Origin: Tritrichomonas foetus
Lineage: Eukaryota > Parabasalia > Tritrichomonadida > Tritrichomonadidae
Direction of reading: 5' to 3'
DNA length: 64,000 nucleotides
NCBI GenBank assembly: GCA_001839685.1
Contig: MLAK01000631.1
Span: 1 to 64,000 of the forward strand
Made by a program: the position numbers and the translations under genes. Of the stretch, positions 1 to 64,000 are shown piece after piece. How positions within the stretch are numbered: the first letter of the stretch is position 1; each line of letters starts with the position of its first letter. The notes below the pieces were generated by a model. It searched no databases, was not told the DNA's origin, and saw only the letters and a program-made list of their open reading frames with translations.

Positions 1-30
1 TAGTGTATGTCATTAGTGATGGCGTTAGGG

Positions 31-86
31 CAAAGGTTTATGGTGTGGTCCCACAAACCTTTGGGGGACCACGATGTAAACCTTTC
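31..86. repeat. imperfect hairpin with interleaved inverted repeats
   Basis: Two arms of about 24 nt face each other (31-54 and 63-86). They contain GTGGTCCC (45-52) against GGGACCAC (65-72). CAAAGGTTT (31-39) has partners at 55-63 (AAACCTTTG) and again at about 78-85. The order A-B-A'-B'-A' allows either one long hairpin or an H-type pseudoknot. It could be the terminal repeat of a mobile element extending off the left edge, or a small foldback element. Nothing in the sequence decides which. Confidence 0.45.
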
Positions 87-944
87 ATATAGGAGGGAAT
101 ACATTTTTTTCGAAATTTTTTAATCTGGAGATCAATGAAGTACTCCGTAAATTTACATTTAAAATAAGAAAGAGAAATTTTTCAAAGGTAAACTCTAATT
201 TTTTTCAAATTTAGTGACTCTAAAATCATGGACAACAGTATTTACATAATTACACATGAAAAAACAAATCATGGATAAAGTTTCCCAAAAGAAGGATGAT
301 ACTGGTAAGAATCAGAACCTTTTAAATAGCGACCATATTTCGTAGCCTCTTATGACTAAATATTGTACCACATAATGATAGCTGAATGGAGTTATCGACT
401 CATCATTACATTATCAAAAAACAAACAAAAGTCGAAACTGACTGGTGGCACAAAGGTGTATAGCTAGTGGTACATTTCTTAGAAAAAATTTCACAATTCT
501 ATAAGCTTATGGCGATTAATTCACATCAAGTATATTCTCTCATTATAAATAAAAAAGCATAATATTAATCAGAATATGGAAAAAATTAAATTCAAAAATG
601 AAAAAGCAAAAGGTGAAATGTTTTTTATTTCTTTCGATTCCAACTTAAGCTACTCAAGTGTGAACAAAAAAATATAAACATAAATGATTCACTGATGTTG
701 TAGTATATGTTATTGCCATGATAATTTACTAGTTCGATCGAAAATCATCTTCGAAATTGTTAATCAAGAATGAAAACATGAAAATTTTCATTAATATATC
801 CCTTATCACAACAAAATGGTAGGAAATATACACTAACAGAAAGACCAAATCATTAGAAAGTTTCATTTTGGTAGATTTGGTTGGGCCAAATATACTTTGA
901 AAAAGATCGGAAATTCGCTGATTGAATAGCCTTTCTTCAAACAG
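87..944. other. no gene seen; upstream region of L27a
   Basis: About 860 nt of AT-rich sequence with stops in all frames and only shadow reading frames. The last 30 nt are a pyrimidine-rich leader ending just before the L27a start and presumably hold its promoter. No tRNA or clear motif was found. Confidence 0.5.
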
Positions 945-1394
945 ATGCCAACAAGATTCCACAAATCAAGGAAACTCCGTGGTCAAGAATCGATGGGCTA
1001 CGGTCGTGTCGGTAAACATAGGAAGTCACCAGGAGGTCACGGAAACGCTGGTGGCATGCATCATCAAAGAACCTGGTTCGATCGCTATCATCCAGGCTAC
1101 TTCGGAAAAGTCGGAATGCGCCACCTTCATCTCCTTCCATGCCGCGAATGGAACCCCTCAATCAATCTCGATAAACTTTGGACACTCGTCCCATCCGAAA
1201 TCCGCGAGCAAGCCGCCACAAAGAAGGCAGGAGAAGCCGTACCAGTCATCGATTGCATCGCCAACGGATTCTTCAAGGTCACAGGCCGTGGAGATCTTCC
1301 AAAAATTCCATTTATCGTTCGCGCCAAAGATTTCACAGAATCAGCCGAAAAGAAAATCAAGGAGGCTGGAGGTGCCTGCGAGAAAGTCAAGTAA
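945..1394 (+). CDS. RPL27A: 60S ribosomal protein L27a (uL15)
   Basis: A 149-residue protein, the usual length for eukaryotic L27a/uL15, a large-subunit protein that contacts 25S/28S rRNA. The N-terminus (residues 1-45) is basic and glycine/histidine-rich, with the diagnostic stretch [18 protein letters not shown], followed by [24 protein letters not shown]. The second half carries the [12 protein letters not shown] and [23 protein letters not shown] segments typical of the C-terminal half of the family. The codons are clearly more G/C-ending than in neighbouring genes, as expected for a highly expressed gene. The stop codon reads TAAAA, giving the trichomonad TAAA signal. The start is the first ATG in frame and matches the family N-terminus (MPTRF). 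No intron is apparent. Confidence 0.97.
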
Positions 1395-4300
1395 AATATC
1401 TGGTGTCATTCACTTTCAAAAAAATCTTTTTTTTTTCATAAATTTTTCCACAAAATTTTTTGCGAATTTAGAAAATGATTTAGGGAAAATGAATGGCATT
1501 GATTTACTAAAATCAGGAAAGGTTAACAAAGAATTTCTCCAGATATTACTATTCCAATTATAATTAATTGCTAGAAAAATAATGCTTCATTATTAAAGAG
1601 ATTTATTGGTTTCAAATCGATATATTCATATTTTTATTTTTGGCCATTTTTCATATTTTGGATTTATTTTTCTCTGTGATCCCAGCTGAATGAGCACATG
1701 TCCACTTCATGAGGTATATCAAATTATGTTATATGTCATTTGAACATCAAGCCAAAAACACAAAGCAAAGTGTAATAAAGGAAAAAATCACTGACAAAAG
1801 AAATCTGAGAAACTGCAAATAGATAAATTAATAAAGACATCTAATGACATTCCATTTCAATTACAAAGATTGAGATGAACCTCGCGTCTGCTTTCATTTG
1901 AAACAATTGATATGTGAAGAGATTTCAAAAAACATCAATGTTTTAAGGATTATTAATAAAATGAATGTAAAATTGTTGAAAAGGCCTTTAGAGTGCTCGC
2001 AACAAAATTGAATAATGTTGCGAATGCAAAATTTTTAAATGAATGAGAAATGAAAAGGGAAACTGTTATTTAATCAAATTTTGAAAGCCAAAAATTGATT
2101 TTCTTTCAATGCCAACAGATTATTGAAAAAATTGGAAATTTAATATTGGCTAACATTCGGATAATTTATCAAATTTCATAAGAAGGATATATTTTTATAA
2201 CGATTATTAACTCAATTTTCCAAAAAAGAAGCCCCCTCTGACATAAAAATAGGAAATCAAAATAATTTATGATTTTTTGGTTGTTTCTTAATTTTAGTTG
2301 GTATTTATCACAGAAATTATGTGATTCAATCTTTTTCAAGTTGGAAAAAATTATTGATGATTCTTGAATGTTATCAAAAATGCACCAATGTCATTCTTCA
2401 TATCATATATTAGATTTGTCATTGAATTATAGCAAATATTCTGGAAATAACCATTTAGATTTCAAAGATACATCATCAACAAAATACCATTTTAGTTTTG
2501 TATGAGAATTCAGAAAGTTTTCAATTTTTATTGAATACTTTCATTTTATATTTGTGATGAAAATCTTTTTATTCTCGAAGAGAAACAAAACCTATGACAA
2601 ATTTTCACTGAAAATATACTTTCTTAGCAAAAGCGGTTACATTTATATGTAAAGATTTTTCATAAAATTTGATGACTTTGGTCAAAATTCATTTTGGCAC
2701 TTTTCTCGGAATATAGCTATTAATCTTCATTTTAAAGAATTGGATATAGATATATACATATTATACATTATGATCTATGATTATTACCTTTTAAATTCTC
2801 GATTATGTGGCGATATCTTATCATTCCAAAATATTTAATTGAATTATTGAATGATATATTCAATTTTTTCGTCGATTGAAATATATCATCATTAAGAAAG
2901 CACAAATTTCCTTATAGAAAACGATTTGTGCATATATATTTAGGAATATTGAGGAAAAGAAATTGTTTTATGTTAATCAGTCATAATTTAATGAACAAAA
3001 TGTTTCAAAAACAAGCAAAAAATATTTATTTTTTCAAACCGATCATAGGGGATTTGATTTTTTGAATGACTATAATTCATTTTGTTTTTCTCCATTTTCG
3101 ACATTTCGATGGAAATGAAGCTATTCATGTGACGAAATAATCCTAAGCTTTCCCTAGATGTTTCCTATACTTACATATTTATTGTGTAAAGTATGAAAAG
3201 TCTCCATTTCGAATATTTATCAACTTAGATATTATCGACAGAATCATTTCAATCAAAAAACATAAAGTGAATTTTTTAAAATTGAGTATTTTTCTGAATA
3301 CGCAAAATAATTCACCCACAAATCACAAAATATTCACAAAAATACTTTTATTTACTCAAATATTTCTTTAAAATTGTACAAGATAAATTAAATTGTGAAG
3401 GAAATCAGTAGTATACAAACCAAATAGTCTTAACGTACGAAATCACTAAAATGATCCTTATCATCAGTATTACTTAATACCATCAGTCAAAAATCAAAAC
3501 CCAAATAGCTAAAAGAATGACGAAAATTTCCCTTATCGCAAACTTCGCAAATGGCCGAATTCAAAAATATTTCGAAAATGATTCTGAAGAAGCTATTGTT
3601 TCAGTTTTCGGGTGATAAGGCTTTCAGTCAATTGTTAAATCTATTTTTTATAGTTATGAGCCATATTTATTCATAGTTTTGAAATTTTGCAACAATTAAA
3701 CCGAAAAAAGAGCGATTTTGGAGAAAGCCTAAAAAAAAATTGTGAGAAGCTTTTTTTCCAAGAATCACAAAGATTATAATACTGCTTCCCATAATTCTAT
3801 TTACACTTCTTCTATCGATTTTTAATTAAAAATCGCGAAAATTTTGATAGTTTTAACTCAGTGATGTTGAATTCATTCAATTTCCATTTGACAAATATGA
3901 ATGTATTGAAATCTTTTCTGCCATAAAATTTTAGTATATGAAGAAAATAGACTGGCAGTCCTCAACAGCACATTCTCAAGCAGGGATACAGATACAACGA
4001 TTGAAAGACCAAATCAAGAAAAATGGAATCCAATATGTTTTTTTCCAGACTCGATGCCAAGTGAATTTTCTGATGACTCGCCATTTTGATGGCAAAACAT
4101 TCGTAATCTTCTCATTGATGCCTAAATTTTTTTTCTTTATATCAAAATTATTAATATTTTTTTTATACTTCATTTTTGTATTTTGGAAAACATTATAATT
4201 TTCGATGGAGGGTCATATGATAATAAAAAGAACGATTTATAATAAGAAATAATCAAGATATTAATGCTATAAAATCACTTTTTATCTCAATAATTCTCAG

Positions 4301-4602
4301 AAATTTCTGTGGGGTTTATTTTTTTCTCACAATTTTTTTTTGGATTTGGTTTTCTCTGTATCTTGATTTTTAAATTATAATATTTATATATTATTAATAG
4401 GATTACAATTAAATAATTTTTAGATGACAATAATATCAACAATTATTCATTTAGATCTCTCAATAGTCTTCTACATCTAGAGCTAGTTAGTTTGTATACA
4501 TCTAGGAAATCAGATTAATTGAAACTATCAAAATTCTTTCAAATTTTCACCAAAGAAATTGAAAAAAAAAAAAAGATTTCTATTAATATCAAAATCATAC
4601 CA
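1395..4602. other. 3.2-kb gene-poor gap
   Basis: Very AT-rich sequence with frequent stops in all six frames. The longest frames (for example an 86-codon frame at 3938-4198) are low-complexity Phe/Lys-rich and show no domain. No tRNA, rRNA or clear transposon end was seen. The last part must hold the promoter of the E2F-like gene. A decayed gene or a non-coding RNA could be missed here by eye. Confidence 0.5.
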
Positions 4603-5373
4603 ATGAAAACCAAACAACCGAAATCCAAGATAAAAAGACGAAATGACTTTTCCGAATTCATAGATACCCTTATTCAACGGTTTGAAGCATCCCCCTCGAT
4701 TCCGCTTCAAATCAATTCCTTGTCAAATGAATCTGGTGTTGAAAAACGACGTTTGTACGACCTTATGAACGTGCTGGTGGCCTGCGGCGTTTGCACGCGT
4801 CGTGATACGCACACGTTCGCGTGGAACGGAATATCTGCGTCGAAAGATACATTGCAGCAAATATCGAAAGATTTTGAAGAAAGGTCAATTCGAGATCGCC
4901 CCGAGCAAATCTTTCTTTTGCCGGATTCGCCGGCAATTGGCCTCATTTCCACGACATTCATTGCGACATTTTTATATATGGGAGTCAAGACACTCGGCAT
5001 TAGGGACGCCTCCCTCATTATGGCGAATGACGAAGAGCACTCAAAACCGATTTTACGACGCTTATATCTAGTTGCCTTCCTGCTTGAAAGAATTGGAATT
5101 TTAACACATTCGCAGAAAATCGGAGAATATTCGCTCAATGAAAACATTGAAAAAATCACAGAGCAATCATTGACAGACTTAGCGAAAGAAAATAAATTTT
5201 CGCCTGATTCGATTGAATTCCAATTAAGCAGATTTGGTAAAAACTATATGATGAAGTTATACAAAAGCAGGCAATTGGCATTCGCAAGACAGCTGCAAAT
5301 TCGGACACGGACAAAGACAAACACTGAAACTTTAATTATCAATCCTTATGCAATTCAGAGTGTTGATGCTTGA
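4603..5373 (+). CDS. E2F-family winged-helix transcription factor
   Basis: A 256-residue protein. I start at the first ATG (4603); an upstream extension would need a TTG start. Residues 13-80 form a winged helix with the E2F/DP DNA-recognition motif: EKRRLYDLMNVL at 48-58 matches the family RRIYDITNVL, and a short beta wing follows (GVCTRRDTHTFAW). A second, weaker winged-helix-like segment lies further on (about 130-180, PILRRLYLVAFLLERIGIL), so the layout may resemble the two-domain E2F7/8 type. No leucine-zipper/marked-box or transactivation region is obvious, consistent with an atypical, possibly DP-independent or repressor E2F. Expected role: cell-cycle control of S-phase genes in the nucleus. 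POLA2, a classical E2F target, lies 2.6 kb downstream with a possible E2F half-site. Confidence 0.8.
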   Translation: MKTKQPKSKIKRRNDFSEFIDTLIQRFEASPSIPLQINSLSNESGVEKRRLYDLMNVLVACGVCTRRDTHTFAWNGISASKDTLQQISKDFEERSIRDRPEQIFLLPDSPAIGLISTTFIATFLYMGVKTLGIRDASLIMANDEEHSKPILRRLYLVAFLLERIGILTHSQKIGEYSLNENIEKITEQSLTDLAKENKFSPDSIEFQLSRFGKNYMMKLYKSRQLAFARQLQIRTRTKTNTETLIINPYAIQSVDA

Positions 5374-5649
5374 TGGAAAGATTTAATAGTGCACGATATA
5401 TTTATGAATATATTTACGATAGAATGTTCATCCTGTAATTTTGTTAATATTTTGATGATGCGTTTTATTCATTCATTTTGTGTTAATTTGTTTAAAATGT
5501 AATAATCGAAAAGCTTTTCTTTTATGTGATTTTCTTTCTTTTGATGTAATTTTCTCTTTTCATGTGATTTGTATCGTTATATAAGTTAATATCTTTTATA
5601 GAGTTTTGACTCTAAGATATGAATGGTGATTTAATCATTAATCTTTTGA

Positions 5650-6171
5650 TTTATTAACAATGATTTTCCTACAGAGAGTGGTCGTGATCATATTCTTGAT
5701 AATATTGATACATATGTTGAACTTCCACCTCCACTACCTGATGGCTTTTTGGAAGAAGGTGAACAAATAACTCAATTGGATCCAAATTATCCATACTTTA
5801 ACACTGAAATAGAAAATCTAACAGATCATAACAATTACAATGTCGACTCCAACACAATAATGTGCCAAAATATGATTAAACAAATGGTATAAGATGGCAA
5901 AAACCACGAAATGCATTCTCAGACAGCAGAAGTCTTCGCTAAGTGGGAAAGTATTGTTACTCCAATTCTTGAAAACGATCGAAAATATAAAGTATTTTTT
6001 GTCCCAAATGGAAAAATGAATTTTACTGAACTTGTTTGTGATGACGTTGATTATGAAGTATCGCGAGTTATTTTGGCGGCTTTGATGGTTTCTAATACGG
6101 GTGACGTGAAACTTGATGACTCTAATGCCTATGTTACTGATGATTTCCCGATCATTCTCATTGAAAAGTGA
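5650..6171 (+). pseudogene. condensin-II kleisin (CNDH2) C-terminal fragment, broken
   Basis: An open stretch from 5650 to 5889 is followed by an in-frame TAA (5890-5892), then by another 93 codons in the same frame (86 of them from the ATG at 5911). The part after the stop reads SQTAEVFAKWESIVTPIL, then FTELVCDDVDYEVSRVILAAL and SNTGDVKL. This order and these residues resemble the C-terminal winged-helix region of condensin-2 subunit H2, which binds the SMC4 head. The part before the stop is acidic and proline-rich (VELPPPLPDGFLEEG), like a kleisin linker. The N-terminal kleisin domain is absent: the E2F-like gene ends at 5373 and nothing coding lies between. I read it as a truncated gene copy with a nonsense codon. 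Alternatives are a short functional gene from 5911 or an unrecognised split gene. The family assignment is from memory and moderate. Confidence 0.5.
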
Positions 6172-6601
6172 TCTAATCTAAATCTGTATATATTAATATA
6201 TTCATATGTGTGTTATTATTATATTGAACTGTAATGTTTCTCAATGCTTTCGTTGTGTTTTTCTTCATTTCTATGATTTTTTTTTAAAAAAAGTATAATT
6301 GAAGGGCAAATAATTTAGAATTCAACAGGAGACTCATTTGAGCTTCAATTCTACGAATTAAATATTTATTTTGTTTTGAAAACATTTTTCTAATCTCATA
6401 GGAAATTGGATTTCAATTCTAAAATTCTGTCTTGTTTCTGACATTTGTATAAATAGAGATAACATATATTTGGGAAAAATTATAAAAATTATGAGTGTTA
6501 TATGTTTGATGAATAAGTCATTTGATGTGACTTAGTAATGTGATATGAAAAGAAAGGTCATATACTTTTGAATTCAAAATGATCGTTAAAATCCATTCAT
6601 A

Positions 6602-7519
6602 ATGAAGAAAGGTCGTACAAAGAAAAACCAAAAGAAGTCATGGGATAGAAAAGCAGAAGAAGACCAGCAAAATATCCCTGTTATGCAAGTAAACACAAAA
6701 TGGGGAAATGATCGATCACTTTATTTCGATGGCGAAGGCGACAGCGGAACTTCAAGTGACGAAGAACATTTCATCGAGGATGCAATTGAGGAAGAACGAA
6801 AGCATCTTTCAACACTCGATGAGAGCAGCTTCAAATTATTCTCAAATGTAAAGAAAATCGAAAAAACTCCAATTTTAGACCAGTCGATCGACGATATCGA
6901 AAAATCAATTAACGAAGACCAAATGAACGAACTACGGAGAGTCGTCAGATCAGTCGTCCGAGATGTCACAGATGCGGCCCGCGCTTTACAAGAGGATTTT
7001 TCGGATTCGGAAGCTGACCAAGCGAGGAGGCAGCTTCTTTTCAGTCTCGTTACAAACGGTTGCTTTTATCTTCACTTGGTCGGAAATGGATTGAAGCAGC
7101 CAAATCATCCGACTTTAAAGCAAATGAAGAAAATTAACGAGCTGCTTGGAATTGAAGGAAACGATGGTGAAGTTCATCCTGAAGAAGAAGAGGGTGATGA
7201 AAATGAAGCCGACGAGGCTGAAGAAGATGAAATTTCTCTCCCAGAAAAACATATTCCGGTTCACCTTAGAAAGATAGAAGATGGTGAATATAGAACGGTT
7301 ACCAGAAGCATTCTGAAAAATCAAATTATCGCACCAAACAAACCAAACAGAAGCAAAGCTCCTCGCTCAAAGAGAAGACAAAAGTATGCTCATGCTATGC
7401 ACGAATACAATAAAACACACAAGCGGAAAACAGCACCTAAAGATGGAGTTTACAGGGGTGAAATTTCTGGTATTAGTAAGACGAAAGTTTCTTCAACAAA
7501 GTTGCATCCGGCTCATTGA
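6602..7519 (+). CDS. UTP3: Sas10/Utp3 family SSU-processome protein
   Basis: A 305-residue protein starting at ATG 6602. Residues 1-30 are highly basic and residues 40-65 acidic (DGEGDSGTSSDEEHFIEDAIEEE). Residues 85-180 form the helical Sas10/Utp3/C1D domain (DQMNELRRVVRSVVRDVTDAARALQ, then LVTNGCFYLHLVGNGL). Another acidic stretch (195-215) precedes the Sas10 C-terminal domain (about 235-303), which has SILKNQIIAPNKPNRSKAPRSKRRQKY and ends GVYRGEISGISK. That ending is the family's hallmark GYGGEASGI-type motif. Expected role: nucleolar component of the small-subunit processome in 18S rRNA maturation. It is shorter than yeast Sas10 (about 610 residues), mostly by loss of linkers. Stop TGA. 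Confidence 0.9.
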   Translation: MKKGRTKKNQKKSWDRKAEEDQQNIPVMQVNTKWGNDRSLYFDGEGDSGTSSDEEHFIEDAIEEERKHLSTLDESSFKLFSNVKKIEKTPILDQSIDDIEKSINEDQMNELRRVVRSVVRDVTDAARALQEDFSDSEADQARRQLLFSLVTNGCFYLHLVGNGLKQPNHPTLKQMKKINELLGIEGNDGEVHPEEEEGDENEADEAEEDEISLPEKHIPVHLRKIEDGEYRTVTRSILKNQIIAPNKPNRSKAPRSKRRQKYAHAMHEYNKTHKRKTAPKDGVYRGEISGISKTKVSSTKLHPAH

Positions 7520-7690
7520 AGAAGTTATACACTTCATGTTGTTAATTTTTCTCAATAAAAAAAATATTATTTTAATTTTTATCCCTCGATTCTTTGTTTT
7601 TATGCTAAAGCTCAAGTTTTTCCCGGCAGATTCTATAAAAGGAGGCTGCTCTGACCGAGATGGACTTCGGAAAATGTGAAAAGATTATAG

Positions 7691-7762
7691 AATGAAAGAT
7701 TTTCATATGAAAGATTATAATATGAAAGATTATAATGTGAAAGATTATAATATGAGAGATTT
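7691..7762. repeat. 15-bp minisatellite
   Basis: Tandem copies of TATGAAAGATTATAA at 7706-7720 and 7721-7735, one with a single change at 7736-7750, and degenerate copies on either side (7691-7705 and 7751-7762). It lies between the 3' end of UTP3 and the POLA2 promoter. It also produces a spurious minus-strand frame of repeated HIIIF. Confidence 0.85.
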
Positions 7763-7879
7763 CATGTCGTTTCTTCCTTAATTGTGGTAATGGAGATGTA
7801 TACTTCGGACTTTCCATGTCATGAGAAAAAATGTAATTAAACATTGATAATGATTTGGAGATTGGAAATTAGCCATCAA

Positions 7880-7890
7880 TTTTGCGGAAA
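7880..7890 (+). promoter_or_regulatory. possible E2F half-site upstream of POLA2
   Basis: TTTTGCGGAAA lies 121 nt upstream of the POLA2 ATG. It resembles the E2F consensus TTTSGCGGGAAA, lacking one G. A TTGACCTT motif follows at 7904-7911. Function is inferred only from the resemblance and from the nature of the downstream gene. Confidence 0.25.
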
Positions 7891-8010
7891 TTGTGCATTT
7901 AATTTGACCTTAATTAAATGAGTGTGTTTCGGTTAGAAACAAAAATGAAGTTCCCTTGACAGAATTGAGAAAGTGTGTTTGAAAAAAAAGTCTGTTTAAA
8001 AAATCGGAGA

Positions 8011-9141
8011 ATGATTTCTTTCGACGCTTTTAGTGATAAACCACCACGTTTCTTTAATCATAACATCGATAGCCTTCAAATCGAGCTTCAAAATTATGTA
8101 AAGATGATGGGAAAACGTCTCAAAAGGAGACATAATATCGAAAAATACACCTATGATCTTCTTGAGCCAGGAGCCGATCAGATTTTTGTCTATGGGAGAA
8201 TATATGCTGGTTTTCAAGAAGACGATCCCAACGAACGACTCACCGAAAAGAATGCAGAAATTCATTTTCATCCAAAGTTCAACATTCCTTACTTAAAATT
8301 AGATTATCCAAAAGATAAAGTCCCAGGGTTATTCCGTGGCCAAATAGTTGCTGCACGTGGAACAGTAGACTCTCAAAGTTTCCATGCAGCTGAAATATTA
8401 ACAGATTGCCGAGAATCGCTCCCAGCCACACTTTCAGACGACTTTTCAGCCCGCATATTAGCAGTGGCTGGACCATACGTTACAGATACCTTCGAACAGT
8501 GCGAAGAACTGAATGCAAAAATTAAAAGTTATAATCCAGATTGCGTAATTTTCTTTGGACCGTTTGCTCCATCGACTAGCAAACTTCTGACAGCATCAGA
8601 TTGCAAATATACAGCCAGAGAACTCACAGAAGCCGTCATCGAGAAATTAACATCAGATATCTCGCATATATCTATCGTTATTCCAGAAACAACAGATTCG
8701 TTGGCATTACCTGTCATTCCTCGACCAGCGCTTTCAATTACATCTGATGCTTCTCTCAAAGCAGATCCTTCATTTATTACAATAAATAACGAACTCGAAA
8801 TTATGGCGACAGCGAATGATTTACAGCTTTTAATTGGTCGACAATTTGCTGGATCTGGCGTGAAAAGAGACGAAATACCGAAACAAATTGTTCACCAGTG
8901 TTCAGCTTGTCCTTTGATTGAACCAACCATTCAAATTCAATATTTGATGTCACTTCTGCCAAAAGTGACACCTCATATTATCATAATGCCATCAAGGTTC
9001 TACTTCTACCAAAACAGCTTTGATGGAACCCATGTTATATATGTCAGGCCTGAGAACAAAAGTGGCCCACTTAGCTTTGTTGTCGTTGATGTGAAAGGAA
9101 GCGAAATCAGTGCAAAAACAACAAATGAGTTTTATCAGTGA
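8011..9141 (+). CDS. POLA2: DNA polymerase alpha subunit B
   Basis: A 376-residue protein from ATG 8011; the upstream frame needs a GTG start. Residues 40-125 match the OB-fold part of polymerase B-subunits (FVYGRIYAGFQEDD, then PGLFRGQIVAARGT). From about 140 comes the calcineurin-like, normally inactive phosphoesterase domain: ARILAVAGPYVTDTF, then PDCVIFFGPFAPSTS (family GPFVD), and HIIIMPSRFYFYQN near the C-terminus. The protein is much shorter than human POLA2 (598) and lacks the N-terminal globular domain that docks partners. Role: scaffold of the polymerase alpha-primase complex that starts replication primers. The nearest B-subunit alternatives (delta or epsilon) fit less well because of the IVHQCSACPLIEPTIQIQYL region and the C-terminal layout. 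Confidence 0.87.
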   Translation: MISFDAFSDKPPRFFNHNIDSLQIELQNYVKMMGKRLKRRHNIEKYTYDLLEPGADQIFVYGRIYAGFQEDDPNERLTEKNAEIHFHPKFNIPYLKLDYPKDKVPGLFRGQIVAARGTVDSQSFHAAEILTDCRESLPATLSDDFSARILAVAGPYVTDTFEQCEELNAKIKSYNPDCVIFFGPFAPSTSKLLTASDCKYTARELTEAVIEKLTSDISHISIVIPETTDSLALPVIPRPALSITSDASLKADPSFITINNELEIMATANDLQLLIGRQFAGSGVKRDEIPKQIVHQCSACPLIEPTIQIQYLMSLLPKVTPHIIIMPSRFYFYQNSFDGTHVIYVRPENKSGPLSFVVVDVKGSEISAKTTNEFYQ

Positions 9142-9767
9142 ATAAATAAAATAAATTTTCTGTGTTGCCAATTTTTTTAAACTTTTCTTTTATTTCTTCA
9201 TTACTTTCTTCATGAATTTTTCCTGCATTGTTGATTATTCTTTTATTAAGTATCAGAATATGAGTTGGAAGGAACATTTTTATCCCAGAGTTCTTAATTT
9301 CCATGAAATTTGCTGTCATTTTTCATTGATATTTGAAGGTATAATAAAGATTGGAATTATCATTCGTTAAATTGTTGATAGTTTGTGAAAATATTTCAAA
9401 GGATAAGTGCAATTAATCACTGCGATTCACTATTTTTGATACCTAAAAAGTGGAGAAATGATACCATTGTTCTTTTCCCAAACAATGACTCGACGATGTT
9501 GAAGCATGTTTCAAAGGAATGCTATCATGAAGAATGATTGGTATTGTTTTCCTAATTATTGTTCAAATCAAGAAAATTTATCAAATCATATTGAACAAGG
9601 CGAAAATGCATGAATGTTCATGATAGGTTATCATTTATGTTATACATATATCGGAATCGACATTGTTCAAATCGATGAACTTAATTTGATTGAAATAAAA
9701 AGGAAAAAAGATAAACAAAGTAAAAGGATATGAAGAAATTTACTCCTAAATCCAGGATACATTGATG

Positions 9768-9838
9768 CCTCTGCATTTCGATTAAGCTTGAAAAAGATTA
9801 CGACCAAGCTTGGTTATAGGTGAATTTGAATTTCCATC
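9768..9838 (+). ncRNA. candidate structured element C (family of three)
   Basis: It contains CTGCATT (9771), then, 18 nt on, TGAAAAAGATTAC (9789-9801), flanked by a perfect 7-bp stem AAGCTTG/CAAGCTT (9784-9790 with 9805-9811), then AGGTGAATTTGAATTTCC. The same blocks in the same order and with the same initial spacing occur near 62.5 kb. It sits in the spacer between the converging POLA2 and Smr genes. It could be a small RNA gene or a relic of a dispersed repeat. No known RNA family was recognised. The rest of the 760-nt spacer (9142-9900) shows nothing else. Confidence 0.3.
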
Positions 9839-9900
9839 TTATTTTGTTGTCGCTATATACAATGGTATATGCTACATTTTTATTTTAATTTCTTGGATTG

Positions 9901-10485
9901 TTATTTCTTCGATTCCGGAAGTGGCGGAATTGTAATGACCACCATGCCGGGGTTGTTTCTGTGGGAGACTGGCGGTGGAAGGCCTAGCATCCGTGCTACT
10001 TCCCTGACAACAAGAGGCATGGCTCTCTCCTGCTTAGCAACTTCTGTTTGATTTTCACTGAACTGGGAAGTGTGAATTCCCCTTCCAACATTAATTTTAT
10101 TGATAATTTTTGCGTCACGCTCGGGAGAGCAGAAAAACCACAAAAGCGACTCTCTCGCGCTCATTTTAGTATAACCGTGAAGATCAATCGTTCGACTTTT
10201 AATATAAGTATTGGAGACCTTATCGACTTTTTGTTTCGGTGGAATAAAATCGACTCTGTCATAATCATGGCTTGGATAAATAATCGGAATTCTGGTTTCT
10301 AATTCTTGTTCATCATTTTCCGGTTCCACATCTTTGATCATTTCTAAAAATTCGAATAAACCCTCCTCGCTTTGGTCAGGAAAATTTTCTTTGTACAATG
10401 AAGAAAGAAATTCGTCGTTTTCTTGATCGAAATTAATGAGGCTAGAAAGATTATCGTTCATTGTTATTTGTTCCATCATTTTCAT
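9901..10485 (-). CDS. Smr-domain protein, N4BP2-like
   Basis: A 194-residue protein starting at ATG 10485. Residues 99-190 form an Smr domain. D101-LHG (TIDLHGYTKMSARESL) is the first motif, G134-RGIHTS the GxGxHS motif, and NNPGMVVITIP (177-187) the closing N-P-G strand. Such domains act as RNA or DNA endonucleases or nucleic-acid binders; in eukaryotes N4BP2-type proteins cleave mRNA in no-go decay. Residues 25-52 (FLSSLYKENFPDQSEEGLFEFLEMI) could be a CUE-type ubiquitin-binding helix bundle, which would fit the N4BP2/Cue2 layout. That part is inference. The middle (53-95) is acidic linker. It converges with POLA2. Confidence 0.85.
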   Translation of the reverse strand: MKMMEQITMNDNLSSLINFDQENDEFLSSLYKENFPDQSEEGLFEFLEMIKDVEPENDEQELETRIPIIYPSHDYDRVDFIPPKQKVDKVSNTYIKSRTIDLHGYTKMSARESLLWFFCSPERDAKIINKINVGRGIHTSQFSENQTEVAKQERAMPLVVREVARMLGLPPPVSHRNNPGMVVITIPPLPESKK

Positions 10486-11919
10486 TCAAAAAGTTGATAA
10501 GTTTGCCATCAAAATTAAATGACATCAAAATGTAATGAATATCAAGATTAGACACATGAATAAGTAAGAACAATATTCTTCGGCTTTGTCTAGAGTTTCA
10601 TTTCTTCATCTACATCTGTAATTTATGGATAACCTTGGCATTTTGAAGTTCCATGATTTTGCCAATATTCTTAATTGGTTTGAACACAAGAATGTCGGTA
10701 TGGTATATATGAACGACATTTTATTTACACATTTTATTGATATATCAAATGAATCAGCTATCAGATTTTATTCATATATTGAACATTATTGATGAATCTT
10801 GTTCGATACCAAAAAAGTGATTATATAGCTTTAAACTATCAAATTATCATTGATGCAGAAAGACAATTTTACTAATTCTTGATGATCTTTTCAATGTTTT
10901 AAATTCCTTTAGCCTCCATAAAATCTCACCCAACATATCAATTTCTTGAAATAATTAAATTAGATAACTACATGGGAAAAAAAATATTATCTTTACAACA
11001 TGTTGTAAAGATATTGTATATTATATTGTATTGATATACGGCTCGTGTAAGTAAATTGCTTTATACTCTATCTATGATATCATGGTAATAAGTATGAAAT
11101 ATGTATTATCAAAATCATTATTTCAAGTGTATCGCTTTTTCAAATTGTTATAAGACAAAATTTCATCATTGATAATCACAAAATTATAGCAACAATGCTA
11201 GAGGTTCTTTCTCAGCTTAAAAGTGTATTGGCCCCTAATATTTCCATTTTTGTTGGTGACAAATATAGCATTATATCATCTTTTTCATCAAGAAAACTGG
11301 ATGACTAAGATTCTGCAAAATGTAGAAGCCCTTAATCGTTGCAGAGATGTTTCAATTGTGCCTTTCATTTGACCAAAATTTTTATTTAGAAATCTTATTC
11401 ATTAAAAGATTCCCCAACAAAGATTCATTTCTATAAAATATCGATCAAATACGTATTTGCCAAGTAAATTAAAGACACAAACGAAGAATGAATTTTTGCT
11501 TCAAATTAGAATTAGATGTAGAAACGGAGACCTAAAATCGATATTTGACAGGTATAAGTTGCCTTGACCAGTTTAAAGTTGATACTATAATATTAAAAGA
11601 ATATATTGTAAATATATTATATATATTTATGTTATAATTTTGCGTAGATTATTCGTAATAAACAATATTATATATTATTTTATCTTCAGATCAGCAAATT
11701 TTTATGAAAATGAAATTGAGATTTAATATGAGATTTGACTGTCGTCTCATATAAAATTCTACAGCTTCTTACAATCTATAATCTATCATAAACCCAAAGA
11801 CAAAGCTGTAATACACGAAGCACATTTTTTTATTGCTGCGTTCAGACTTTTCAAAACAAAAGCAAAATGCAATTCAAGATGATTTATTTGAAATCATTGA
11901 GAAAAATTTAAATTGAAAG
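10486..11919. other. 1.4-kb spacer with no gene seen
   Basis: AT-rich sequence between the divergent Smr and CYFIP genes. All frames are broken. A TCATT initiator-like motif (11894-11898) lies 26 nt before the CYFIP ATG. No RNA gene or repeat longer than short AT runs was recognised. Confidence 0.45.
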
Positions 11920-14900
11920 ATGATGAAATTGTTAGAAAGAAGCGTATCGTATTATACAAAAAGTCGTTCATATTACATCATTCAAATGCTAGGATCGATT
12001 TTTGTACCCACTCCCTCCGTCATAAACAATTGGGACTCTTTGGAGACTCTTCCTATTGTCGAGACTGCTCCACGTTCAGTTCCTCTTTCGGTCTTTGTTC
12101 GATATCCCTGCGAATCCTATAATGATCGCATCCTTTCAATGAAAACTGGTCTTCCAGCCACTGGAACTCTCGCCCTAGTTCAAAGAATATCGCAACATGT
12201 CTCTACAGTCGATCGCTTTCTTGCCGATTTGTATTCCAAACGAGGTGTTTCAATTCCTCTTCTTTCATACATCGAAAAACTCAAAAAAGAGAGGAATTTG
12301 AATAAAAATCCACCAGAATTTCAATCCGAAAACGCCCAGCAAATGGCTCGAACATTAATTACACCGACTATCGAATATCTCAAAAAAATCAAAGCGGAAA
12401 TTACAGCAATAGCTTTGGAATTCGGTTTGATTTTCCAAAACAGAGAAGTATGGTTTAATGGCAAATATTCAAATTCCTTATTAGATCAAGTTTGCATTTT
12501 GATTTACAGACTGGCCGCCCTTTCCCAGCTCATGCTTGTCAAATCTGGAGTCATCAATGATATTTCAAACTTGTGCAAATTTTTGCCAAATGATGATGAA
12601 ATAACTCGATCTTTAACCGAGTTAAGAATTTGGATGCTTTCAAAGAACTCTATTACTGACCAGCTTCTTTCAAATATAGCAAATTTCGAAGAAAATGACT
12701 TTAAAACTCTTTTCAAGTTTTTCACATCATATGTGAGGTCATGTATTGAAGCTGATGATTTCGTTTTCCCAGAAATGCAATATGCATATATCAATATGTA
12801 TGTTTTCTTACTTCAATGGTATATAAAACAACAACAACGTGAAGCTGAAAGCAATAAAAATAAAAAGAAACCAAAAACTATCTTGAAAGGTGTCGATGAT
12901 GATACAAAGAATTTCATGAAAGTCTTAAAGCAGAACTATCCTTGTGTTCTCTTATTTTTTGACTGTTCCTCAGATTTAGGCGATATTATACCACCTGGAA
13001 TGGCAGATGTCCCACCTAAGGCAAGCATTCAGAATCAACCGAAAATTACTCCCCATTCACTTGAAAATCATCTTCGACAATTGAGGTCTTTATATAACCA
13101 TTTATCAAACAATATTACTGCTGTGTTAATTCATGAACCTCATCCTGACGAATCCAGAAAAATTGTAATTTCTTTAATCAATTCTTTACATGAAGTTGCA
13201 TCAACATTGAATTCTGTTCGTTCAATTATTTCAAATTGTATCAATCATCCACCTGCTGCACCAGATACAGAAGAAGACAAAAAATTGAATCATTTTGAAC
13301 TAAGTATGAAATATGGATTCAAAGATGATTTAAACTTAATTTTGTTGGTTTTATGCATTTCTCGATCAATTAAAGAAATTATTGTTTCGAATCTTCCTTT
13401 AGTTCAACAATATATAAACTATTATGTTCAATATTATATTCAAAACTTTGCATATAACAAACTTCCTCCAGCAATTATCCGTGCTGCAAAATGTCCACCA
13501 CTTAAAAAAATTCTTGAATCAATTCGCTCATTGATTGGATCGTTTAATGATGCTGAATTTCCAATTAATGAACAAAAGAAAAAATACGGCAAAATTAATC
13601 CTATTGTTCCAAATTGTGCTCCTAATTTGTCCATTCTTGAAATTGCTAGAATTCAAATACAAAATGTGGTCAATCCAGAAAATCCATTCTTGACTAAAAA
13701 AGGCGTTTTATCAGGTGTTGATTTAGCATCTGAAGATAAGAAAGAATTCGATCAATTCTTGGAAGATACGAAGTTTTTCGCCGATTTATTAACACTTCAT
13801 GATACAATTGATGTTGTATTTGATCAATCTAATCTTTTCTTCAAAGAAACTAGTCTTGATATGCATAAAGTTTCATTCTTCCCTGTTCGTAGCTCACTCC
13901 CAGTGATTCTATCTGAATATGCATTAGAATATTATCACAAACCTGAATTAACAAATGCCTTATTCTTTCCACTTTCGATTTATGATGATGCTGCATCTAC
14001 ATCCATTCGATATCTTCATTCCAGGTATCTGTATGAAGAAATTAAAGCTGAAGCTGAAATTTGTTTGACTGCAATTGCAAAAAGAATTTCGGATTCTGCT
14101 TTTCATCCAATTTGGAAGTTTGCTGCAGTTCGTTCACTTTCTAAATCAATGGTAAACGACTTTCCGAAAGGCCATGAAGCTAATGATTATATTAATGAAA
14201 GTGTATCTGCAATTAGAATTGGTGTACTTCTTCAACAAAACCAACTTTTCTTATTGGGAAGTCCAATTGATACAAAAACCTTAATTGCTGAAAGAATTAA
14301 TTCTTTAATGTTTGATTCGATTAATAAAATCATTCAATTGTTCGATAGGCATGGTGTTCTTGTTTCAGTAGCTGTGAAAAAACTGTTGGAAATGTTAAAT
14401 AGTACACACACTCTTCTTCTTGACTTTGGATTACCAATTATGCCATTTAATGACACGTTATCACTTGTCATGTCCACTGATACACCAAACTCACTCCAAT
14501 CAAGAGTTTTATTGAGTGTTTCTGAACATTTGAATGAAGTAGTTTTATATGATTATTATTTACTAACTAATCCATTCCGATTAATTCCACGAAAGCAACC
14601 AAAAGTTGACTTTGAAGGAATTCATACAAATAAATTCGGTTCTGTAATGCAACTCATTTTAGAACCAACATCATGCTTAATTTCCATTGAAAATTTCAGA
14701 GAACTATTTTGGATGCTTGATGATGGTGCCATTGTCATTCTACATAATCAATTGTTATTGTCAATGGGTGAAATATTTGAAAATTTCATTCGAGTTTATT
14801 CATCAGTTCAATCACGATTGACTAGAATTAAAAATTCACCAATGATTTCAAATTGTGTTGAAGTTTTCGATCGTTTTGAAGGAGCTTATCGCTATTTTGT

Positions 14901-15597
14901 CGATGATGATGAAGTTCTTGAACTTTTCGGTATAATGGCTCAACTTGGTAACTTATTTGCTGCTTCAGAAATGATGGATGATGCCTATTCATTAAAGCGA
15001 TCAGCAACTGACATGATTTCATCATTTATTTTATGTAAATCACCAGAAGTTCCAGATTCAAACCAAAGTGAATTATTTAGCTTATTTGATACGAAATTCC
15101 AACAAATGAAACAAGCATTTTCTTCATATACAACAATTCCAGGAGAAAAAGAAATTATTCAACCTTTCTTATTCAATTCCCTTCGTCAATTTGCTCAACT
15201 TTTGCAAGCAAATGGAAATATATTGAATGAAACTTCTGAATATTTCCTTGATTTACAGACCTTGAAAGGATTTGCATCAATGTGGAGCGTTCTCGAATTC
15301 TTGATGTCTCTTCGTGAATCAATTCACGACAAAGGTAAACAAAGAGTATTCCAATCTTTCGGTGATGGAGTCCAATTATCTGCTGCTGCTTTACTCTGCT
15401 TCACGAATCAGATTCCATTGTATAATGTGTTGTCAATTGGATCAAGGATTAAGTCGCACATGCAAACAGACTTCAATGTTTTGAAGGAGCAGCGGGTAAA
15501 AACCTTTATTGCGGTAAATGACAAATTTGTTGCATCAATTCGATGCGCAATTTCATCCTATACACCTATATTTGATCATATTCTTAACAGAGACTAA
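11920..15597 (+). CDS. CYFIP: CYFIP/Sra1/PIR121 subunit of the WAVE complex
   Basis: A 1,225-residue protein, close to the 1,250 of human CYFIP1/2. The best-matching stretch is the middle. SFFPVRSSLPVILSEYALE aligns with the CYFIP FPIEMSMPWILTDHILE region, then FFPLSIYDDAASTSIRYLHSRYLYEEIKAEAE matches [29 protein letters not shown], then QNQLFLLGSPIDTKTLIAERI matches the LLGRSIDLNRLITQR block. The C-terminal part (SFGDGVQLSAAALLC) matches CFGDGLHWAGCMII. Role: the subunit that binds active Rac and holds the WAVE regulatory complex inhibited, controlling Arp2/3 actin nucleation at the cell edge. No signal peptide or membrane segment. A DOCK-type GEF lies 6 kb downstream; that may be coincidence. 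The stop is TAAAA. Confidence 0.9.
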   Translation: MMKLLERSVSYYTKSRSYYIIQMLGSIFVPTPSVINNWDSLETLPIVETAPRSVPLSVFVRYPCESYNDRILSMKTGLPATGTLALVQRISQHVSTVDRFLADLYSKRGVSIPLLSYIEKLKKERNLNKNPPEFQSENAQQMARTLITPTIEYLKKIKAEITAIALEFGLIFQNREVWFNGKYSNSLLDQVCILIYRLAALSQLMLVKSGVINDISNLCKFLPNDDEITRSLTELRIWMLSKNSITDQLLSNIANFEENDFKTLFKFFTSYVRSCIEADDFVFPEMQYAYINMYVFLLQWYIKQQQREAESNKNKKKPKTILKGVDDDTKNFMKVLKQNYPCVLLFFDCSSDLGDIIPPGMADVPPKASIQNQPKITPHSLENHLRQLRSLYNHLSNNITAVLIHEPHPDESRKIVISLINSLHEVASTLNSVRSIISNCINHPPAAPDTEEDKKLNHFELSMKYGFKDDLNLILLVLCISRSIKEIIVSNLPLVQQYINYYVQYYIQNFAYNKLPPAIIRAAKCPPLKKILESIRSLIGSFNDAEFPINEQKKKYGKINPIVPNCAPNLSILEIARIQIQNVVNPENPFLTKKGVLSGVDLASEDKKEFDQFLEDTKFFADLLTLHDTIDVVFDQSNLFFKETSLDMHKVSFFPVRSSLPVILSEYALEYYHKPELTNALFFPLSIYDDAASTSIRYLHSRYLYEEIKAEAEICLTAIAKRISDSAFHPIWKFAAVRSLSKSMVNDFPKGHEANDYINESVSAIRIGVLLQQNQLFLLGSPIDTKTLIAERINSLMFDSINKIIQLFDRHGVLVSVAVKKLLEMLNSTHTLLLDFGLPIMPFNDTLSLVMSTDTPNSLQSRVLLSVSEHLNEVVLYDYYLLTNPFRLIPRKQPKVDFEGIHTNKFGSVMQLILEPTSCLISIENFRELFWMLDDGAIVILHNQLLLSMGEIFENFIRVYSSVQSRLTRIKNSPMISNCVEVFDRFEGAYRYFVDDDEVLELFGIMAQLGNLFAASEMMDDAYSLKRSATDMISSFILCKSPEVPDSNQSELFSLFDTKFQQMKQAFSSYTTIPGEKEIIQPFLFNSLRQFAQLLQANGNILNETSEYFLDLQTLKGFASMWSVLEFLMSLRESIHDKGKQRVFQSFGDGVQLSAAALLCFTNQIPLYNVLSIGSRIKSHMQTDFNVLKEQRVKTFIAVNDKFVASIRCAISSYTPIFDHILNRD

Positions 15598-16057
15598 AAA
15601 TCGAGTGTTACTAATATGTTTTCTCTTTTTCTTCCTTTTTTTATAAATTGATATCAACATAAATTTCTTTTTTCTATCTAGGATAGCGCTATATAATGAT
15701 TAATAAATGTTTTTTATGACTCTTATTTTTGATAAATCTTAAATTTTGGTAACATAACAGATTTGCTAAATAAGGAACGTTCTTTACAAAATCAATGATA
15801 AATTATTTATTATGTTTAATCGATCTAATGTTTAGTGATAAAGAATTCTGATGAATAATATCGAAAACAATTATTTATTTTTTTTAAAAAAGTAAAATAA
15901 TAGGATTTTTTTACTCTTTTAATGATATATAATTTGTAGAGAACATAGTGGCATATTTTCAATATCAAAAACAAGAACCTCTAAATTCATATTTTATGAT
16001 GCATTTCTGACAGGAGAAGATAAATAGTTTCTTTCACGAAATCACTTCATTTTCATC
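15598..16057. other. spacer, no gene seen
   Basis: 460 nt of AT-rich sequence between CYFIP and the ADP-ribosyltransferase gene on the same strand. Nothing coding was found; the last 20 nt contain an initiator-like motif. Confidence 0.45.
16042..16046 (+). promoter_or_regulatory. putative trichomonad initiator (Inr)
   Basis: TCACT, 11 nt before the ATG of the ADP-ribosyltransferase, fits the Trichomonas vaginalis Inr consensus TCA-Y-(T/A), which is usually found within about 20 nt of the start codon. The short distance and the pyrimidine-rich surroundings support it, but the motif is short enough to occur by chance. Confidence 0.3.
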
Positions 16058-16429
16058 ATGAGCTGGGAAATAGGAGTTCATGCAACAAGATTAGAAAACG
16101 CAATGAGCATTCTGCGTGATGGCTTTCGCTGCGGAAAGACGGGAATGTTCGGTGGTGGAATTTATCTTGCTGCGACCGATGAATCTGCTTTAAAGAAAGC
16201 TCAATGTAATGCTACTACCATTATTTTATGTAAGGTTGTTCCGGGAAGGATCAAAGTTCATGAGATTGCAAATCATGATTGGAATGTACAAAAATTGAAT
16301 AGTATGGGATATGACACAGTATTGATGAATCATTGTAGAACAGGTCCAGAATTATGTGTTTATGAAAATTGGAGAGTTACTCCAATTATAGCTATTTTTG
16401 GAAATAGGATTTTTTTCAAAGCCAAATAA
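16058..16429 (+). CDS. minimal PARP-type ADP-ribosyltransferase
   Basis: A protein of only 123 residues that keeps the core of the PARP catalytic fold. VHATRLENAMSILRDGFRCG has His8 for NAD binding. MFGGGIYLAATDESALKKA has Tyr36 of the G-I-Y-x-A motif. The YDTVLMNHCRTGPELCVYENWRVTPI region has Glu98 at the position of the catalytic Glu (family E-Y-x-V-Y). The H-Y-E triad therefore looks complete, predicting transferase activity rather than an inactive fold. No zinc finger, WGR, macrodomain or helical regulatory domain is attached, and the domain is shorter than the usual 180-220 residues. It resembles small stand-alone or GIG2-like members. Target and role are unknown; mono-ADP-ribosylation is more likely than chain synthesis. 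The stop is TAACTAAA. Confidence 0.8.
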   Translation: MSWEIGVHATRLENAMSILRDGFRCGKTGMFGGGIYLAATDESALKKAQCNATTIILCKVVPGRIKVHEIANHDWNVQKLNSMGYDTVLMNHCRTGPELCVYENWRVTPIIAIFGNRIFFKAK

Positions 16430-16844
16430 CTAAATTTTTATTATTGATGCAATCTACTTCTTTGTTTAATGAAATCATTCATGACTATTATTTTTCTTCT
16501 ATCGAATTATTGACTTGGATTTCATCAATGAATGAAAAGTCCCATCGTTTATACAATTATTATCCAATTTTATATTTATAAAATTGTAGGGATTAAACAT
16601 TTCATAAAATATTAATTTTTACTTCAGTATAGCCCAGGAAACAATGAAAAAAATGAGAAGAAAGTTTTTCTATGGATTAACTCGTCATCTTCTCAATTCA
16701 TCTCAATTAAAATCAATGCTATTTTCAGTTTTTGATGTTATTCACAATTCTGTTTTTCTACAATTTTGTGAGGGTGTTAAATAATCGAAAAAAAAATTGA
16801 TAAGTTGAAGGTGAATTTTTCACCAAAGTAGGAAAAAATCTTTC
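16430..16844. other. spacer, no gene seen
   Basis: 415 nt, AT-rich, stops in all frames. It holds the MON2 promoter; a TCACC element occurs about 25 nt before the MON2 ATG. Confidence 0.45.
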
Positions 16845-19800
16845 ATGCAATTTAAATATCTTGCCGACTTGAAATGCGAGTTCAAGAAGTTTACTGGGTT
16901 CATGACCCCCGACATCATTAGTGAACCTTCCGCCAAATCCATCGCTTTTTTATCAGATCCAAATATGTGCCTTCCAATCGAAGATGCGTCAGTTCCAATC
17001 GTCGCTGCATTTTCCGTGATTCTCAACAGCAAGAAACAGATGAAGTCATGGGCACCATTAATCTCGTCAATGTGCTCATGCGTCTCATCAGAAGCGATTA
17101 CGGGCGAAGCTCTGCACAAAATTGTAGAGTCAATGGAAAACGTTGCATGTGAAGTGGAATATGATTCCGGCCTCCGAATCATTCAATTCGCCACATCAAG
17201 CATCACATCGCGGTTTTTGGAGATTCCAATTTTTCAAGCAATTTTATCTTTGGTTTTGGCTTTCTGTTCATCTAAAGATAAGTCTTTGCATACTGCTGCT
17301 TTTGCAGCTGTGCGTCAGATTTTAAATTCCTTTATTGTTTTTGCAAAATCCTCAAGTGACTCTTTATCACCTGTGAATAAAAGGGACATTGACGGGTGCT
17401 TTGAAATGACTTGTGAAACAACAATAACCTTTGAAAGTCCTTTAAATCGAATTATTTATTTAATTTTAAGAGATTTATCAAGAATGTGTAATGGTGAAGA
17501 TGCTGTTTGGATTCATAGTCATGACATAACAACAAATACTGCTTTTGGAATTCTAGAAAGTATTATTTTACAACATTCAGATTTATTAATTTCATCCCCT
17601 CACTTTTTACAACTTATTGAGGTTTCAATGATTGCTGCAGAAAAGAATGCAGCTCCACTTTCATTTTCAGTAGCATGTATGGATAATTTTCTCGAAGCAA
17701 TGCCACAACAATGCGCTTCACATTTTAATTCATTTCTAACAAAAATGAAACGACGTTCATCAACATGGATTTCATCACTTCAGTTTTTCAGAATCTTTTT
17801 ATTAAAACGAAACGATATAATTTTCAGGTTTTATAAGAACTGTGATCCAACTGTCAAACTATTATATAAACTTATTCAAAAAATGCTCGAATTTAGTGAT
17901 ATTTTGGTAAATCAAGAAAATATTGAACTTTCAATGAACCCAATTGGTTTTGACCCACCAGGTGAAATGTTTAAATGCTCAGCTCCTGTTGAAATTGCTG
18001 TTTATTTTGTGCAAGCATGTTTAAATTCTGATCCGTCAATAAAAACTTTGGTTTCTGCAATTTGGAAAGATATTCTTGTGATTATTTCTGTTTCCATGAC
18101 CTCTGTCGTTGATCATAGTTGTTATATACTAATGCAAAATCTTCATCTTTTGGTTGAATTGAGTTATTCTTTAGAGCTTGAAGAAGCTCGTGGAGCAGTC
18201 ATTGCTGCATTTTGTACAGTTTTGATGTCAAAACATAGTGAAATTCGGAAAAATGCTTTCAATACTTTAACTTATGCAATTCAATCAACACCAGTTGATT
18301 TTAATAATCATTGGTATAAAATATTAACTACCCTTGCTGAATTCCAATGGCAGCCGACATCTTTAGACTTTACAACGACTTTGGATATTGGAGCACTTGA
18401 AGAGTTTACTTCGTCATTGATTTCTATTCATAACAGTGGAAAAGCAGCTCGAGCGTGGAGTTTGAATTTGTTTTCAGATGTTCTTGTTGTGAATTCTAAT
18501 CGATTTAATGAATTGTGGCCTTCAGTGAATGATAAATTATTGCCTTTGTTTGATAATGAATCTTCTTATGAACCAGCCGTTTCTTGTTTATCGAATTTCA
18601 TTGGAAAATGTATGAATGAAGAAACAGAACTACAGCTATGCCAATTTATATATGATATTATTTTGAAAGCACCAATTTCTAGACGCAGCATTCTTGAAAT
18701 CATCAAAACACTTGTTGCTCAACAAGGACAAACCATTAAAAAAGGATGGAATCAAATAATTTCATCACTTTCACCCAAAAATTACACCAGCAGTGATAAA
18801 AATCATCAAAATAAAGACCAATTGATTGATAAGAAATCTAATCTTTCCCAAAATAATCTATATAACAATAATCTACACAATAATATTCAAAGTAACAATA
18901 ATTCACAAGGACAAATTAATCATAGTAAAAGTAATAATAGTATTTCTAATATTAATGATCACGAAAATGAAGTTAATAATGATCAAGTTTTAATTGAATT
19001 AGGATTTCAAGCATTACAAGTGATTTGTAATGATGTAATGTTTATTTTAAATGAAACCTTACAACAATCAATTATTTCCCTTATTTTTGAATATGCTGGA
19101 CAGACAATTGATCAAAATGTTTGCTTATCAGCTTTTAATTCATTATGGAACGTGATCCCATTAGCAAAAACTTCTTCAATGTGGAAATTAATTTTCAGTC
19201 TTTGCGTTCCTTTAATTGATGATGATAGAAATGATGTCTCTCTATGTGCAGTCAAAACTTTCTTTTCTATCATTACTAGTAATGCCAGTGCCATTCCATC
19301 TGATGTGTTTGAATTCCTTGCAAACACTTGCTTCAATCAAATCATTGACATGTTTATAAATAAAAAATCAAATAAAGATTCAACACATCAACTCTGTTTC
19401 CAAGAAATGGCTCATTGCTCACGCTCTTTGTGGAATGAATTGTCTGAGCAAGAAGAATTTTCAAATGTTTTCTGGCCTAAAATGGTTGATCAACATTTAA
19501 ACTTTATGTTGAACTGTGAAAAACGAGAAGCACTAATTCTTGCATTCCAATTTTATGAAGAAACTTTTCAATGCTTTAAATTATCGAATTCCGTAAAGCA
19601 TCAAGTTTTTGACACACTTGATAAACTTGCTACATTTCTGATTTCGAAAGAACCTGCCAAATCTTCATTATTTGGAGCTTTTGGAAGACTTATTTTAATG
19701 ACACTTCCTACACAAAAAGATAACATTAGTGATGAATTCTTAGCACGATGGATAAGTTTAATTAACAAACTAATCCTTGAAATTGATTGTGGCTCATTTT

Positions 19801-20567
19801 TACCACCAACTACTCATAAAAGTCTTGATGCAATTTTAACCATTTTTCCACTGCCACAAAACCAAGCAGAAATGGTTTATAAAGCACTTGTTGACTTATC
19901 AGTCAATGAAAATAAAAATATTCGATTAACCGAAGTAGCTTTATCTCATATTTTGGAGCTTTTTGATACAGAAAAAGTGAATTCTTCATATTTTCCGTAT
20001 CTTTTTGTGATGAGTGAAGAATTATTTTCAATGAAAGAAGCCGAGCCGATTTTGAATCTTTTCGTTGAGAAAGAGATGGAAATAACTGATAACATGGTTG
20101 AAAAAGTTGCACATTCTTTAATTCAATTAGGAAAATTGAATGAAAACATGACATTGAAAACAGGGTTGGCACTTTCAAAACTCTTTTTGAGATTGAAAGA
20201 TGAAACTAAAATTGAATTCATTGATGCTCAAGCAAATTCATTCATCATTCAACAAAAAGTTTGGTCAGAATACCTTCATCCTGATAATGAAAACTTTCAT
20301 GAAAAATCAGCAATTTTATGTACAAAAATTATTGCAAAACATATTGGTGAACAGCTCAATGTTTGTACAACAGATTTTGAATTGAATGAACGTCTTCAAT
20401 TCTTAAAAGATGTAAAATCTTCACCAAAGGCATTTGGAGAAGATAAAATTGGCGATCACAGGCACATTAACTTCTTGATTCCAATCTTTGCGGATCTTGT
20501 TCTTCATCCAAGTGAGGAAATAAGGAAAATTTTAAGATTTATTTTCTTGCTTTTGAATGAAGAATAA
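16845..20567 (+). CDS. MON2: MON2-like Golgi/endosome trafficking protein
   Basis: A 1,240-residue helical-repeat protein. The N-terminal 300 residues resemble the DCB region of MON2 and large Arf-GEFs: FQAILSLVLAFCSSKDKSLHTAAFAAVRQ, then IIYLILRDLSRMCNGEDAVWI, then NTAFGILESIILQHSDLL match the corresponding MON2 blocks. No Sec7 domain is present, which separates it from BIG/GBF GEFs. The rest is HEAT/ARM-like (for example KHSEIRKNAFNTLTYAIQSTP). An Asn-rich insert (about 644-715; 18780-18990) interrupts it. MON2 works at the trans-Golgi/endosome with flippase and Arl1 in retrograde transport. It is shorter than human MON2 (about 1,717), lacking much of the C-terminus. The stop is TAAAA. Confidence 0.75.
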   Translation: MQFKYLADLKCEFKKFTGFMTPDIISEPSAKSIAFLSDPNMCLPIEDASVPIVAAFSVILNSKKQMKSWAPLISSMCSCVSSEAITGEALHKIVESMENVACEVEYDSGLRIIQFATSSITSRFLEIPIFQAILSLVLAFCSSKDKSLHTAAFAAVRQILNSFIVFAKSSSDSLSPVNKRDIDGCFEMTCETTITFESPLNRIIYLILRDLSRMCNGEDAVWIHSHDITTNTAFGILESIILQHSDLLISSPHFLQLIEVSMIAAEKNAAPLSFSVACMDNFLEAMPQQCASHFNSFLTKMKRRSSTWISSLQFFRIFLLKRNDIIFRFYKNCDPTVKLLYKLIQKMLEFSDILVNQENIELSMNPIGFDPPGEMFKCSAPVEIAVYFVQACLNSDPSIKTLVSAIWKDILVIISVSMTSVVDHSCYILMQNLHLLVELSYSLELEEARGAVIAAFCTVLMSKHSEIRKNAFNTLTYAIQSTPVDFNNHWYKILTTLAEFQWQPTSLDFTTTLDIGALEEFTSSLISIHNSGKAARAWSLNLFSDVLVVNSNRFNELWPSVNDKLLPLFDNESSYEPAVSCLSNFIGKCMNEETELQLCQFIYDIILKAPISRRSILEIIKTLVAQQGQTIKKGWNQIISSLSPKNYTSSDKNHQNKDQLIDKKSNLSQNNLYNNNLHNNIQSNNNSQGQINHSKSNNSISNINDHENEVNNDQVLIELGFQALQVICNDVMFILNETLQQSIISLIFEYAGQTIDQNVCLSAFNSLWNVIPLAKTSSMWKLIFSLCVPLIDDDRNDVSLCAVKTFFSIITSNASAIPSDVFEFLANTCFNQIIDMFINKKSNKDSTHQLCFQEMAHCSRSLWNELSEQEEFSNVFWPKMVDQHLNFMLNCEKREALILAFQFYEETFQCFKLSNSVKHQVFDTLDKLATFLISKEPAKSSLFGAFGRLILMTLPTQKDNISDEFLARWISLINKLILEIDCGSFLPPTTHKSLDAILTIFPLPQNQAEMVYKALVDLSVNENKNIRLTEVALSHILELFDTEKVNSSYFPYLFVMSEELFSMKEAEPILNLFVEKEMEITDNMVEKVAHSLIQLGKLNENMTLKTGLALSKLFLRLKDETKIEFIDAQANSFIIQQKVWSEYLHPDNENFHEKSAILCTKIIAKHIGEQLNVCTTDFELNERLQFLKDVKSSPKAFGEDKIGDHRHINFLIPIFADLVLHPSEEIRKILRFIFLLLNEE

Positions 20568-20956
20568 AATGTATGCTTTTTTATATTAAATGAATTTAAA
20601 TAGAGATATTCTTTTTCTTTGGATTTTATTATTTCATTATCGAAATCATACTACAAAGTGTTTTCGTGAATTTTATCAATGATTGAAATTCACTTCAAAA
20701 ACCATATTACCGTGTATATCGAAGCATGGAGATGTTTGTAATTGTAGATGTATATCCAAGCATGCATTAATAGATTTATGAAATATGTAAGAATAAAAAG
20801 ATTTTATGACCTAAATGTATTTTCATCATCTAGGAAATGTTTTTATCGATCGAGTTTACTCATCAAACATCATTTCTATCAAAAATAATAAAGAAAATAA
20901 ACAATTTGGAATTAGTTTTTAGTTTTAACATAATTAATTATTCACTCAAATTTCAT
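20568..20956. other. convergent spacer, no gene seen
   Basis: 389 nt between the 3' ends of MON2 (+) and the DOCK gene (-). AT-rich; it serves only as a shared 3' region as far as can be seen. Confidence 0.45.
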
Positions 20957-23900
20957 TTAATTAATTTCATACTCAATATGTTCTGTAAGTGGATCACGTT
21001 TACCTTCATAACTCTTTGAATTAATATCTGGAAGCCCAAATTCTGTAATGAAGGCCAAAGTATGCTCACGCATTTCTTTAAATATCAAATAATGATTCTG
21101 GCTCTGGTAATATTCAATGCCACGATGATAAACTTTAAGAAGTCTTTCAACACTGCTTCGAAGCCTAGCAGCAAGTTCTTGTGCCTTTTCTGGATTTCCT
21201 TTTGTTCGAAGAAGTTTCAAAAGATCGAAAACAGATTCTTCTCCTTCAAGTGCAAGTTTAAAGAGTGCAACAATTCGTCCCATATCCTGTTCCATGTTTT
21301 GTTTATAGTTTCCTTCAATTGCATTTAAGTTTCTGCATGGGAAACATTTTTCAAATTCCATGGAGCTTTGTTGCATCAATAATCTTAATTTTTCAGTTTC
21401 TAATTCTGTAAAACCTGCTAAGGAAATATCAACATGTTTCACATCGATAACTTCAGAGAACATTGTGAAACGTGGCAATTCTTCACGTGTTGTATATTGA
21501 ATCAATTTAATTGATTTTTCATCTGCAGAATTTACTTTTTCAATGTCACTTCGTTTTACAATTTCGCGGAAAAGTTTCCAACAATGCAAATGCTCAAGTC
21601 CATCTGGGGTAGGATCATATTTAAGTACAGGGATACATTTATCATTGGAGAAATCTTTTTCAATTTTTGGTGAATCACTCGCTAAACAATATACCTTATT
21701 GTTTCGAACAAAGAAAGAAAGTGGTGTCTCATGTGTTGAAGATGAGCCAACAGTAAGTTCATGGAAACTCATATTTAATCCCGCTGCAACTTTAGCCAAT
21801 TCACTGTAATTTCGTTCAGTTGCAAAAATTCTCATTTGTAAAGAACGAAGGCAGCGTGAATCATAAAACATTCGAGATTTATCGCCATAAGTTATTGCAT
21901 CTTCAATTGCTTGTTTAAGTAATTCAATTGTAAAATCGGAAGAAATGAACTGGAAATCAGATGAAATTGATTCGAAATCAATTTGAGTTTCAACCATTAC
22001 AGATGGAAAGAATGAAAAATCTCTTTCGCCAAGCATATATTTACCTGAACCTTTAGTTCTTGCATTTCGAATTGGTTGACAAACAATTAAATTAAAGTTG
22101 AAATCTTTATTATCGGTTGATAGAATTTGTGAATTGAGAGTTTCTTCATGCATGAAAACAGTGGAAATTAAAGCACAAATATGTAATTGAGCAACAAAAG
22201 CAGAAGGGAAGTTTCCACTTTGAACATTAATTCTCACAATTTCTTTAAGCCATTTCATTCTCATTGATGGAAATGTTTTATGCTGGTTTGCAATTTCCAT
22301 AACATAAACACACCTTTCATCAGGTGGATGAGTAGCAAGACGGAGCTTTTCAATAACTTCTGCTATATTATTTGCAGCAATCATTCTTTCATTCAACTTT
22401 GAAGTCAGAGCTTCATTTTGGAAGAATTGACTGAAGTTTTGAATCTGTGCAATCATTTGTTTAAACAAAGAAATTTGTTCAACGGGTGAATGAAGCAAAA
22501 GTGATGTCAATGCATCAATAACTTCGACAGAAGAGACAGTAACTGATCTTCTTGCATCAAAATCGGCTTTAAAGAACAAAAGAATCAATGATGTTGCAAA
22601 ACAACGTGCAATGTGTTGTTTTCTGGTAACAACTTCTAGGAGATTTTGAACAAGATTACGTTGACATGGATAAATGTTGATCAATCTGGAAACTATATCG
22701 AAAATCTTAGGGAAATTATAAGGAATTTGATACGGACTCACTAAATGTGAAATTAATTTAATTACTGAGGGCAAAGGATCAACAAAATAGTTTAAATTCA
22801 ACCATAAGAATTGTAAACATCGTTGTGTAAGCTGATCATAAAGTCCATTAACAATTGTGATCTGTGGAGTCAGATTTTCAATGACTGATTCTGTTGCAAG
22901 GGCAAGAAATTCAATGAAAAGGGTTTGGAAGTTCGGTGACATCGAAACAAAGAAGTTTTTCAGAAGCTGAGTTGGAGTATATCCAAGCAAAAATAGAATT
23001 GTTGGCAAGAAATCATAGTGTGAACTTTTTAGAAGCTCTGAGGCATAAAAAGAAGAAATAATATCTAAAATCGGAAAGAAAGCAAATCCAATTCGATAAG
23101 AAAGAGACGGCTCGATGATCTCTAATGGTAGAAAGAGATCATTTAAGAATCGAATACATGATTTTAAGGCTCGTTCATCAGATGTCATAGTTTTATTTAC
23201 AGCTAAACAAATTAATGAAACAATTGGATTAAATGGTGAAAACATGATATTATTTAATGGTCGAACAGGAAGCTTTTTTGCAATGTAAATTGCAAATTCA
23301 TTAGTGTATGTGAAAGGAATCAAAAAGTCAAAGACACAAAAGAATGCAAAATTATCATCTAATTGAATTAAAAGACGTATATGGGCTAATAAATTGTTGT
23401 CGATTGATGCAGGATCATCACAAATTGAACAGAATTTGAAAAGAGTAGTACCGTAAAGCCTATTCAGAATTTCAGCATTCTTTAAATCTTTATTTCGAAT
23501 AAGAAAACAGATTAATTGTGTAACACGTGCGAAAAAGTTGAAAATAGATGCAGGAATCCATGCTTCTGTTCTTCTATGATATGAAACAATCAAAATATCA
23601 GATAAAATATCAAATGCATTAATGAATTGCATTATTAATTCTGGCTTTGAATCTATCGCATTTTGAATCAATTGATCAAAGGAATTTGTAAACGAGGAAG
23701 TAAAATTATGCTTGATTGTTTTAGGATCAAAGTTTGAATAAATCCATCTTCGAACAACATCTTTGACATCTGTTTGTTTCAATCGATAAATAAAATCAAC
23801 AAAATATTCAGCAGTTAAAGGTGAGATAATACGTAATAATTTTGAAAGAATAGGTAAAGCCAAAATAATTAGATTATCTTGTGTTGTTTGTCCAATAATT

Positions 23901-25420
23901 TGTGTCCATTGAACTTGTTGTGGTACCAAAGCATATGCAAAATCGCTAAAATACTTGGGCGGATATATAAAGATTGGAATGTTAAAATTAAACATCATAT
24001 TTGTTTTAGAACTGGATTTAATTTTTGATAAATATTCATCTGATTTGATTCTTTTCAGTGGTGAGACAGGAATTACAACGTTTGGTGTTTGAATCATAAT
24101 TCCATCTTGGAAAAGCGGCATTATACAAATTTTTGAGATATTTGGAGTGTTATGAGAAAGCACCATAATATGGAATATTAAATGAGCAGTTGATGGTAAT
24201 GGTTTCTCAATTAAAATTCGAATCACATCTGGAAAATAGAGTTTCCTTCCAGCTGGAATTGGATATGAAATATAACAATCAAGTAATAAATCAATAGATT
24301 TTGAACTGATGCATTTCAAACCATCGGGCTTAAAAGGATCAGTTGTTTCATTACATACAAAAAGTTTGAAATACACAAACTCACCTTTTGGTGAATTATT
24401 ATAGACAAATTGAATGTTACTCAAATGCATTGAAATAACTGGATCTGTCACTTTTGGTGCTGATGTTAAACATAAAAGTGGTTTGTTACGTAAGGTATCA
24501 ACATTGAAACAAGTTTCTGGCATTTCATTATACGGAACAATTTCACAATTAATTTGACCATTAATTGATATTGAATTTTCTTCATCTGGAGGTAATCCAA
24601 TATTTTTGAGTGCATCTGGAGTATTCAATTTTGCCCATGGCATATTAAATGTTTTCTTCACTTCACCTTCCAGTGGGTTTAAATACGAAAACGCAAACGG
24701 AACAGGTGTAGAAATTGATAAAGCTTGAACTTGACAATTACTTGATAAAGATTCAATAAATGAATCAATTGAAGCTGCATTTTCATGCGAAAGAACGCAA
24801 ACCATAATCATCGACTTAGGCGTTGGTTTTTTCACTTGAAAATAAGTTTCTTGTTTTTGAGTCTGAATGAAAACAAATTTTCCGTTTGAAAATGCAAAAG
24901 TTGCAGAATCTGTCAAAACCGTTTTTGATTCAGAATCAAACATGTAGATCGCGCCGTGAACACCTGAAATATTTTCCGTTTTTCCTAAAAGCGTAAAGCA
25001 ATCAATTGTAACTTTGAAATAAATTTCAGATACTGCAGATATGGAATTCGGAATATTAAATGGCGTTTTTGGCTTTTGCGGTGATTTGACAAGGTTGGAA
25101 ATCGGCTGGAAATCAAGACCAAGTGAATCGAGGTCTTGTTCGTTCGTGCTTCGTTTGAGAAATTGTAAAATTGGACCATTTTCCAATTTCCCGTTTAAAC
25201 TCGTGCTGTCTTCTTCGGTAAGATTAAAGTCGTTATTGTATTCAACAACTTGTGGTGGAGGAAGAGGCTGGATTGTAACTGGGGTGTATTGATATGCCGG
25301 TGCTCTAACAACGTTGTCAAACCACTTTTCGTGAAGGTCGCAAAAATCGGAATGTATTCTCGAAGGAGGAGGAGGAGATTGGATCTGTGTTGCTGTAAAA
25401 AGAGGACGGAAACTTGACAT
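20957..25420 (-). CDS. DOCK-family Rho-type GEF
   Basis: A 1,487-residue protein. Residues about 350-480 fit a C2-like DHR-1 domain (NIQFVYNNSPKGEFVYFKLFVCNETTDPF, then LLLDCYISYPIPAGRKLYFPDVIRI), the lipid-binding part. A long helical region follows. The C-terminal third fits DHR-2, the exchange domain: RMKWLKEIVRINVQSGNFPSAFVAQLHICALIS is lobe A, matching the WLESLAKFHLQNGN-type motif. Then comes the EELPRFTMFSEVIDV stretch, and IEGNYKQNMEQDMGRIVALFKLALE and EKAQELAARLRSSVERLLKVYHRG near the end. The layout is most like DOCK-C/D (zizimin) proteins, without a recognisable PH or SH3 domain. Role: activates Rac/Cdc42-type GTPases at membranes. It is divergent from the YEATS gene. The stop is TAAAT. 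Confidence 0.85.
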   Translation of the reverse strand: MSSFRPLFTATQIQSPPPPSRIHSDFCDLHEKWFDNVVRAPAYQYTPVTIQPLPPPQVVEYNNDFNLTEEDSTSLNGKLENGPILQFLKRSTNEQDLDSLGLDFQPISNLVKSPQKPKTPFNIPNSISAVSEIYFKVTIDCFTLLGKTENISGVHGAIYMFDSESKTVLTDSATFAFSNGKFVFIQTQKQETYFQVKKPTPKSMIMVCVLSHENAASIDSFIESLSSNCQVQALSISTPVPFAFSYLNPLEGEVKKTFNMPWAKLNTPDALKNIGLPPDEENSISINGQINCEIVPYNEMPETCFNVDTLRNKPLLCLTSAPKVTDPVISMHLSNIQFVYNNSPKGEFVYFKLFVCNETTDPFKPDGLKCISSKSIDLLLDCYISYPIPAGRKLYFPDVIRILIEKPLPSTAHLIFHIMVLSHNTPNISKICIMPLFQDGIMIQTPNVVIPVSPLKRIKSDEYLSKIKSSSKTNMMFNFNIPIFIYPPKYFSDFAYALVPQQVQWTQIIGQTTQDNLIILALPILSKLLRIISPLTAEYFVDFIYRLKQTDVKDVVRRWIYSNFDPKTIKHNFTSSFTNSFDQLIQNAIDSKPELIMQFINAFDILSDILIVSYHRRTEAWIPASIFNFFARVTQLICFLIRNKDLKNAEILNRLYGTTLFKFCSICDDPASIDNNLLAHIRLLIQLDDNFAFFCVFDFLIPFTYTNEFAIYIAKKLPVRPLNNIMFSPFNPIVSLICLAVNKTMTSDERALKSCIRFLNDLFLPLEIIEPSLSYRIGFAFFPILDIISSFYASELLKSSHYDFLPTILFLLGYTPTQLLKNFFVSMSPNFQTLFIEFLALATESVIENLTPQITIVNGLYDQLTQRCLQFLWLNLNYFVDPLPSVIKLISHLVSPYQIPYNFPKIFDIVSRLINIYPCQRNLVQNLLEVVTRKQHIARCFATSLILLFFKADFDARRSVTVSSVEVIDALTSLLLHSPVEQISLFKQMIAQIQNFSQFFQNEALTSKLNERMIAANNIAEVIEKLRLATHPPDERCVYVMEIANQHKTFPSMRMKWLKEIVRINVQSGNFPSAFVAQLHICALISTVFMHEETLNSQILSTDNKDFNFNLIVCQPIRNARTKGSGKYMLGERDFSFFPSVMVETQIDFESISSDFQFISSDFTIELLKQAIEDAITYGDKSRMFYDSRCLRSLQMRIFATERNYSELAKVAAGLNMSFHELTVGSSSTHETPLSFFVRNNKVYCLASDSPKIEKDFSNDKCIPVLKYDPTPDGLEHLHCWKLFREIVKRSDIEKVNSADEKSIKLIQYTTREELPRFTMFSEVIDVKHVDISLAGFTELETEKLRLLMQQSSMEFEKCFPCRNLNAIEGNYKQNMEQDMGRIVALFKLALEGEESVFDLLKLLRTKGNPEKAQELAARLRSSVERLLKVYHRGIEYYQSQNHYLIFKEMREHTLAFITEFGLPDINSKSYEGKRDPLTEHIEYEIN

Positions 25421-26005
25421 TTTTTAATGCTTCGTGATTTTTTTTATATCAAAATTTTATTTGGAATTCAGAAAATTGTTATAGAAACAAAATGAACAAT
25501 TTTCAATCGTTTGATTGAATAATTGACCTTTTAAGTCAAATGAAATTCAATTTCGAATGAAGAATTAAGAAATCCTATTCTTTTTCGTGTGAATTCAATG
25601 CATAAAACTTTTCTAATATATGTTATTTTTTGTTAAATAGCATATATTATTTACATTCATTCCGTAAAATCATATACCAAACATAAAGAATGTAATTACA
25701 TGTGTTAATTCTCCAATTGTTACTGTGATAATTTGATCAATAATAAATATCAATTCAATCTTGGTCGATTAATTGGAAAATAATCGCGACATTAATTTGA
25801 TAATCATAATTGCATATTTCATGATAAAAACATTTATTAAATATACATTCGTATAAAAATGTGAAATTATATAAATATAATTCGAGATATCCTGAAAATT
25901 CTTCTCTTTCTATTGAACAAAAAATATGGTTATATTTTCAAAAAGTAGTTTTGGTAAAATAACTTTGGTGAATTAAGATTTGATTTCAATAGTTTACAAG
26001 AAAAA
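25421..26005. promoter_or_regulatory. divergent promoter region DOCK/YEATS4
   Basis: 585 nt of AT-rich DNA between two outward-facing genes. It contains a palindrome TTGACCTTTTAAGTCAA (25523-25539; arms TTGAC/GTCAA). The TTGACCTT part also occurs upstream of POLA2 (7904), in the CDK/TRM10 divergent promoter (48318) and upstream of the karyopherin gene (55910). No coding potential. Confidence 0.4.
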
Positions 26006-26680
26006 ATGTCTCGAATCGATGACCTTGTCATAGAAAAGCAAGTTGTTGTTGGACACCTTGCAAGAAGGCTTGCTAAGCCTACAGAAGTGAAAACTCACCA
26101 CTGGGAAATTTTCTTATATTCACCCACTGGTGAAGATTTAACCAAATGGATCGATCGTTGCGTTTTCCACCTCCACGAATCCTTCGAACAGCCAGAAAGA
26201 ACTCTCACGCGCGAGCCCTACATCGTCGCCGAAGATGGATGGGGCGAATTTGAAGCACAGATCGAAATCGTTCCAAAATGCGCAATTTCGTTTACTTTAA
26301 TTCACGTCATTACGTTTCCAGCAAAGACTTCAGTAAAGCCAGCCCTCATTGTCCGCAGACAAGAAGCCGTCATTTTCCGCAATCCCCCGCCATTATTATA
26401 TGAAGGATTAACAGCAGCATCATTCACATGGAACCGTTTCAAAAAAATGAAAAGGCAGCCAAAGGCAGCTGACGCAGAATACATAGACGAGCCATCTTCT
26501 GACTTCCAGCTTGAAAAGAAGTGGCTGAGCACTGTTTCTGACGTGTCACGTGACATTCGAAGTGAAATTCAGAATCTCGAAGTGCGCCACAGGGAACACC
26601 TTGACAAAATTTCCGTTCTTTTGGAACAAATCAGAAGAACATCGCCTGATATCGCTGAAGCAGCATCCCTTTTCTTGTAA
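26006..26680 (+). CDS. YEATS4: YEATS-domain protein (GAS41/YEATS4/Yaf9)
   Basis: A 224-residue protein, close to human GAS41 (227). Residues 10-135 form the YEATS acetyl/crotonyl-lysine reader: THHWEIFLYSPTGEDLTKWI, then VFHLHESFEQPERTLTREPYIVAEDGWGEFEAQIEI, which carries the hallmark V-x-F-x-L-H-x-S-F and GWGEF motifs. The C-terminal 50 residues (DVSRDIRSEIQNLEVRHREHLDKISVLLEQI) form a coiled coil, as in GAS41/Yaf9. The length and coiled coil point to the shared subunit of SWR1-type remodelling and NuA4-type acetyltransferase complexes rather than AF9 or TFIID TAF14. Codons are relatively G/C-rich at third positions. The stop is TAAAT. Divergent from DOCK. Confidence 0.93.
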   Translation: MSRIDDLVIEKQVVVGHLARRLAKPTEVKTHHWEIFLYSPTGEDLTKWIDRCVFHLHESFEQPERTLTREPYIVAEDGWGEFEAQIEIVPKCAISFTLIHVITFPAKTSVKPALIVRRQEAVIFRNPPPLLYEGLTAASFTWNRFKKMKRQPKAADAEYIDEPSSDFQLEKKWLSTVSDVSRDIRSEIQNLEVRHREHLDKISVLLEQIRRTSPDIAEAASLFL

Positions 26681-26881
26681 ATTTATTTTATTTTATTTTA
26701 GATGCCTAAAAAGTGTTTTATTCCTATCTTTTTACTTTTTTCGAATAATATATTCTTTGTTGTTATTTGTAACTCATACAAGATCCTACTCAATAGATAA
26801 AATATTTGTGAATCCACACATATGTGATTATTTTCAAATCTATTCTTTTTCTTGGAATTTCCATCATTTTATTACAATATA

Positions 26882-26923
26882 CAGTCATTAATAAAAGTAT
26901 GTCCCACTAATAAAAGTGTGTCC
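26882..26923 (+). repeat. left terminal inverted repeat
   Basis: 42 bp identical to the reverse complement of 28900-28941. Inside is a tandem pair of 19-mers, TAATAAAAGTATGTCCCAC (26889-26907) and TAATAAAAGTGTGTCCCAC (26908-26926). They differ by one base and are likely double binding sites for the transposase. Confidence 0.95.
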
Positions 26924-27368
26924 CACCTCTAAATAAATAGACTTTTTTTACTTTTTAATTTCCTTATTTCTCCAATATATAGAGACTTTTTTATGATCGA
27001 ATTTGTGCATACATGATTATTACCATCTCTACTATAAGTTGAAATGCTAATAAATCGAAAATAAAAATTCTTATTCAGATATCTAAAATCTGCAATATTT
27101 TATAAAATTCCTTGGATTTTCAAATTGCTACTGTCAAACATCATAATTGTATAATTACTCAATAATTCTTATTTAATTTGCTCAATATATAGAATCCAAT
27201 CAGATGTTCCTGATTATTTGTGTCATTCATTTCACTTCATTATTTTTGTTTCATTTATATGACAAGAACAAATGAAAGAAACATAAACTAATATATCTCA
27301 AACACTTGTACATAGCAACTATTTCACATCAAAAAGAACAAAGATAGAATTAATAAATGAATTACTTT

Positions 27369-28847
27369 TTATTTACTTATTTTTGGGATTTTTGGTTTGG
27401 GATGATATTTTATCCCTTTTGACTTCAGTGGCTTCTTTTTTTTTCTGATTTCTAGCCTCTTTTTCAGTTCTTCTTCAAAATACTGTTTGTTGATGAATCC
27501 AAATTGGGTTGTTCGAGTAAGGTTGGTTGAATTTTTTGAATTTTCTGATTTAGTCAATATTTCTTGAATAGTACACGATTTGGTAAATTCATTTTCATCA
27601 ATTATTGCAGTATATGGTTCATTGCTAGTATTAGGCTTTATTCCAGCCTTTGAAAAAGCCTTTCTATTGGTATTTCCGGTGGTAGCCTGTTCGAAAGCTT
27701 GTATTAACTTGTTTATTTGGTCAGCTTGTGAATTTTTTATAAATTCAGTTCTGATTGTTTTTTTTCGTCTCTTCACAATCCCAAAAGTAACTAAATCCAA
27801 CATTTGAAACAAACCTGTTGAGTTACTTGGGAAAGTAATTAGTTTAATCAAATTTTCACCAAGTAATTTTTTGATAGAATCTGTTGTATGTGATGAACAA
27901 TTATCTGAAAACATAACAGCAGGACTATCAAGATTTCCAATGCTTGTTCTTGACTCTTGAACATGTTTTAATACACTTAATTTCANTTCTATAATAAGAT
28001 CTTCATTAACAAAGCCAGTTGATGAGCTTCGAAGCATTACATCCTCATCTTTTCTTAATCCAGATGATATCACATCTGATTGAATTCTAGTTCGATGATC
28101 GATGATCATGGGCATAACAGTGTCACCACCTGCATTGATGCACGCAACTAATGTTTGATTTTTTTGGTTCCGTTTGATTGAATAATGGATTGATTGTCCT
28201 TTCATATCAGCAGGGACAAGCACATCTTTTGATTTTGATTCGTGTCGTTCTGAAGAACCCATTTCGTCAAAATTATATATTAGGTCCATATAAATTCCAG
28301 CAACTTCTGCTTTCAGTATATTAATATATTCATGAATATTATCCGGACTTATTGATAAACGTGCACCATCTTGTGGTATTGCAGTTGCTGGAATCACTTC
28401 ACTTTGATACCTTTTTAAGAAATTTGTCATCCAACCATATGACAAAGCAACTTGAAAGTTTTCAAGAATAAAATCAAGCACTTCACATTGAGACAATGGC
28501 GTTGATGCAATTGCATTAGATTTGATAAATTCGAGGACTTGTTTTTCTTGAATGTCAGTTAGTGATTTTGGTCTTCCATCATTTTTGTGGCTTTTTCTTG
28601 CTTGCTCGAGACTTCGTGTCAAAATTCTCCTGGATATCCCGAAGAGTAACTGCACATTTTTTTTGGTTGTAATTATATCGTCAAATTCTGAAAAGATNTC
28701 ATAAACTTTGGCAATTTGTGAATATCGATATTGACAGCTTGAAAGCTCTGAACTTCGTTTTAATGAAATATAAAGGCGCTGTCCAAATAATGTTTGTGCA
28801 CGGTTAATCAATTCTTCAAACAGAATCGGAGTGGCTGCTTTCTTCAT
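27369..28847 (-). CDS. pogo/Tigger-like DDE transposase
   Basis: 492 residues from the first ATG (28847); a longer frame starts only with GTG inside the inverted repeat. The N-terminal 130 residues hold helix-turn-helix DNA-binding segments (NVQLLFGISRRILTRSLEQA, then GRPKSLTDIQEKQVLEFI). The catalytic core has Asp in YNFDEMGSSE, Asp in MFSDNCSSHTT, and a third Asp in STGLFQMLDLVTFGIVKRRKK. The last two are separated by 35 residues (DD35D). The C-terminus is Lys-rich (KKKKPLKSKG), probably a nuclear-localisation signal. Two N bases (27986 and 28698) leave two residues undetermined; otherwise the frame is open. It cuts and pastes the element at TA sites. The stop is TAAAT. Confidence 0.92.
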   Translation of the reverse strand: MKKAATPILFEELINRAQTLFGQRLYISLKRSSELSSCQYRYSQIAKVYXIFSEFDDIITTKKNVQLLFGISRRILTRSLEQARKSHKNDGRPKSLTDIQEKQVLEFIKSNAIASTPLSQCEVLDFILENFQVALSYGWMTNFLKRYQSEVIPATAIPQDGARLSISPDNIHEYINILKAEVAGIYMDLIYNFDEMGSSERHESKSKDVLVPADMKGQSIHYSIKRNQKNQTLVACINAGGDTVMPMIIDHRTRIQSDVISSGLRKDEDVMLRSSSTGFVNEDLIIEXKLSVLKHVQESRTSIGNLDSPAVMFSDNCSSHTTDSIKKLLGENLIKLITFPSNSTGLFQMLDLVTFGIVKRRKKTIRTEFIKNSQADQINKLIQAFEQATTGNTNRKAFSKAGIKPNTSNEPYTAIIDENEFTKSCTIQEILTKSENSKNSTNLTRTTQFGFINKQYFEEELKKRLEIRKKKKPLKSKGIKYHPKPKIPKISK

Positions 28848-28899
28848 TGAGAAAATCTGGAAATAAAAATGAAAAAATCTAAACGTACGAAAAAAGCCA

Positions 28900-28941
28900 G
28901 GACACACTTTTATTAGTGGGACATACTTTTATTAATGACTG
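28900..28941 (-). repeat. right terminal inverted repeat
   Basis: Perfect 42-bp partner of 26882-26923. The inner copy of the 19-mer is cut 3 nt short here compared with the left end. Confidence 0.95.
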
Positions 28942-29029
28942 TATATTCCCTTTTATTAAAATTTATATTCCCTTTTATTGCAATTTATATTTCCTTTTAT
29001 TACAATTTATATTCCCTTTTATTGTAATT
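28942..29029. repeat. 22-bp minisatellite next to the transposon
   Basis: Four tandem 22-mers of the form TATATTCCCTTTTATTNNAATT start directly at the transposon's right TA. The left flank (about 26858-26879, CATTTTATTACAATA) looks like another copy, so the element seems to have inserted within this array. Confidence 0.88.
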
Positions 29030-29258
29030 GTTGATTATTTGGATATACTGGGAATTAAAATCATATTATGCTTTTATAAGACATGTCTGAAAGAAAGAAG
29101 TTTTTAAATACTATTTCGTTAAAACAATAGATATTATTCATCTAATTTCTAAAATGGTAACTTCTTTATATCTATATTTACTGATTTCTACATGTAATCG
29201 CATAATGTTAATATATACAACTTTATTTATAAACAAAGATAAAAATGAAAAATTAAAA

Positions 29259-30695
29259 TTAATCCCAAATTGGGCCATAAAGAAGATCACAATCAGCAGC
29301 CTCTTGCATTCTCTTAAGTCTTGCAGCTTCTTCTCTCTTTTCTCTACTTTGCTCTTTAACAGGAACCATTCTTTCAAGAAGTGGTCTTCCAGTTCGTCGT
29401 TTGATTGGCATCATTGCTAAAGCTAGGGCTCTGTTAGTTTTTTCTTCTTGTTCCTTCTTTTCTAATTCGTTTTTCTGTTGTCTTTCTTCATTTCTTCTAT
29501 TTAATTCCTTTTCTTGTGTAAGTTCTTTCAGTTTTGATTCTTCCATTTTTGATAAAACAGCAGTAACTTCTTCCATTTTACATTCAATTCTTCTCAGCAT
29601 TGATGGTGAATCTGGTGATGCTGTATTTTCAAATCCTAGCTGCTTATGGAACTTACTGATAGCATCTTGAAGTTCTGCCATTTCAGCAGGTGATAATTCG
29701 TTTCCATGTTTAAATTCACCGTTTACTCTATATTGTGCATTTCTATCATTCATTTCATTCAATTCTTGTTTTTTCTTTTCTTTTTTATCAAGCATTTCTG
29801 TAATTGATCCATCTCTAGATTCGAGCAAATTATTAAACTTTGTTCGATATCGTTCGACTGCTTCTTCTGCTTCTTGGCAATGCCGAATTAAAAACATATT
29901 TTGTTCTTCAAGTGAAACCATGATATTTAGAAGCTGTTTAGGATCTTTAAAATACATTTCTGGAACAGGATGTTCTCTTCTCCAATCAGGTGGTGTAAGT
30001 GATTCAAGGAATTTTTTATATTCTTGACATTCTTGAAGTTTTTCATCATGATGCGCAATTTCATTTCGAAGCGAAGAAATCTGAGATGAAATTTGCTTGA
30101 TGCGCATTGAAACCTCAATTCTTTGCTTCGATTTCACTTCAGCAGCATGACGAGCTTCCATAGTTGCCTTACCATCATTTGCAAGGAAGCTTCGAAATTG
30201 GTCACGGAATAAATTAATTTCGCCTTCTTTTGCTTTCAAATTTTCTTCTTCTTCTTGCTCAAGGCGCTCGAGTCTTTGAAGTTCTTCCCTTTTGGTATCA
30301 ATTGCTAGCTGAGCAAGAAAAATCTCTCTTTTTTGATGAATAAAATCGCGGAGACCTTCTTGAACTTGATTTGAATCAGGCGCTAAAATAATTTGACCAA
30401 GAGCTTCTTCTTCTGCTGAAACTGTTGGCTGTTTTACTTTTGAAAAAGTTCGATAATTGGATCGTGAGCAGGATGATGCTGCTCTTTTGTATAATTGGGT
30501 ATCTTGAAGCGCTCTTCTTTCTTGTTCAGCTTGGCGCTTTTGTTCGCCTTTCATAGCAAAATATTCTTGATCGTCTGGAATTTTGAATGGATTTTTTGGA
30601 CGAGCTTTCTTTCCTTCGGCTGATGAAGAATTTGATCTTCCTGAGTTTACTTCATGCGCTGTTTCAAGGATCGTACCTTGCTTGTTCCTGTGCAT
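29259..30695 (-). CDS. CFAP100: CFAP100 (CCDC37/MIA1), inner-arm dynein regulator
   Basis: A 478-residue coiled-coil protein. NPFKIPDDQEYFAMKGEQKR (residues 35-54) is the family N-terminal motif. Residues about 115-235 form the DUF4200 coiled coil (RDFIHQKREIFLAQLAIDTKREELQRLERL is characteristic). PEMYFKDPKQLLNIMVSLEEQNMFLIRHCQEAEE follows, another conserved CFAP100/CFAP73 block. The C-terminus is charged coiled coil, ending in a basic/proline segment. With CFAP73 it forms the MIA complex on axonemal doublets, tuning the f/I1 inner dynein arm. Its presence means a motile flagellate, fitting trichomonads. It starts at ATG 30695 and is divergent from the Rab gene. Confidence 0.87.
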   Translation of the reverse strand: MHRNKQGTILETAHEVNSGRSNSSSAEGKKARPKNPFKIPDDQEYFAMKGEQKRQAEQERRALQDTQLYKRAASSCSRSNYRTFSKVKQPTVSAEEEALGQIILAPDSNQVQEGLRDFIHQKREIFLAQLAIDTKREELQRLERLEQEEEENLKAKEGEINLFRDQFRSFLANDGKATMEARHAAEVKSKQRIEVSMRIKQISSQISSLRNEIAHHDEKLQECQEYKKFLESLTPPDWRREHPVPEMYFKDPKQLLNIMVSLEEQNMFLIRHCQEAEEAVERYRTKFNNLLESRDGSITEMLDKKEKKKQELNEMNDRNAQYRVNGEFKHGNELSPAEMAELQDAISKFHKQLGFENTASPDSPSMLRRIECKMEEVTAVLSKMEESKLKELTQEKELNRRNEERQQKNELEKKEQEEKTNRALALAMMPIKRRTGRPLLERMVPVKEQSREKREEAARLKRMQEAADCDLLYGPIWD

Positions 30696-31176
30696 GAGAT
30701 AAGTTTTTAGTAAAGTACGTTATTTAATAGAAAATTTTTGTTTTTTATTTCACATTTCATGAAAAATTAATTAAATCATTTATGGGATGAAGGAATTAAT
30801 TTTCCAATTTGTGGTTCCCATTTTATATATATATATATACGAAATTGTTTTCATGCTCATGGATGATATTTGAATGATTTAAATCATGAATAAAGTCGAA
30901 ATTTGATTAAAATGAAGAAGATTTTGAGAGTTTTGATATAATCAATTCTTGTTTTTACACATTAAATAATATACACTTTCGATCTCCCTTACAAAAATCT
31001 AATAAAAAAGAAGGTTTTGGGATATCAGCAAACTTTTTTTACTGACCAGATATGAATACATTTAAATACATCATAAGAATTTCAAATCATATTTGGTCAA
31101 TAATGTCAAATGTCAAATTCACAATTCACCATATTTCACCTTTTTTGCCATCACATCACAATGTCATAACAATCAA
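30696..31176. promoter_or_regulatory. divergent promoter region CFAP100/Rab
   Basis: 480 nt with no gene. It contains a (TA)8 run at 30824-30839 and, just before the Rab ATG, TCACATCACAATGTCATAA. The last holds several TCAY(W) initiator-like hits. Confidence 0.4.
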
Positions 31177-31767
31177 ATGAAAACAAAGAACATTCTCAAA
31201 ATTGTAATTGTTGGTGATAGTGATACTGGTAAAACAGCACTCACAGTTCGTTATGTAAATGGTGTATTTGATCCTGGAACCACTCCGACAATTGGTGTGG
31301 CGAATTTTAATAAAATTGTGAAAATTGAAGATAGAGAATATGATGTTTCACTTTGGGATACAGCTGGAAGTGAAAAATATCGTGGATTAACACCAAATTA
31401 TTATAGAAAAGCAGATGGTGCAATTGTTGTTTTTGATGTGAATAATAGTTCCTCATTTAATAGTGTTATTAGATGGATATCTGATGTACAAAACTATTCA
31501 AATGCACAAATCGTTGTTTGTGGAAATAAAATCGACATCAGTGATCATCATCGTGAAGTCACAACAGCAGAAATCAGTAAGCTCACAAAAATGATAGGTA
31601 TTCCATATGTTGAAACAAGCGCTTTATCAGGCGTTGGAGTATTTCAATTATTCGAATCTCTTTATAAAGAAATTAATTTACGAGATTCGCCAAAATCACA
31701 AATTTCTGATGAAAATATGAAATCAACAACAACAAGTGAAAATCCTCAAAAAGAAGGTTGTTGTTGA
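31177..31767 (+). CDS. Rab-like small GTPase with Gln-to-Ser switch
   Basis: 196 residues from ATG 31177; an earlier frame needs TTG. G1 P-loop GDSDTGKT (13-20), switch I PTIG with Thr38, G3 WDTAGSE (60-66), G4 GNKID and G5 ETSAL are all present. The C-terminus EGCC gives a double-cysteine prenylation motif, so it is a membrane-attached Rab for vesicle traffic. The notable point is Ser65 where Rabs normally have the catalytic Gln (WDTAGQE). This predicts slow intrinsic hydrolysis or a different GAP mechanism. YRGLTPNYYRKADGAIVVFD matches the Rab family signature. The subfamily cannot be fixed by eye; Rab5/21/22-like is one option. Trichomonads carry large expanded Rab families. Confidence 0.93.
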   Translation: MKTKNILKIVIVGDSDTGKTALTVRYVNGVFDPGTTPTIGVANFNKIVKIEDREYDVSLWDTAGSEKYRGLTPNYYRKADGAIVVFDVNNSSSFNSVIRWISDVQNYSNAQIVVCGNKIDISDHHREVTTAEISKLTKMIGIPYVETSALSGVGVFQLFESLYKEINLRDSPKSQISDENMKSTTTSENPQKEGCC

Positions 31768-32689
31768 TATTCAAATGTTGAATTTCAACCAATTCCTTCT
31801 AAGTTTTTCAATCAAAAATTATGAATAGGCATCTATATTTAGAATGTTGGCAATTGCTTAATTTTTAATTTACCTATGTTGGGCAGTTTATGGTCAAATC
31901 AATTGAAAGTTATGGTGAAATATGTAAATAGACCCTCAATGATGGGATGATCTCAATTTTGCTCACAAATGGCAAACTAATTGCATGCAAAATAGACTGA
32001 AATATATTTTGCCATTTTTTTTACAATTTATTTTCAATGAAAATTTTTCATGAATTGAAAAATTGCTAAAATCTTTGAATGTGCCAAGCAAGAACATTAT
32101 AGAAGATTCATATTAAGTCATGTCCATGTTTTTCATGTGTTATCGACAAAATCAATCTATTTTTAACGATATAGTTATCGTTCATGTAAAAGTACACAAC
32201 CTATGCTTCTACGCTTATGATTTTATTTTTATTTTCTTCATAAAATTAGGATAATTAAAAAATAATATATCCAAAATATTAAGAGATTTTGTCTTTTTAT
32301 TTTTGAGATATTCTTCGATTTAATAAAAAAAGCAATTTTTTTAGAAATACTTTTTGTTTTGAATACATTATAATCGTCTATTCCATTGACAATGAAAATC
32401 TACTTTTTTCCCACACATATGCGACATATCCTTGATTTTTGAGAGTATTTACATGGATAAGCTCCTTCAAAAGGATTTTAAGAATGAAAAAAAAATTATG
32501 CNCAAAAAATAAGATTCNCAAATAATTTCAGAANTAANTTCAATTTCCTTCTTTATTAATAAGAATGCTCATGATTTTGTGTGNGTTGAATACAATTTGT
32601 TCATTAGACATTGATCAAATATCGAATTTTTTTTGAGAACGTAATTCTCGACAACCAAAAGACAAAAATGCTTTAAAAATCGATGTTAA
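31768..32689. other. spacer with ambiguous bases, no gene seen
   Basis: Gene-free AT-rich sequence. Five N positions (32502, 32518, 32534, 32537, 32584) cluster within 85 nt, which marks a poorly resolved or polymorphic stretch of the assembly. Confidence 0.5.
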
Positions 32690-33240
32690 TACATTCTGAC
32701 GAAATTGTGTATGTTGGCAAAGTTTGAAAAAAAATCTAAGCATCAATCTTTCGGAAAATTCAAATTCAATAAAAATGGTGTATTGCAAGATAAATTTGAT
32801 AAAATTGTCCACATAGTAGGGATAATATAGAGAAATAGTTGAGTAACTCTTTGATCTAGTGGAAAAGGCAAAATCTTTCATCTGCTTTGAGATTTTAGAA
32901 ATAATGTGTAATTTCGATAATTGTAATCAAGCGAATTTTGGCATTTTTTATTGGTTGAGATCTATTCAGCAAAAATTCGTTGCTGTAAATTAAGCATCAG
33001 AGAGTCGGGAAGTTGTTTCCAAGATTCGAAAAAGTTCAGTTTATTTAATGAAAATAAACGTATTTCCAGGTTGTGTACTTTTGTTCATGTTTCGAAAAGT
33101 ATCACTTCACAAAAAGTTCAACTTTTCAAATAGAAGCATATTTTATATTCAAAAATCATGGTTAGATAGTTCCCCTTTTCAATGGAAAGATTTTAATTTT
33201 CAGAATTTCAATGTGCATCATTTAAAATCTCACAAATGGC
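32690..33240 (+). pseudogene. decayed coding remnant, possibly BspA-like leucine-rich repeats
   Basis: Short plus-strand stretches, broken by stops and frameshifts, read as leucine-rich-repeat-like fragments: FEKKSKHQSFGKFKF, DKIVHIVGII, ESGSCFQDSKKFSLFNENKRIS, and IFYIQKSWLDSSPF. The spacing of Phe/Cys-x-x-Ser and Ile-Pro-like positions recalls the BspA-type surface proteins that are greatly expanded in trichomonads. No frame is long enough to be functional. Low confidence: composition alone could mimic the pattern. Confidence 0.28.
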
Positions 33241-33381
33241 CAATATAAATTGAATAACCAAATGCAAAAATAACATTGAAATATATCTGAATGCTTCATT
33301 TTTTCAATTGGCTCTATTTGAAATTTCAAAATAAAATCGTGGAACCAAAAAATAAAAAAATCAACACTCAATTCTTTCGAA

Positions 33382-34536
33382 ATGATTTCATCATCAATCG
33401 AGTTCATCATGAGTCATTATGCGCCATTTCTTTGTCTGACTCCTGAAGAGTGCGAAGAAGTTGGAAAGACTCGACCCATTCCCAAATTTGATGACTCAAT
33501 TTTATCCGATCTTGCTCGCACATCAATCGAATTACTAAAAACGCAAAAACCACTTTTGGAGCTTTCCTCACCAATTTACGTTATCGGAGACATTCACGGC
33601 AATATTTTTGATTTGATTCGAATACTTTCAATCGCGATTCCACCGCCAACTAGTAGGTTTCTTTTTCTGGGAGATTATGTTGATCGCGGCCAGTACTCAA
33701 TAGAAGTTGTAACGCTCTTACTTACACTTCAAATATATTATCCGGAACATATTTATTTAATACGTGGGAATCATGAATTTGAATGCGTTAACTCATTTTA
33801 TGGATTCAAAGACGAATGCCTCAAACACTATCCAAACAAAACAATATATGAGGAGTTTAATACTGTTTTTTCATATTTGCCACTTGCTGCCATTGTCAAT
33901 AAAAAGATTTTCTGCGTCCATGGTGGCCTTTCGCCCAATTTGACAACAATGGAGCAAATTACCGAATTGGAACTGCCCATCAAAACGTATGATCCTGAAT
34001 TTGTTGCAGACATTGTTTGGAGCGATCCATCCAAAGATAAAGAGATGTACACACGATCAAACAGAGGCACGGGCGTAACTTTTGGTGTTTCGGCCCTTCG
34101 CGATTTTCTTTCAACCTTCGGCTTGTCAATGATTATTCGTGCACATCAATGTGTTCAACCAGGAATTAGTAAATTTGATGGAAATAATTGCTACACAGTT
34201 TTTTCTTGTTCAAACTATATGGAATCATGCAATAATCGATGTGGAATCATTTTTATTACTTTAGAAGCGCATGTCCAAGCATTTTCTCTGCCGCCAATGG
34301 AACAAATTGATAGAAAAGCTGCATCAATTAACTATTTGGAAACTCCGTCACATTTACCAAAAATGACACAATCAACAAAAACTTTGTATATGAAAATAAC
34401 AGAATTAAATGAACATTGCAAAACATATGGAGACTTGCGAAAACGAAGATTGTCCGATTCTTGTTATATTCAAGCTCATGTAGCTTCGCACAAATCACTA
34501 TTACCACCAATAAGAGCTAAAACTGTTATAATATAG
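33382..34536 (+). CDS. PPP-family serine/threonine protein phosphatase
   Basis: A 384-residue protein from ATG 33382. All metal-binding and catalytic motifs of the PPP family are present in order: GDIHG (about residues 70-74), GDYVDRG (about 98-104), RGNHE (about 130-134), HGGLSP (about 180-185), then WSDPS, RAHQC, and FSCSNY where PP1/PP2A have FSAPNY. It is most like PP1/PP2A-type enzymes, with a divergent C-terminal tail of about 60 basic, serine-rich residues. The N-terminal 45 residues are lineage-specific (LCLTPEECEEVGKTRPIPKF). Trichomonads have many such single-domain phosphatases. Cytosolic/nuclear, no membrane segment. No regulatory domain is visible, so the substrate cannot be inferred. 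Confidence 0.94.
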   Translation: MISSSIEFIMSHYAPFLCLTPEECEEVGKTRPIPKFDDSILSDLARTSIELLKTQKPLLELSSPIYVIGDIHGNIFDLIRILSIAIPPPTSRFLFLGDYVDRGQYSIEVVTLLLTLQIYYPEHIYLIRGNHEFECVNSFYGFKDECLKHYPNKTIYEEFNTVFSYLPLAAIVNKKIFCVHGGLSPNLTTMEQITELELPIKTYDPEFVADIVWSDPSKDKEMYTRSNRGTGVTFGVSALRDFLSTFGLSMIIRAHQCVQPGISKFDGNNCYTVFSCSNYMESCNNRCGIIFITLEAHVQAFSLPPMEQIDRKAASINYLETPSHLPKMTQSTKTLYMKITELNEHCKTYGDLRKRRLSDSCYIQAHVASHKSLLPPIRAKTVII

Positions 34537-34857
34537 AAGAATAATTAGAAGGAAAAAATATTAGTTTTATTGTATAATCTTATAAATAAATGTTGTTGAT
34601 CTTGGTTTGATTTTGATTTTGTTTTGGTTTTAATATAGTTTTTGTAAGGCGTGAATTTTTATTGTTGTTATTATTATTATAATAATAATAATAATATATA
34701 ATAAATATATTTATTATTATTAGCATTTATTAGTAATTTTTATTATGATTATTATTCATTGATAAGCATATGAAGGTTTGATAAAAAGAATTAAAATATG
34801 AAAGTGTTTCTGTTTTTTGTTTTTTTAATTAAATGTTAATTTATATATTATTATATT
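34537..34857. repeat. AT-rich spacer with (ATT)n/(AAT)n palindrome
   Basis: 321 nt between two converging genes. Around 34665-34725 a run of TTA repeats turns into AAT repeats and back, giving a self-complementary AT palindrome. Nothing coding. Confidence 0.6.
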
Positions 34858-37800
34858 TTATGATGTAGTTTCTTCGAAATCATTGTTGAAAGGATCTTCA
34901 ATGATTCCATCGTCTGATCTATTATTTGGATCGTATATTGGATTATCAGTTGAGCCAAATTCTTCATTACGGCTAAACGATCCGGTGAAAACTGTTTCTT
35001 GTGAAACTTCATTACTAATTGCATCCATGGCTTCGGATTTGAAATCATCTGGTTTTCTCTTCTTCAAAATGACAAATAGTGCAACTACAATTACTGCAGC
35101 AATAATGATAAGAACGGCAATGACAATTCCTGCGATTAGTCCAGCTTTCTTTCCTTTGCTTCCATCTGAGTCACTATCACTATCAGATGAGGTGGAAGAA
35201 TCAGATGGTTGTATGCCTGAATCATCAGTAGCATTAGGATCAGATGTATATCCATCTGGAAGGAATGTTCTTGATGCTGTGAATGGATTGGATGCTGTAA
35301 ATGCAGCTGTTGTTCCATCTAAGCATAATCCTTCAATAAAGTTGAATCCTGGTTTACATTCTACACAAACATTACCATTTGCATGACAATTCTTACAATT
35401 CTTAACTTCACAAGGGATACAAACTTCGATCAAAGTTTCTGGATCACTAATAACATAGAATCCATCTTCACAGTGTGTACACTGGCATGCTTCATCGTAT
35501 GTTACGCAGTGATCAAGATTACATTTGATACATTGTGTTCCATCTGAATTGGTTCCATATCCTAGACCAAGTGAATCACATGTTTCCAAACATTTGTTTT
35601 GATAATAATATCCTTTTGTACAAGATGTACATGTTGTTGGAGAATTAGTACAATTTCCACATGTATCATCACAAACTTTACATGTTGATCCTTGGAGATA
35701 GTAATGTCCGATACAAGCAGTGCATGTTGTAACTGATTCAGAGCATTCGCTACATGGAGAAGTGCATTTTTCACATGTTCCATCTGGTTTGGTGAGATAA
35801 CCACTTGCACAAGATAAGCAATCTTTGTCTGATGGGCCATCACAGGTTCCGCATGATGAATGACATTTCAAGCAATCTGACTTATCTTCATTTAGATAGA
35901 ATCCATCTAAGCACTTGTTGCATTGATTATTGTCTGTACATTCACCACATCCATCAATACATTTACGGCATGTCTCAATGCTAGTAAGATAAAATCCTGT
36001 GAAGCATGATGAGCACCAATACTCACTAAGTTTGGTGCATGTCTTGCATGACTCATGGCATTTTTGGCAAACACTAGAGGTTGATTCCTTAACATAGCCA
36101 TCAATGCAAGTAAGGCAATGCGATTGTTCTGGTCCTGAACATGTCTTACAATCATGATGACATGGGAAGCAAGTATGTGATGAATAATCTAGGTAATAAC
36201 CATCTGGGCATGATGTGCATTGACTTTCTGATTCAGCACATGTAGTACAGTTAGAATTACATTTGGTACATCCATTCTTTCCATTATAAAGATAGCCATC
36301 AGCGCATGACGTACAGCTTGTTGCTGTACCAGAACAGGTGGCACATGGATATTGACAATCTTCACACTTACCATCTTTAAGATAGTAGTAGTCTTCACAT
36401 TCGCTGCAAACACCATCTTTGTTACATTGTAAGCATCCTTCTTCACATGGAATGCATTTCATATATGTTCCATCAGTGTAAGCAACACCAAATCCAACTG
36501 CACATGACGTACATTGAGTAGTCGAACCACTGCAAGTTCCACATGAAATATCACATTGCTCACAATCACCACTTCCAGTGAGTAAGTAGTTATCTTTGCA
36601 CTTATCGCAAGACAAGTAACTTTCGCATTTGCTACAACCATCACCACATGCACTACAATAGTAAACATAATCATAGATATCGAAACTGTATTCAGAATCC
36701 CAGTAGTAACCATCAGCACACTCATCACCAGTGCAATCATATATTGATGAATCTGTGCAAGTCTTACATGCTTTGTTACACTTCTCACAAACTTTAGAAT
36801 TTGATAAATAATAACCATCATTACAGTCAATGCATGCATTGGCTCCTGGTCCTGAACATTCTTCACATTGAGAATGGCACTTACCGCATTTCTTTGTTTC
36901 TTGGTCGAAGTAGTATCCACTTTCGCAGTCATGGCATACTTCATCACTTTCACATGATTTACATCCCTTTGGACATTTCTGACATACTTTATGTGGATCT
37001 TTATAATATCCAACCTTGCAGGAATCGCATGAAGTGGTACCATCATGGCATGTTGCACAAGCACTATTACATCTCACGCATGATCCTTTGGCATCTTTAT
37101 AATATCCAGATGAACATGATACGCACTCGCCAGAGTCAGTACATGTATCACATCCAGATGGACAAGCTTGACAGACACCATTGCTGTCCATACGGTATCC
37201 TTTATTGCAGGTGATGCATGAAGTTGCAGTTCCTTGACATGTGGCACATGAATGATCACATTTTTGACATTGAGTTCCATTTAAGTAATAACCATCTGTG
37301 CAGGAGAAGCAGTTGGATGCAGAAGAACATTTGCCGCATCCCTCTCTACATTTTTCGCATTCAACCCAATTTCCATATTGTGTCTTAACATAATATCCTT
37401 CAGCACATGATGTACAATCGCCATACGAATCACATGTTACACAGTAATCATATTTACATTTGGTGCATTGTCCTTCTTTTTGGTAAAATCCACTTCGACA
37501 GGTTGTACATTGATTATCGCCTGGTCCAGTGCATTCTAAGCAGTTATTTGTGCATGGCTCACAGAACTTCTTGGAGTTCAAAAATTCACCTTCACGGCAT
37601 GAGCTACAAGTATTTCGTGATCCAACGCATGTCAAACAGTTAGGATCGCATGATCGGCATTGCTTACCATATAAATAATATCCAACAGCGCATTCATCGC
37701 AATTAGAATCGCCTTGTCCATGGCATGTATTACATGATTTATCACATTTGGAGCATTTTTTGTTGTCTTCATAATATGAATCTAAGCATTCTTCACATGT

Positions 37801-40800
37801 GGTTCCGTCACTGCATTTCTTGCATCCATCAATGCATGGGTAGCAGTATAAGGAGCTTCCTGTCTTCTTTTCATAGTATTTCTCTGCGCAGGTAAGACAT
37901 TGCGATGAATCTGGTCCATTACATGTGGCACAATTTTCAGAACACTTCTTGCATTTGCCATTTTCTTCATAAAATCCATCTTGGCATTTTAAGCATTTAT
38001 CACCACTTTCACAAATATGGCAATTATCTGGGCATGGTTCACAATATTGACTACCGAGTGATTGGACACGCATATAGTATCCATCGTAGCAACTCGTGCA
38101 TTTAGAATTAGATCCTGCTGTGCAGGTCTTACATGTTGGATTGCACTTAAGGCATGATGTTCCAGAAGCGTAGTATCCATCAGAGCATCCTACACATGTG
38201 GTTTCTGATGTACATTCAAGGCATGATTCATCACATTTAACGCATGTGTTCTTACTATTAACATATTGGTGGCTTGGACATGATTTGCATGTTTTAGTGG
38301 TTCCTGAGCAAGTCTTACAGTTTGGATCACATGCAATTGTGCAAACACCACCTTGAAGTAGCCATCCATCATTGCATTCAAGGCATTCATTGTTATTACA
38401 GCTCTTACAGTTATCAGAGCATTTGGTACATGATGAACCGTCTAATCTATATCCGTCCATGCATGTTATGCATGTGTTTGCATCTGTGCATTCTTTACAA
38501 CCTGTTGAACAAGATGAGCATTTGTCACCTTGTAAGAAATATCCATCATTACATGAGGAGCATGAATCATATGATGAACAAGTCTTACATTTGTAATCGC
38601 ATTTATTACATCCATTGTTAGAATTAACATAGTATCCGTCGGCACACACTTGACAGTAATTTGATCCTGTGCATTTAGCGCAGTGTGATGCGCAAGGAAG
38701 GCAATGACCATTATCAAGATAATATCCATCTTTACATTGTTGGCATGCAAGATTACCTGAATCAGAACATTTCAAGCAATTAGCATCAGGGCAAGCATAG
38801 CAATATGAGGCATGAGTAGAAACTACATAAAGATAGTACCCATCAATGCATGATGAGCAGTCTGAACTGTATTTACCAGTGCAAGTCTTACAGGTCTCAT
38901 GGCATTTAACGCATTCACCATAATAGTTTTCTGTATATCCTTCAGAACACTTTGTGCATTCATAATATGCTGGTCCTGTGCATTCTTCGCATGCCTCATT
39001 ACAAGGAAGACACTCACCTGAACTCTTATAATAATGTGGATGGCATGATGTACAAACAGATTTCTCTGAGCAAGTCTTGCATGATGGATCACAAGCTTCA
39101 CATTTGCCATTTGACATGTAAAATCCTTCAAGGCACTCTGTGCATGATGTAGAATCTGGGCATTTAGCACAATTTTCAATCGCACATTTCTTACAACTTC
39201 CGTTCTCCATATAATATCCATCAACACAAGTATTACAGTTAGTAGCTGAATCAGTGCATGTTGCACAAGGAGATGTGCATGATAAGCAATTTCCATTGCT
39301 TAAATATCGTCCATCAATACAACTGTCGCAAATATTTCCATTATTTCCATGGCATGTGGTACATGGTGATTTACATGCTGAGCATTTTCCATTTTCAATG
39401 TAATATCCAGACTGGCATTCTAGACATTCATCTTTCGTACACTTTGAGCATTTATCCGAACATTTTTGGCATGATCCATCATCACTCAGATAATATCCTT
39501 CGAGACATTCTGTACATACCAATGCATCTGAGCATGCTTTGCATCCTGGTGTTGTGCATGGAGCACAAATTTCAACCAAAGTTACTGGATCACTGATAAC
39601 ATAAAAACCATCTGCACATTGTTGGCATTGGCATGCTTCATCATATACCAAGCAGTGATCTATATCACACTTAAGGCACATTGTTCCAGCTGGATTAGTT
39701 CCAAATCCTTCACCTAATTCGTCACATGTTGAATAACATTTTCCTTCATAAGCATATCCGTTAACACATTCTGTGCAATATGAAGTTGAGCCTTCGCATT
39801 TAGCGCAATCTCCACTACATTTTGTACATTTTCCATTATCTAAGAAGAATCCCGCTAAACATTCTGTGCATTTATCAAGTGATCCTTCACATTTTGAACA
39901 TGGCTCATGGCACTTTTCACAATGTCCATCTTCAGAAATCAGAAATCCATCTCTACAAGATGTGCATGAATAAATTCCAGAATCATCGCATGTCTTACAT
40001 GAGCTATCGCATTTATTACATTCGCCATATCCCTTATAATAGCCTTCTGCGCAAGTAGCACAATATACTTCTTCAGAATATTCATCATAAGCACAGGTTG
40101 CACATCCAGTTGGGCATGAAAGGCACTTGGTTTCATAATAACCACCATCATAGTATCCATCAGCACATTTAAGACAATTATCTTTATTATCTTTACATGT
40201 GGCACATCCTTCAGCACATTGATTGCATGTTCCTGATGATACTAAATAAAAGTAATTTTCTTTGCATGATGTACAGTCAAATTCGGAAGGACCATTACAT
40301 GACTCACAACTTGAATGACAAGAGATGCATTTTCCTTCTGATGTGAGATATTTACCGGAATCACATTCGGTACAATGATCCTTTGAGTCGCTGCATGATT
40401 TGCATGATGCATCACAAACTTCACATGAATTAGAACTTGTCAAGAAATGACCTTCGCCACAAGATGTACATGTAGTGGGAGATCCAGAACACTGAGCACA
40501 TGAATTATCGCATGCATAGCAGTACTTATCAGTACCTGAGACATAGTAATGATCAAAGCATTCATTGCATGACCCATCAGAATTACAATCTTTGCAATTT
40601 CCTGGACAGTCTTCACAAACATGATATTTTCCTACTTTCGAGACAGAATGATATCCTTCGGCGCAAGTTAAACACTGTGTTGTCTTTCCTTCGCATATTC
40701 CACAGCTGACATCGCACTTTTGACAATCATTGTCTTCAGTTAATAAATATCCATCCAAGCATTTATCGCATGAATAGGAATTAGTGCACTTTGAACAACC

Positions 40801-43800
40801 AGAAACGCATGCTCGGCATGTTGATCCATATGATTGATAATAACCATCTGCGCATTCATTGCATGATGTAAATGAAGTACATGATTTACATGATTCATCG
40901 CATGGTTGACAACTTTTAGAGTTCGAGTTATAATAATATCCATCTACACATGAAATACAATCATTTTCTGTCGGTCCATCACAGGCAGTACAAACATTAT
41001 GGCATTTCCTGCATTTTCCGTCTTGAGTAAGATAAAAACCGGGATAACACTTATCACAATGAGTAGAATTAGAACAAGTCATACAAGTTGAATCACATTT
41101 CTGGCATTTCTTATTCCGATCAAAGTAATAACCAAGATTGCATGCATCACATGAATTAGTTGAATCATGACATAATGCACAAGAATCATGACATTTAGAA
41201 CATTGATTTCCATCAAGGTAGTAACCACTGATACATGATGTGCACTTGGTTCCATCTGTACAAGTCAAACAGCCTTCTGGACAGCCAACGCATGAACTGC
41301 CTTCCAAATGATACCCTGCATTGCATGCTGTACATTCTGTTTTTGAAGTGCATTTGCTGCATTTTTCATCACATTCAGCACATTTTCCATTATTCAAATA
41401 AAATCCATCCTTGCACTGCGAACAATAAGAAGATGTGCATTTTTGACAATTTTGATCGTCGCATGCTTGACAAGAAATTTCACCTGGTGTTGAATTAGGT
41501 GGAGCATAATATCCATCAGCACATTCTATACATGAATAACCATCTTGACAAGTTACACATGAAGCTCTGCATTTTAAGCATTTATCCGAATACTTAGATT
41601 TATAATATCCATCAGCACAGGATGTACATTGATCTTCATTTGGTCCAGTGCATGAGGCACAATTAGCATGGCATGGCTCACAAAAATATCTATCATTAAC
41701 ATAGTAACCATCATGGCATGTTTCACAATGATTTCTTGAACCTGAGCAAGTCTTGCAGTTGGGATCGCAAGGCTTGCATTTATCTCCGTACATGTAGTAT
41801 CCAACCTTGCATTCAGTACAGTTGACTGCACTTCCTTCGCATTTGCCACATGATTTATCACATTCTTCACATTTTTTGTTCTTGAGAAAATACGAATCAA
41901 TACATTCTGAACATGTTCCATCAGAATTACATTCCTTGCATCCTGTCATACATTGCTCACAATAGTTACTATTCTCTTTCTTGTAATAACCATCTGCGCA
42001 TGTTTCACAATCAGTTGGTCCATAACCATTGCATGTTGAACATGATTTGTCGCATTGATAGCACTTATGATCTGTTTGATTTTCTAAATAACCAATATCA
42101 CACTCAACGCAATCTGTAGATGATCTACATTTCTTACAGTGTGGACCGCATTCAAGACATTGGTACCCATTTAAACCAGATTTAATGTAAAATCCATCAA
42201 AGCATGAGGTACAATCATCATTATTACCTGCTGAGCAGGTCTTACATGATGAATGGCATTTCTTACAACTACCACTAGCATAATAATATCCATCAGCACA
42301 TTCTGTGCAATAAGAATATGATGTACATGAGGTGCATCCTTCAGAGCATTTTATGCATTTACCATCGGATAAATACATTCCTTGTTGGCAAACTTTGCAT
42401 GTATTGGCATCAGAACATGTTTGACAACCATCTGGACATGTAGTTTGGCATTTTCCATTGCTTAAGAGAAATCCATCATTGCATACCAAGCATTCATTTG
42501 ATGGGGAGCAAGTCTTACAATTTTCTGGGCATTGATTGCATTTTCCGTTTGAAAGTACAAACCCTATTTTGCATTGATCACATGTGTCCTGAGATTTTGA
42601 GCAAACCTCACAATTTGAGTCTGTGCATTCTATGCATATTTCCATAGAAAGATAATATCCATCTTGACATTTAGTACATGTTGAATAGTCAGTACATGAT
42701 AAGCATCCTCTACCGCATTCTCTGCAAGTTGAATAGTATTCATTCCAAAAATATCCGTCAGCACAGCTTTCATCATCACAAACTCCAGCTCTAGAGCAAG
42801 TCTTACAGAATGCTGGGCATGGAAGACAGTCTTTTATTGTTGGATCCTGATAATAACCATCCATGCATTTCTTGCATCTATGATCATCGCCTTCACTGCA
42901 ATCAGCGCAGTGTTCTACTGGACACAAACGACAATGTCGGCTATATTCATAATTATATTCATAATAGTAGCCCTCATAGCATTCTGAACAACCAGATGGT
43001 GAATCATCAATGCAATGTTTGCATGATGATGCGCACTTTGAGCAAGTTGATGATGATGATGATGAACCATATCCAGGGCGGCATCCATCTTTGCAATATC
43101 GATGACCATAATCTGTGCAATTTACACATCCTTCATGACACTCTTCACATTTATCTTGATATGAATTAAGGTAATAATGTGCTTTGCATGATGTGCACTT
43201 GGTAGCACTATCTTTACATTCAAGGCAGTTGGCATCGCAGGCCTCGCATACATTTCCATTCATAAAGAAACCTGATCCGCATTCCTTGCAAACTTTGTCA
43301 TTTTCACATACACTACATCCTTCTTGGCATTTTGCGCATGTTGATCCTGTGTAGTAATATCCTTCAACACATGATGTGCAAGTAGAAGTTGTGCGCTCAC
43401 AAGTAGCGCATGGACTTTGACATTTCATACAATAATCATAAATAGTATTCATTAGATATCCATCCATACATTCACTACATTGATTTGATGTACACTTTTT
43501 ACAGCCTTCTTGAGGGCATTTTGTGCATTGGCCATTCGAAAAATAATATCCATCACTACATTCGGTACATTGTGTGGCAGTGCATTTCTTACAATTTTCT
43601 TCACATTTTACACATTGTGTGCTATATCCAGTACGTAAATAATATCCATCAACACACATGGTGCAGGAATCCATGGTAGGACCATCACATTTGGCACAAT
43701 TTAGGCCACATGCCATGCATTTACCATCGTTTGTTGCATAAAAGCCTTCACCACAGCTTGTACAAAATGTAGCTGATCCTTTGCATTCAACACATGGTGA

Positions 43801-44691
43801 TTCACAATCAACACAATTGCCACTTTCATCTTCGTATTGGTTGAAATCACATTTTGGTTGTTCAATAATTGTTATAATAACTGATCCTTCGACATTTCCT
43901 TTATTTTCTGGACGCTTTTCATTATTTCCGGCCATTGATTCTACATTTGAGAAGAGTGATGTGTCAGCATAAGAATTACCACTGTAACCAACGGCTCCAT
44001 GTTGTAGATAATCTAAATCATTGGTGCATAATCCACCCATTTGTCCACCTCCTGGGCCAGAATACCCGTCAGCTTTGGTTTGATCGTCTGGACAATTGGC
44101 TCCATTCATGCTGTCTGCTGCACCAACTGTTGCATCAACAGCTTCAAGCTCTAATAAATATTTTGATTTGGTATATCGATAACGCTTTCCAATTTCACCT
44201 CCAGGGGCGCCAGAGGAAGATGAAGAAGCTCCTGAGCCTCCACCTGCAACTAAAACAGGATTTTTTCCAAATAAAATATCGGTGCATCCTCCACCTGCAC
44301 CTGGATAAAAAGTCTCTTTATTATTCATTCCATTTCCACTGTTGCCACCGCCGTTAAAACCACCTTTTGGTGTTTTATACGGGAATGTACTAGAGGTTGT
44401 ATATCCACCAATTTCTCCTTGGCCTCCAACACGAATAGTTATTTAGCTTTGTTTATTATTTGTATAATAAGCTTTTAAATAAGCACCTAAACCTCCTTTG
44501 TGGTCATAGGTTGCGCCTGCATAATCCATATCGCCTCCATTAGCTCCCCAGAGCTCAAAAGTATATTTACCCTTGGGAAGCGAATATGTGCATTCCTTCC
44601 CGATCTTGTTGAAAAGAAACTTTTTCCCTTCTTCGAGAACTTGAGGTTGACAGACTTCTGATAAACATAAAGTAGTAAAGAATAAGAACAT
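34858..44691 (-). CDS. giant cysteine-rich type I membrane protein, one in-frame stop
   Basis: One reading frame of about 3,277 codons, open except for a TAA at 44443-44445, 82 codons after the ATG at 44691. The first part has a short signal peptide (MFLFFTTLCLSEVC) and the start of a glycine-rich domain (YTFELWGANGGD). The frame resumes right after the stop with ITIRVGGQGEIGGYTT and continues the same Gly-rich domain (PGAGGGCTDILFGKNPVLVAGGGSG). Without readthrough, translation could restart at ATG 44328 (3,156 residues) but would lose the signal peptide. About 2,900 residues of furin-like/CxxC growth-factor-receptor-type repeats follow (C-x2-C ... C-x2-C-x-x-G-Y-Y), several dozen units. Near the C-terminus are a Ser/Asp linker, one transmembrane helix (AGLIAGIVIAVLIIIAAV), a basic stop-transfer KKRK and an 80-residue acidic tail with NPIYDP, an NPxY-type sorting motif. 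A surface receptor or adhesin is likely. The stop is TAAAT. Confidence 0.88.
44443..44445 (-). other. in-frame TAA inside the giant surface-protein gene
   Basis: The TAA lies between AYYTNNKQS and ITIRVGGQGE, both in the same frame and both parts of the Gly-rich domain. It is a single-codon interruption with no frameshift. It could be a real nonsense allele, programmed readthrough or a sequencing error. Confidence 0.85.
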
Positions 44692-45510
44692 TTAAATGAA
44701 GTGACTTTTTCAAATTGCTAATTCAATTTTGAGATAAATTTGAAAGAGATGTTTGTGATTGGTTCTTGTTTATTCTCGATGCCATTTTTTCTTTCAAACG
44801 AGAAAACTGACTATAGTTTATTATCTCATTCAATTTGGCTAATTAATCTAATGTTTTTTCGGTATCCATATTATTTATAGTTTAAAACAATAAATTACTA
44901 TCATTTCTTCAAAATATATCCTCTAATAGTATAACGCGGTTGATAATAGCATATTTGTTTTCTGAGTATTCAATTTTCAGATACTATTCAAATTCAATGC
45001 ACTCAAAACCAATGTTGAAAGAATTCAAGATATTTTCGTCAAATTAAAAGATTGGAATTAAAATGGAATTCAACCTTATTTTGTCTAAGAGGACACATCA
45101 TTAAGAAATATTTCAATTAAAGTCCATGGAGAAATGTTATTAAAAAGTTTCAGCGAAAGAAATCGCTTCAGAAAAATTTTCAATTATGTAGTTTTGAAAA
45201 AAGGTGCTTTAGTGCTAATTATAGAAAATTGATAACATTTCTCTCAAATGTTAAACGACTCTATCAATAATGTTTTGTCACAATTGATTTTAATATTCGA
45301 AATGGCTAACCATTTTTCTTGATATTATGTGTCCATAATATGATCAATCTCTATTACACAACAAGTACTTCCTTTTCTCTGTTTAACGTCAGTTATTTTT
45401 CGTGAAATTCAGAAACGTGAGGTCAAACAAATTGAATTGAAAATTTCATTGAAATTCATTATCATCTTCCAACTCTGATTAGTATTTCGAAATATGGGAA
45501 GCAAACCCTC

Positions 45511-45640
45511 GCCGATGCTGTAATTTTGGGGTAGTTGTCAAATCAAGCCGTGGGCTTTTTCACGCTTATCCTATTTTGAGGATAAATCTCGGACGATCTT
45601 TATTTTACGGAAACATCGTTTGGCTAGCGTAATGCAGCAT
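45511..45640 (-). ncRNA. candidate structured element B (family of three)
   Basis: A compact block noticeably richer in G/C than its surroundings, with nested stems. These are ATGCTG/CAGCAT closing the block (45515-45520 with 45635-45640), AAGCC/GGCTT (45545-45549 with 45553-45557), TTATCCT/AGGATAA (45566-45572 with 45579-45585) and ACGAT/ATCGT (45593-45597 with 45615-45619). Read on the minus strand it begins CTGCATTACG and then has AGCCAA, AAAGATCGTCCGAG and ATCC, the same ordered blocks as the element at 62.5 kb. No known RNA family was recognised. AATTTTGGGG on the plus strand recalls an Sm site but is weak evidence. Confidence 0.35.
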
Positions 45641-47104
45641 TTTTATTCGCATAAATCTTCAAATTACCGAAATTAAAAGGAATGGGCAAATTTCACATGA
45701 GTCAAATATTTTTTCATAAAAGAATGATTCACTTTCGATGAAAAAAAATCTCAGAATATTTCATAAAATGGCAGAGAGGTATGGAAACTGCATTGTCAAC
45801 TTCTCAATAATACTATTTTTTTCAATCACAATAAATTCGAATATTTAGAATTACCTTCTCTGTTGGTAGCAACATTATTGATATGCTCCTGTCAACAAGT
45901 AGCATATCGATGATTTTTCGGGTTTCTAGTTTGGACTGATAATTGAATGTTTAATTTGTGAGAATGATTGGCCTCATAAAATTGGCATTGGTTTTACAAT
46001 CTTATTGAAAATTCAATGTTCAAACTTTTATTTCATGTCATTATCCAGAAATGATTATTATTTTGACAACATAAATTGATAGCAATCCAAAAAGTTTGGA
46101 CTTTTTAAGAATTATTCTGAGCAGTCATTATCGCAATCTCAATATAAATTGATAGAAAATGATTTCACCTATAATTGATGGCAATCATAAAATCCATCAG
46201 ATGAACAATTTGTAGAAGATATATTTAAGAATTCCGAGAATAAGAAAAAAAACATTTTTTGTAATTCGAGATTGAAAAAAGCATACGATTGAACTAAAGA
46301 AAGTGATTTGTAAAACACTTGGAAAATCACTCCGCTATTTTAATTTAAGTGCGAATCCTAAAATTCTCTATATGAAATATCTTTCTAATTTGGGAAATAA
46401 AAAACTTATATTTTCGAACCAAAATTATTAACTTAGAAATAAAATCGAAATGAAGTCAATATAAATCAAGGGGGATATTTGGGAAAGGATATTCACATCT
46501 TTTGAATCCATGTTTCCTTGATTTTGATGTAAATAAGAATTATTTGAGAGTAGTCTTTTTTATCTTATCCCAGAATCCTTGTTATATTGTGCTGCTCTTT
46601 GTAGTGTGTGCTCAGTGAATATGACATGAATTATTTGAAACAAAAATAATCACAACACATTCCCTCTGCTACAACCAAACTTTTGATCTGCCTAATGTGA
46701 GAACATAACATAATAATATCACTATAATTCCATGGCCATAAGTTTGAAGTACAGTTTTTTCATTCTTTTGATTGTTATAATGCCAAATTGTATCATTGAT
46801 GATCGAACAAATGTTGAATGAGTTTCATCAGCACAAAAGTTGATTGTAGATTTCTTAGCAAATATGTAAAATGTTAACAATGAAAGCACAACTTTGAATA
46901 AAAAAAGAACAGCATTTCTCTGAATTGGCAATTTAGTGTACAATTTTCAGAGTCTTTCTTTTTACAAAGATTTTCATATTTGTAATGATGAACTTGTTCA
47001 TTATTATCTATTTTGGTTTATGGACTCATGTTTCCCAAAATAAATATGAAAGTGATAGAATTTTCAAATCTCACAAGATTTAATTTTACTAAAACGAAGG
47101 CATG

Positions 47105-47161
47105 AAGTAAAAAAACAAAGATAATAAGTAAAAAAACAAAGATAATAAGTAAAAAAACAAT
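47105..47161. repeat. 21-bp tandem repeat
   Basis: Two exact copies and one partial copy of AAGTAAAAAAACAAAGATAA+T (47105-47125, 47126-47146, 47147-47161). It lies just past the 3' end of the CDK gene. Confidence 0.9.
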
Positions 47162-47215
47162 AGATATAAAAGAATTTGATAGACTTTATCTTTAAATATA
47201 TATATAAAAGAAGAA

Positions 47216-48292
47216 TTACAAAGGAATTTCGGTCGGTTTTGTTTTTTCAGGTCTCACCTGGTTCACCAAGCTCTCCTGCCTCTTCTTCCTTTCAGTGGAA
47301 ACTGCCAGCTGATGGAGGTCACCTGAGCTAATCTTTGGAAGCTTGCTTGGCTCCAAGTCTGTTCCGTATTTCGTGATGAATGGGTGCATCATTGCTTTTT
47401 CAGCTGTTATTCGCTTTGATGGGGTGAGTTGGAGCATTTGGAGGAGTAAGTCAATAGATTCCTTAAATTGAGGAGGAACATTTTCTTCAAGGTATTCCTT
47501 CAAACGGTTAGGAATCACTGTTTTATTCACGAAAAGACAATTTTTGTCGATTTCTTTAAATTCTGGCCATTCATTTAAATCAGGGGTGCCGCAAATGCTG
47601 AATATTGCCTGAGCTTGAGGTATAGCTTCATTCGATTTCACTGCACATTGAAAAAGTGGCTTCTTGGCCATCATCTCATAAATGATGCATCCAACACTCC
47701 ACATATCGACTTCGTACTTGTATCGCTTGCAGTCGAGTAGCAGCTCAGGAGCTCGATAATACAGAGTGATGACTTTTGATGTATATCTGGTCTGATTTTC
47801 TGCGATTCGCCGAGCGAGCCCAAAGTCTCCCAATTTGATTACGTTTTCGTTTGTGATGAAAATGTTGGCTGGCTTTAAATCTCGATGGACGATTTTGGAA
47901 TCTTGGCATACTTTTATCGATAAGAGAAGCTGTTTGATAAACGAGACTATCTGAATATCGGAGAGGATGTTTTCTTGAGCAGAATAGATGAGGCCAAATA
48001 GGTCGTATTCGCAATAATCGAACGCAAGATAAACTCGATCTTTATTTGTCGTGATAATTTCGCGCAAACCGATAATGTTGTCGTGATGTAAAGATTTGAG
48101 GATGTTTATTTCTCGGATTGAGTTTAAAGGGAACCCTTCATTCGGCTGATGGATTTTTATTTTCTTGAGGGCGAGAATTCTTTTCGTTGTGATTTCGCGG
48201 CATTTGTATACCTTCCCGTATGTGCCTCTGCCAACTACTTCAATGATTTCGTACTTATCAGAGATTTGATTTACATGAAGAGTTTCGCACAT
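47216..48292 (-). CDS. cyclin-dependent kinase, CDK9/12-like
   Basis: A 358-residue protein. Complete kinase domain: glycine loop GRGTYGKVY (21-29), Lys43 in ALKKIK, and a cyclin-binding helix motif PLNSIRE (55-61), the equivalent of PSTAIRE/PITAIRE. HRDLKPAN has Asp138, DFG Asp156, and an activation segment YTSKVITLYYRAPELLL with a T-loop Thr. The GTPDLNEWPEF insert is typical of CDKs. The C-terminal 45 residues are basic. PLNSIRE and the sequence around it (EGFPLNSIREINILKSLHHDNIIGL) are closest to the transcriptional CDK9/CDK12 group, or to CDK10/11 (PITSLRE). By eye the subfamily is not certain. Expected role: phosphorylation of the Pol II tail or splicing factors with a cyclin partner. 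Divergent from TRM10, with 93 nt between start codons. Confidence 0.92.
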   Translation of the reverse strand: MCETLHVNQISDKYEIIEVVGRGTYGKVYKCREITTKRILALKKIKIHQPNEGFPLNSIREINILKSLHHDNIIGLREIITTNKDRVYLAFDYCEYDLFGLIYSAQENILSDIQIVSFIKQLLLSIKVCQDSKIVHRDLKPANIFITNENVIKLGDFGLARRIAENQTRYTSKVITLYYRAPELLLDCKRYKYEVDMWSVGCIIYEMMAKKPLFQCAVKSNEAIPQAQAIFSICGTPDLNEWPEFKEIDKNCLFVNKTVIPNRLKEYLEENVPPQFKESIDLLLQMLQLTPSKRITAEKAMMHPFITKYGTDLEPSKLPKISSGDLHQLAVSTERKKRQESLVNQVRPEKTKPTEIPL

Positions 48293-48385
48293 TTTTCTCT
48301 CGAAATTTACCTTTCAATTGACCTTTTTGTGAATTACAATTCAACTTTTTTACTAGATATTTGGTCATTGATTAAAAGTGAATAT
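48293..48385. promoter_or_regulatory. 93-bp divergent promoter CDK/TRM10
   Basis: The whole space between two outward start codons (48292 and 48386). It contains CTTTCAATTGACCTTTTTG with TTGACCTT at 48318-48325, a motif shared with three other upstream regions in the window. Both core promoters must lie in these 93 bp or reach into the neighbouring 5' coding ends. Confidence 0.5.
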
Positions 48386-49186
48386 ATGAGTATTGTCTTG
48401 CCTGATCAACCAATTGCTCAAGATCAGCCACAAATAACTCCACCACAAACTAAAAAATCAATCCACCACAGAGATATCGTCGTGGCTGATGGTCCAAAAA
48501 TTATCATGGATATGAGTTGGGGCGGCCTGATGAACGAGCATAATCAGAAAAAAGTCATACAGCAGGCATCCTATGGCTATAGCATCAACAAAAAGGCCAA
48601 AAAATCCATCCCCTTAATTTTCACGTCTGTCGACCAAAAATGGGAGACACTTTTAAATCGTGTGAATGCTCCAAAATGGAGTAAAGATATAGTGCACTTT
48701 GAAAAAGACTCGTTTATCGATATAATTCCAAAAGAAGATATTGTTTATCTGACAGCTGATACAGAAAATGTTTGTAAAGCTCTCGATCCATCCAAATGCT
48801 ATGTGGTTGGATGCCTGCTTGACCACAATTCAAAAAAAGGAATTACGCATGATTTTGCTGTGAAAAATAAAATCAAGATGGAGAGATTACCTATTCCAGA
48901 ATATATTCAGATGGATGGACGTCATGTCTTAACTATCAATCATGTTGTTGAGATTTTGGTGAGAGTTGCAAATGGAGAAGACTGGGGAGACGCCTTAGTG
49001 AACACAATTCCATCAAGGAAAAATCCTATCAAAATTTGTGAATATTCACAAAATTCAGGGAAAGAGGAAATAATTGATAAGTCTCATTCTTCAAATGAAA
49101 GGAATGAAATAACCACTAAAGCACCTGAAAGAAGCGCGGTTGAACCTTCTCAAGGTATTTTTGGGTCATGGTGCAATATTTACTAA
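48386..49186 (+). CDS. TRMT10: tRNA (guanine-9-N1) methyltransferase, Trm10 family
   Basis: 266 residues from ATG 48386. Longer upstream in-frame codons overlap the CDK gene antisense and show no homology. Residues 60-220 fit the SPOUT-fold Trm10 domain: LIFTSVDQKWETLLNRV, then IPKEDIVYLTADTENVCKALDPSKCYVVGCLLDHNSKKG, matching the family LTADSENVL/VIGGLVDHN-type signature. Then come YIQMDGRHVLTINHVVEILVRVANGEDWGDAL, with the Trm10 V-L-T-(I/V)-N-x-V motif of the SAM-binding knot. Role: N1 methylation of G9 (or A9) in tRNA. A 55-residue polar C-terminal tail is lineage-specific. The stop is TAAA. Confidence 0.93.
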   Translation: MSIVLPDQPIAQDQPQITPPQTKKSIHHRDIVVADGPKIIMDMSWGGLMNEHNQKKVIQQASYGYSINKKAKKSIPLIFTSVDQKWETLLNRVNAPKWSKDIVHFEKDSFIDIIPKEDIVYLTADTENVCKALDPSKCYVVGCLLDHNSKKGITHDFAVKNKIKMERLPIPEYIQMDGRHVLTINHVVEILVRVANGEDWGDALVNTIPSRKNPIKICEYSQNSGKEEIIDKSHSSNERNEITTKAPERSAVEPSQGIFGSWCNIY

Positions 49187-49328
49187 AGCTTGTTTCTTCA
49201 TTGATTTTTAATTCATGTTAATAAACAAAAAAATAATATCGAGATTCATAATTTTTTTTCAATGTATTTGATCAGATAATCTCTGAAAAACTGAATAGAT
49301 TTTGATTCTATGTACGTTTAACGAAAAA

Positions 49329-49694
49329 ATGGAAGCGAATTTATATCATGAAACTCATGAAAAAGAAGAAGAGGAAGGACTTGAATCAGATGGATCATTT
49401 CCATCACGAGTGAATATTCAATTTTTACCAGTTACAGATGATAACGACGAATTTTCCGATTCCAGTTCATTGGCAAGTTTTTTTAGTGACAATTATACAG
49501 TTCCAAATATCGCAGAATTAAATAACAGAGCTAATTTTGGATCGCTACCACCAGATTCAAAACTGGAAAAAATATTTCAAAGATTCACAACTCAGCTTGA
49601 CTTTTTAAATAGAACTGTCAAAATGATGAACCACAGATTAAACATTATTCAATATGAGGTCAATGATATGAAGCGCCAAAATGGCATTGAATAA
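49329..49694 (+). CDS. small acidic coiled-coil protein, unknown
   Basis: 121 residues from ATG 49329; an upstream extension needs TTG. The first 60 residues are acidic and Ser-rich (HEKEEEEGLESDGSF, DDNDEFSDSSSLASFF). Residues 85-118 (KIFQRFTTQLDFLNRTVKMMNHRLNIIQYEVNDMKRQ) form a clear heptad coiled coil. No known family was recognised; it could be a small scaffold subunit (for example of a BLOC/BORC-type complex), but that is only a guess from shape. Its independent position, consistent codon use and TAAA stop support it as a real gene. Confidence 0.6.
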   Translation: MEANLYHETHEKEEEEGLESDGSFPSRVNIQFLPVTDDNDEFSDSSSLASFFSDNYTVPNIAELNNRANFGSLPPDSKLEKIFQRFTTQLDFLNRTVKMMNHRLNIIQYEVNDMKRQNGIE

Positions 49695-49963
49695 ACATGT
49701 TTTTATTTATAAAATCATTTTTGTATTATTCTTTTGATTATTGGTGATCAGAAAGAATGCTTCATCTGTAATTCAACATGAAAACACACATGTATTCATA
49801 GGAAAACCATCAATGCCAACATCAAAGACATTAATCATATTATACTATTTCTTCATCTATTTTTTATCATTTTGTTTTCTCGAATATAGTTAAAGAATAT
49901 AAAAATAGAAAAATTACAGTAAAATCGCGCTTTAAATAAACAAAATAACAATATATGTTAATT

Positions 49964-52429
49964 CTAAAATACAGATTTTGTTGGTGTGATAAAGAGTCCA
50001 ATAGGAATAACGAAAACATTTTTTTCTTTGGTTTCTGTATTCATCACAATAATAGAATTATCATTAACGATGGCAAGAATTCGAAGTGTTTCATTATGCC
50101 ACTGAAATTCATCATAAGGAAGGAAACCTTTTGATCGAAAGTGTTCCAAATCAATCCAACCTGTTTCTTTTTCACCTTCAATTTTCACTGTCTTTTTTGT
50201 TGGCACGTTTAATCTTCGATAGATTAATTCGAACTTGTCAGGTAATTTTTCTACGTATTTAGGTGAATCTTGATACACGACATACAATTGATTGTTTACG
50301 CATCCACAAACATAAGCAAGTCTATTTTTAGACTTAATTACGTCAAGAGGCAACAAAGGAAAATCTCTAAAATCATCAGAATTTATACTCAGTTCGATTA
50401 TTTCCTTATGAATATTTTTTTTCTTAATTGTTGCTGCACCAGAAATCCTTGCAACAACAGAAACCTTTGAATTATCATCGAAGGGAGCTACACCCATGGA
50501 ATTCTTGATCATTATTTCGGTTTCAAAGTATAAACCGTTCTGTGACGACACGCAGAATCCAAAAACTTTCTCGCCTGAATGATAAATAACATCGCATGGT
50601 CGAATATCAGATTTTTGGCGATTATCAGGGCTGGGTTCAATAACATCAAGAAAGATAGAATTACCAGAGAGACAATAAAACTCTCGATTTAATGAATAAG
50701 GGGATCGAATGATTTCAAGTGGGTGCGCATGGTTAACTAAGCGACAATATCCACAATCCATAACGAATTCAATTGCATAGTTTAAAGAAGCACATCCAAT
50801 ATATTTTCCGATTCCAAATCTTGGACTTTTAATTAAACAATTTGGATGAAATGGTCCATCAGGAGCAGGCTCCACAAGAATTATTCCGCCTTTTACATTT
50901 TTTTTTTCCCACACTTTGTAACCAAGTCGTGATTCAAGTTTAAATTCACGATGTAAAGCTTGACAAGAACAATGTTTACACATTATTACTTCTCCATCTT
51001 CGTTTTTAATCCACAAGCATTCACATCGTTCACCAATCACGCTATATTTTGTTCCATATCTGTCAACAATTAAGTCGCCAAATTTAAAGAAGCAGATTCT
51101 TTGCAAGCCATTTTCAGAACAATCAACTTCGAATTCGTCATCTTTTTTCGTAATATATGTACCAATTGATGCATCTGGACGTGATATTAGTTGCCATGTA
51201 AATAAAATTGTGGCAATATCAGGTAAAGGAATTACATCGATTGATCTATCAACTTGTGCATCTTTCACGCAAAGAACATCACCAGAACGTCCAATAACAA
51301 TTAATGGATCATTATTCACTTTAATTACATCACCTGGGCGTAATCCAAGGGCTGATGCGCCAAGGGGATCAACAAGGATTGATCCGCGTGTCGAAGTATG
51401 CACAGTAAATGGCAATCTACGTGTTGGTAGAGATTCTATACTAATATTTGTAACAATAGGCTTATGATTATTTCCATTTTTAAAAAAGTAAATTTCATTC
51501 CAAGTTGCACGAAAATGAGTAATTCGACAAGGAAATGTAATTGGAACTTTTTTAAAGCGTGCAATTCGGCCATTCTCTGGATCAAGCCATGGAAGTTTAC
51601 TTATGTAATAAACATCGCCATAAGAAGTCAACAACCAAATTAAATCACGACTGATATGTAAATGACAAAGTTGTGATTTATCTGGTGGAAAAACAGGCAA
51701 AGCTGATAAAACAGGATATGGACATGTATGTTCTTGATCAGCCCATCCATACACTATAGAACCATCCCGATAGACACAAACTATCTCATCGAGTGATGTT
51801 TCCATATGAATCATTTGTGGACCAAGAAATCCTGAAACGATATATAATCCTGCAATTCTGGATTCGATTTTTTGGCCTAAATCTCTCACCGGAAAAGTAC
51901 AGTATAAAATTCCGTCGTCCAGCAAAACCAAAAATCCTGGCTCATATGTTGAGATGCATTGGACAGTCCTTTCACCTAAATAAATTGTGTTGACAGATGA
52001 TTGATTAAAAAAAGTGACTAATGTTTTTCCTGTTGATATCAAAACTCTGTGTTTTGTTACGGCAATCTTTTGTGCAATCCCTTTTTCACAAATTTGAACA
52101 AGGGTTGGTGAAAAAGTATTTCCACAAGCAAAAACACTTCCATCTGACAAAAGAATAGCAAATAATTCCGTTGTTGAAGACATTGCGACAACTTTGGCGT
52201 TTGGAACTTGCGGAGTAATCGACGTTGGTGTTGAGTATGTGCGGGGATCCATCCAAGCAACCATTCCATGAATAAGAACTTGTCCTTCTTGCGTGAGACA
52301 TAATTTATATGAATCGTTTCCAGAAACATCGACGACATTTAATTCTGTCAGTTCATTGTTAATCTGCGGAACCCATGTTTTGACGTGTCCTTGCGCGGTA
52401 AAAATGTTAAATGAATAAACAGAAGTCAT
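49964..52429 (-). CDS. RCC1-like repeat protein of unknown function
   Basis: An 821-residue protein. The N-terminal 300 residues read like RCC1 beta-propeller blades (VDVSGNDSYKLCLTQEGQVLIHGM, then FAILLSDGSVFACGN, and later DEIVCVYRDGSIVYGWADQEH). The remainder contains repeated short beta segments around 'GD(L/V)I' turns (LGLRPGDVIKVNNDPLIVIGRSGDVLCVKD, FGDLIVDRYGTKYSVIGERCECLWI) and a small Cys cluster CKHCSCQ. This suggests several SH3-like beta barrels. No signal peptide or membrane helix. RCC1-like proteins of this general kind are known in trichomonads, but no conserved function can be given. Divergent from the acylaminoacyl-peptidase gene, 146 nt apart. Confidence 0.7.
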   Translation of the reverse strand: MTSVYSFNIFTAQGHVKTWVPQINNELTELNVVDVSGNDSYKLCLTQEGQVLIHGMVAWMDPRTYSTPTSITPQVPNAKVVAMSSTTELFAILLSDGSVFACGNTFSPTLVQICEKGIAQKIAVTKHRVLISTGKTLVTFFNQSSVNTIYLGERTVQCISTYEPGFLVLLDDGILYCTFPVRDLGQKIESRIAGLYIVSGFLGPQMIHMETSLDEIVCVYRDGSIVYGWADQEHTCPYPVLSALPVFPPDKSQLCHLHISRDLIWLLTSYGDVYYISKLPWLDPENGRIARFKKVPITFPCRITHFRATWNEIYFFKNGNNHKPIVTNISIESLPTRRLPFTVHTSTRGSILVDPLGASALGLRPGDVIKVNNDPLIVIGRSGDVLCVKDAQVDRSIDVIPLPDIATILFTWQLISRPDASIGTYITKKDDEFEVDCSENGLQRICFFKFGDLIVDRYGTKYSVIGERCECLWIKNEDGEVIMCKHCSCQALHREFKLESRLGYKVWEKKNVKGGIILVEPAPDGPFHPNCLIKSPRFGIGKYIGCASLNYAIEFVMDCGYCRLVNHAHPLEIIRSPYSLNREFYCLSGNSIFLDVIEPSPDNRQKSDIRPCDVIYHSGEKVFGFCVSSQNGLYFETEIMIKNSMGVAPFDDNSKVSVVARISGAATIKKKNIHKEIIELSINSDDFRDFPLLPLDVIKSKNRLAYVCGCVNNQLYVVYQDSPKYVEKLPDKFELIYRRLNVPTKKTVKIEGEKETGWIDLEHFRSKGFLPYDEFQWHNETLRILAIVNDNSIIVMNTETKEKNVFVIPIGLFITPTKSVF

Positions 52430-52575
52430 GAAATTCTTGACTTGTTATATGAAATTATTTAAAATCTTCCAATGAGGTGAATTCACTTTGACGGAAAAGT
52501 TGATCACTATTGAAAAAGATTATAATTGAATATTACAATCGATAAAGTATTGAAAAAGTTGAATATTTCGAAATC
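52430..52575. promoter_or_regulatory. 146-bp divergent promoter
   Basis: Spacer between the outward starts of the RCC1-like and peptidase genes. AT-rich, no gene. TTTGACGGAAAAG near 52487 is the only striking short block. Confidence 0.4.
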
Positions 52576-54636
52576 ATGGATTCTGCAACCTTGATTAAAA
52601 ATTATCAGCAAATCGATAATAAACCAATGCCAGCAAGTGGCTTTTTTGTCAACGATGATACAGTTCAATTAAACTTCGGCTATGCAAATCATCTTCTTGG
52701 CAGAAGAGAAAGCTGCGTTTCTTACGTGAATCTTTCCTCGCAAAAATATCCACAAATTCCTTTTCACAACGATAGCGAAAAGTTAGTTGCTTATTCAGCT
52801 GATGGAAAAACAAAAGCGATTATCAGAACAACTCCCTTCAGCCCTCAAATGCCTGTTGGTACACCAAAGGTTGGCGACCCAGGAAGCGTAGTTTTCCTCG
52901 AAGTTTTCAAAGATTCAGAGCTTGTTTCAAACGAGATTTTAAATGACGAAAACGGCGATTTCCAAACTCATCCAACAATAACTCCAGGATTGGTCATTTC
53001 ACCAGATTCCAGATACGTCGGATGGGTTTCGGCCACCAAAAAGCGAAATGCACGAAAATCACAACTCGGATATAAAATTAAGACTTTTGATTTCCGAGAT
53101 TACGGAGAAGACATTGATGGTGTCTATGGAACTAATGTTGTCATTTTTGACACACTTACAAATAAAACACATGTTGTTGGAGCACCTTCCAAGCACGGTG
53201 CATGCAAATTCTGTTTTGCTTCTGAAAATGTGATCGTTCTTCAAGCAATTGACTTATCATCACCAAGACTTGAGGGAATCAGATCATATGAAAATCGACA
53301 CTTCCATTTATTTGCAGCAAATATTTCTGATTTTGAAAAAATTGAATTCAAGCCTTTATTTGTTGATAAAATTTATCATCATCCAAATAGTTTCAGAATT
53401 GATGAAAAAACTGCAAGAATCTTCTGTGGGAGATTTGTTGATGACTTTGGTGGTCATAATGGTTCATGTCATTTTGCATCATTTAATTTAAACTTGGAAA
53501 ATTTAACTGCGAGTGACTATAAGGAATCAACTGAAGTTTATTCAATTGGAAGTGTGCCATTAAGACCATTTGTGAATAAAGATACAGTAATTGTAACAAT
53601 TGAAAGAAGATGTTTGATTCTTCCAGTTTCAGTCAATTTGAATTCATTCGAAGTAACTGATTTAATTAAAAATGAATTAAACAATTCTTCCATTTTTGTT
53701 GATGACCAACGAAATGGTAAATATTTGATTAGAATTTCCACAACAATTGAAACACCTCGTTTTGCAATTCTTTCTACGGACGGTTCAATTGAAAACTTGA
53801 GTGAATCCACAAAATTCAATGAATTGGAAACAACTATTATTAAAAATGAGAACTATAATGATGCAATTCTGATTCTTGCTCCAGGAGAAGTGAAGCGCTT
53901 CATTGTTTCACCACATGGTGGACCACATGGAATGTTTTCTACTTATTTCAATAGAAATTACACTTTTCTTGCTTTGTGTGGATACTCAATTGCAATGATT
54001 AACTTTAGAGGTTCAACTGGATACCCGATCGATGTTCAACGTTCACTTCCTGGAAATTGTGGTAAAAATGATGTTAGTGATGTTGTTGAAATTATCAACC
54101 AAGTTAAAGCAAAATATAATGTTGAAAAACTTGGTATATATGGCTATTCACATGGTGGATTCCTTGCTACACATATGGCTGGACAACATCCAGAACTCCT
54201 TGATTTCTCTGTAGCTGGAGGTCCAGTAACTAATCTTGTTGCTTCATATTATACATGTGATATTCCTGATTGGGCTTTATATGAAAGTGGTGTAAGAAAA
54301 GACTGTAACGGTGAATATGAAATGGATGAAGATGCTTTCCATAAAATGTGGGAAGCAAGCTCTGTGCGTTTTGCAAAAAATGCCAAAGTTCCTGTTTTGT
54401 TGGCACATGGAAAAATTGACAGGCGTGTAGACATGACACAATCAGTAGATTACTACTTGGCAATGAAGAGAAACGGAAATCCAGTTAAAATGATAATTTA
54501 TGAAATGAATGGACACTCAATGAAGTTGACTAGTTGTTATGATGATCTTATGGCGAATATTGTAGAATTTGCAAATGATCCAATTAAATACATAAATAAA
54601 GATGATGATGAATTGTATGCAGAAAATGAAAAATAA
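52576..54636 (+). CDS. APEH: acylaminoacyl-peptidase-like serine peptidase (S9C)
   Basis: A 686-residue protein. The N-terminal about 400 residues are a beta-propeller gate. The C-terminal alpha/beta-hydrolase domain has the catalytic triad: nucleophile Ser525 in GYSHGG, Asp615 in HGKIDRRVD and His647 in MNGHS. FIVSPHGGPHGMFSTYF (oxyanion region) and MINFRGSTGYP are diagnostic of prolyl-oligopeptidase-family S9C enzymes. The length agrees with APEH (about 730). It is cytosolic: no signal peptide. Expected role: removal of N-acylated amino acids from short peptides, or general oligopeptide clearance after proteasomal breakdown. Other S9 types (dipeptidyl peptidases, oligopeptidase B) fit less well. 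Stop TAA. Confidence 0.9.
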   Translation: MDSATLIKNYQQIDNKPMPASGFFVNDDTVQLNFGYANHLLGRRESCVSYVNLSSQKYPQIPFHNDSEKLVAYSADGKTKAIIRTTPFSPQMPVGTPKVGDPGSVVFLEVFKDSELVSNEILNDENGDFQTHPTITPGLVISPDSRYVGWVSATKKRNARKSQLGYKIKTFDFRDYGEDIDGVYGTNVVIFDTLTNKTHVVGAPSKHGACKFCFASENVIVLQAIDLSSPRLEGIRSYENRHFHLFAANISDFEKIEFKPLFVDKIYHHPNSFRIDEKTARIFCGRFVDDFGGHNGSCHFASFNLNLENLTASDYKESTEVYSIGSVPLRPFVNKDTVIVTIERRCLILPVSVNLNSFEVTDLIKNELNNSSIFVDDQRNGKYLIRISTTIETPRFAILSTDGSIENLSESTKFNELETTIIKNENYNDAILILAPGEVKRFIVSPHGGPHGMFSTYFNRNYTFLALCGYSIAMINFRGSTGYPIDVQRSLPGNCGKNDVSDVVEIINQVKAKYNVEKLGIYGYSHGGFLATHMAGQHPELLDFSVAGGPVTNLVASYYTCDIPDWALYESGVRKDCNGEYEMDEDAFHKMWEASSVRFAKNAKVPVLLAHGKIDRRVDMTQSVDYYLAMKRNGNPVKMIIYEMNGHSMKLTSCYDDLMANIVEFANDPIKYINKDDDELYAENEK

Positions 54637-54868
54637 CAACTGAAATAAAATAAAAACTTTAAACTTTTTTTGTTTTTTAATAACAACATTTTCAAATCAG
54701 AAATAGTACATTGATAGTGATTCGATTAATGAAATATGTTTTGATTCAAATAGGGACGACTGAAAATGATCATATGATATTTTTGAGTGTTTATTTGGTC
54801 AATGAAAGGAGCCAATTTAGAAATTTAAACGTTCACCTAAAACCGGAATTAAACGTTCTCCAATCCTC

Positions 54869-55684
54869 ATGACTGAAGATTTTTCAATTCGTGATGTCTG
54901 GGCACACAATTTAGAGCAAGAGATGGCGATTATCTCTGACCTCCTCGACGATTATCCCTATGTTGCAATGGATACTGAATTTCCTGGTGTTATTGCAAAG
55001 CCAATTGGTCAATTTTCATCGCAGGAAAGCTTTAATTACCATTTGATGCGTTGCAACGTCGATTTCTTAAAGATTATTCAGATCGGAATCACGCTTGGAG
55101 ACGGCAGGGGCAACTTTCCGACGCCATGTTGCACCTGGCAATTCAACTTCAAATTTAATCTGGAAGAAGACATGAACACAACTTCGGCCATAGACCTGCT
55201 TCAGCAGTCTGGCATAGACTTCAGTCGCTTCAACTCGGACGGAATTAATGTCTTCGATTTCAGCCAATTGCTATACACATCAGGACTCGTCATGAATGAT
55301 GATATATTTTACATCACATTTCATAGTAGCTCTGACTTTGGCTACCTCATCAAGATGCTCACGTGCAAGCCTCTTCCGCGTGAGGAGTCTGAATTTTTCA
55401 AACTGCTGAACGTGATGTTTCCTCACTACTATGACCTGAAGCTAATGGCTGATGACAATGACCAAATCAGCTGTGGCGGCCTCCAGGCCCTCGCAAACGA
55501 ATTGAACGTGATGAGGGTCGGGCCGCAGCACCAGGCAGGCTCGGACGCTCTCGTCACGCTCAAGACATTCACGGCGCTGATGGATACATACTTTGACGGG
55601 AAATCCAGGAATAAGAAATTTGAAAACATTCTATACGGTCTCGATTACCAAAAGCAACTTGATGTCCTTTCTGAGTTTCGCTAG
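54869..55684 (+). CDS. CNOT7: CCR4-NOT deadenylase CAF1/POP2 (CNOT7-like)
   Basis: A 271-residue protein, close to CNOT7 (285). The starting block IRDVWAHNLEQEMAIISDLLDDYPYVAMDTEFPGV is almost identical in plan to the family. All four catalytic DEDD acids are visible: Asp35 and Glu37 (AMDTEFPG), Asp156 (FHSSSDFGYL) and Asp226 (QAGSDALVT). WQFNFKFNLEEDM and LLQQSGIDFSRF are conserved CAF1 segments. Role: 3'-to-5' poly(A) shortening of mRNA in the cytoplasm, starting general mRNA decay. Codons in the second half are strongly C/G-ending, unlike the AT-ending codons of neighbouring large genes, suggesting high expression. Stop TAG. Confidence 0.97.
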   Translation: MTEDFSIRDVWAHNLEQEMAIISDLLDDYPYVAMDTEFPGVIAKPIGQFSSQESFNYHLMRCNVDFLKIIQIGITLGDGRGNFPTPCCTWQFNFKFNLEEDMNTTSAIDLLQQSGIDFSRFNSDGINVFDFSQLLYTSGLVMNDDIFYITFHSSSDFGYLIKMLTCKPLPREESEFFKLLNVMFPHYYDLKLMADDNDQISCGGLQALANELNVMRVGPQHQAGSDALVTLKTFTALMDTYFDGKSRNKKFENILYGLDYQKQLDVLSEFR

Positions 55685-55861
55685 AATAATGTAGTTTTTA
55701 TTTTTGATTGAATAAAAGAGAAAATCAATATTTTTTTTCCTGAATTTTTTTGTTTTTGTTTTTGATTGATACTCTTTATTTTATTGGTGTCTCTTATCTT
55801 CCAGTATATTTCCCTAGTTTATTGGCATCCCACATTTTGTCACCTGTCAGAAAATGTAAAA

Positions 55862-55945
55862 GTGCAACAGTTGTAACCGTGAACACTTTTTGCTAATTTG
55901 ACTTTTAATTTGACCTTTATATGTTCACGGTAAAACTGGTCGCAC
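55862..55945. repeat. 84-bp MITE-like hairpin
   Basis: Arms of about 24 nt: GTGCAACAGTTGTAACCGTGAACA (55862-55885) against the reverse complement of 55922-55945. The inner ten bases ACCGTGAACA/TGTTCACGGT are perfect and the outer part carries one indel and a few mismatches. The loop holds TTTGACTTTTAATTTGACCTTT. No protein. It may be a miniature inverted-repeat element or a structured regulatory segment in the CAF1-karyopherin spacer (55685-56190). Confidence 0.6.
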
Positions 55946-56190
55946 ATAATGTTTTGAAAATCATAACTTTACCATATATTTAACCATATTCTATCTACAC
56001 TTTGAAGTGACGTATTGCTCGAAATAAAGATAATAGAATTAGTTTTTTTATTTTTTGTAAACTATCAGTATTCAATGATTGATGGGAAATCACCTGGTCT
56101 TGGGCAATTTAGTATTCAATTATGACTTTTGATGTGAAATAAAGTTTCTTTTTTTTCATTGCAAGCGGATTTTTGTGTATTAAACTTTAA

Positions 56191-58665
56191 ATGAATCCTG
56201 TCGAATTAACACTTGAACAGCTTACCCAACTTGTTGAAGTTTTATACAGTCAGCAAGAAAATCAAGAATTAGTCAATCAAGTCAACGTTATTATTAATCA
56301 GTGGAAATTGTCTCCGTCAGCTATTCCAATGTCTTTCACAATTCTCTCATCATCAGAAAACTTCAAATTATGTTTTACTGCAGCGGTTGTATTTCGATTC
56401 TATATTCATTTTCATTTTGAAAAATTTTCACAAGAAAATATTACACAAATGTACCAACTTTTTCTAGGGTATTTAATTAAAAGGCAAAACATTGAAAGTC
56501 CAGATTATACATCAGTTTTACTTTCTTTAACTGATCTTTGTCTGGTTATACCTGATTTTATTCCTAACACAGTTAATTCTCTGCCTCCCCCAGTTCTTGG
56601 CAATTTTTTTCAGTATTTGATTGAAGATTTAAGCACAGAAAAAACAGTTATTATAAAATATGGAAATTTTCCAAAAACTGACGCAGTTATTAAAGAATTA
56701 ATTCCAGAAGTCTTCAAATTTATAAATACACAGCCATTCTCTGAAAATTGGGCAAGACAATTAGCGACAGTTTATCAATGTGACCAGGCACAAAACCCAA
56801 AACTCATAATAACTTATATATCAGACTACCAAGAGAAAATAAATCTAATGGCACAGACACCATCCTGTCATAAACATTTTTATAGTTTATTTCATACATC
56901 ACTCTTACTTGACCCAATGACATGCGAGGTGACATATCATTTCAACATTCAACTGATTCAATTTGCACTGAATTTTGCATCAGCGAATCCTTATTTCATG
57001 GTTGATATTTTGTCGGATATTTTTCAAATGCCACATGATTTTTTATATCAAGAAAGTCAAATAGAATTCACATCTTCAATTTTTGAATACTTTTTTGCAA
57101 ATTTACCAAACTTCCAAATTGATAATGATTTCTTTCAAATTATCCAATCATTCGTCACCTTAATTTCAGTTAGAGATGCGACGTATCAATATCCTGAAGA
57201 ACTTCGTGTAAAATATATTTATGCACTATTAACTTTTGTTGTTGAATCTATTAATCAAAATCGATTTGATGAAGTAGGAAAGACGAAATTAGATAGAATT
57301 ATCACGCCTTTAGCCGATAGTTATAATATTGAAGTTTTTGGGAATTTTATATTTTCACAACCTCAAACAATTGGATTATATTTCTTATTAAGTGCAACAT
57401 CATTTATACAACACATTGATGATCCAAAAAAGACTGAAATTCTGAATCAAATATTTTTGTTACCAGAAATTCCATTTGAAGCTTTAAGTGTTATTTTTAA
57501 AATCTCAAGTTCTGCTCTAATTAAGCCATATATTCAAAAAATTGTTCAATTATGTTTTTCACTTTTTCATTCACACCAAGATCTTCCAATTCGTATTCTA
57601 AAACTTCTTTCTTTTGCCCATACCGAAGAAATGTCTGTTTATGCATTTGATATATTTAAAGCGATTACACCAATTTTACATGAATTTTCTTTTAATATTC
57701 AAACTTTACTAATGACGATTATTTTTAATTTATTTGGTTCTTTAAATGACACTTCACATTTTGAATTCATTCAAAATTACATATTTCGTTTATTAAACGA
57801 AGCATTAAAAACCGAAAATTTAGAAAATATTTCGAATTCAATTAATTTTATTTCAGGTTTATATAAAAATTTCAATCAATTAAGATTCGATTTGAATCAT
57901 CAATTTATGACCCAACTATTTCCTTCAATATTTGAACAATTATCTCCTATTCTACTAATCCCTTCCGATATTATTCAAGAACGAATTTGTCTCTTCATTA
58001 ATGATGCAGCTATAGCAAAATGTATTCAAAATTATTCCATTGTTCTTCAATGGATTGAAACAATGTTATCGAATTTTGCGATTGGTAATTATTTTTCCGT
58101 TTTATCAATTCTTGAACAACCACCAACTGATCCAATTCTTGGATTTATTTCAAAATTAACGCCAAATGATAATGCACAAATCATTCAAGAAGTTTTTAGA
58201 TATTTATCCAGTATTTTTCATCTTGTTTCTGCAAATTTCTTTAAAGTTATTCCACCTGAATTTTTGTTTTCATTTCTTTCTTCTGATCAATCTACTGTTG
58301 TTATATTTACATTGGAACTCCTTGGAAATGTGATTAGTGAATCAAACAATGAAATGCTTCAGCAATCATTGCTTCAATTAATTGTTGAAGGTTTTTCATC
58401 ACCTTTCTGGGTTTCATATCATGATATTCAAAATGCTGCATTTAAATCATTGGCAAAAATAATCCTGAGAAACGAAAATATGAAAGGAATACTTGTAAAT
58501 TTAATGAATGCAAAATATCCAACAAATACAAATGATATTCAATCATTTTATCAGAAACTCGCCCCATTATCTCAAAAAATTGATCATCCAAATATCAATT
58601 TAATTTTGACAATGATGCGAGGATATTTGAAAAATCATCTTAAAATGAATGGAATTGCTATCTGA
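56191..58665 (+). CDS. karyopherin-beta, importin-13/transportin-3-like
   Basis: An 824-residue all-helical protein. The N-terminus (LTLEQLTQLVEVLYSQQENQELVNQVNVIINQWKLS, then NFKLCFTAAVVFRFYIHFHFEKF) matches the importin-beta N-terminal Ran-binding region of the TNPO3/IPO13 branch. There the pattern is L-x-x-L-Y ... A-x-x-x-L-x-x-W ... F-x-A-A-x-x-x-x. The rest is HEAT-like repeat after repeat (for example FEALSVIFKISSSALIKPYIQKIVQLCFSLFHSHQDLP). TNPO3 is 923 residues, so the length fits a slightly shortened member. Role: Ran-dependent nuclear import or export of specific cargo. Low sequence identity is normal for the family; Xpo-type exportins are an alternative. Stop TGA. Confidence 0.75.
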   Translation: MNPVELTLEQLTQLVEVLYSQQENQELVNQVNVIINQWKLSPSAIPMSFTILSSSENFKLCFTAAVVFRFYIHFHFEKFSQENITQMYQLFLGYLIKRQNIESPDYTSVLLSLTDLCLVIPDFIPNTVNSLPPPVLGNFFQYLIEDLSTEKTVIIKYGNFPKTDAVIKELIPEVFKFINTQPFSENWARQLATVYQCDQAQNPKLIITYISDYQEKINLMAQTPSCHKHFYSLFHTSLLLDPMTCEVTYHFNIQLIQFALNFASANPYFMVDILSDIFQMPHDFLYQESQIEFTSSIFEYFFANLPNFQIDNDFFQIIQSFVTLISVRDATYQYPEELRVKYIYALLTFVVESINQNRFDEVGKTKLDRIITPLADSYNIEVFGNFIFSQPQTIGLYFLLSATSFIQHIDDPKKTEILNQIFLLPEIPFEALSVIFKISSSALIKPYIQKIVQLCFSLFHSHQDLPIRILKLLSFAHTEEMSVYAFDIFKAITPILHEFSFNIQTLLMTIIFNLFGSLNDTSHFEFIQNYIFRLLNEALKTENLENISNSINFISGLYKNFNQLRFDLNHQFMTQLFPSIFEQLSPILLIPSDIIQERICLFINDAAIAKCIQNYSIVLQWIETMLSNFAIGNYFSVLSILEQPPTDPILGFISKLTPNDNAQIIQEVFRYLSSIFHLVSANFFKVIPPEFLFSFLSSDQSTVVIFTLELLGNVISESNNEMLQQSLLQLIVEGFSSPFWVSYHDIQNAAFKSLAKIILRNENMKGILVNLMNAKYPTNTNDIQSFYQKLAPLSQKIDHPNINLILTMMRGYLKNHLKMNGIAI

Positions 58666-59340
58666 AATTCTATATATTCATATATATCCCATTTTTTTGC
58701 ATGTATCACATTTTGAGATCATAAAGAAATTCAATGAAATGTTTGATTTTATTCAGATTCACAAAGCTGATTCATCGAACGTTCATAATTCCCCGCAATA
58801 ATCTTTCAGACTTTTATTTGTAAATTAATCAATATAGAGTAAACAACAAATATTAAAAATTTAATTTGATCAGTTTTTATACTTCTTATTCATAAAATTA
58901 TGAGAGAACATTAAGACTAAAATGTTATAAAATAAATCAAAAATAATGAAGATTTAGGGCTCATTTTTACCTCGATCTTGGTCTAAACATTGATCATTAA
59001 TAAGATTGAATATTTCATTATTATTAATAATATTAAAATGAGCAATTTTTTATATTGAAAATTTTAAAGTTGGTATAATGAATGGTTTTCCAGAAATAAT
59101 AATAATAATAAAAAGTTTAATTTAACTTTAATAACAAAACATGGAATGCAGTCTAAAATGATTTGGTCCGAAATAAGTTCATGTAAAAAGAAAAAACCTT
59201 ACACCTTATGGCCAACAAATGACAAATTTCTTCTATATTTAGATAAAACCTTCTCAATCATCAAAAGTAAAAAATAAATGAAAGTGGAACTCGGTAACCA
59301 CGAATAATTCTATGTTGAAATGAGTTAATGTTGGAATGAT
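58666..59340. other. convergent spacer, no gene seen
   Basis: 675 nt between two converging genes. AT-rich with an (ATA)n run near 59095-59110; no coding frame or RNA gene seen. Confidence 0.5.
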
Positions 59341-60357
59341 TTAATCGCCTTGCCTAAATTTGTAAAGAAACTCGAATACGGGCTCAAATCCAATTGAACA
59401 CTTTTGGTGATACTGTGCCATGAATCCCAATCCAAAGCAAAGATTTTCTTTTAGTGTAAATCGCTTAAGCATGGATATTCTTTTTTTCGAATAAATAAAC
59501 GTGAATTCATCTTTGCTGTCTTGATTTAACCTTGTTTGTAAACCGTTTTCAATTTTACTTTCATCATTCTCTCCATTCTCTCGGTTTTTGGTATATGCAT
59601 AAATCATTTGATTGTAATTATAGATTGTGAAATCTGGATTCATCTCACTTCTAGCTATTGCATTTAAAGAATGGCCTTTATATCTACATTTTGTTGATGC
59701 CATTAATGCGTTTCCTTCAATTCCAATAGTTCCTCTAACTGTTAAATCATTGTTAATTTCTAAAGAAACACCCGTCATTAAAATATGCGGATCATTGTTA
59801 ACAATTTCAAAAGAATTAAACATGGTGAAAAAATCACATGGATGAATTTTATAATCAAGTGACACAATTTTGCTTTTAATGGTTGTATTGATTTGTATTG
59901 GTTTTGATGTGAAAAGGCATGAAACAGAAGGATGATGGCCAAATTGCCGAGTGAAGAATATTTTCCCTTCTTTGTCATAAATCAAAAAAGTGGTGATCAA
60001 TTTTTTCGGTAGGAAGGTCAATTGATGTTCTTTGAAACTTATCGACATATGATGAAAATTATTATTTTTTTCGCAAATAGCGAAAGATAAATTCTGATTA
60101 TCTTTGGCTCGAAAGGATAGCTTGTGAAATAATCGGTTTGGGGGAGGTTTGTCCGTTCCTGATAAAGATAGACTTAAATCGTAATAAGGATTATCGAGAG
60201 TGAAACAGCTTTGAAATCGAGGGACATTTGGGAAAACGTGTTTTTTATATCCAAGTTCTTCACGATATAATGCGTTGATATTTATATTCATATTTTTGAT
60301 GTTCAATATTGTCATAAAAGAAATCACAAACTTTTTGAGAAAAAATACCCTTGTCAT
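59341..60357 (-). CDS. unidentified protein, possibly beta-barrel
   Basis: 338 residues from ATG 60357. After about 30 residues of N-terminal Ile/Asn-rich sequence, the protein is a series of short alternating polar/hydrophobic stretches (DNPYYDLSLSLSG, NLSFAICEK, HHMSISFKEHQLTF, LTVRGTIGIEGNALMAS, TIYNYNQMIYAYTK). It ends in an aromatic strand (CSIGFEPVFEFLYKF). This pattern suits a beta-sheet or outer-membrane beta-barrel, such as Tom40/VDAC-type proteins of the hydrogenosome. I cannot assign a family and that idea is inference only. No long hydrophobic helix after the first 15 residues. The stop is TAAAT. Confidence 0.6.
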   Translation of the reverse strand: MTRVFFLKKFVISFMTILNIKNMNININALYREELGYKKHVFPNVPRFQSCFTLDNPYYDLSLSLSGTDKPPPNRLFHKLSFRAKDNQNLSFAICEKNNNFHHMSISFKEHQLTFLPKKLITTFLIYDKEGKIFFTRQFGHHPSVSCLFTSKPIQINTTIKSKIVSLDYKIHPCDFFTMFNSFEIVNNDPHILMTGVSLEINNDLTVRGTIGIEGNALMASTKCRYKGHSLNAIARSEMNPDFTIYNYNQMIYAYTKNRENGENDESKIENGLQTRLNQDSKDEFTFIYSKKRISMLKRFTLKENLCFGLGFMAQYHQKCSIGFEPVFEFLYKFRQGD

Positions 60358-60702
60358 ATTTGTTTGTTTCTCAATAACTTTTGTTTTTCAATATATTCCC
60401 CAAATTTGTTGTTTAAACATGAATGAAAAATTATTCTTCCTCAATAACTAAATGTGACACCAGAAATCCAAATTCACCATTAGAATTGAAAATTTGGATT
60501 AATCTTGTTCAAGTTTGATCATTTTTTAAGAGGGGAAAAAAAAAATCGATATAGAAAAGATTTCTAAAACAGATTAAATTTAATTGACATTTTTTCTTTT
60601 CTTTGCTTCCAAAAATAAAAACCAATTCATTATTCGGGAAACATTTTTTCCAATAGAAGAAATATTCGATAAATATATAAGCTTCTGTATATATACAGTA
60701 AT

Positions 60703-62115
60703 TCATTTGATCTCCCACTTGTCTGCCATAATATCGACCAAATACTTTTCTGGAACACCTTTTGCACGTAATTGATTGAGTTTCTGCTGTCTGATTGTTT
60801 CCAAGCGAGCAAGATAAGCATCGTTTTCTTCTTTTTGTTTTGCAGCTTCTGCCCACTTCTTTGCTGGATCGATTTTTCTTGCTTGAAGTTGATTTTCCAT
60901 ATCCACCTTTAATTCACCGCGATATTTTGCATCTTCTTCAAGTTTCTTCTTGTAAGCAGCGAGGGCCTTTTCACGGGCAATTCGATTAGCCTCAACAACT
61001 CTTTGATATTCCGCATCTTCGATCTTTTTCTGTTCGATTAATCTTGTCTTCTTCAAGTCGATCATTTCTGCACGACCTTTCTTCACGTCTTCGATCATTG
61101 CGATTTTCTTTGCAATGTCTCTTTCTTCTCTTAATCTGTCTTTTTCCTCTTTCTCCTTCTGCACCTTTGTTGCAGCCTTTTCATCACGAATGGCCTGAGT
61201 GTCAATTGCGCGCTTTTGCTTTTTACGCAATTCCTCAATCTCGCGCTCTTTCAAAGCGTGCTCGATTGCCTTTTCTTTCTCGCGAGCCTCCTCGGCAAGA
61301 GCCTTTTGAGCAGCAACTTCAATGACCATCTGTGCTTCTTCCTTTTCCCTTTCACGGGCTTCGAGCTTCCTCCTCTTTTGGGCCTCGTTTGCTTGAATGC
61401 AGTCGTGGAGGAAGTCCTGCTGCCTCTTCTTCTTTTCCATCAAAATTCGGCGGTCCTCTTCGGCAATTAATGCATTCTGCGCATTCAATGCTTTCATCTC
61501 GCGATCAATTCTTTCGGCTTCGAGAATGGCGTTGATTTTGTGTTCTTCGATTTGGGCTTTGATAATCGCGCGTCCACGAATTCTTTGTTCGCGTAATGTT
61601 GCCTCTCTTTCATCGTATAATCTGAGGGCTGTTTGGCGGTTGGCTTCAAGCTTTCTGGCCCATTCTTCTTCTTCTTCTTTCTTTTTGCGAGCTATTTCGA
61701 TGTTTTCTGTGAGTTGGCGATCTCGAATTGTTCTGGCCTCGGCGGCAACCATCTGACTGTTGATGTGCTTAACTTCGTCGAGATCTTCGTTTGCTTTCTG
61801 GTCGGCAATCCGTAATGCATAATCGCGTTCTTCAACTTGGCTTAATCGAGTTTTGGTATTCAATAATGTTCGTTGGGTAACCTCTGGGGCGATGAGAGAC
61901 TGCCTCTTTGTTTGGATTTTGGAGATTGTTTCCATCTTGGCATCTTCTTGCTGCTTTCGAATGGCGGCTATCTGCTCTGGAGTTAAATGTGTGGCTTCTT
62001 TTTTGATCTTTCGCCAGTCATTTCGCTGGATGATGACTGCATCGGTTGTGACGTTGGAGAGTCGAGTGCTGTATTTTGGATTATGGCCGGAGATCCGCAT
62101 TTGCGTGCTTGTCAT
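60703..62115 (-). CDS. CFAP45: CFAP45 (CCDC19), microtubule inner protein
   Basis: A 470-residue, almost entirely helical and highly charged protein. The N-terminal block VIIQRNDWRKIKKEATHLTPEQIAAIRKQQEDAK matches the CFAP45 W-x-x-(I/L)-K-x-x-(A/S) ... LT-x-E start. The central long coiled coil is Arg/Lys/Glu-rich (RRLE/EEEEEW-type, trichohyalin/plectin-homology TPH domain). The C-terminal LARLETIRQQKLNQLRAKGVPEKYLVDI matches the family QKL-x-x-L-R-x-x-G-(L/V)-P-E-K-Y ending. CFAP45 lies inside the B-tubule of axonemal doublets and binds AMP. With CFAP100 in this window it marks a motile-flagellum organism. Stop TGA. Confidence 0.88.
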   Translation of the reverse strand: MTSTQMRISGHNPKYSTRLSNVTTDAVIIQRNDWRKIKKEATHLTPEQIAAIRKQQEDAKMETISKIQTKRQSLIAPEVTQRTLLNTKTRLSQVEERDYALRIADQKANEDLDEVKHINSQMVAAEARTIRDRQLTENIEIARKKKEEEEEWARKLEANRQTALRLYDEREATLREQRIRGRAIIKAQIEEHKINAILEAERIDREMKALNAQNALIAEEDRRILMEKKKRQQDFLHDCIQANEAQKRRKLEAREREKEEAQMVIEVAAQKALAEEAREKEKAIEHALKEREIEELRKKQKRAIDTQAIRDEKAATKVQKEKEEKDRLREERDIAKKIAMIEDVKKGRAEMIDLKKTRLIEQKKIEDAEYQRVVEANRIAREKALAAYKKKLEEDAKYRGELKVDMENQLQARKIDPAKKWAEAAKQKEENDAYLARLETIRQQKLNQLRAKGVPEKYLVDIMADKWEIK

Positions 62116-62473
62116 ATTGAAACGAGTTTAAATATTTTCTAAAAAAATACGTTTTTTTCTGTTTGAATGCTGTAACCGTTTATTACAATAATATGAAATT
62201 TGGTTCTATCGGCGTGTTCTTGTAATCCCATGAAATGCTAAGTGAAAACACATATGTAACTAATAAAAAAGCTTGACTTCCTTCATCTCTGAGAATAAAC
62301 TAATTAATTATTTAACTAAATAATTATTTACCTATTTAAATTGATATTGTCGTATTAAATTTAATACGTCTAAAGCAGCATCCTTCATCATCAAGGATTG
62401 AAGATCATAAGAATTACTGAGAGTCGCTTATTAATTTAGATAAGTAGAAATTACATTGTGTGAAAATATTCAT

Positions 62474-62570
62474 CTGCATTACAGCCAAGCCTGAAAAAGA
62501 TTACTTCCGAGCTGATCCAATTCGAAGGGTGAGTTTTAAATCCCTGGCTCAGCATTTGGTCGTAATGCAG
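62474..62570 (+). ncRNA. candidate structured element A (family of three)
   Basis: A 97-nt block with perfect 9-bp end stems CTGCATTAC/GTAATGCAG (62474-62482 with 62562-62570). Next come CCAA/TTGG (62485-62488 with 62556-62559), then GCTGATCC/GGCTCAGC with one mismatch (62511-62518 with 62546-62553), then AGGG/TCCCT-like (62526-62529 with 62542-62545). It shares ordered blocks with elements near 9.8 kb and 45.6 kb. A minus-strand transcript would meet TTTT at 62464-62467, a possible Pol III stop, and would start close to a TATA-like TTTTATACGC. The minus strand has CTCGGAAG, reminiscent of 5S rRNA, but the rest does not fit. It could be a small RNA, a SINE relic or a MITE. Confidence 0.35.
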
Positions 62571-62673
62571 TTGTGCGTATAAAAAATAAAAATGATTAAA
62601 ATCAATGTTTATATTTAAAAAAAAATAAAAATATTGTGATTTGCAGAAAAGTGCCAAATCACACTACTACGAA

Positions 62674-63417
62674 TTAAAATTCCGGGTACTTCTTTCCATT
62701 CTTTTCGAGGGACTCCTTTATGTAATCCTTAATGATCTTCACTGTGTTTCTGTTCAATTTCGACACGTCGATGAACAATTCACTGTTTCCACAGTCGAGG
62801 TCGGGCTGCTGCTCTGTTATGATTTTGATGAGCTCCTTTTGGTCCTCCTCGGAAGTCATCATTTCTGTCGCTTTGATGAAGCTCTGTAATTCGCGCTCAT
62901 TCATGACCTGCTGGTTTGGCTTCATCGATCTGGCTGCCCCGAGGGTGTCCGCGAATTGTTTGACCTTCGATGGCGGTTGGTTCATCAAATCTGTAATGAC
63001 TGTCCTCATTTCGTAAACGTGACCGCACCAGGTTCCGATAGTCATACCAACGAGCTTCTTTCGCTCTTTATTGAAAAGCCGTTTGATTTCGTTTGCCGCA
63101 ATTGAAAAGGGAGATTCTTTTCCATAAAATAATTCGATATTTCCCCAAACGTGGTCCATTTCTTCAAACCACTGTTGAATGGTGGAAATTCTACCATCTT
63201 GAATTTTGGTTTTTATTGTGTTTAAATCGGTTGGATTTTTGACTTTTTCGAAATAGTGTTCGGGAGCATTTTCGGGAGTGATTGGAATACGAAATTTTGT
63301 GGAAATAGGATGCGCTAAAATTCGATTCATGGCATTAATTGCTTCGTTTTTCAAAAATTCATTGAGCTGCATGATGGGAAAAAATGGGTCAAAGAGACCG
63401 TTTAAAGTCTTTGACAT
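62674..63417 (-). CDS. bromodomain-ET (BET-like) protein, Asn replaced
   Basis: 247 residues from ATG 63417; a 10-residue upstream extension needs TTG. Residues 20-118 form a bromodomain (LNEFLKNEAINAMNRILAHPISTKFRIPI, then HYFEKVKNPTDLNTIKTKIQDGRISTIQQWFEEMDHVWGNIELFYGKES). The last stretch corresponds to the BC loop, where Tyr98 stands in the place of the acetyl-lysine-anchoring Asn (family Y-N). The C-terminal about 60 residues resemble the ET domain: EEDQKELIKIITEQQPDLDCGNSELFIDVSKLNRNTVKIIKDYIKE, like the BRD4 E-(I/L)-x-(I/V)-D-(F/V) segment. So it is a single-bromodomain BET-like chromatin protein whose reader pocket may be altered. Nuclear. Confidence 0.85.
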   Translation of the reverse strand: MSKTLNGLFDPFFPIMQLNEFLKNEAINAMNRILAHPISTKFRIPITPENAPEHYFEKVKNPTDLNTIKTKIQDGRISTIQQWFEEMDHVWGNIELFYGKESPFSIAANEIKRLFNKERKKLVGMTIGTWCGHVYEMRTVITDLMNQPPSKVKQFADTLGAARSMKPNQQVMNERELQSFIKATEMMTSEEDQKELIKIITEQQPDLDCGNSELFIDVSKLNRNTVKIIKDYIKESLEKNGKKYPEF

Positions 63418-63708
63418 GTCAAAACAATTCAAATAACAGAAATTCAATCATCAAGAAACATTTGCAAGAATGAAATATTGATTTTTATTGATTCGGACTG
63501 AAGTCAATACAACTTTAGGGAAAATCACTGATTGATTTTATAAGTTTTAATGTACCGATATGCAGGCTTGGCTGGAATGTTTTTAAGTTGATTCATATGA
63601 TTGAGATTTCCACTAACTATTTTTCCACTTATAATTATATATGGTCTGACAAATAATGTTGTTAACAATGTTATAATTAACTAAATAATTCCATTTTCTA
63701 TTTGGGAA

Positions 63709-64000
63709 ATGATGAATATTGAAGCAAATGAAATCTATTTTGAATTCTTAAGGTTGTGCTTTAAGGCAGGTTTTGAAAACATTTTAATCATAAAGATTCA
63801 TTTTGGAAATTCTAATGATTTTTCATTAAATGTGTTCAATGAAGATAAATAATAACAATTGATCTGACAATTGAATTGAATCTTCCACATATTATTGCAG
63901 ATTTATTATCACCAAATATTAATGGATTATACAAAATAGATCAAGCTGTTGATTTTTACTATTTAATGTTAGATTTTGCTTTTTTAGATATTATTTTCTA
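63709..64000 (+). pseudogene. possible frameshifted coding fragment at window edge
   Basis: A short frame from ATG 63709 to 63849 (MNIEANEIYFEFLRLCFKAG ... NVFNEDK) ends in TAA. A second frame, open from 63849 to the window end, follows directly (LTIELNLPHIIADLLSPNINGLYKI, then DFYYLMLDFAFLDII). Together they look like one protein broken by a frameshift. No family was recognised. The upstream 290 nt are empty. It may be the start of a gene beyond the edge. Confidence 0.25.

What the first reader, a model, noticed from the sequence alone, without database searches (positions are those of the whole stretch)
44443..44445. Single in-frame stop splits a 3.3-kilocodon surface-protein gene
Reading 44691 to 34858 on the minus strand, the signal peptide and first half of a Gly-rich domain are separated from the rest of the same domain by one TAA and no frameshift. 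With readthrough the protein is secreted and anchored; without it, initiation at 44328 would give a protein with a lost signal peptide. Possible explanations are a nonsense allele in one strain, programmed readthrough, on/off expression switching of a surface antigen, or a base error.
Basis: seen in the sequence. Interest (0 to 1): 0.75.

Follow-up and report, generated by a model that had tools for sequence, protein, structure and literature searches.

The report
Giant surface-protein gene with early stop
A very long surface-protein gene in what looks like a trichomonad parasite carries one early stop codon that cuts it off after 82 amino acids; this is most likely an ordinary, recently broken gene copy (or a single wrong base in the assembly), not a new way of reading genes.

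Summary
On the minus strand an 82-codon frame (44691-44446), with a hydrophobic N-terminus and the start of a glycine-rich domain (PF12810), meets TAA at 44443-44445. The same frame then runs 3194 codons to 34858 through the rest of that domain, 251 CxxC motifs, one transmembrane helix and a tail with NPxY and DPF motifs. Exactly one alignment column separates the pieces, and all six other glycine-rich genes found in the genome have a residue there, so the TAA stands in place of one sense codon; no intron or frameshift is involved. Nothing favours readthrough: the stop is in none of the six paralogs, the downstream RNA fold is ordinary, and stops are rare inside other families. No second stop lies in 3194 codons, so the stop is young (under about 0.4% neutral substitution) or an assembly error. 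In print, 98 T. vaginalis BspA-like entries are annotated as pseudogenes (PMC2843621). Most likely a recent nonsense allele. Two more of the seven glycine-rich genes are also disrupted in this assembly: C647 lost its 5' end to an antisense kinase fragment, and C870 changes frame before its transmembrane tail.

The parts
44446..44691 (-). Upstream piece, 82 codons: short hydrophobic N-terminus (signal-peptide-like) and first part of the glycine-rich domain
   Evidence: PF12810 positions 2-44, E 1.2e-8; best 9-residue hydropathy 2.3; the five paralogs with their own start have 2.7-3.4
44443..44445 (-). In-frame TAA
   Evidence: one TAA inside the domain match; one alignment column, a residue in 6 of 6 paralogs
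43864..44589 (-). Extent of the PF12810 glycine-rich domain match across the TAA
   Evidence: 90.9 bits, cut-off 24.5, 1 TAA inside
34858..44442 (-). Downstream piece, 3194 codons without another stop before its end: rest of glycine-rich domain, cysteine-rich VSP-like repeats, transmembrane helix, cytoplasmic tail
   Evidence: (PF03302, 643.5 bits, 32 stretches)
44326..44328 (-). First ATG after the stop; would start a 3156-aa product without a clearly hydrophobic N-terminus
   Evidence: best 9-residue hydropathy 1.3 in the first 40 residues; not shared with the closest paralog, whose first Met is residue 156 of its frame
34861..35124 (-). Transmembrane helix (35068-35124) and cytoplasmic tail with NPIY and DPF motifs
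   Evidence: 19-residue hydropathy 3.67; residues 3107-3125 of the downstream piece

Best explanation
This is a member of a trichomonad-type surface-protein family (signal-peptide-like start, glycine-rich domain, cysteine-rich repeats, one transmembrane helix, endocytic-type tail) that has recently acquired a nonsense codon. Translation from 44691 ends after 82 residues, so only a short fragment could be made and the giant anchored protein is not. The 3194 codons behind the stop are still open because too little time has passed for further damage. Shown: domain continuity, the single stop, sense codons in the six paralogs found, absence of a second stop. Inferred: that the base is real, that termination is efficient, and that the gene is now silent.
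For: TAA stands at one aligned residue inside PF12810; 6 of 6 other glycine-rich genes found in the genome have no stop in the domain (the tool calls such counts lower bounds). TAA is an ordinary stop here: in-frame stops in 1 of 135 kinase matches, 1 of 94 matches to the C-terminal 280 residues and 0 of 47 VSP-repeat matches, and 12 of 18 gene-like window frames end in TAA, this one included. The downstream frame was long under constraint: pN 0.28 against pS 0.71 versus the C647 paralog over 3138 codons (synonymous sites near saturation). No second stop in 3194 codons bounds neutral divergence since inactivation at about 0.43% (95%, uniform-substitution model). Two other members of the seven are also disrupted in this assembly (C647; C870), so broken copies are common in the family. 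Precedents: 98 T. vaginalis BspA-like entries annotated as pseudogenes for stops or frameshifts (PMC2843621, passages); a Sanger-verified SNP making a premature stop in an LRR-domain protein of one Histomonas meleagridis strain (PMC8529796, passages).
Against: No reads, second isolate, transcript or ortholog from another species could be consulted, so the base itself is unconfirmed. The lack of further damage fits an error or a very young allele equally well. The disruptions in C647 and C870 could also be assembly faults and so fit the error reading as well.
Confidence: 0.62

Rival explanations
1. Base error in the assembly: the genome has a sense codon there and the gene is plain and intact.
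For: A single substitution-type defect in an otherwise open 3277-codon frame; no second copy in the assembly to check against (1 match, itself); two relatives show defects that may be assembly faults (C647; C870).
Against: Stops inside other matched genes are rare (1 of 135 kinase matches), which limits the error rate, though the best-scoring kinases are a favourable sample. No run longer than three bases lies within 20 nt.
Confidence: 0.27
2. The downstream ATG at 44328, or another internal start, is used to make an unsecreted or differently targeted product of up to 3156 residues.
For: The frame stays open for 3156 codons from that ATG.
Against: No clearly hydrophobic N-terminus; the start lies inside the glycine-rich domain; the ATG is not shared with the closest paralog; a chain with 525 cysteines suits an extracellular protein (inference).
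Confidence: 0.05
3. Programmed readthrough of TAA gives a little full-length anchored protein beside a short secreted fragment.
For: One frame is kept on both sides of the stop.
Against: The stop is found in 0 of 6 paralogs. The downstream 110 nt fold no better than shuffles (z -0.65; 51 of 200 shuffles as good). The context is TAA followed by A, not one of the leaky contexts known from other eukaryotes (recalled). The UAAA it forms is a poly(A) tetramer of T. vaginalis according to PMC6413133 (passages), which would favour ending.
Confidence: 0.03
4. On/off switching or a silent archive: giant copies with disabled 5' ends stay silent until recombination supplies an intact start.
For: The closest paralog, C647, has also lost its own 5' end; Noel et al. 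mention pseudogenes as a possible recombination reservoir (PMC2843621, passages).
Against: Only two giant copies were found, 60% identical in protein and 64% in aligned DNA, which is distant for gene conversion (inference); no repeat tract at the stop; C647 may be a misjoin.
Confidence: 0.03

Closest known systems
T. vaginalis BspA-like proteins with glycine-rich domain (TvBspA-GRD) and the NPXY-tailed TvBspA group (Noel et al. 2010, PMC2843621; passages read; author name recalled)
   Same: N-terminal glycine-rich domain (TvBspA-GRD); transmembrane helix with an NPX[YF] tail (the NPXY group); disrupted members are common (98 entries annotated as pseudogenes)
   Different: Here cysteine-rich VSP-like repeats, not BspA leucine-rich repeats, lie between the glycine-rich domain and the membrane, and the gene is 3277 codons long; whether the two glycine-rich domains are the same family was not tested
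Giardia VSP / high-cysteine membrane proteins (PF03302)
   Same: CxxC-rich repeats matching PF03302 (643.5 bits) and a C-terminal transmembrane helix
   Different: Glycine-rich N-terminal domain and a longer tail with NPIY and DPF; PF03302 is also listed for ciliate, Entamoeba and animal proteins that match, so the match shows a kind of repeat and not kinship
Strain-specific nonsense SNP in an LRR-domain protein of attenuated Histomonas meleagridis (PMC8529796; passages read)
   Same: One substitution makes a premature stop in a parabasalid protein gene
   Different: There two strains were compared and the variant was verified by Sanger sequencing; here there is one assembly only

Membership tests
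ALK/LTK glycine-rich-domain surface proteins of this genome | PF12810 domain above the curated cut-off | tested here: met
   90.9 bits (cut-off 24.5), across the TAA; upstream piece alone 35.7 bits
ALK/LTK glycine-rich-domain surface proteins of this genome | Hydrophobic N-terminus and domain in one uninterrupted frame | tested here: not met
   interrupted by TAA; met in 5 of 7 members found (C877, C544, C421, C870, C199), not in C647, whose 5' end is replaced. C870 meets this feature but changes frame later, before its transmembrane tail
VSP-like cysteine-rich membrane proteins (PF03302) | Many CxxC repeats and one C-terminal transmembrane helix | tested here: met
   32 stretches; 251 CxxC, transmembrane hydropathy 3.67; the repeats lie behind the stop
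Giardia VSP proper | C-terminal CRGKA-type tail (recalled) | tested here: not met
   tail printed carries NPIY and DPF motifs and has no such end
Trichomonad BspA-like proteins | TpLRR leucine-rich repeats | tested here: not met
   no LRR family matched at E 0.01 in either piece
Programmed stop-codon readthrough | Stop conserved among homologs with coding on both sides | tested here: not met
   0 of 6 paralogs; no ortholog from another species was available
Programmed stop-codon readthrough | Stimulating downstream structure | tested here: not met
   z -0.65 for 110 nt (nested structures only; pseudoknots were not tested)
Programmed stop-codon readthrough | Peptides or footprints downstream | not testable with these tools
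   no expression data held
Pseudogene / nonsense allele | Stop stands where relatives have a residue | tested here: met
   residue in 6 of 6 paralogs, no gap
Pseudogene / nonsense allele | Base confirmed in reads or isolates | not testable with these tools
   one assembly only; no reads

The most novel reading that the evidence does not exclude
The genome keeps its giant glycine-rich/cysteine-rich surface genes as 5'-disabled copies (a stop in one, a swapped 5' end in the other), a silent archive that is switched on by recombination at the signal-peptide end.
Probability: 0.03. Interest if true: 0.7.

Novelty: new member of a known kind. Interest (0 to 1): 0.14.

Why it matters
Mostly as annotation: the locus should be recorded as one gene with a premature stop, not as a 3156-residue protein lacking a signal peptide, and not as a case of readthrough. 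If the stop proves polymorphic between isolates it becomes a simple marker of surface-antigen loss in a trichomonad.

Tried and rejected
Intron: the trichomonad 3' splice motif (consensus recalled) gave 2 hits in 64 kb at up to 2 mismatches against 2.96 expected, neither near the stop, and the alignment leaves room for one codon only. Reassigned code: rejected, since stops are rare inside kinase matches (1 of 135) and matches to the C-terminal segment (1 of 94). Initiator-type promoter motif TCAYW: present 13 and 8 nt before the ATG at 44691, but found within 25 nt in only 4 of 18 window genes against 18.4% background per stretch, so it is no evidence for a promoter here and does not help the trichomonad reading. 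Relatives in the 5.8-billion-protein collection: none of 2514 candidates for the first 300 residues of the downstream piece (only proteins of 0.55-1.75 times 3194 residues are considered); for residues 2600-3194, 194 proteins, of which the 120 listed are 24-35% identical and mostly annotated with PF03302 or PF15913. No ortholog was therefore available. Organism: no tool names it. A trichomonad is inferred from gene content, from the best solved-structure match (4uup) of a malate dehydrogenase of this genome (that this entry comes from Trichomonas work is recalled), and from tails like those in PMC2843621. The FragX_IP protein search gave three unnamed relatives and no organism. Papers on readthrough in Trichomonas: one search listed 7 papers; by their titles none is about readthrough of a Trichomonas cellular gene, and none was opened.

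Full report
What is there. One search shows the minus-strand sequence with TAA at 44443-44445. The 82 codons before it (44691-44446) begin with a hydrophobic stretch and end inside a glycine-rich domain; the same frame continues for 3194 codons to a stop at 34858. Pfam places PF12810 on the last part of the upstream piece (positions 2-44, E 1.2e-8) and PF03302, cysteine-rich VSP-type repeats, on the downstream piece (643.5 bits, 32 stretches). The downstream piece holds 525 cysteines, 251 CxxC motifs, a strong transmembrane helix and a tail with NPIY and DPF. The N-terminal hydropathy of the upstream piece (2.3 over nine residues) is lower than in the five paralogs that have their own start (2.7-3.4), and no signal-peptide predictor was run.

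Is it one gene? Yes. The genome-wide search with PF12810 reports seven matches (a lower bound by the tool's own note); six have no stop inside and the window's has one TAA inside a full-length match. With the two window pieces added as separate fragments to an alignment of the six paralogs, the last upstream and first downstream residues lie two columns apart, and each of the six paralogs has a residue in the column between. That leaves no room for an intron or frameshift at this point, and the stop is not conserved.

Is TAA a stop here? In-frame stops occur in 1 of 135 kinase matches (one TAG; 134 of 1798 candidates scored, best first), in 1 of 94 matches to the C-terminal 280 residues (one TGA) and in 0 of 47 matches to PF03302, so TAA is not used as a sense codon. 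At the kinase rate about 0.1 stop is expected in a gene of 3277 codons (taking about 255 codons per match). Such events somewhere in a 63.7-Mb genome are to be expected. The kinase sample favours intact genes, so this is a low estimate.

How old? The closest paralog, on contig C647, has an open frame of 3572 codons; over 3138 aligned codons the two are 60% identical in protein, with pN 0.28 and pS 0.71, so both frames were long kept by selection. Of all possible single substitutions in the 3194 codons, 7.3% would make a stop; the absence of any limits neutral divergence since loss of function to about 0.43% (95%) under a uniform-substitution model. The stop is thus very young, or not in the genome at all.

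Readthrough and switching. Neither is supported. The stop is unique to this copy among the seven, the 110 nt downstream fold as shuffled sequence does (z -0.65; 51 of 200 shuffles as good), the stop is followed by A, and no run longer than three bases lies within 20 nt. The resulting UAAA is the tetramer reported as a poly(A) signal in T. vaginalis (PMC6413133, passages); in this AT-rich DNA it can arise by chance. Translation from 44328 would lack a clearly hydrophobic N-terminus, and that ATG is not shared with C647.

Other disrupted members. In C647 the glycine-rich domain begins at about position 5425. Immediately before it lies the catalytic-loop region of a protein kinase on the opposite strand: kinase genes elsewhere align up to query position 628-629, that is C647 about 5426. 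C647 thus has no start or signal peptide in this frame, and its first Met is residue 156. Either a rearrangement or an assembly misjoin joined two genes. In C870 the 527-codon frame with the glycine-rich domain (8357-9940) ends without a transmembrane helix, while an overlapping frame (9898-10287) carries the C-terminal segment with DNPLY and DPF motifs: a frame change, an unrecognised intron or an assembly indel. Thus 3 of the 7 glycine-rich genes found are not contiguous in this assembly. The five smaller genes (C877, C544, C421, C870, C199) have a hydrophobic N-terminus and the domain in one frame.

What is known. Noel et al. (PMC2843621; passages) describe T. vaginalis BspA-like proteins with an N-terminal glycine-rich domain, others with NPXY-type endocytosis tails, and 98 entries annotated as pseudogenes because of stops or frameshifts; they note that some may be functional or serve as a reservoir for recombination. 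PMC8529796 (passages) reports a Sanger-verified SNP that makes a premature stop in one Histomonas strain. The present case is of that kind.

Verdict. A real observation with an ordinary explanation: most likely a recent nonsense allele (0.62), next a base error (0.27). The sequence alone cannot decide between them.

Noticed in passing
L021 about 1025 (G000:C647 about 5425): The 5' end of the closest paralog of the window gene abuts an antisense protein-kinase fragment: a rearrangement that broke both genes, or an assembly misjoin 5.4 kb from the end of a 281,750-base contig.
   Followed up: partly
L026 (G000:C870:8357-10287): Another glycine-rich gene is split over two overlapping frames (8357-9940 and 9898-10287) just before its transmembrane helix and NPxY/DPF tail: frameshift, unrecognised intron or assembly indel.
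   Followed up: partly
G000:C405:40061-40819 and G000:C203:142926-143291: Other single in-frame stops in this genome: a TAG inside a kinase match and a TGA inside a weak match to the surface-protein C-terminal segment.
   Followed up: no
window 34861-35124: Matches to the C-terminal 280 residues occur at 94 places of the genome (this gene included), several in frames of 2000-7400 codons, which suggests a family of putative receptors with a shared tail. Many matches are weak and may reflect the hydrophobic helix; six cover only the cysteine-rich part.
   Followed up: partly
window 27369-28928: DDE_1 transposase-like frame whose first listed start is GTG; whether it is complete was not examined.
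   Followed up: no
window 11920-15597 and 20957-25420: Long single-frame genes matching FragX_IP (CYFIP-like) and DHR-2 (DOCK-like), parts of Rac/WAVE signalling (the pathway is recalled).
   Followed up: no
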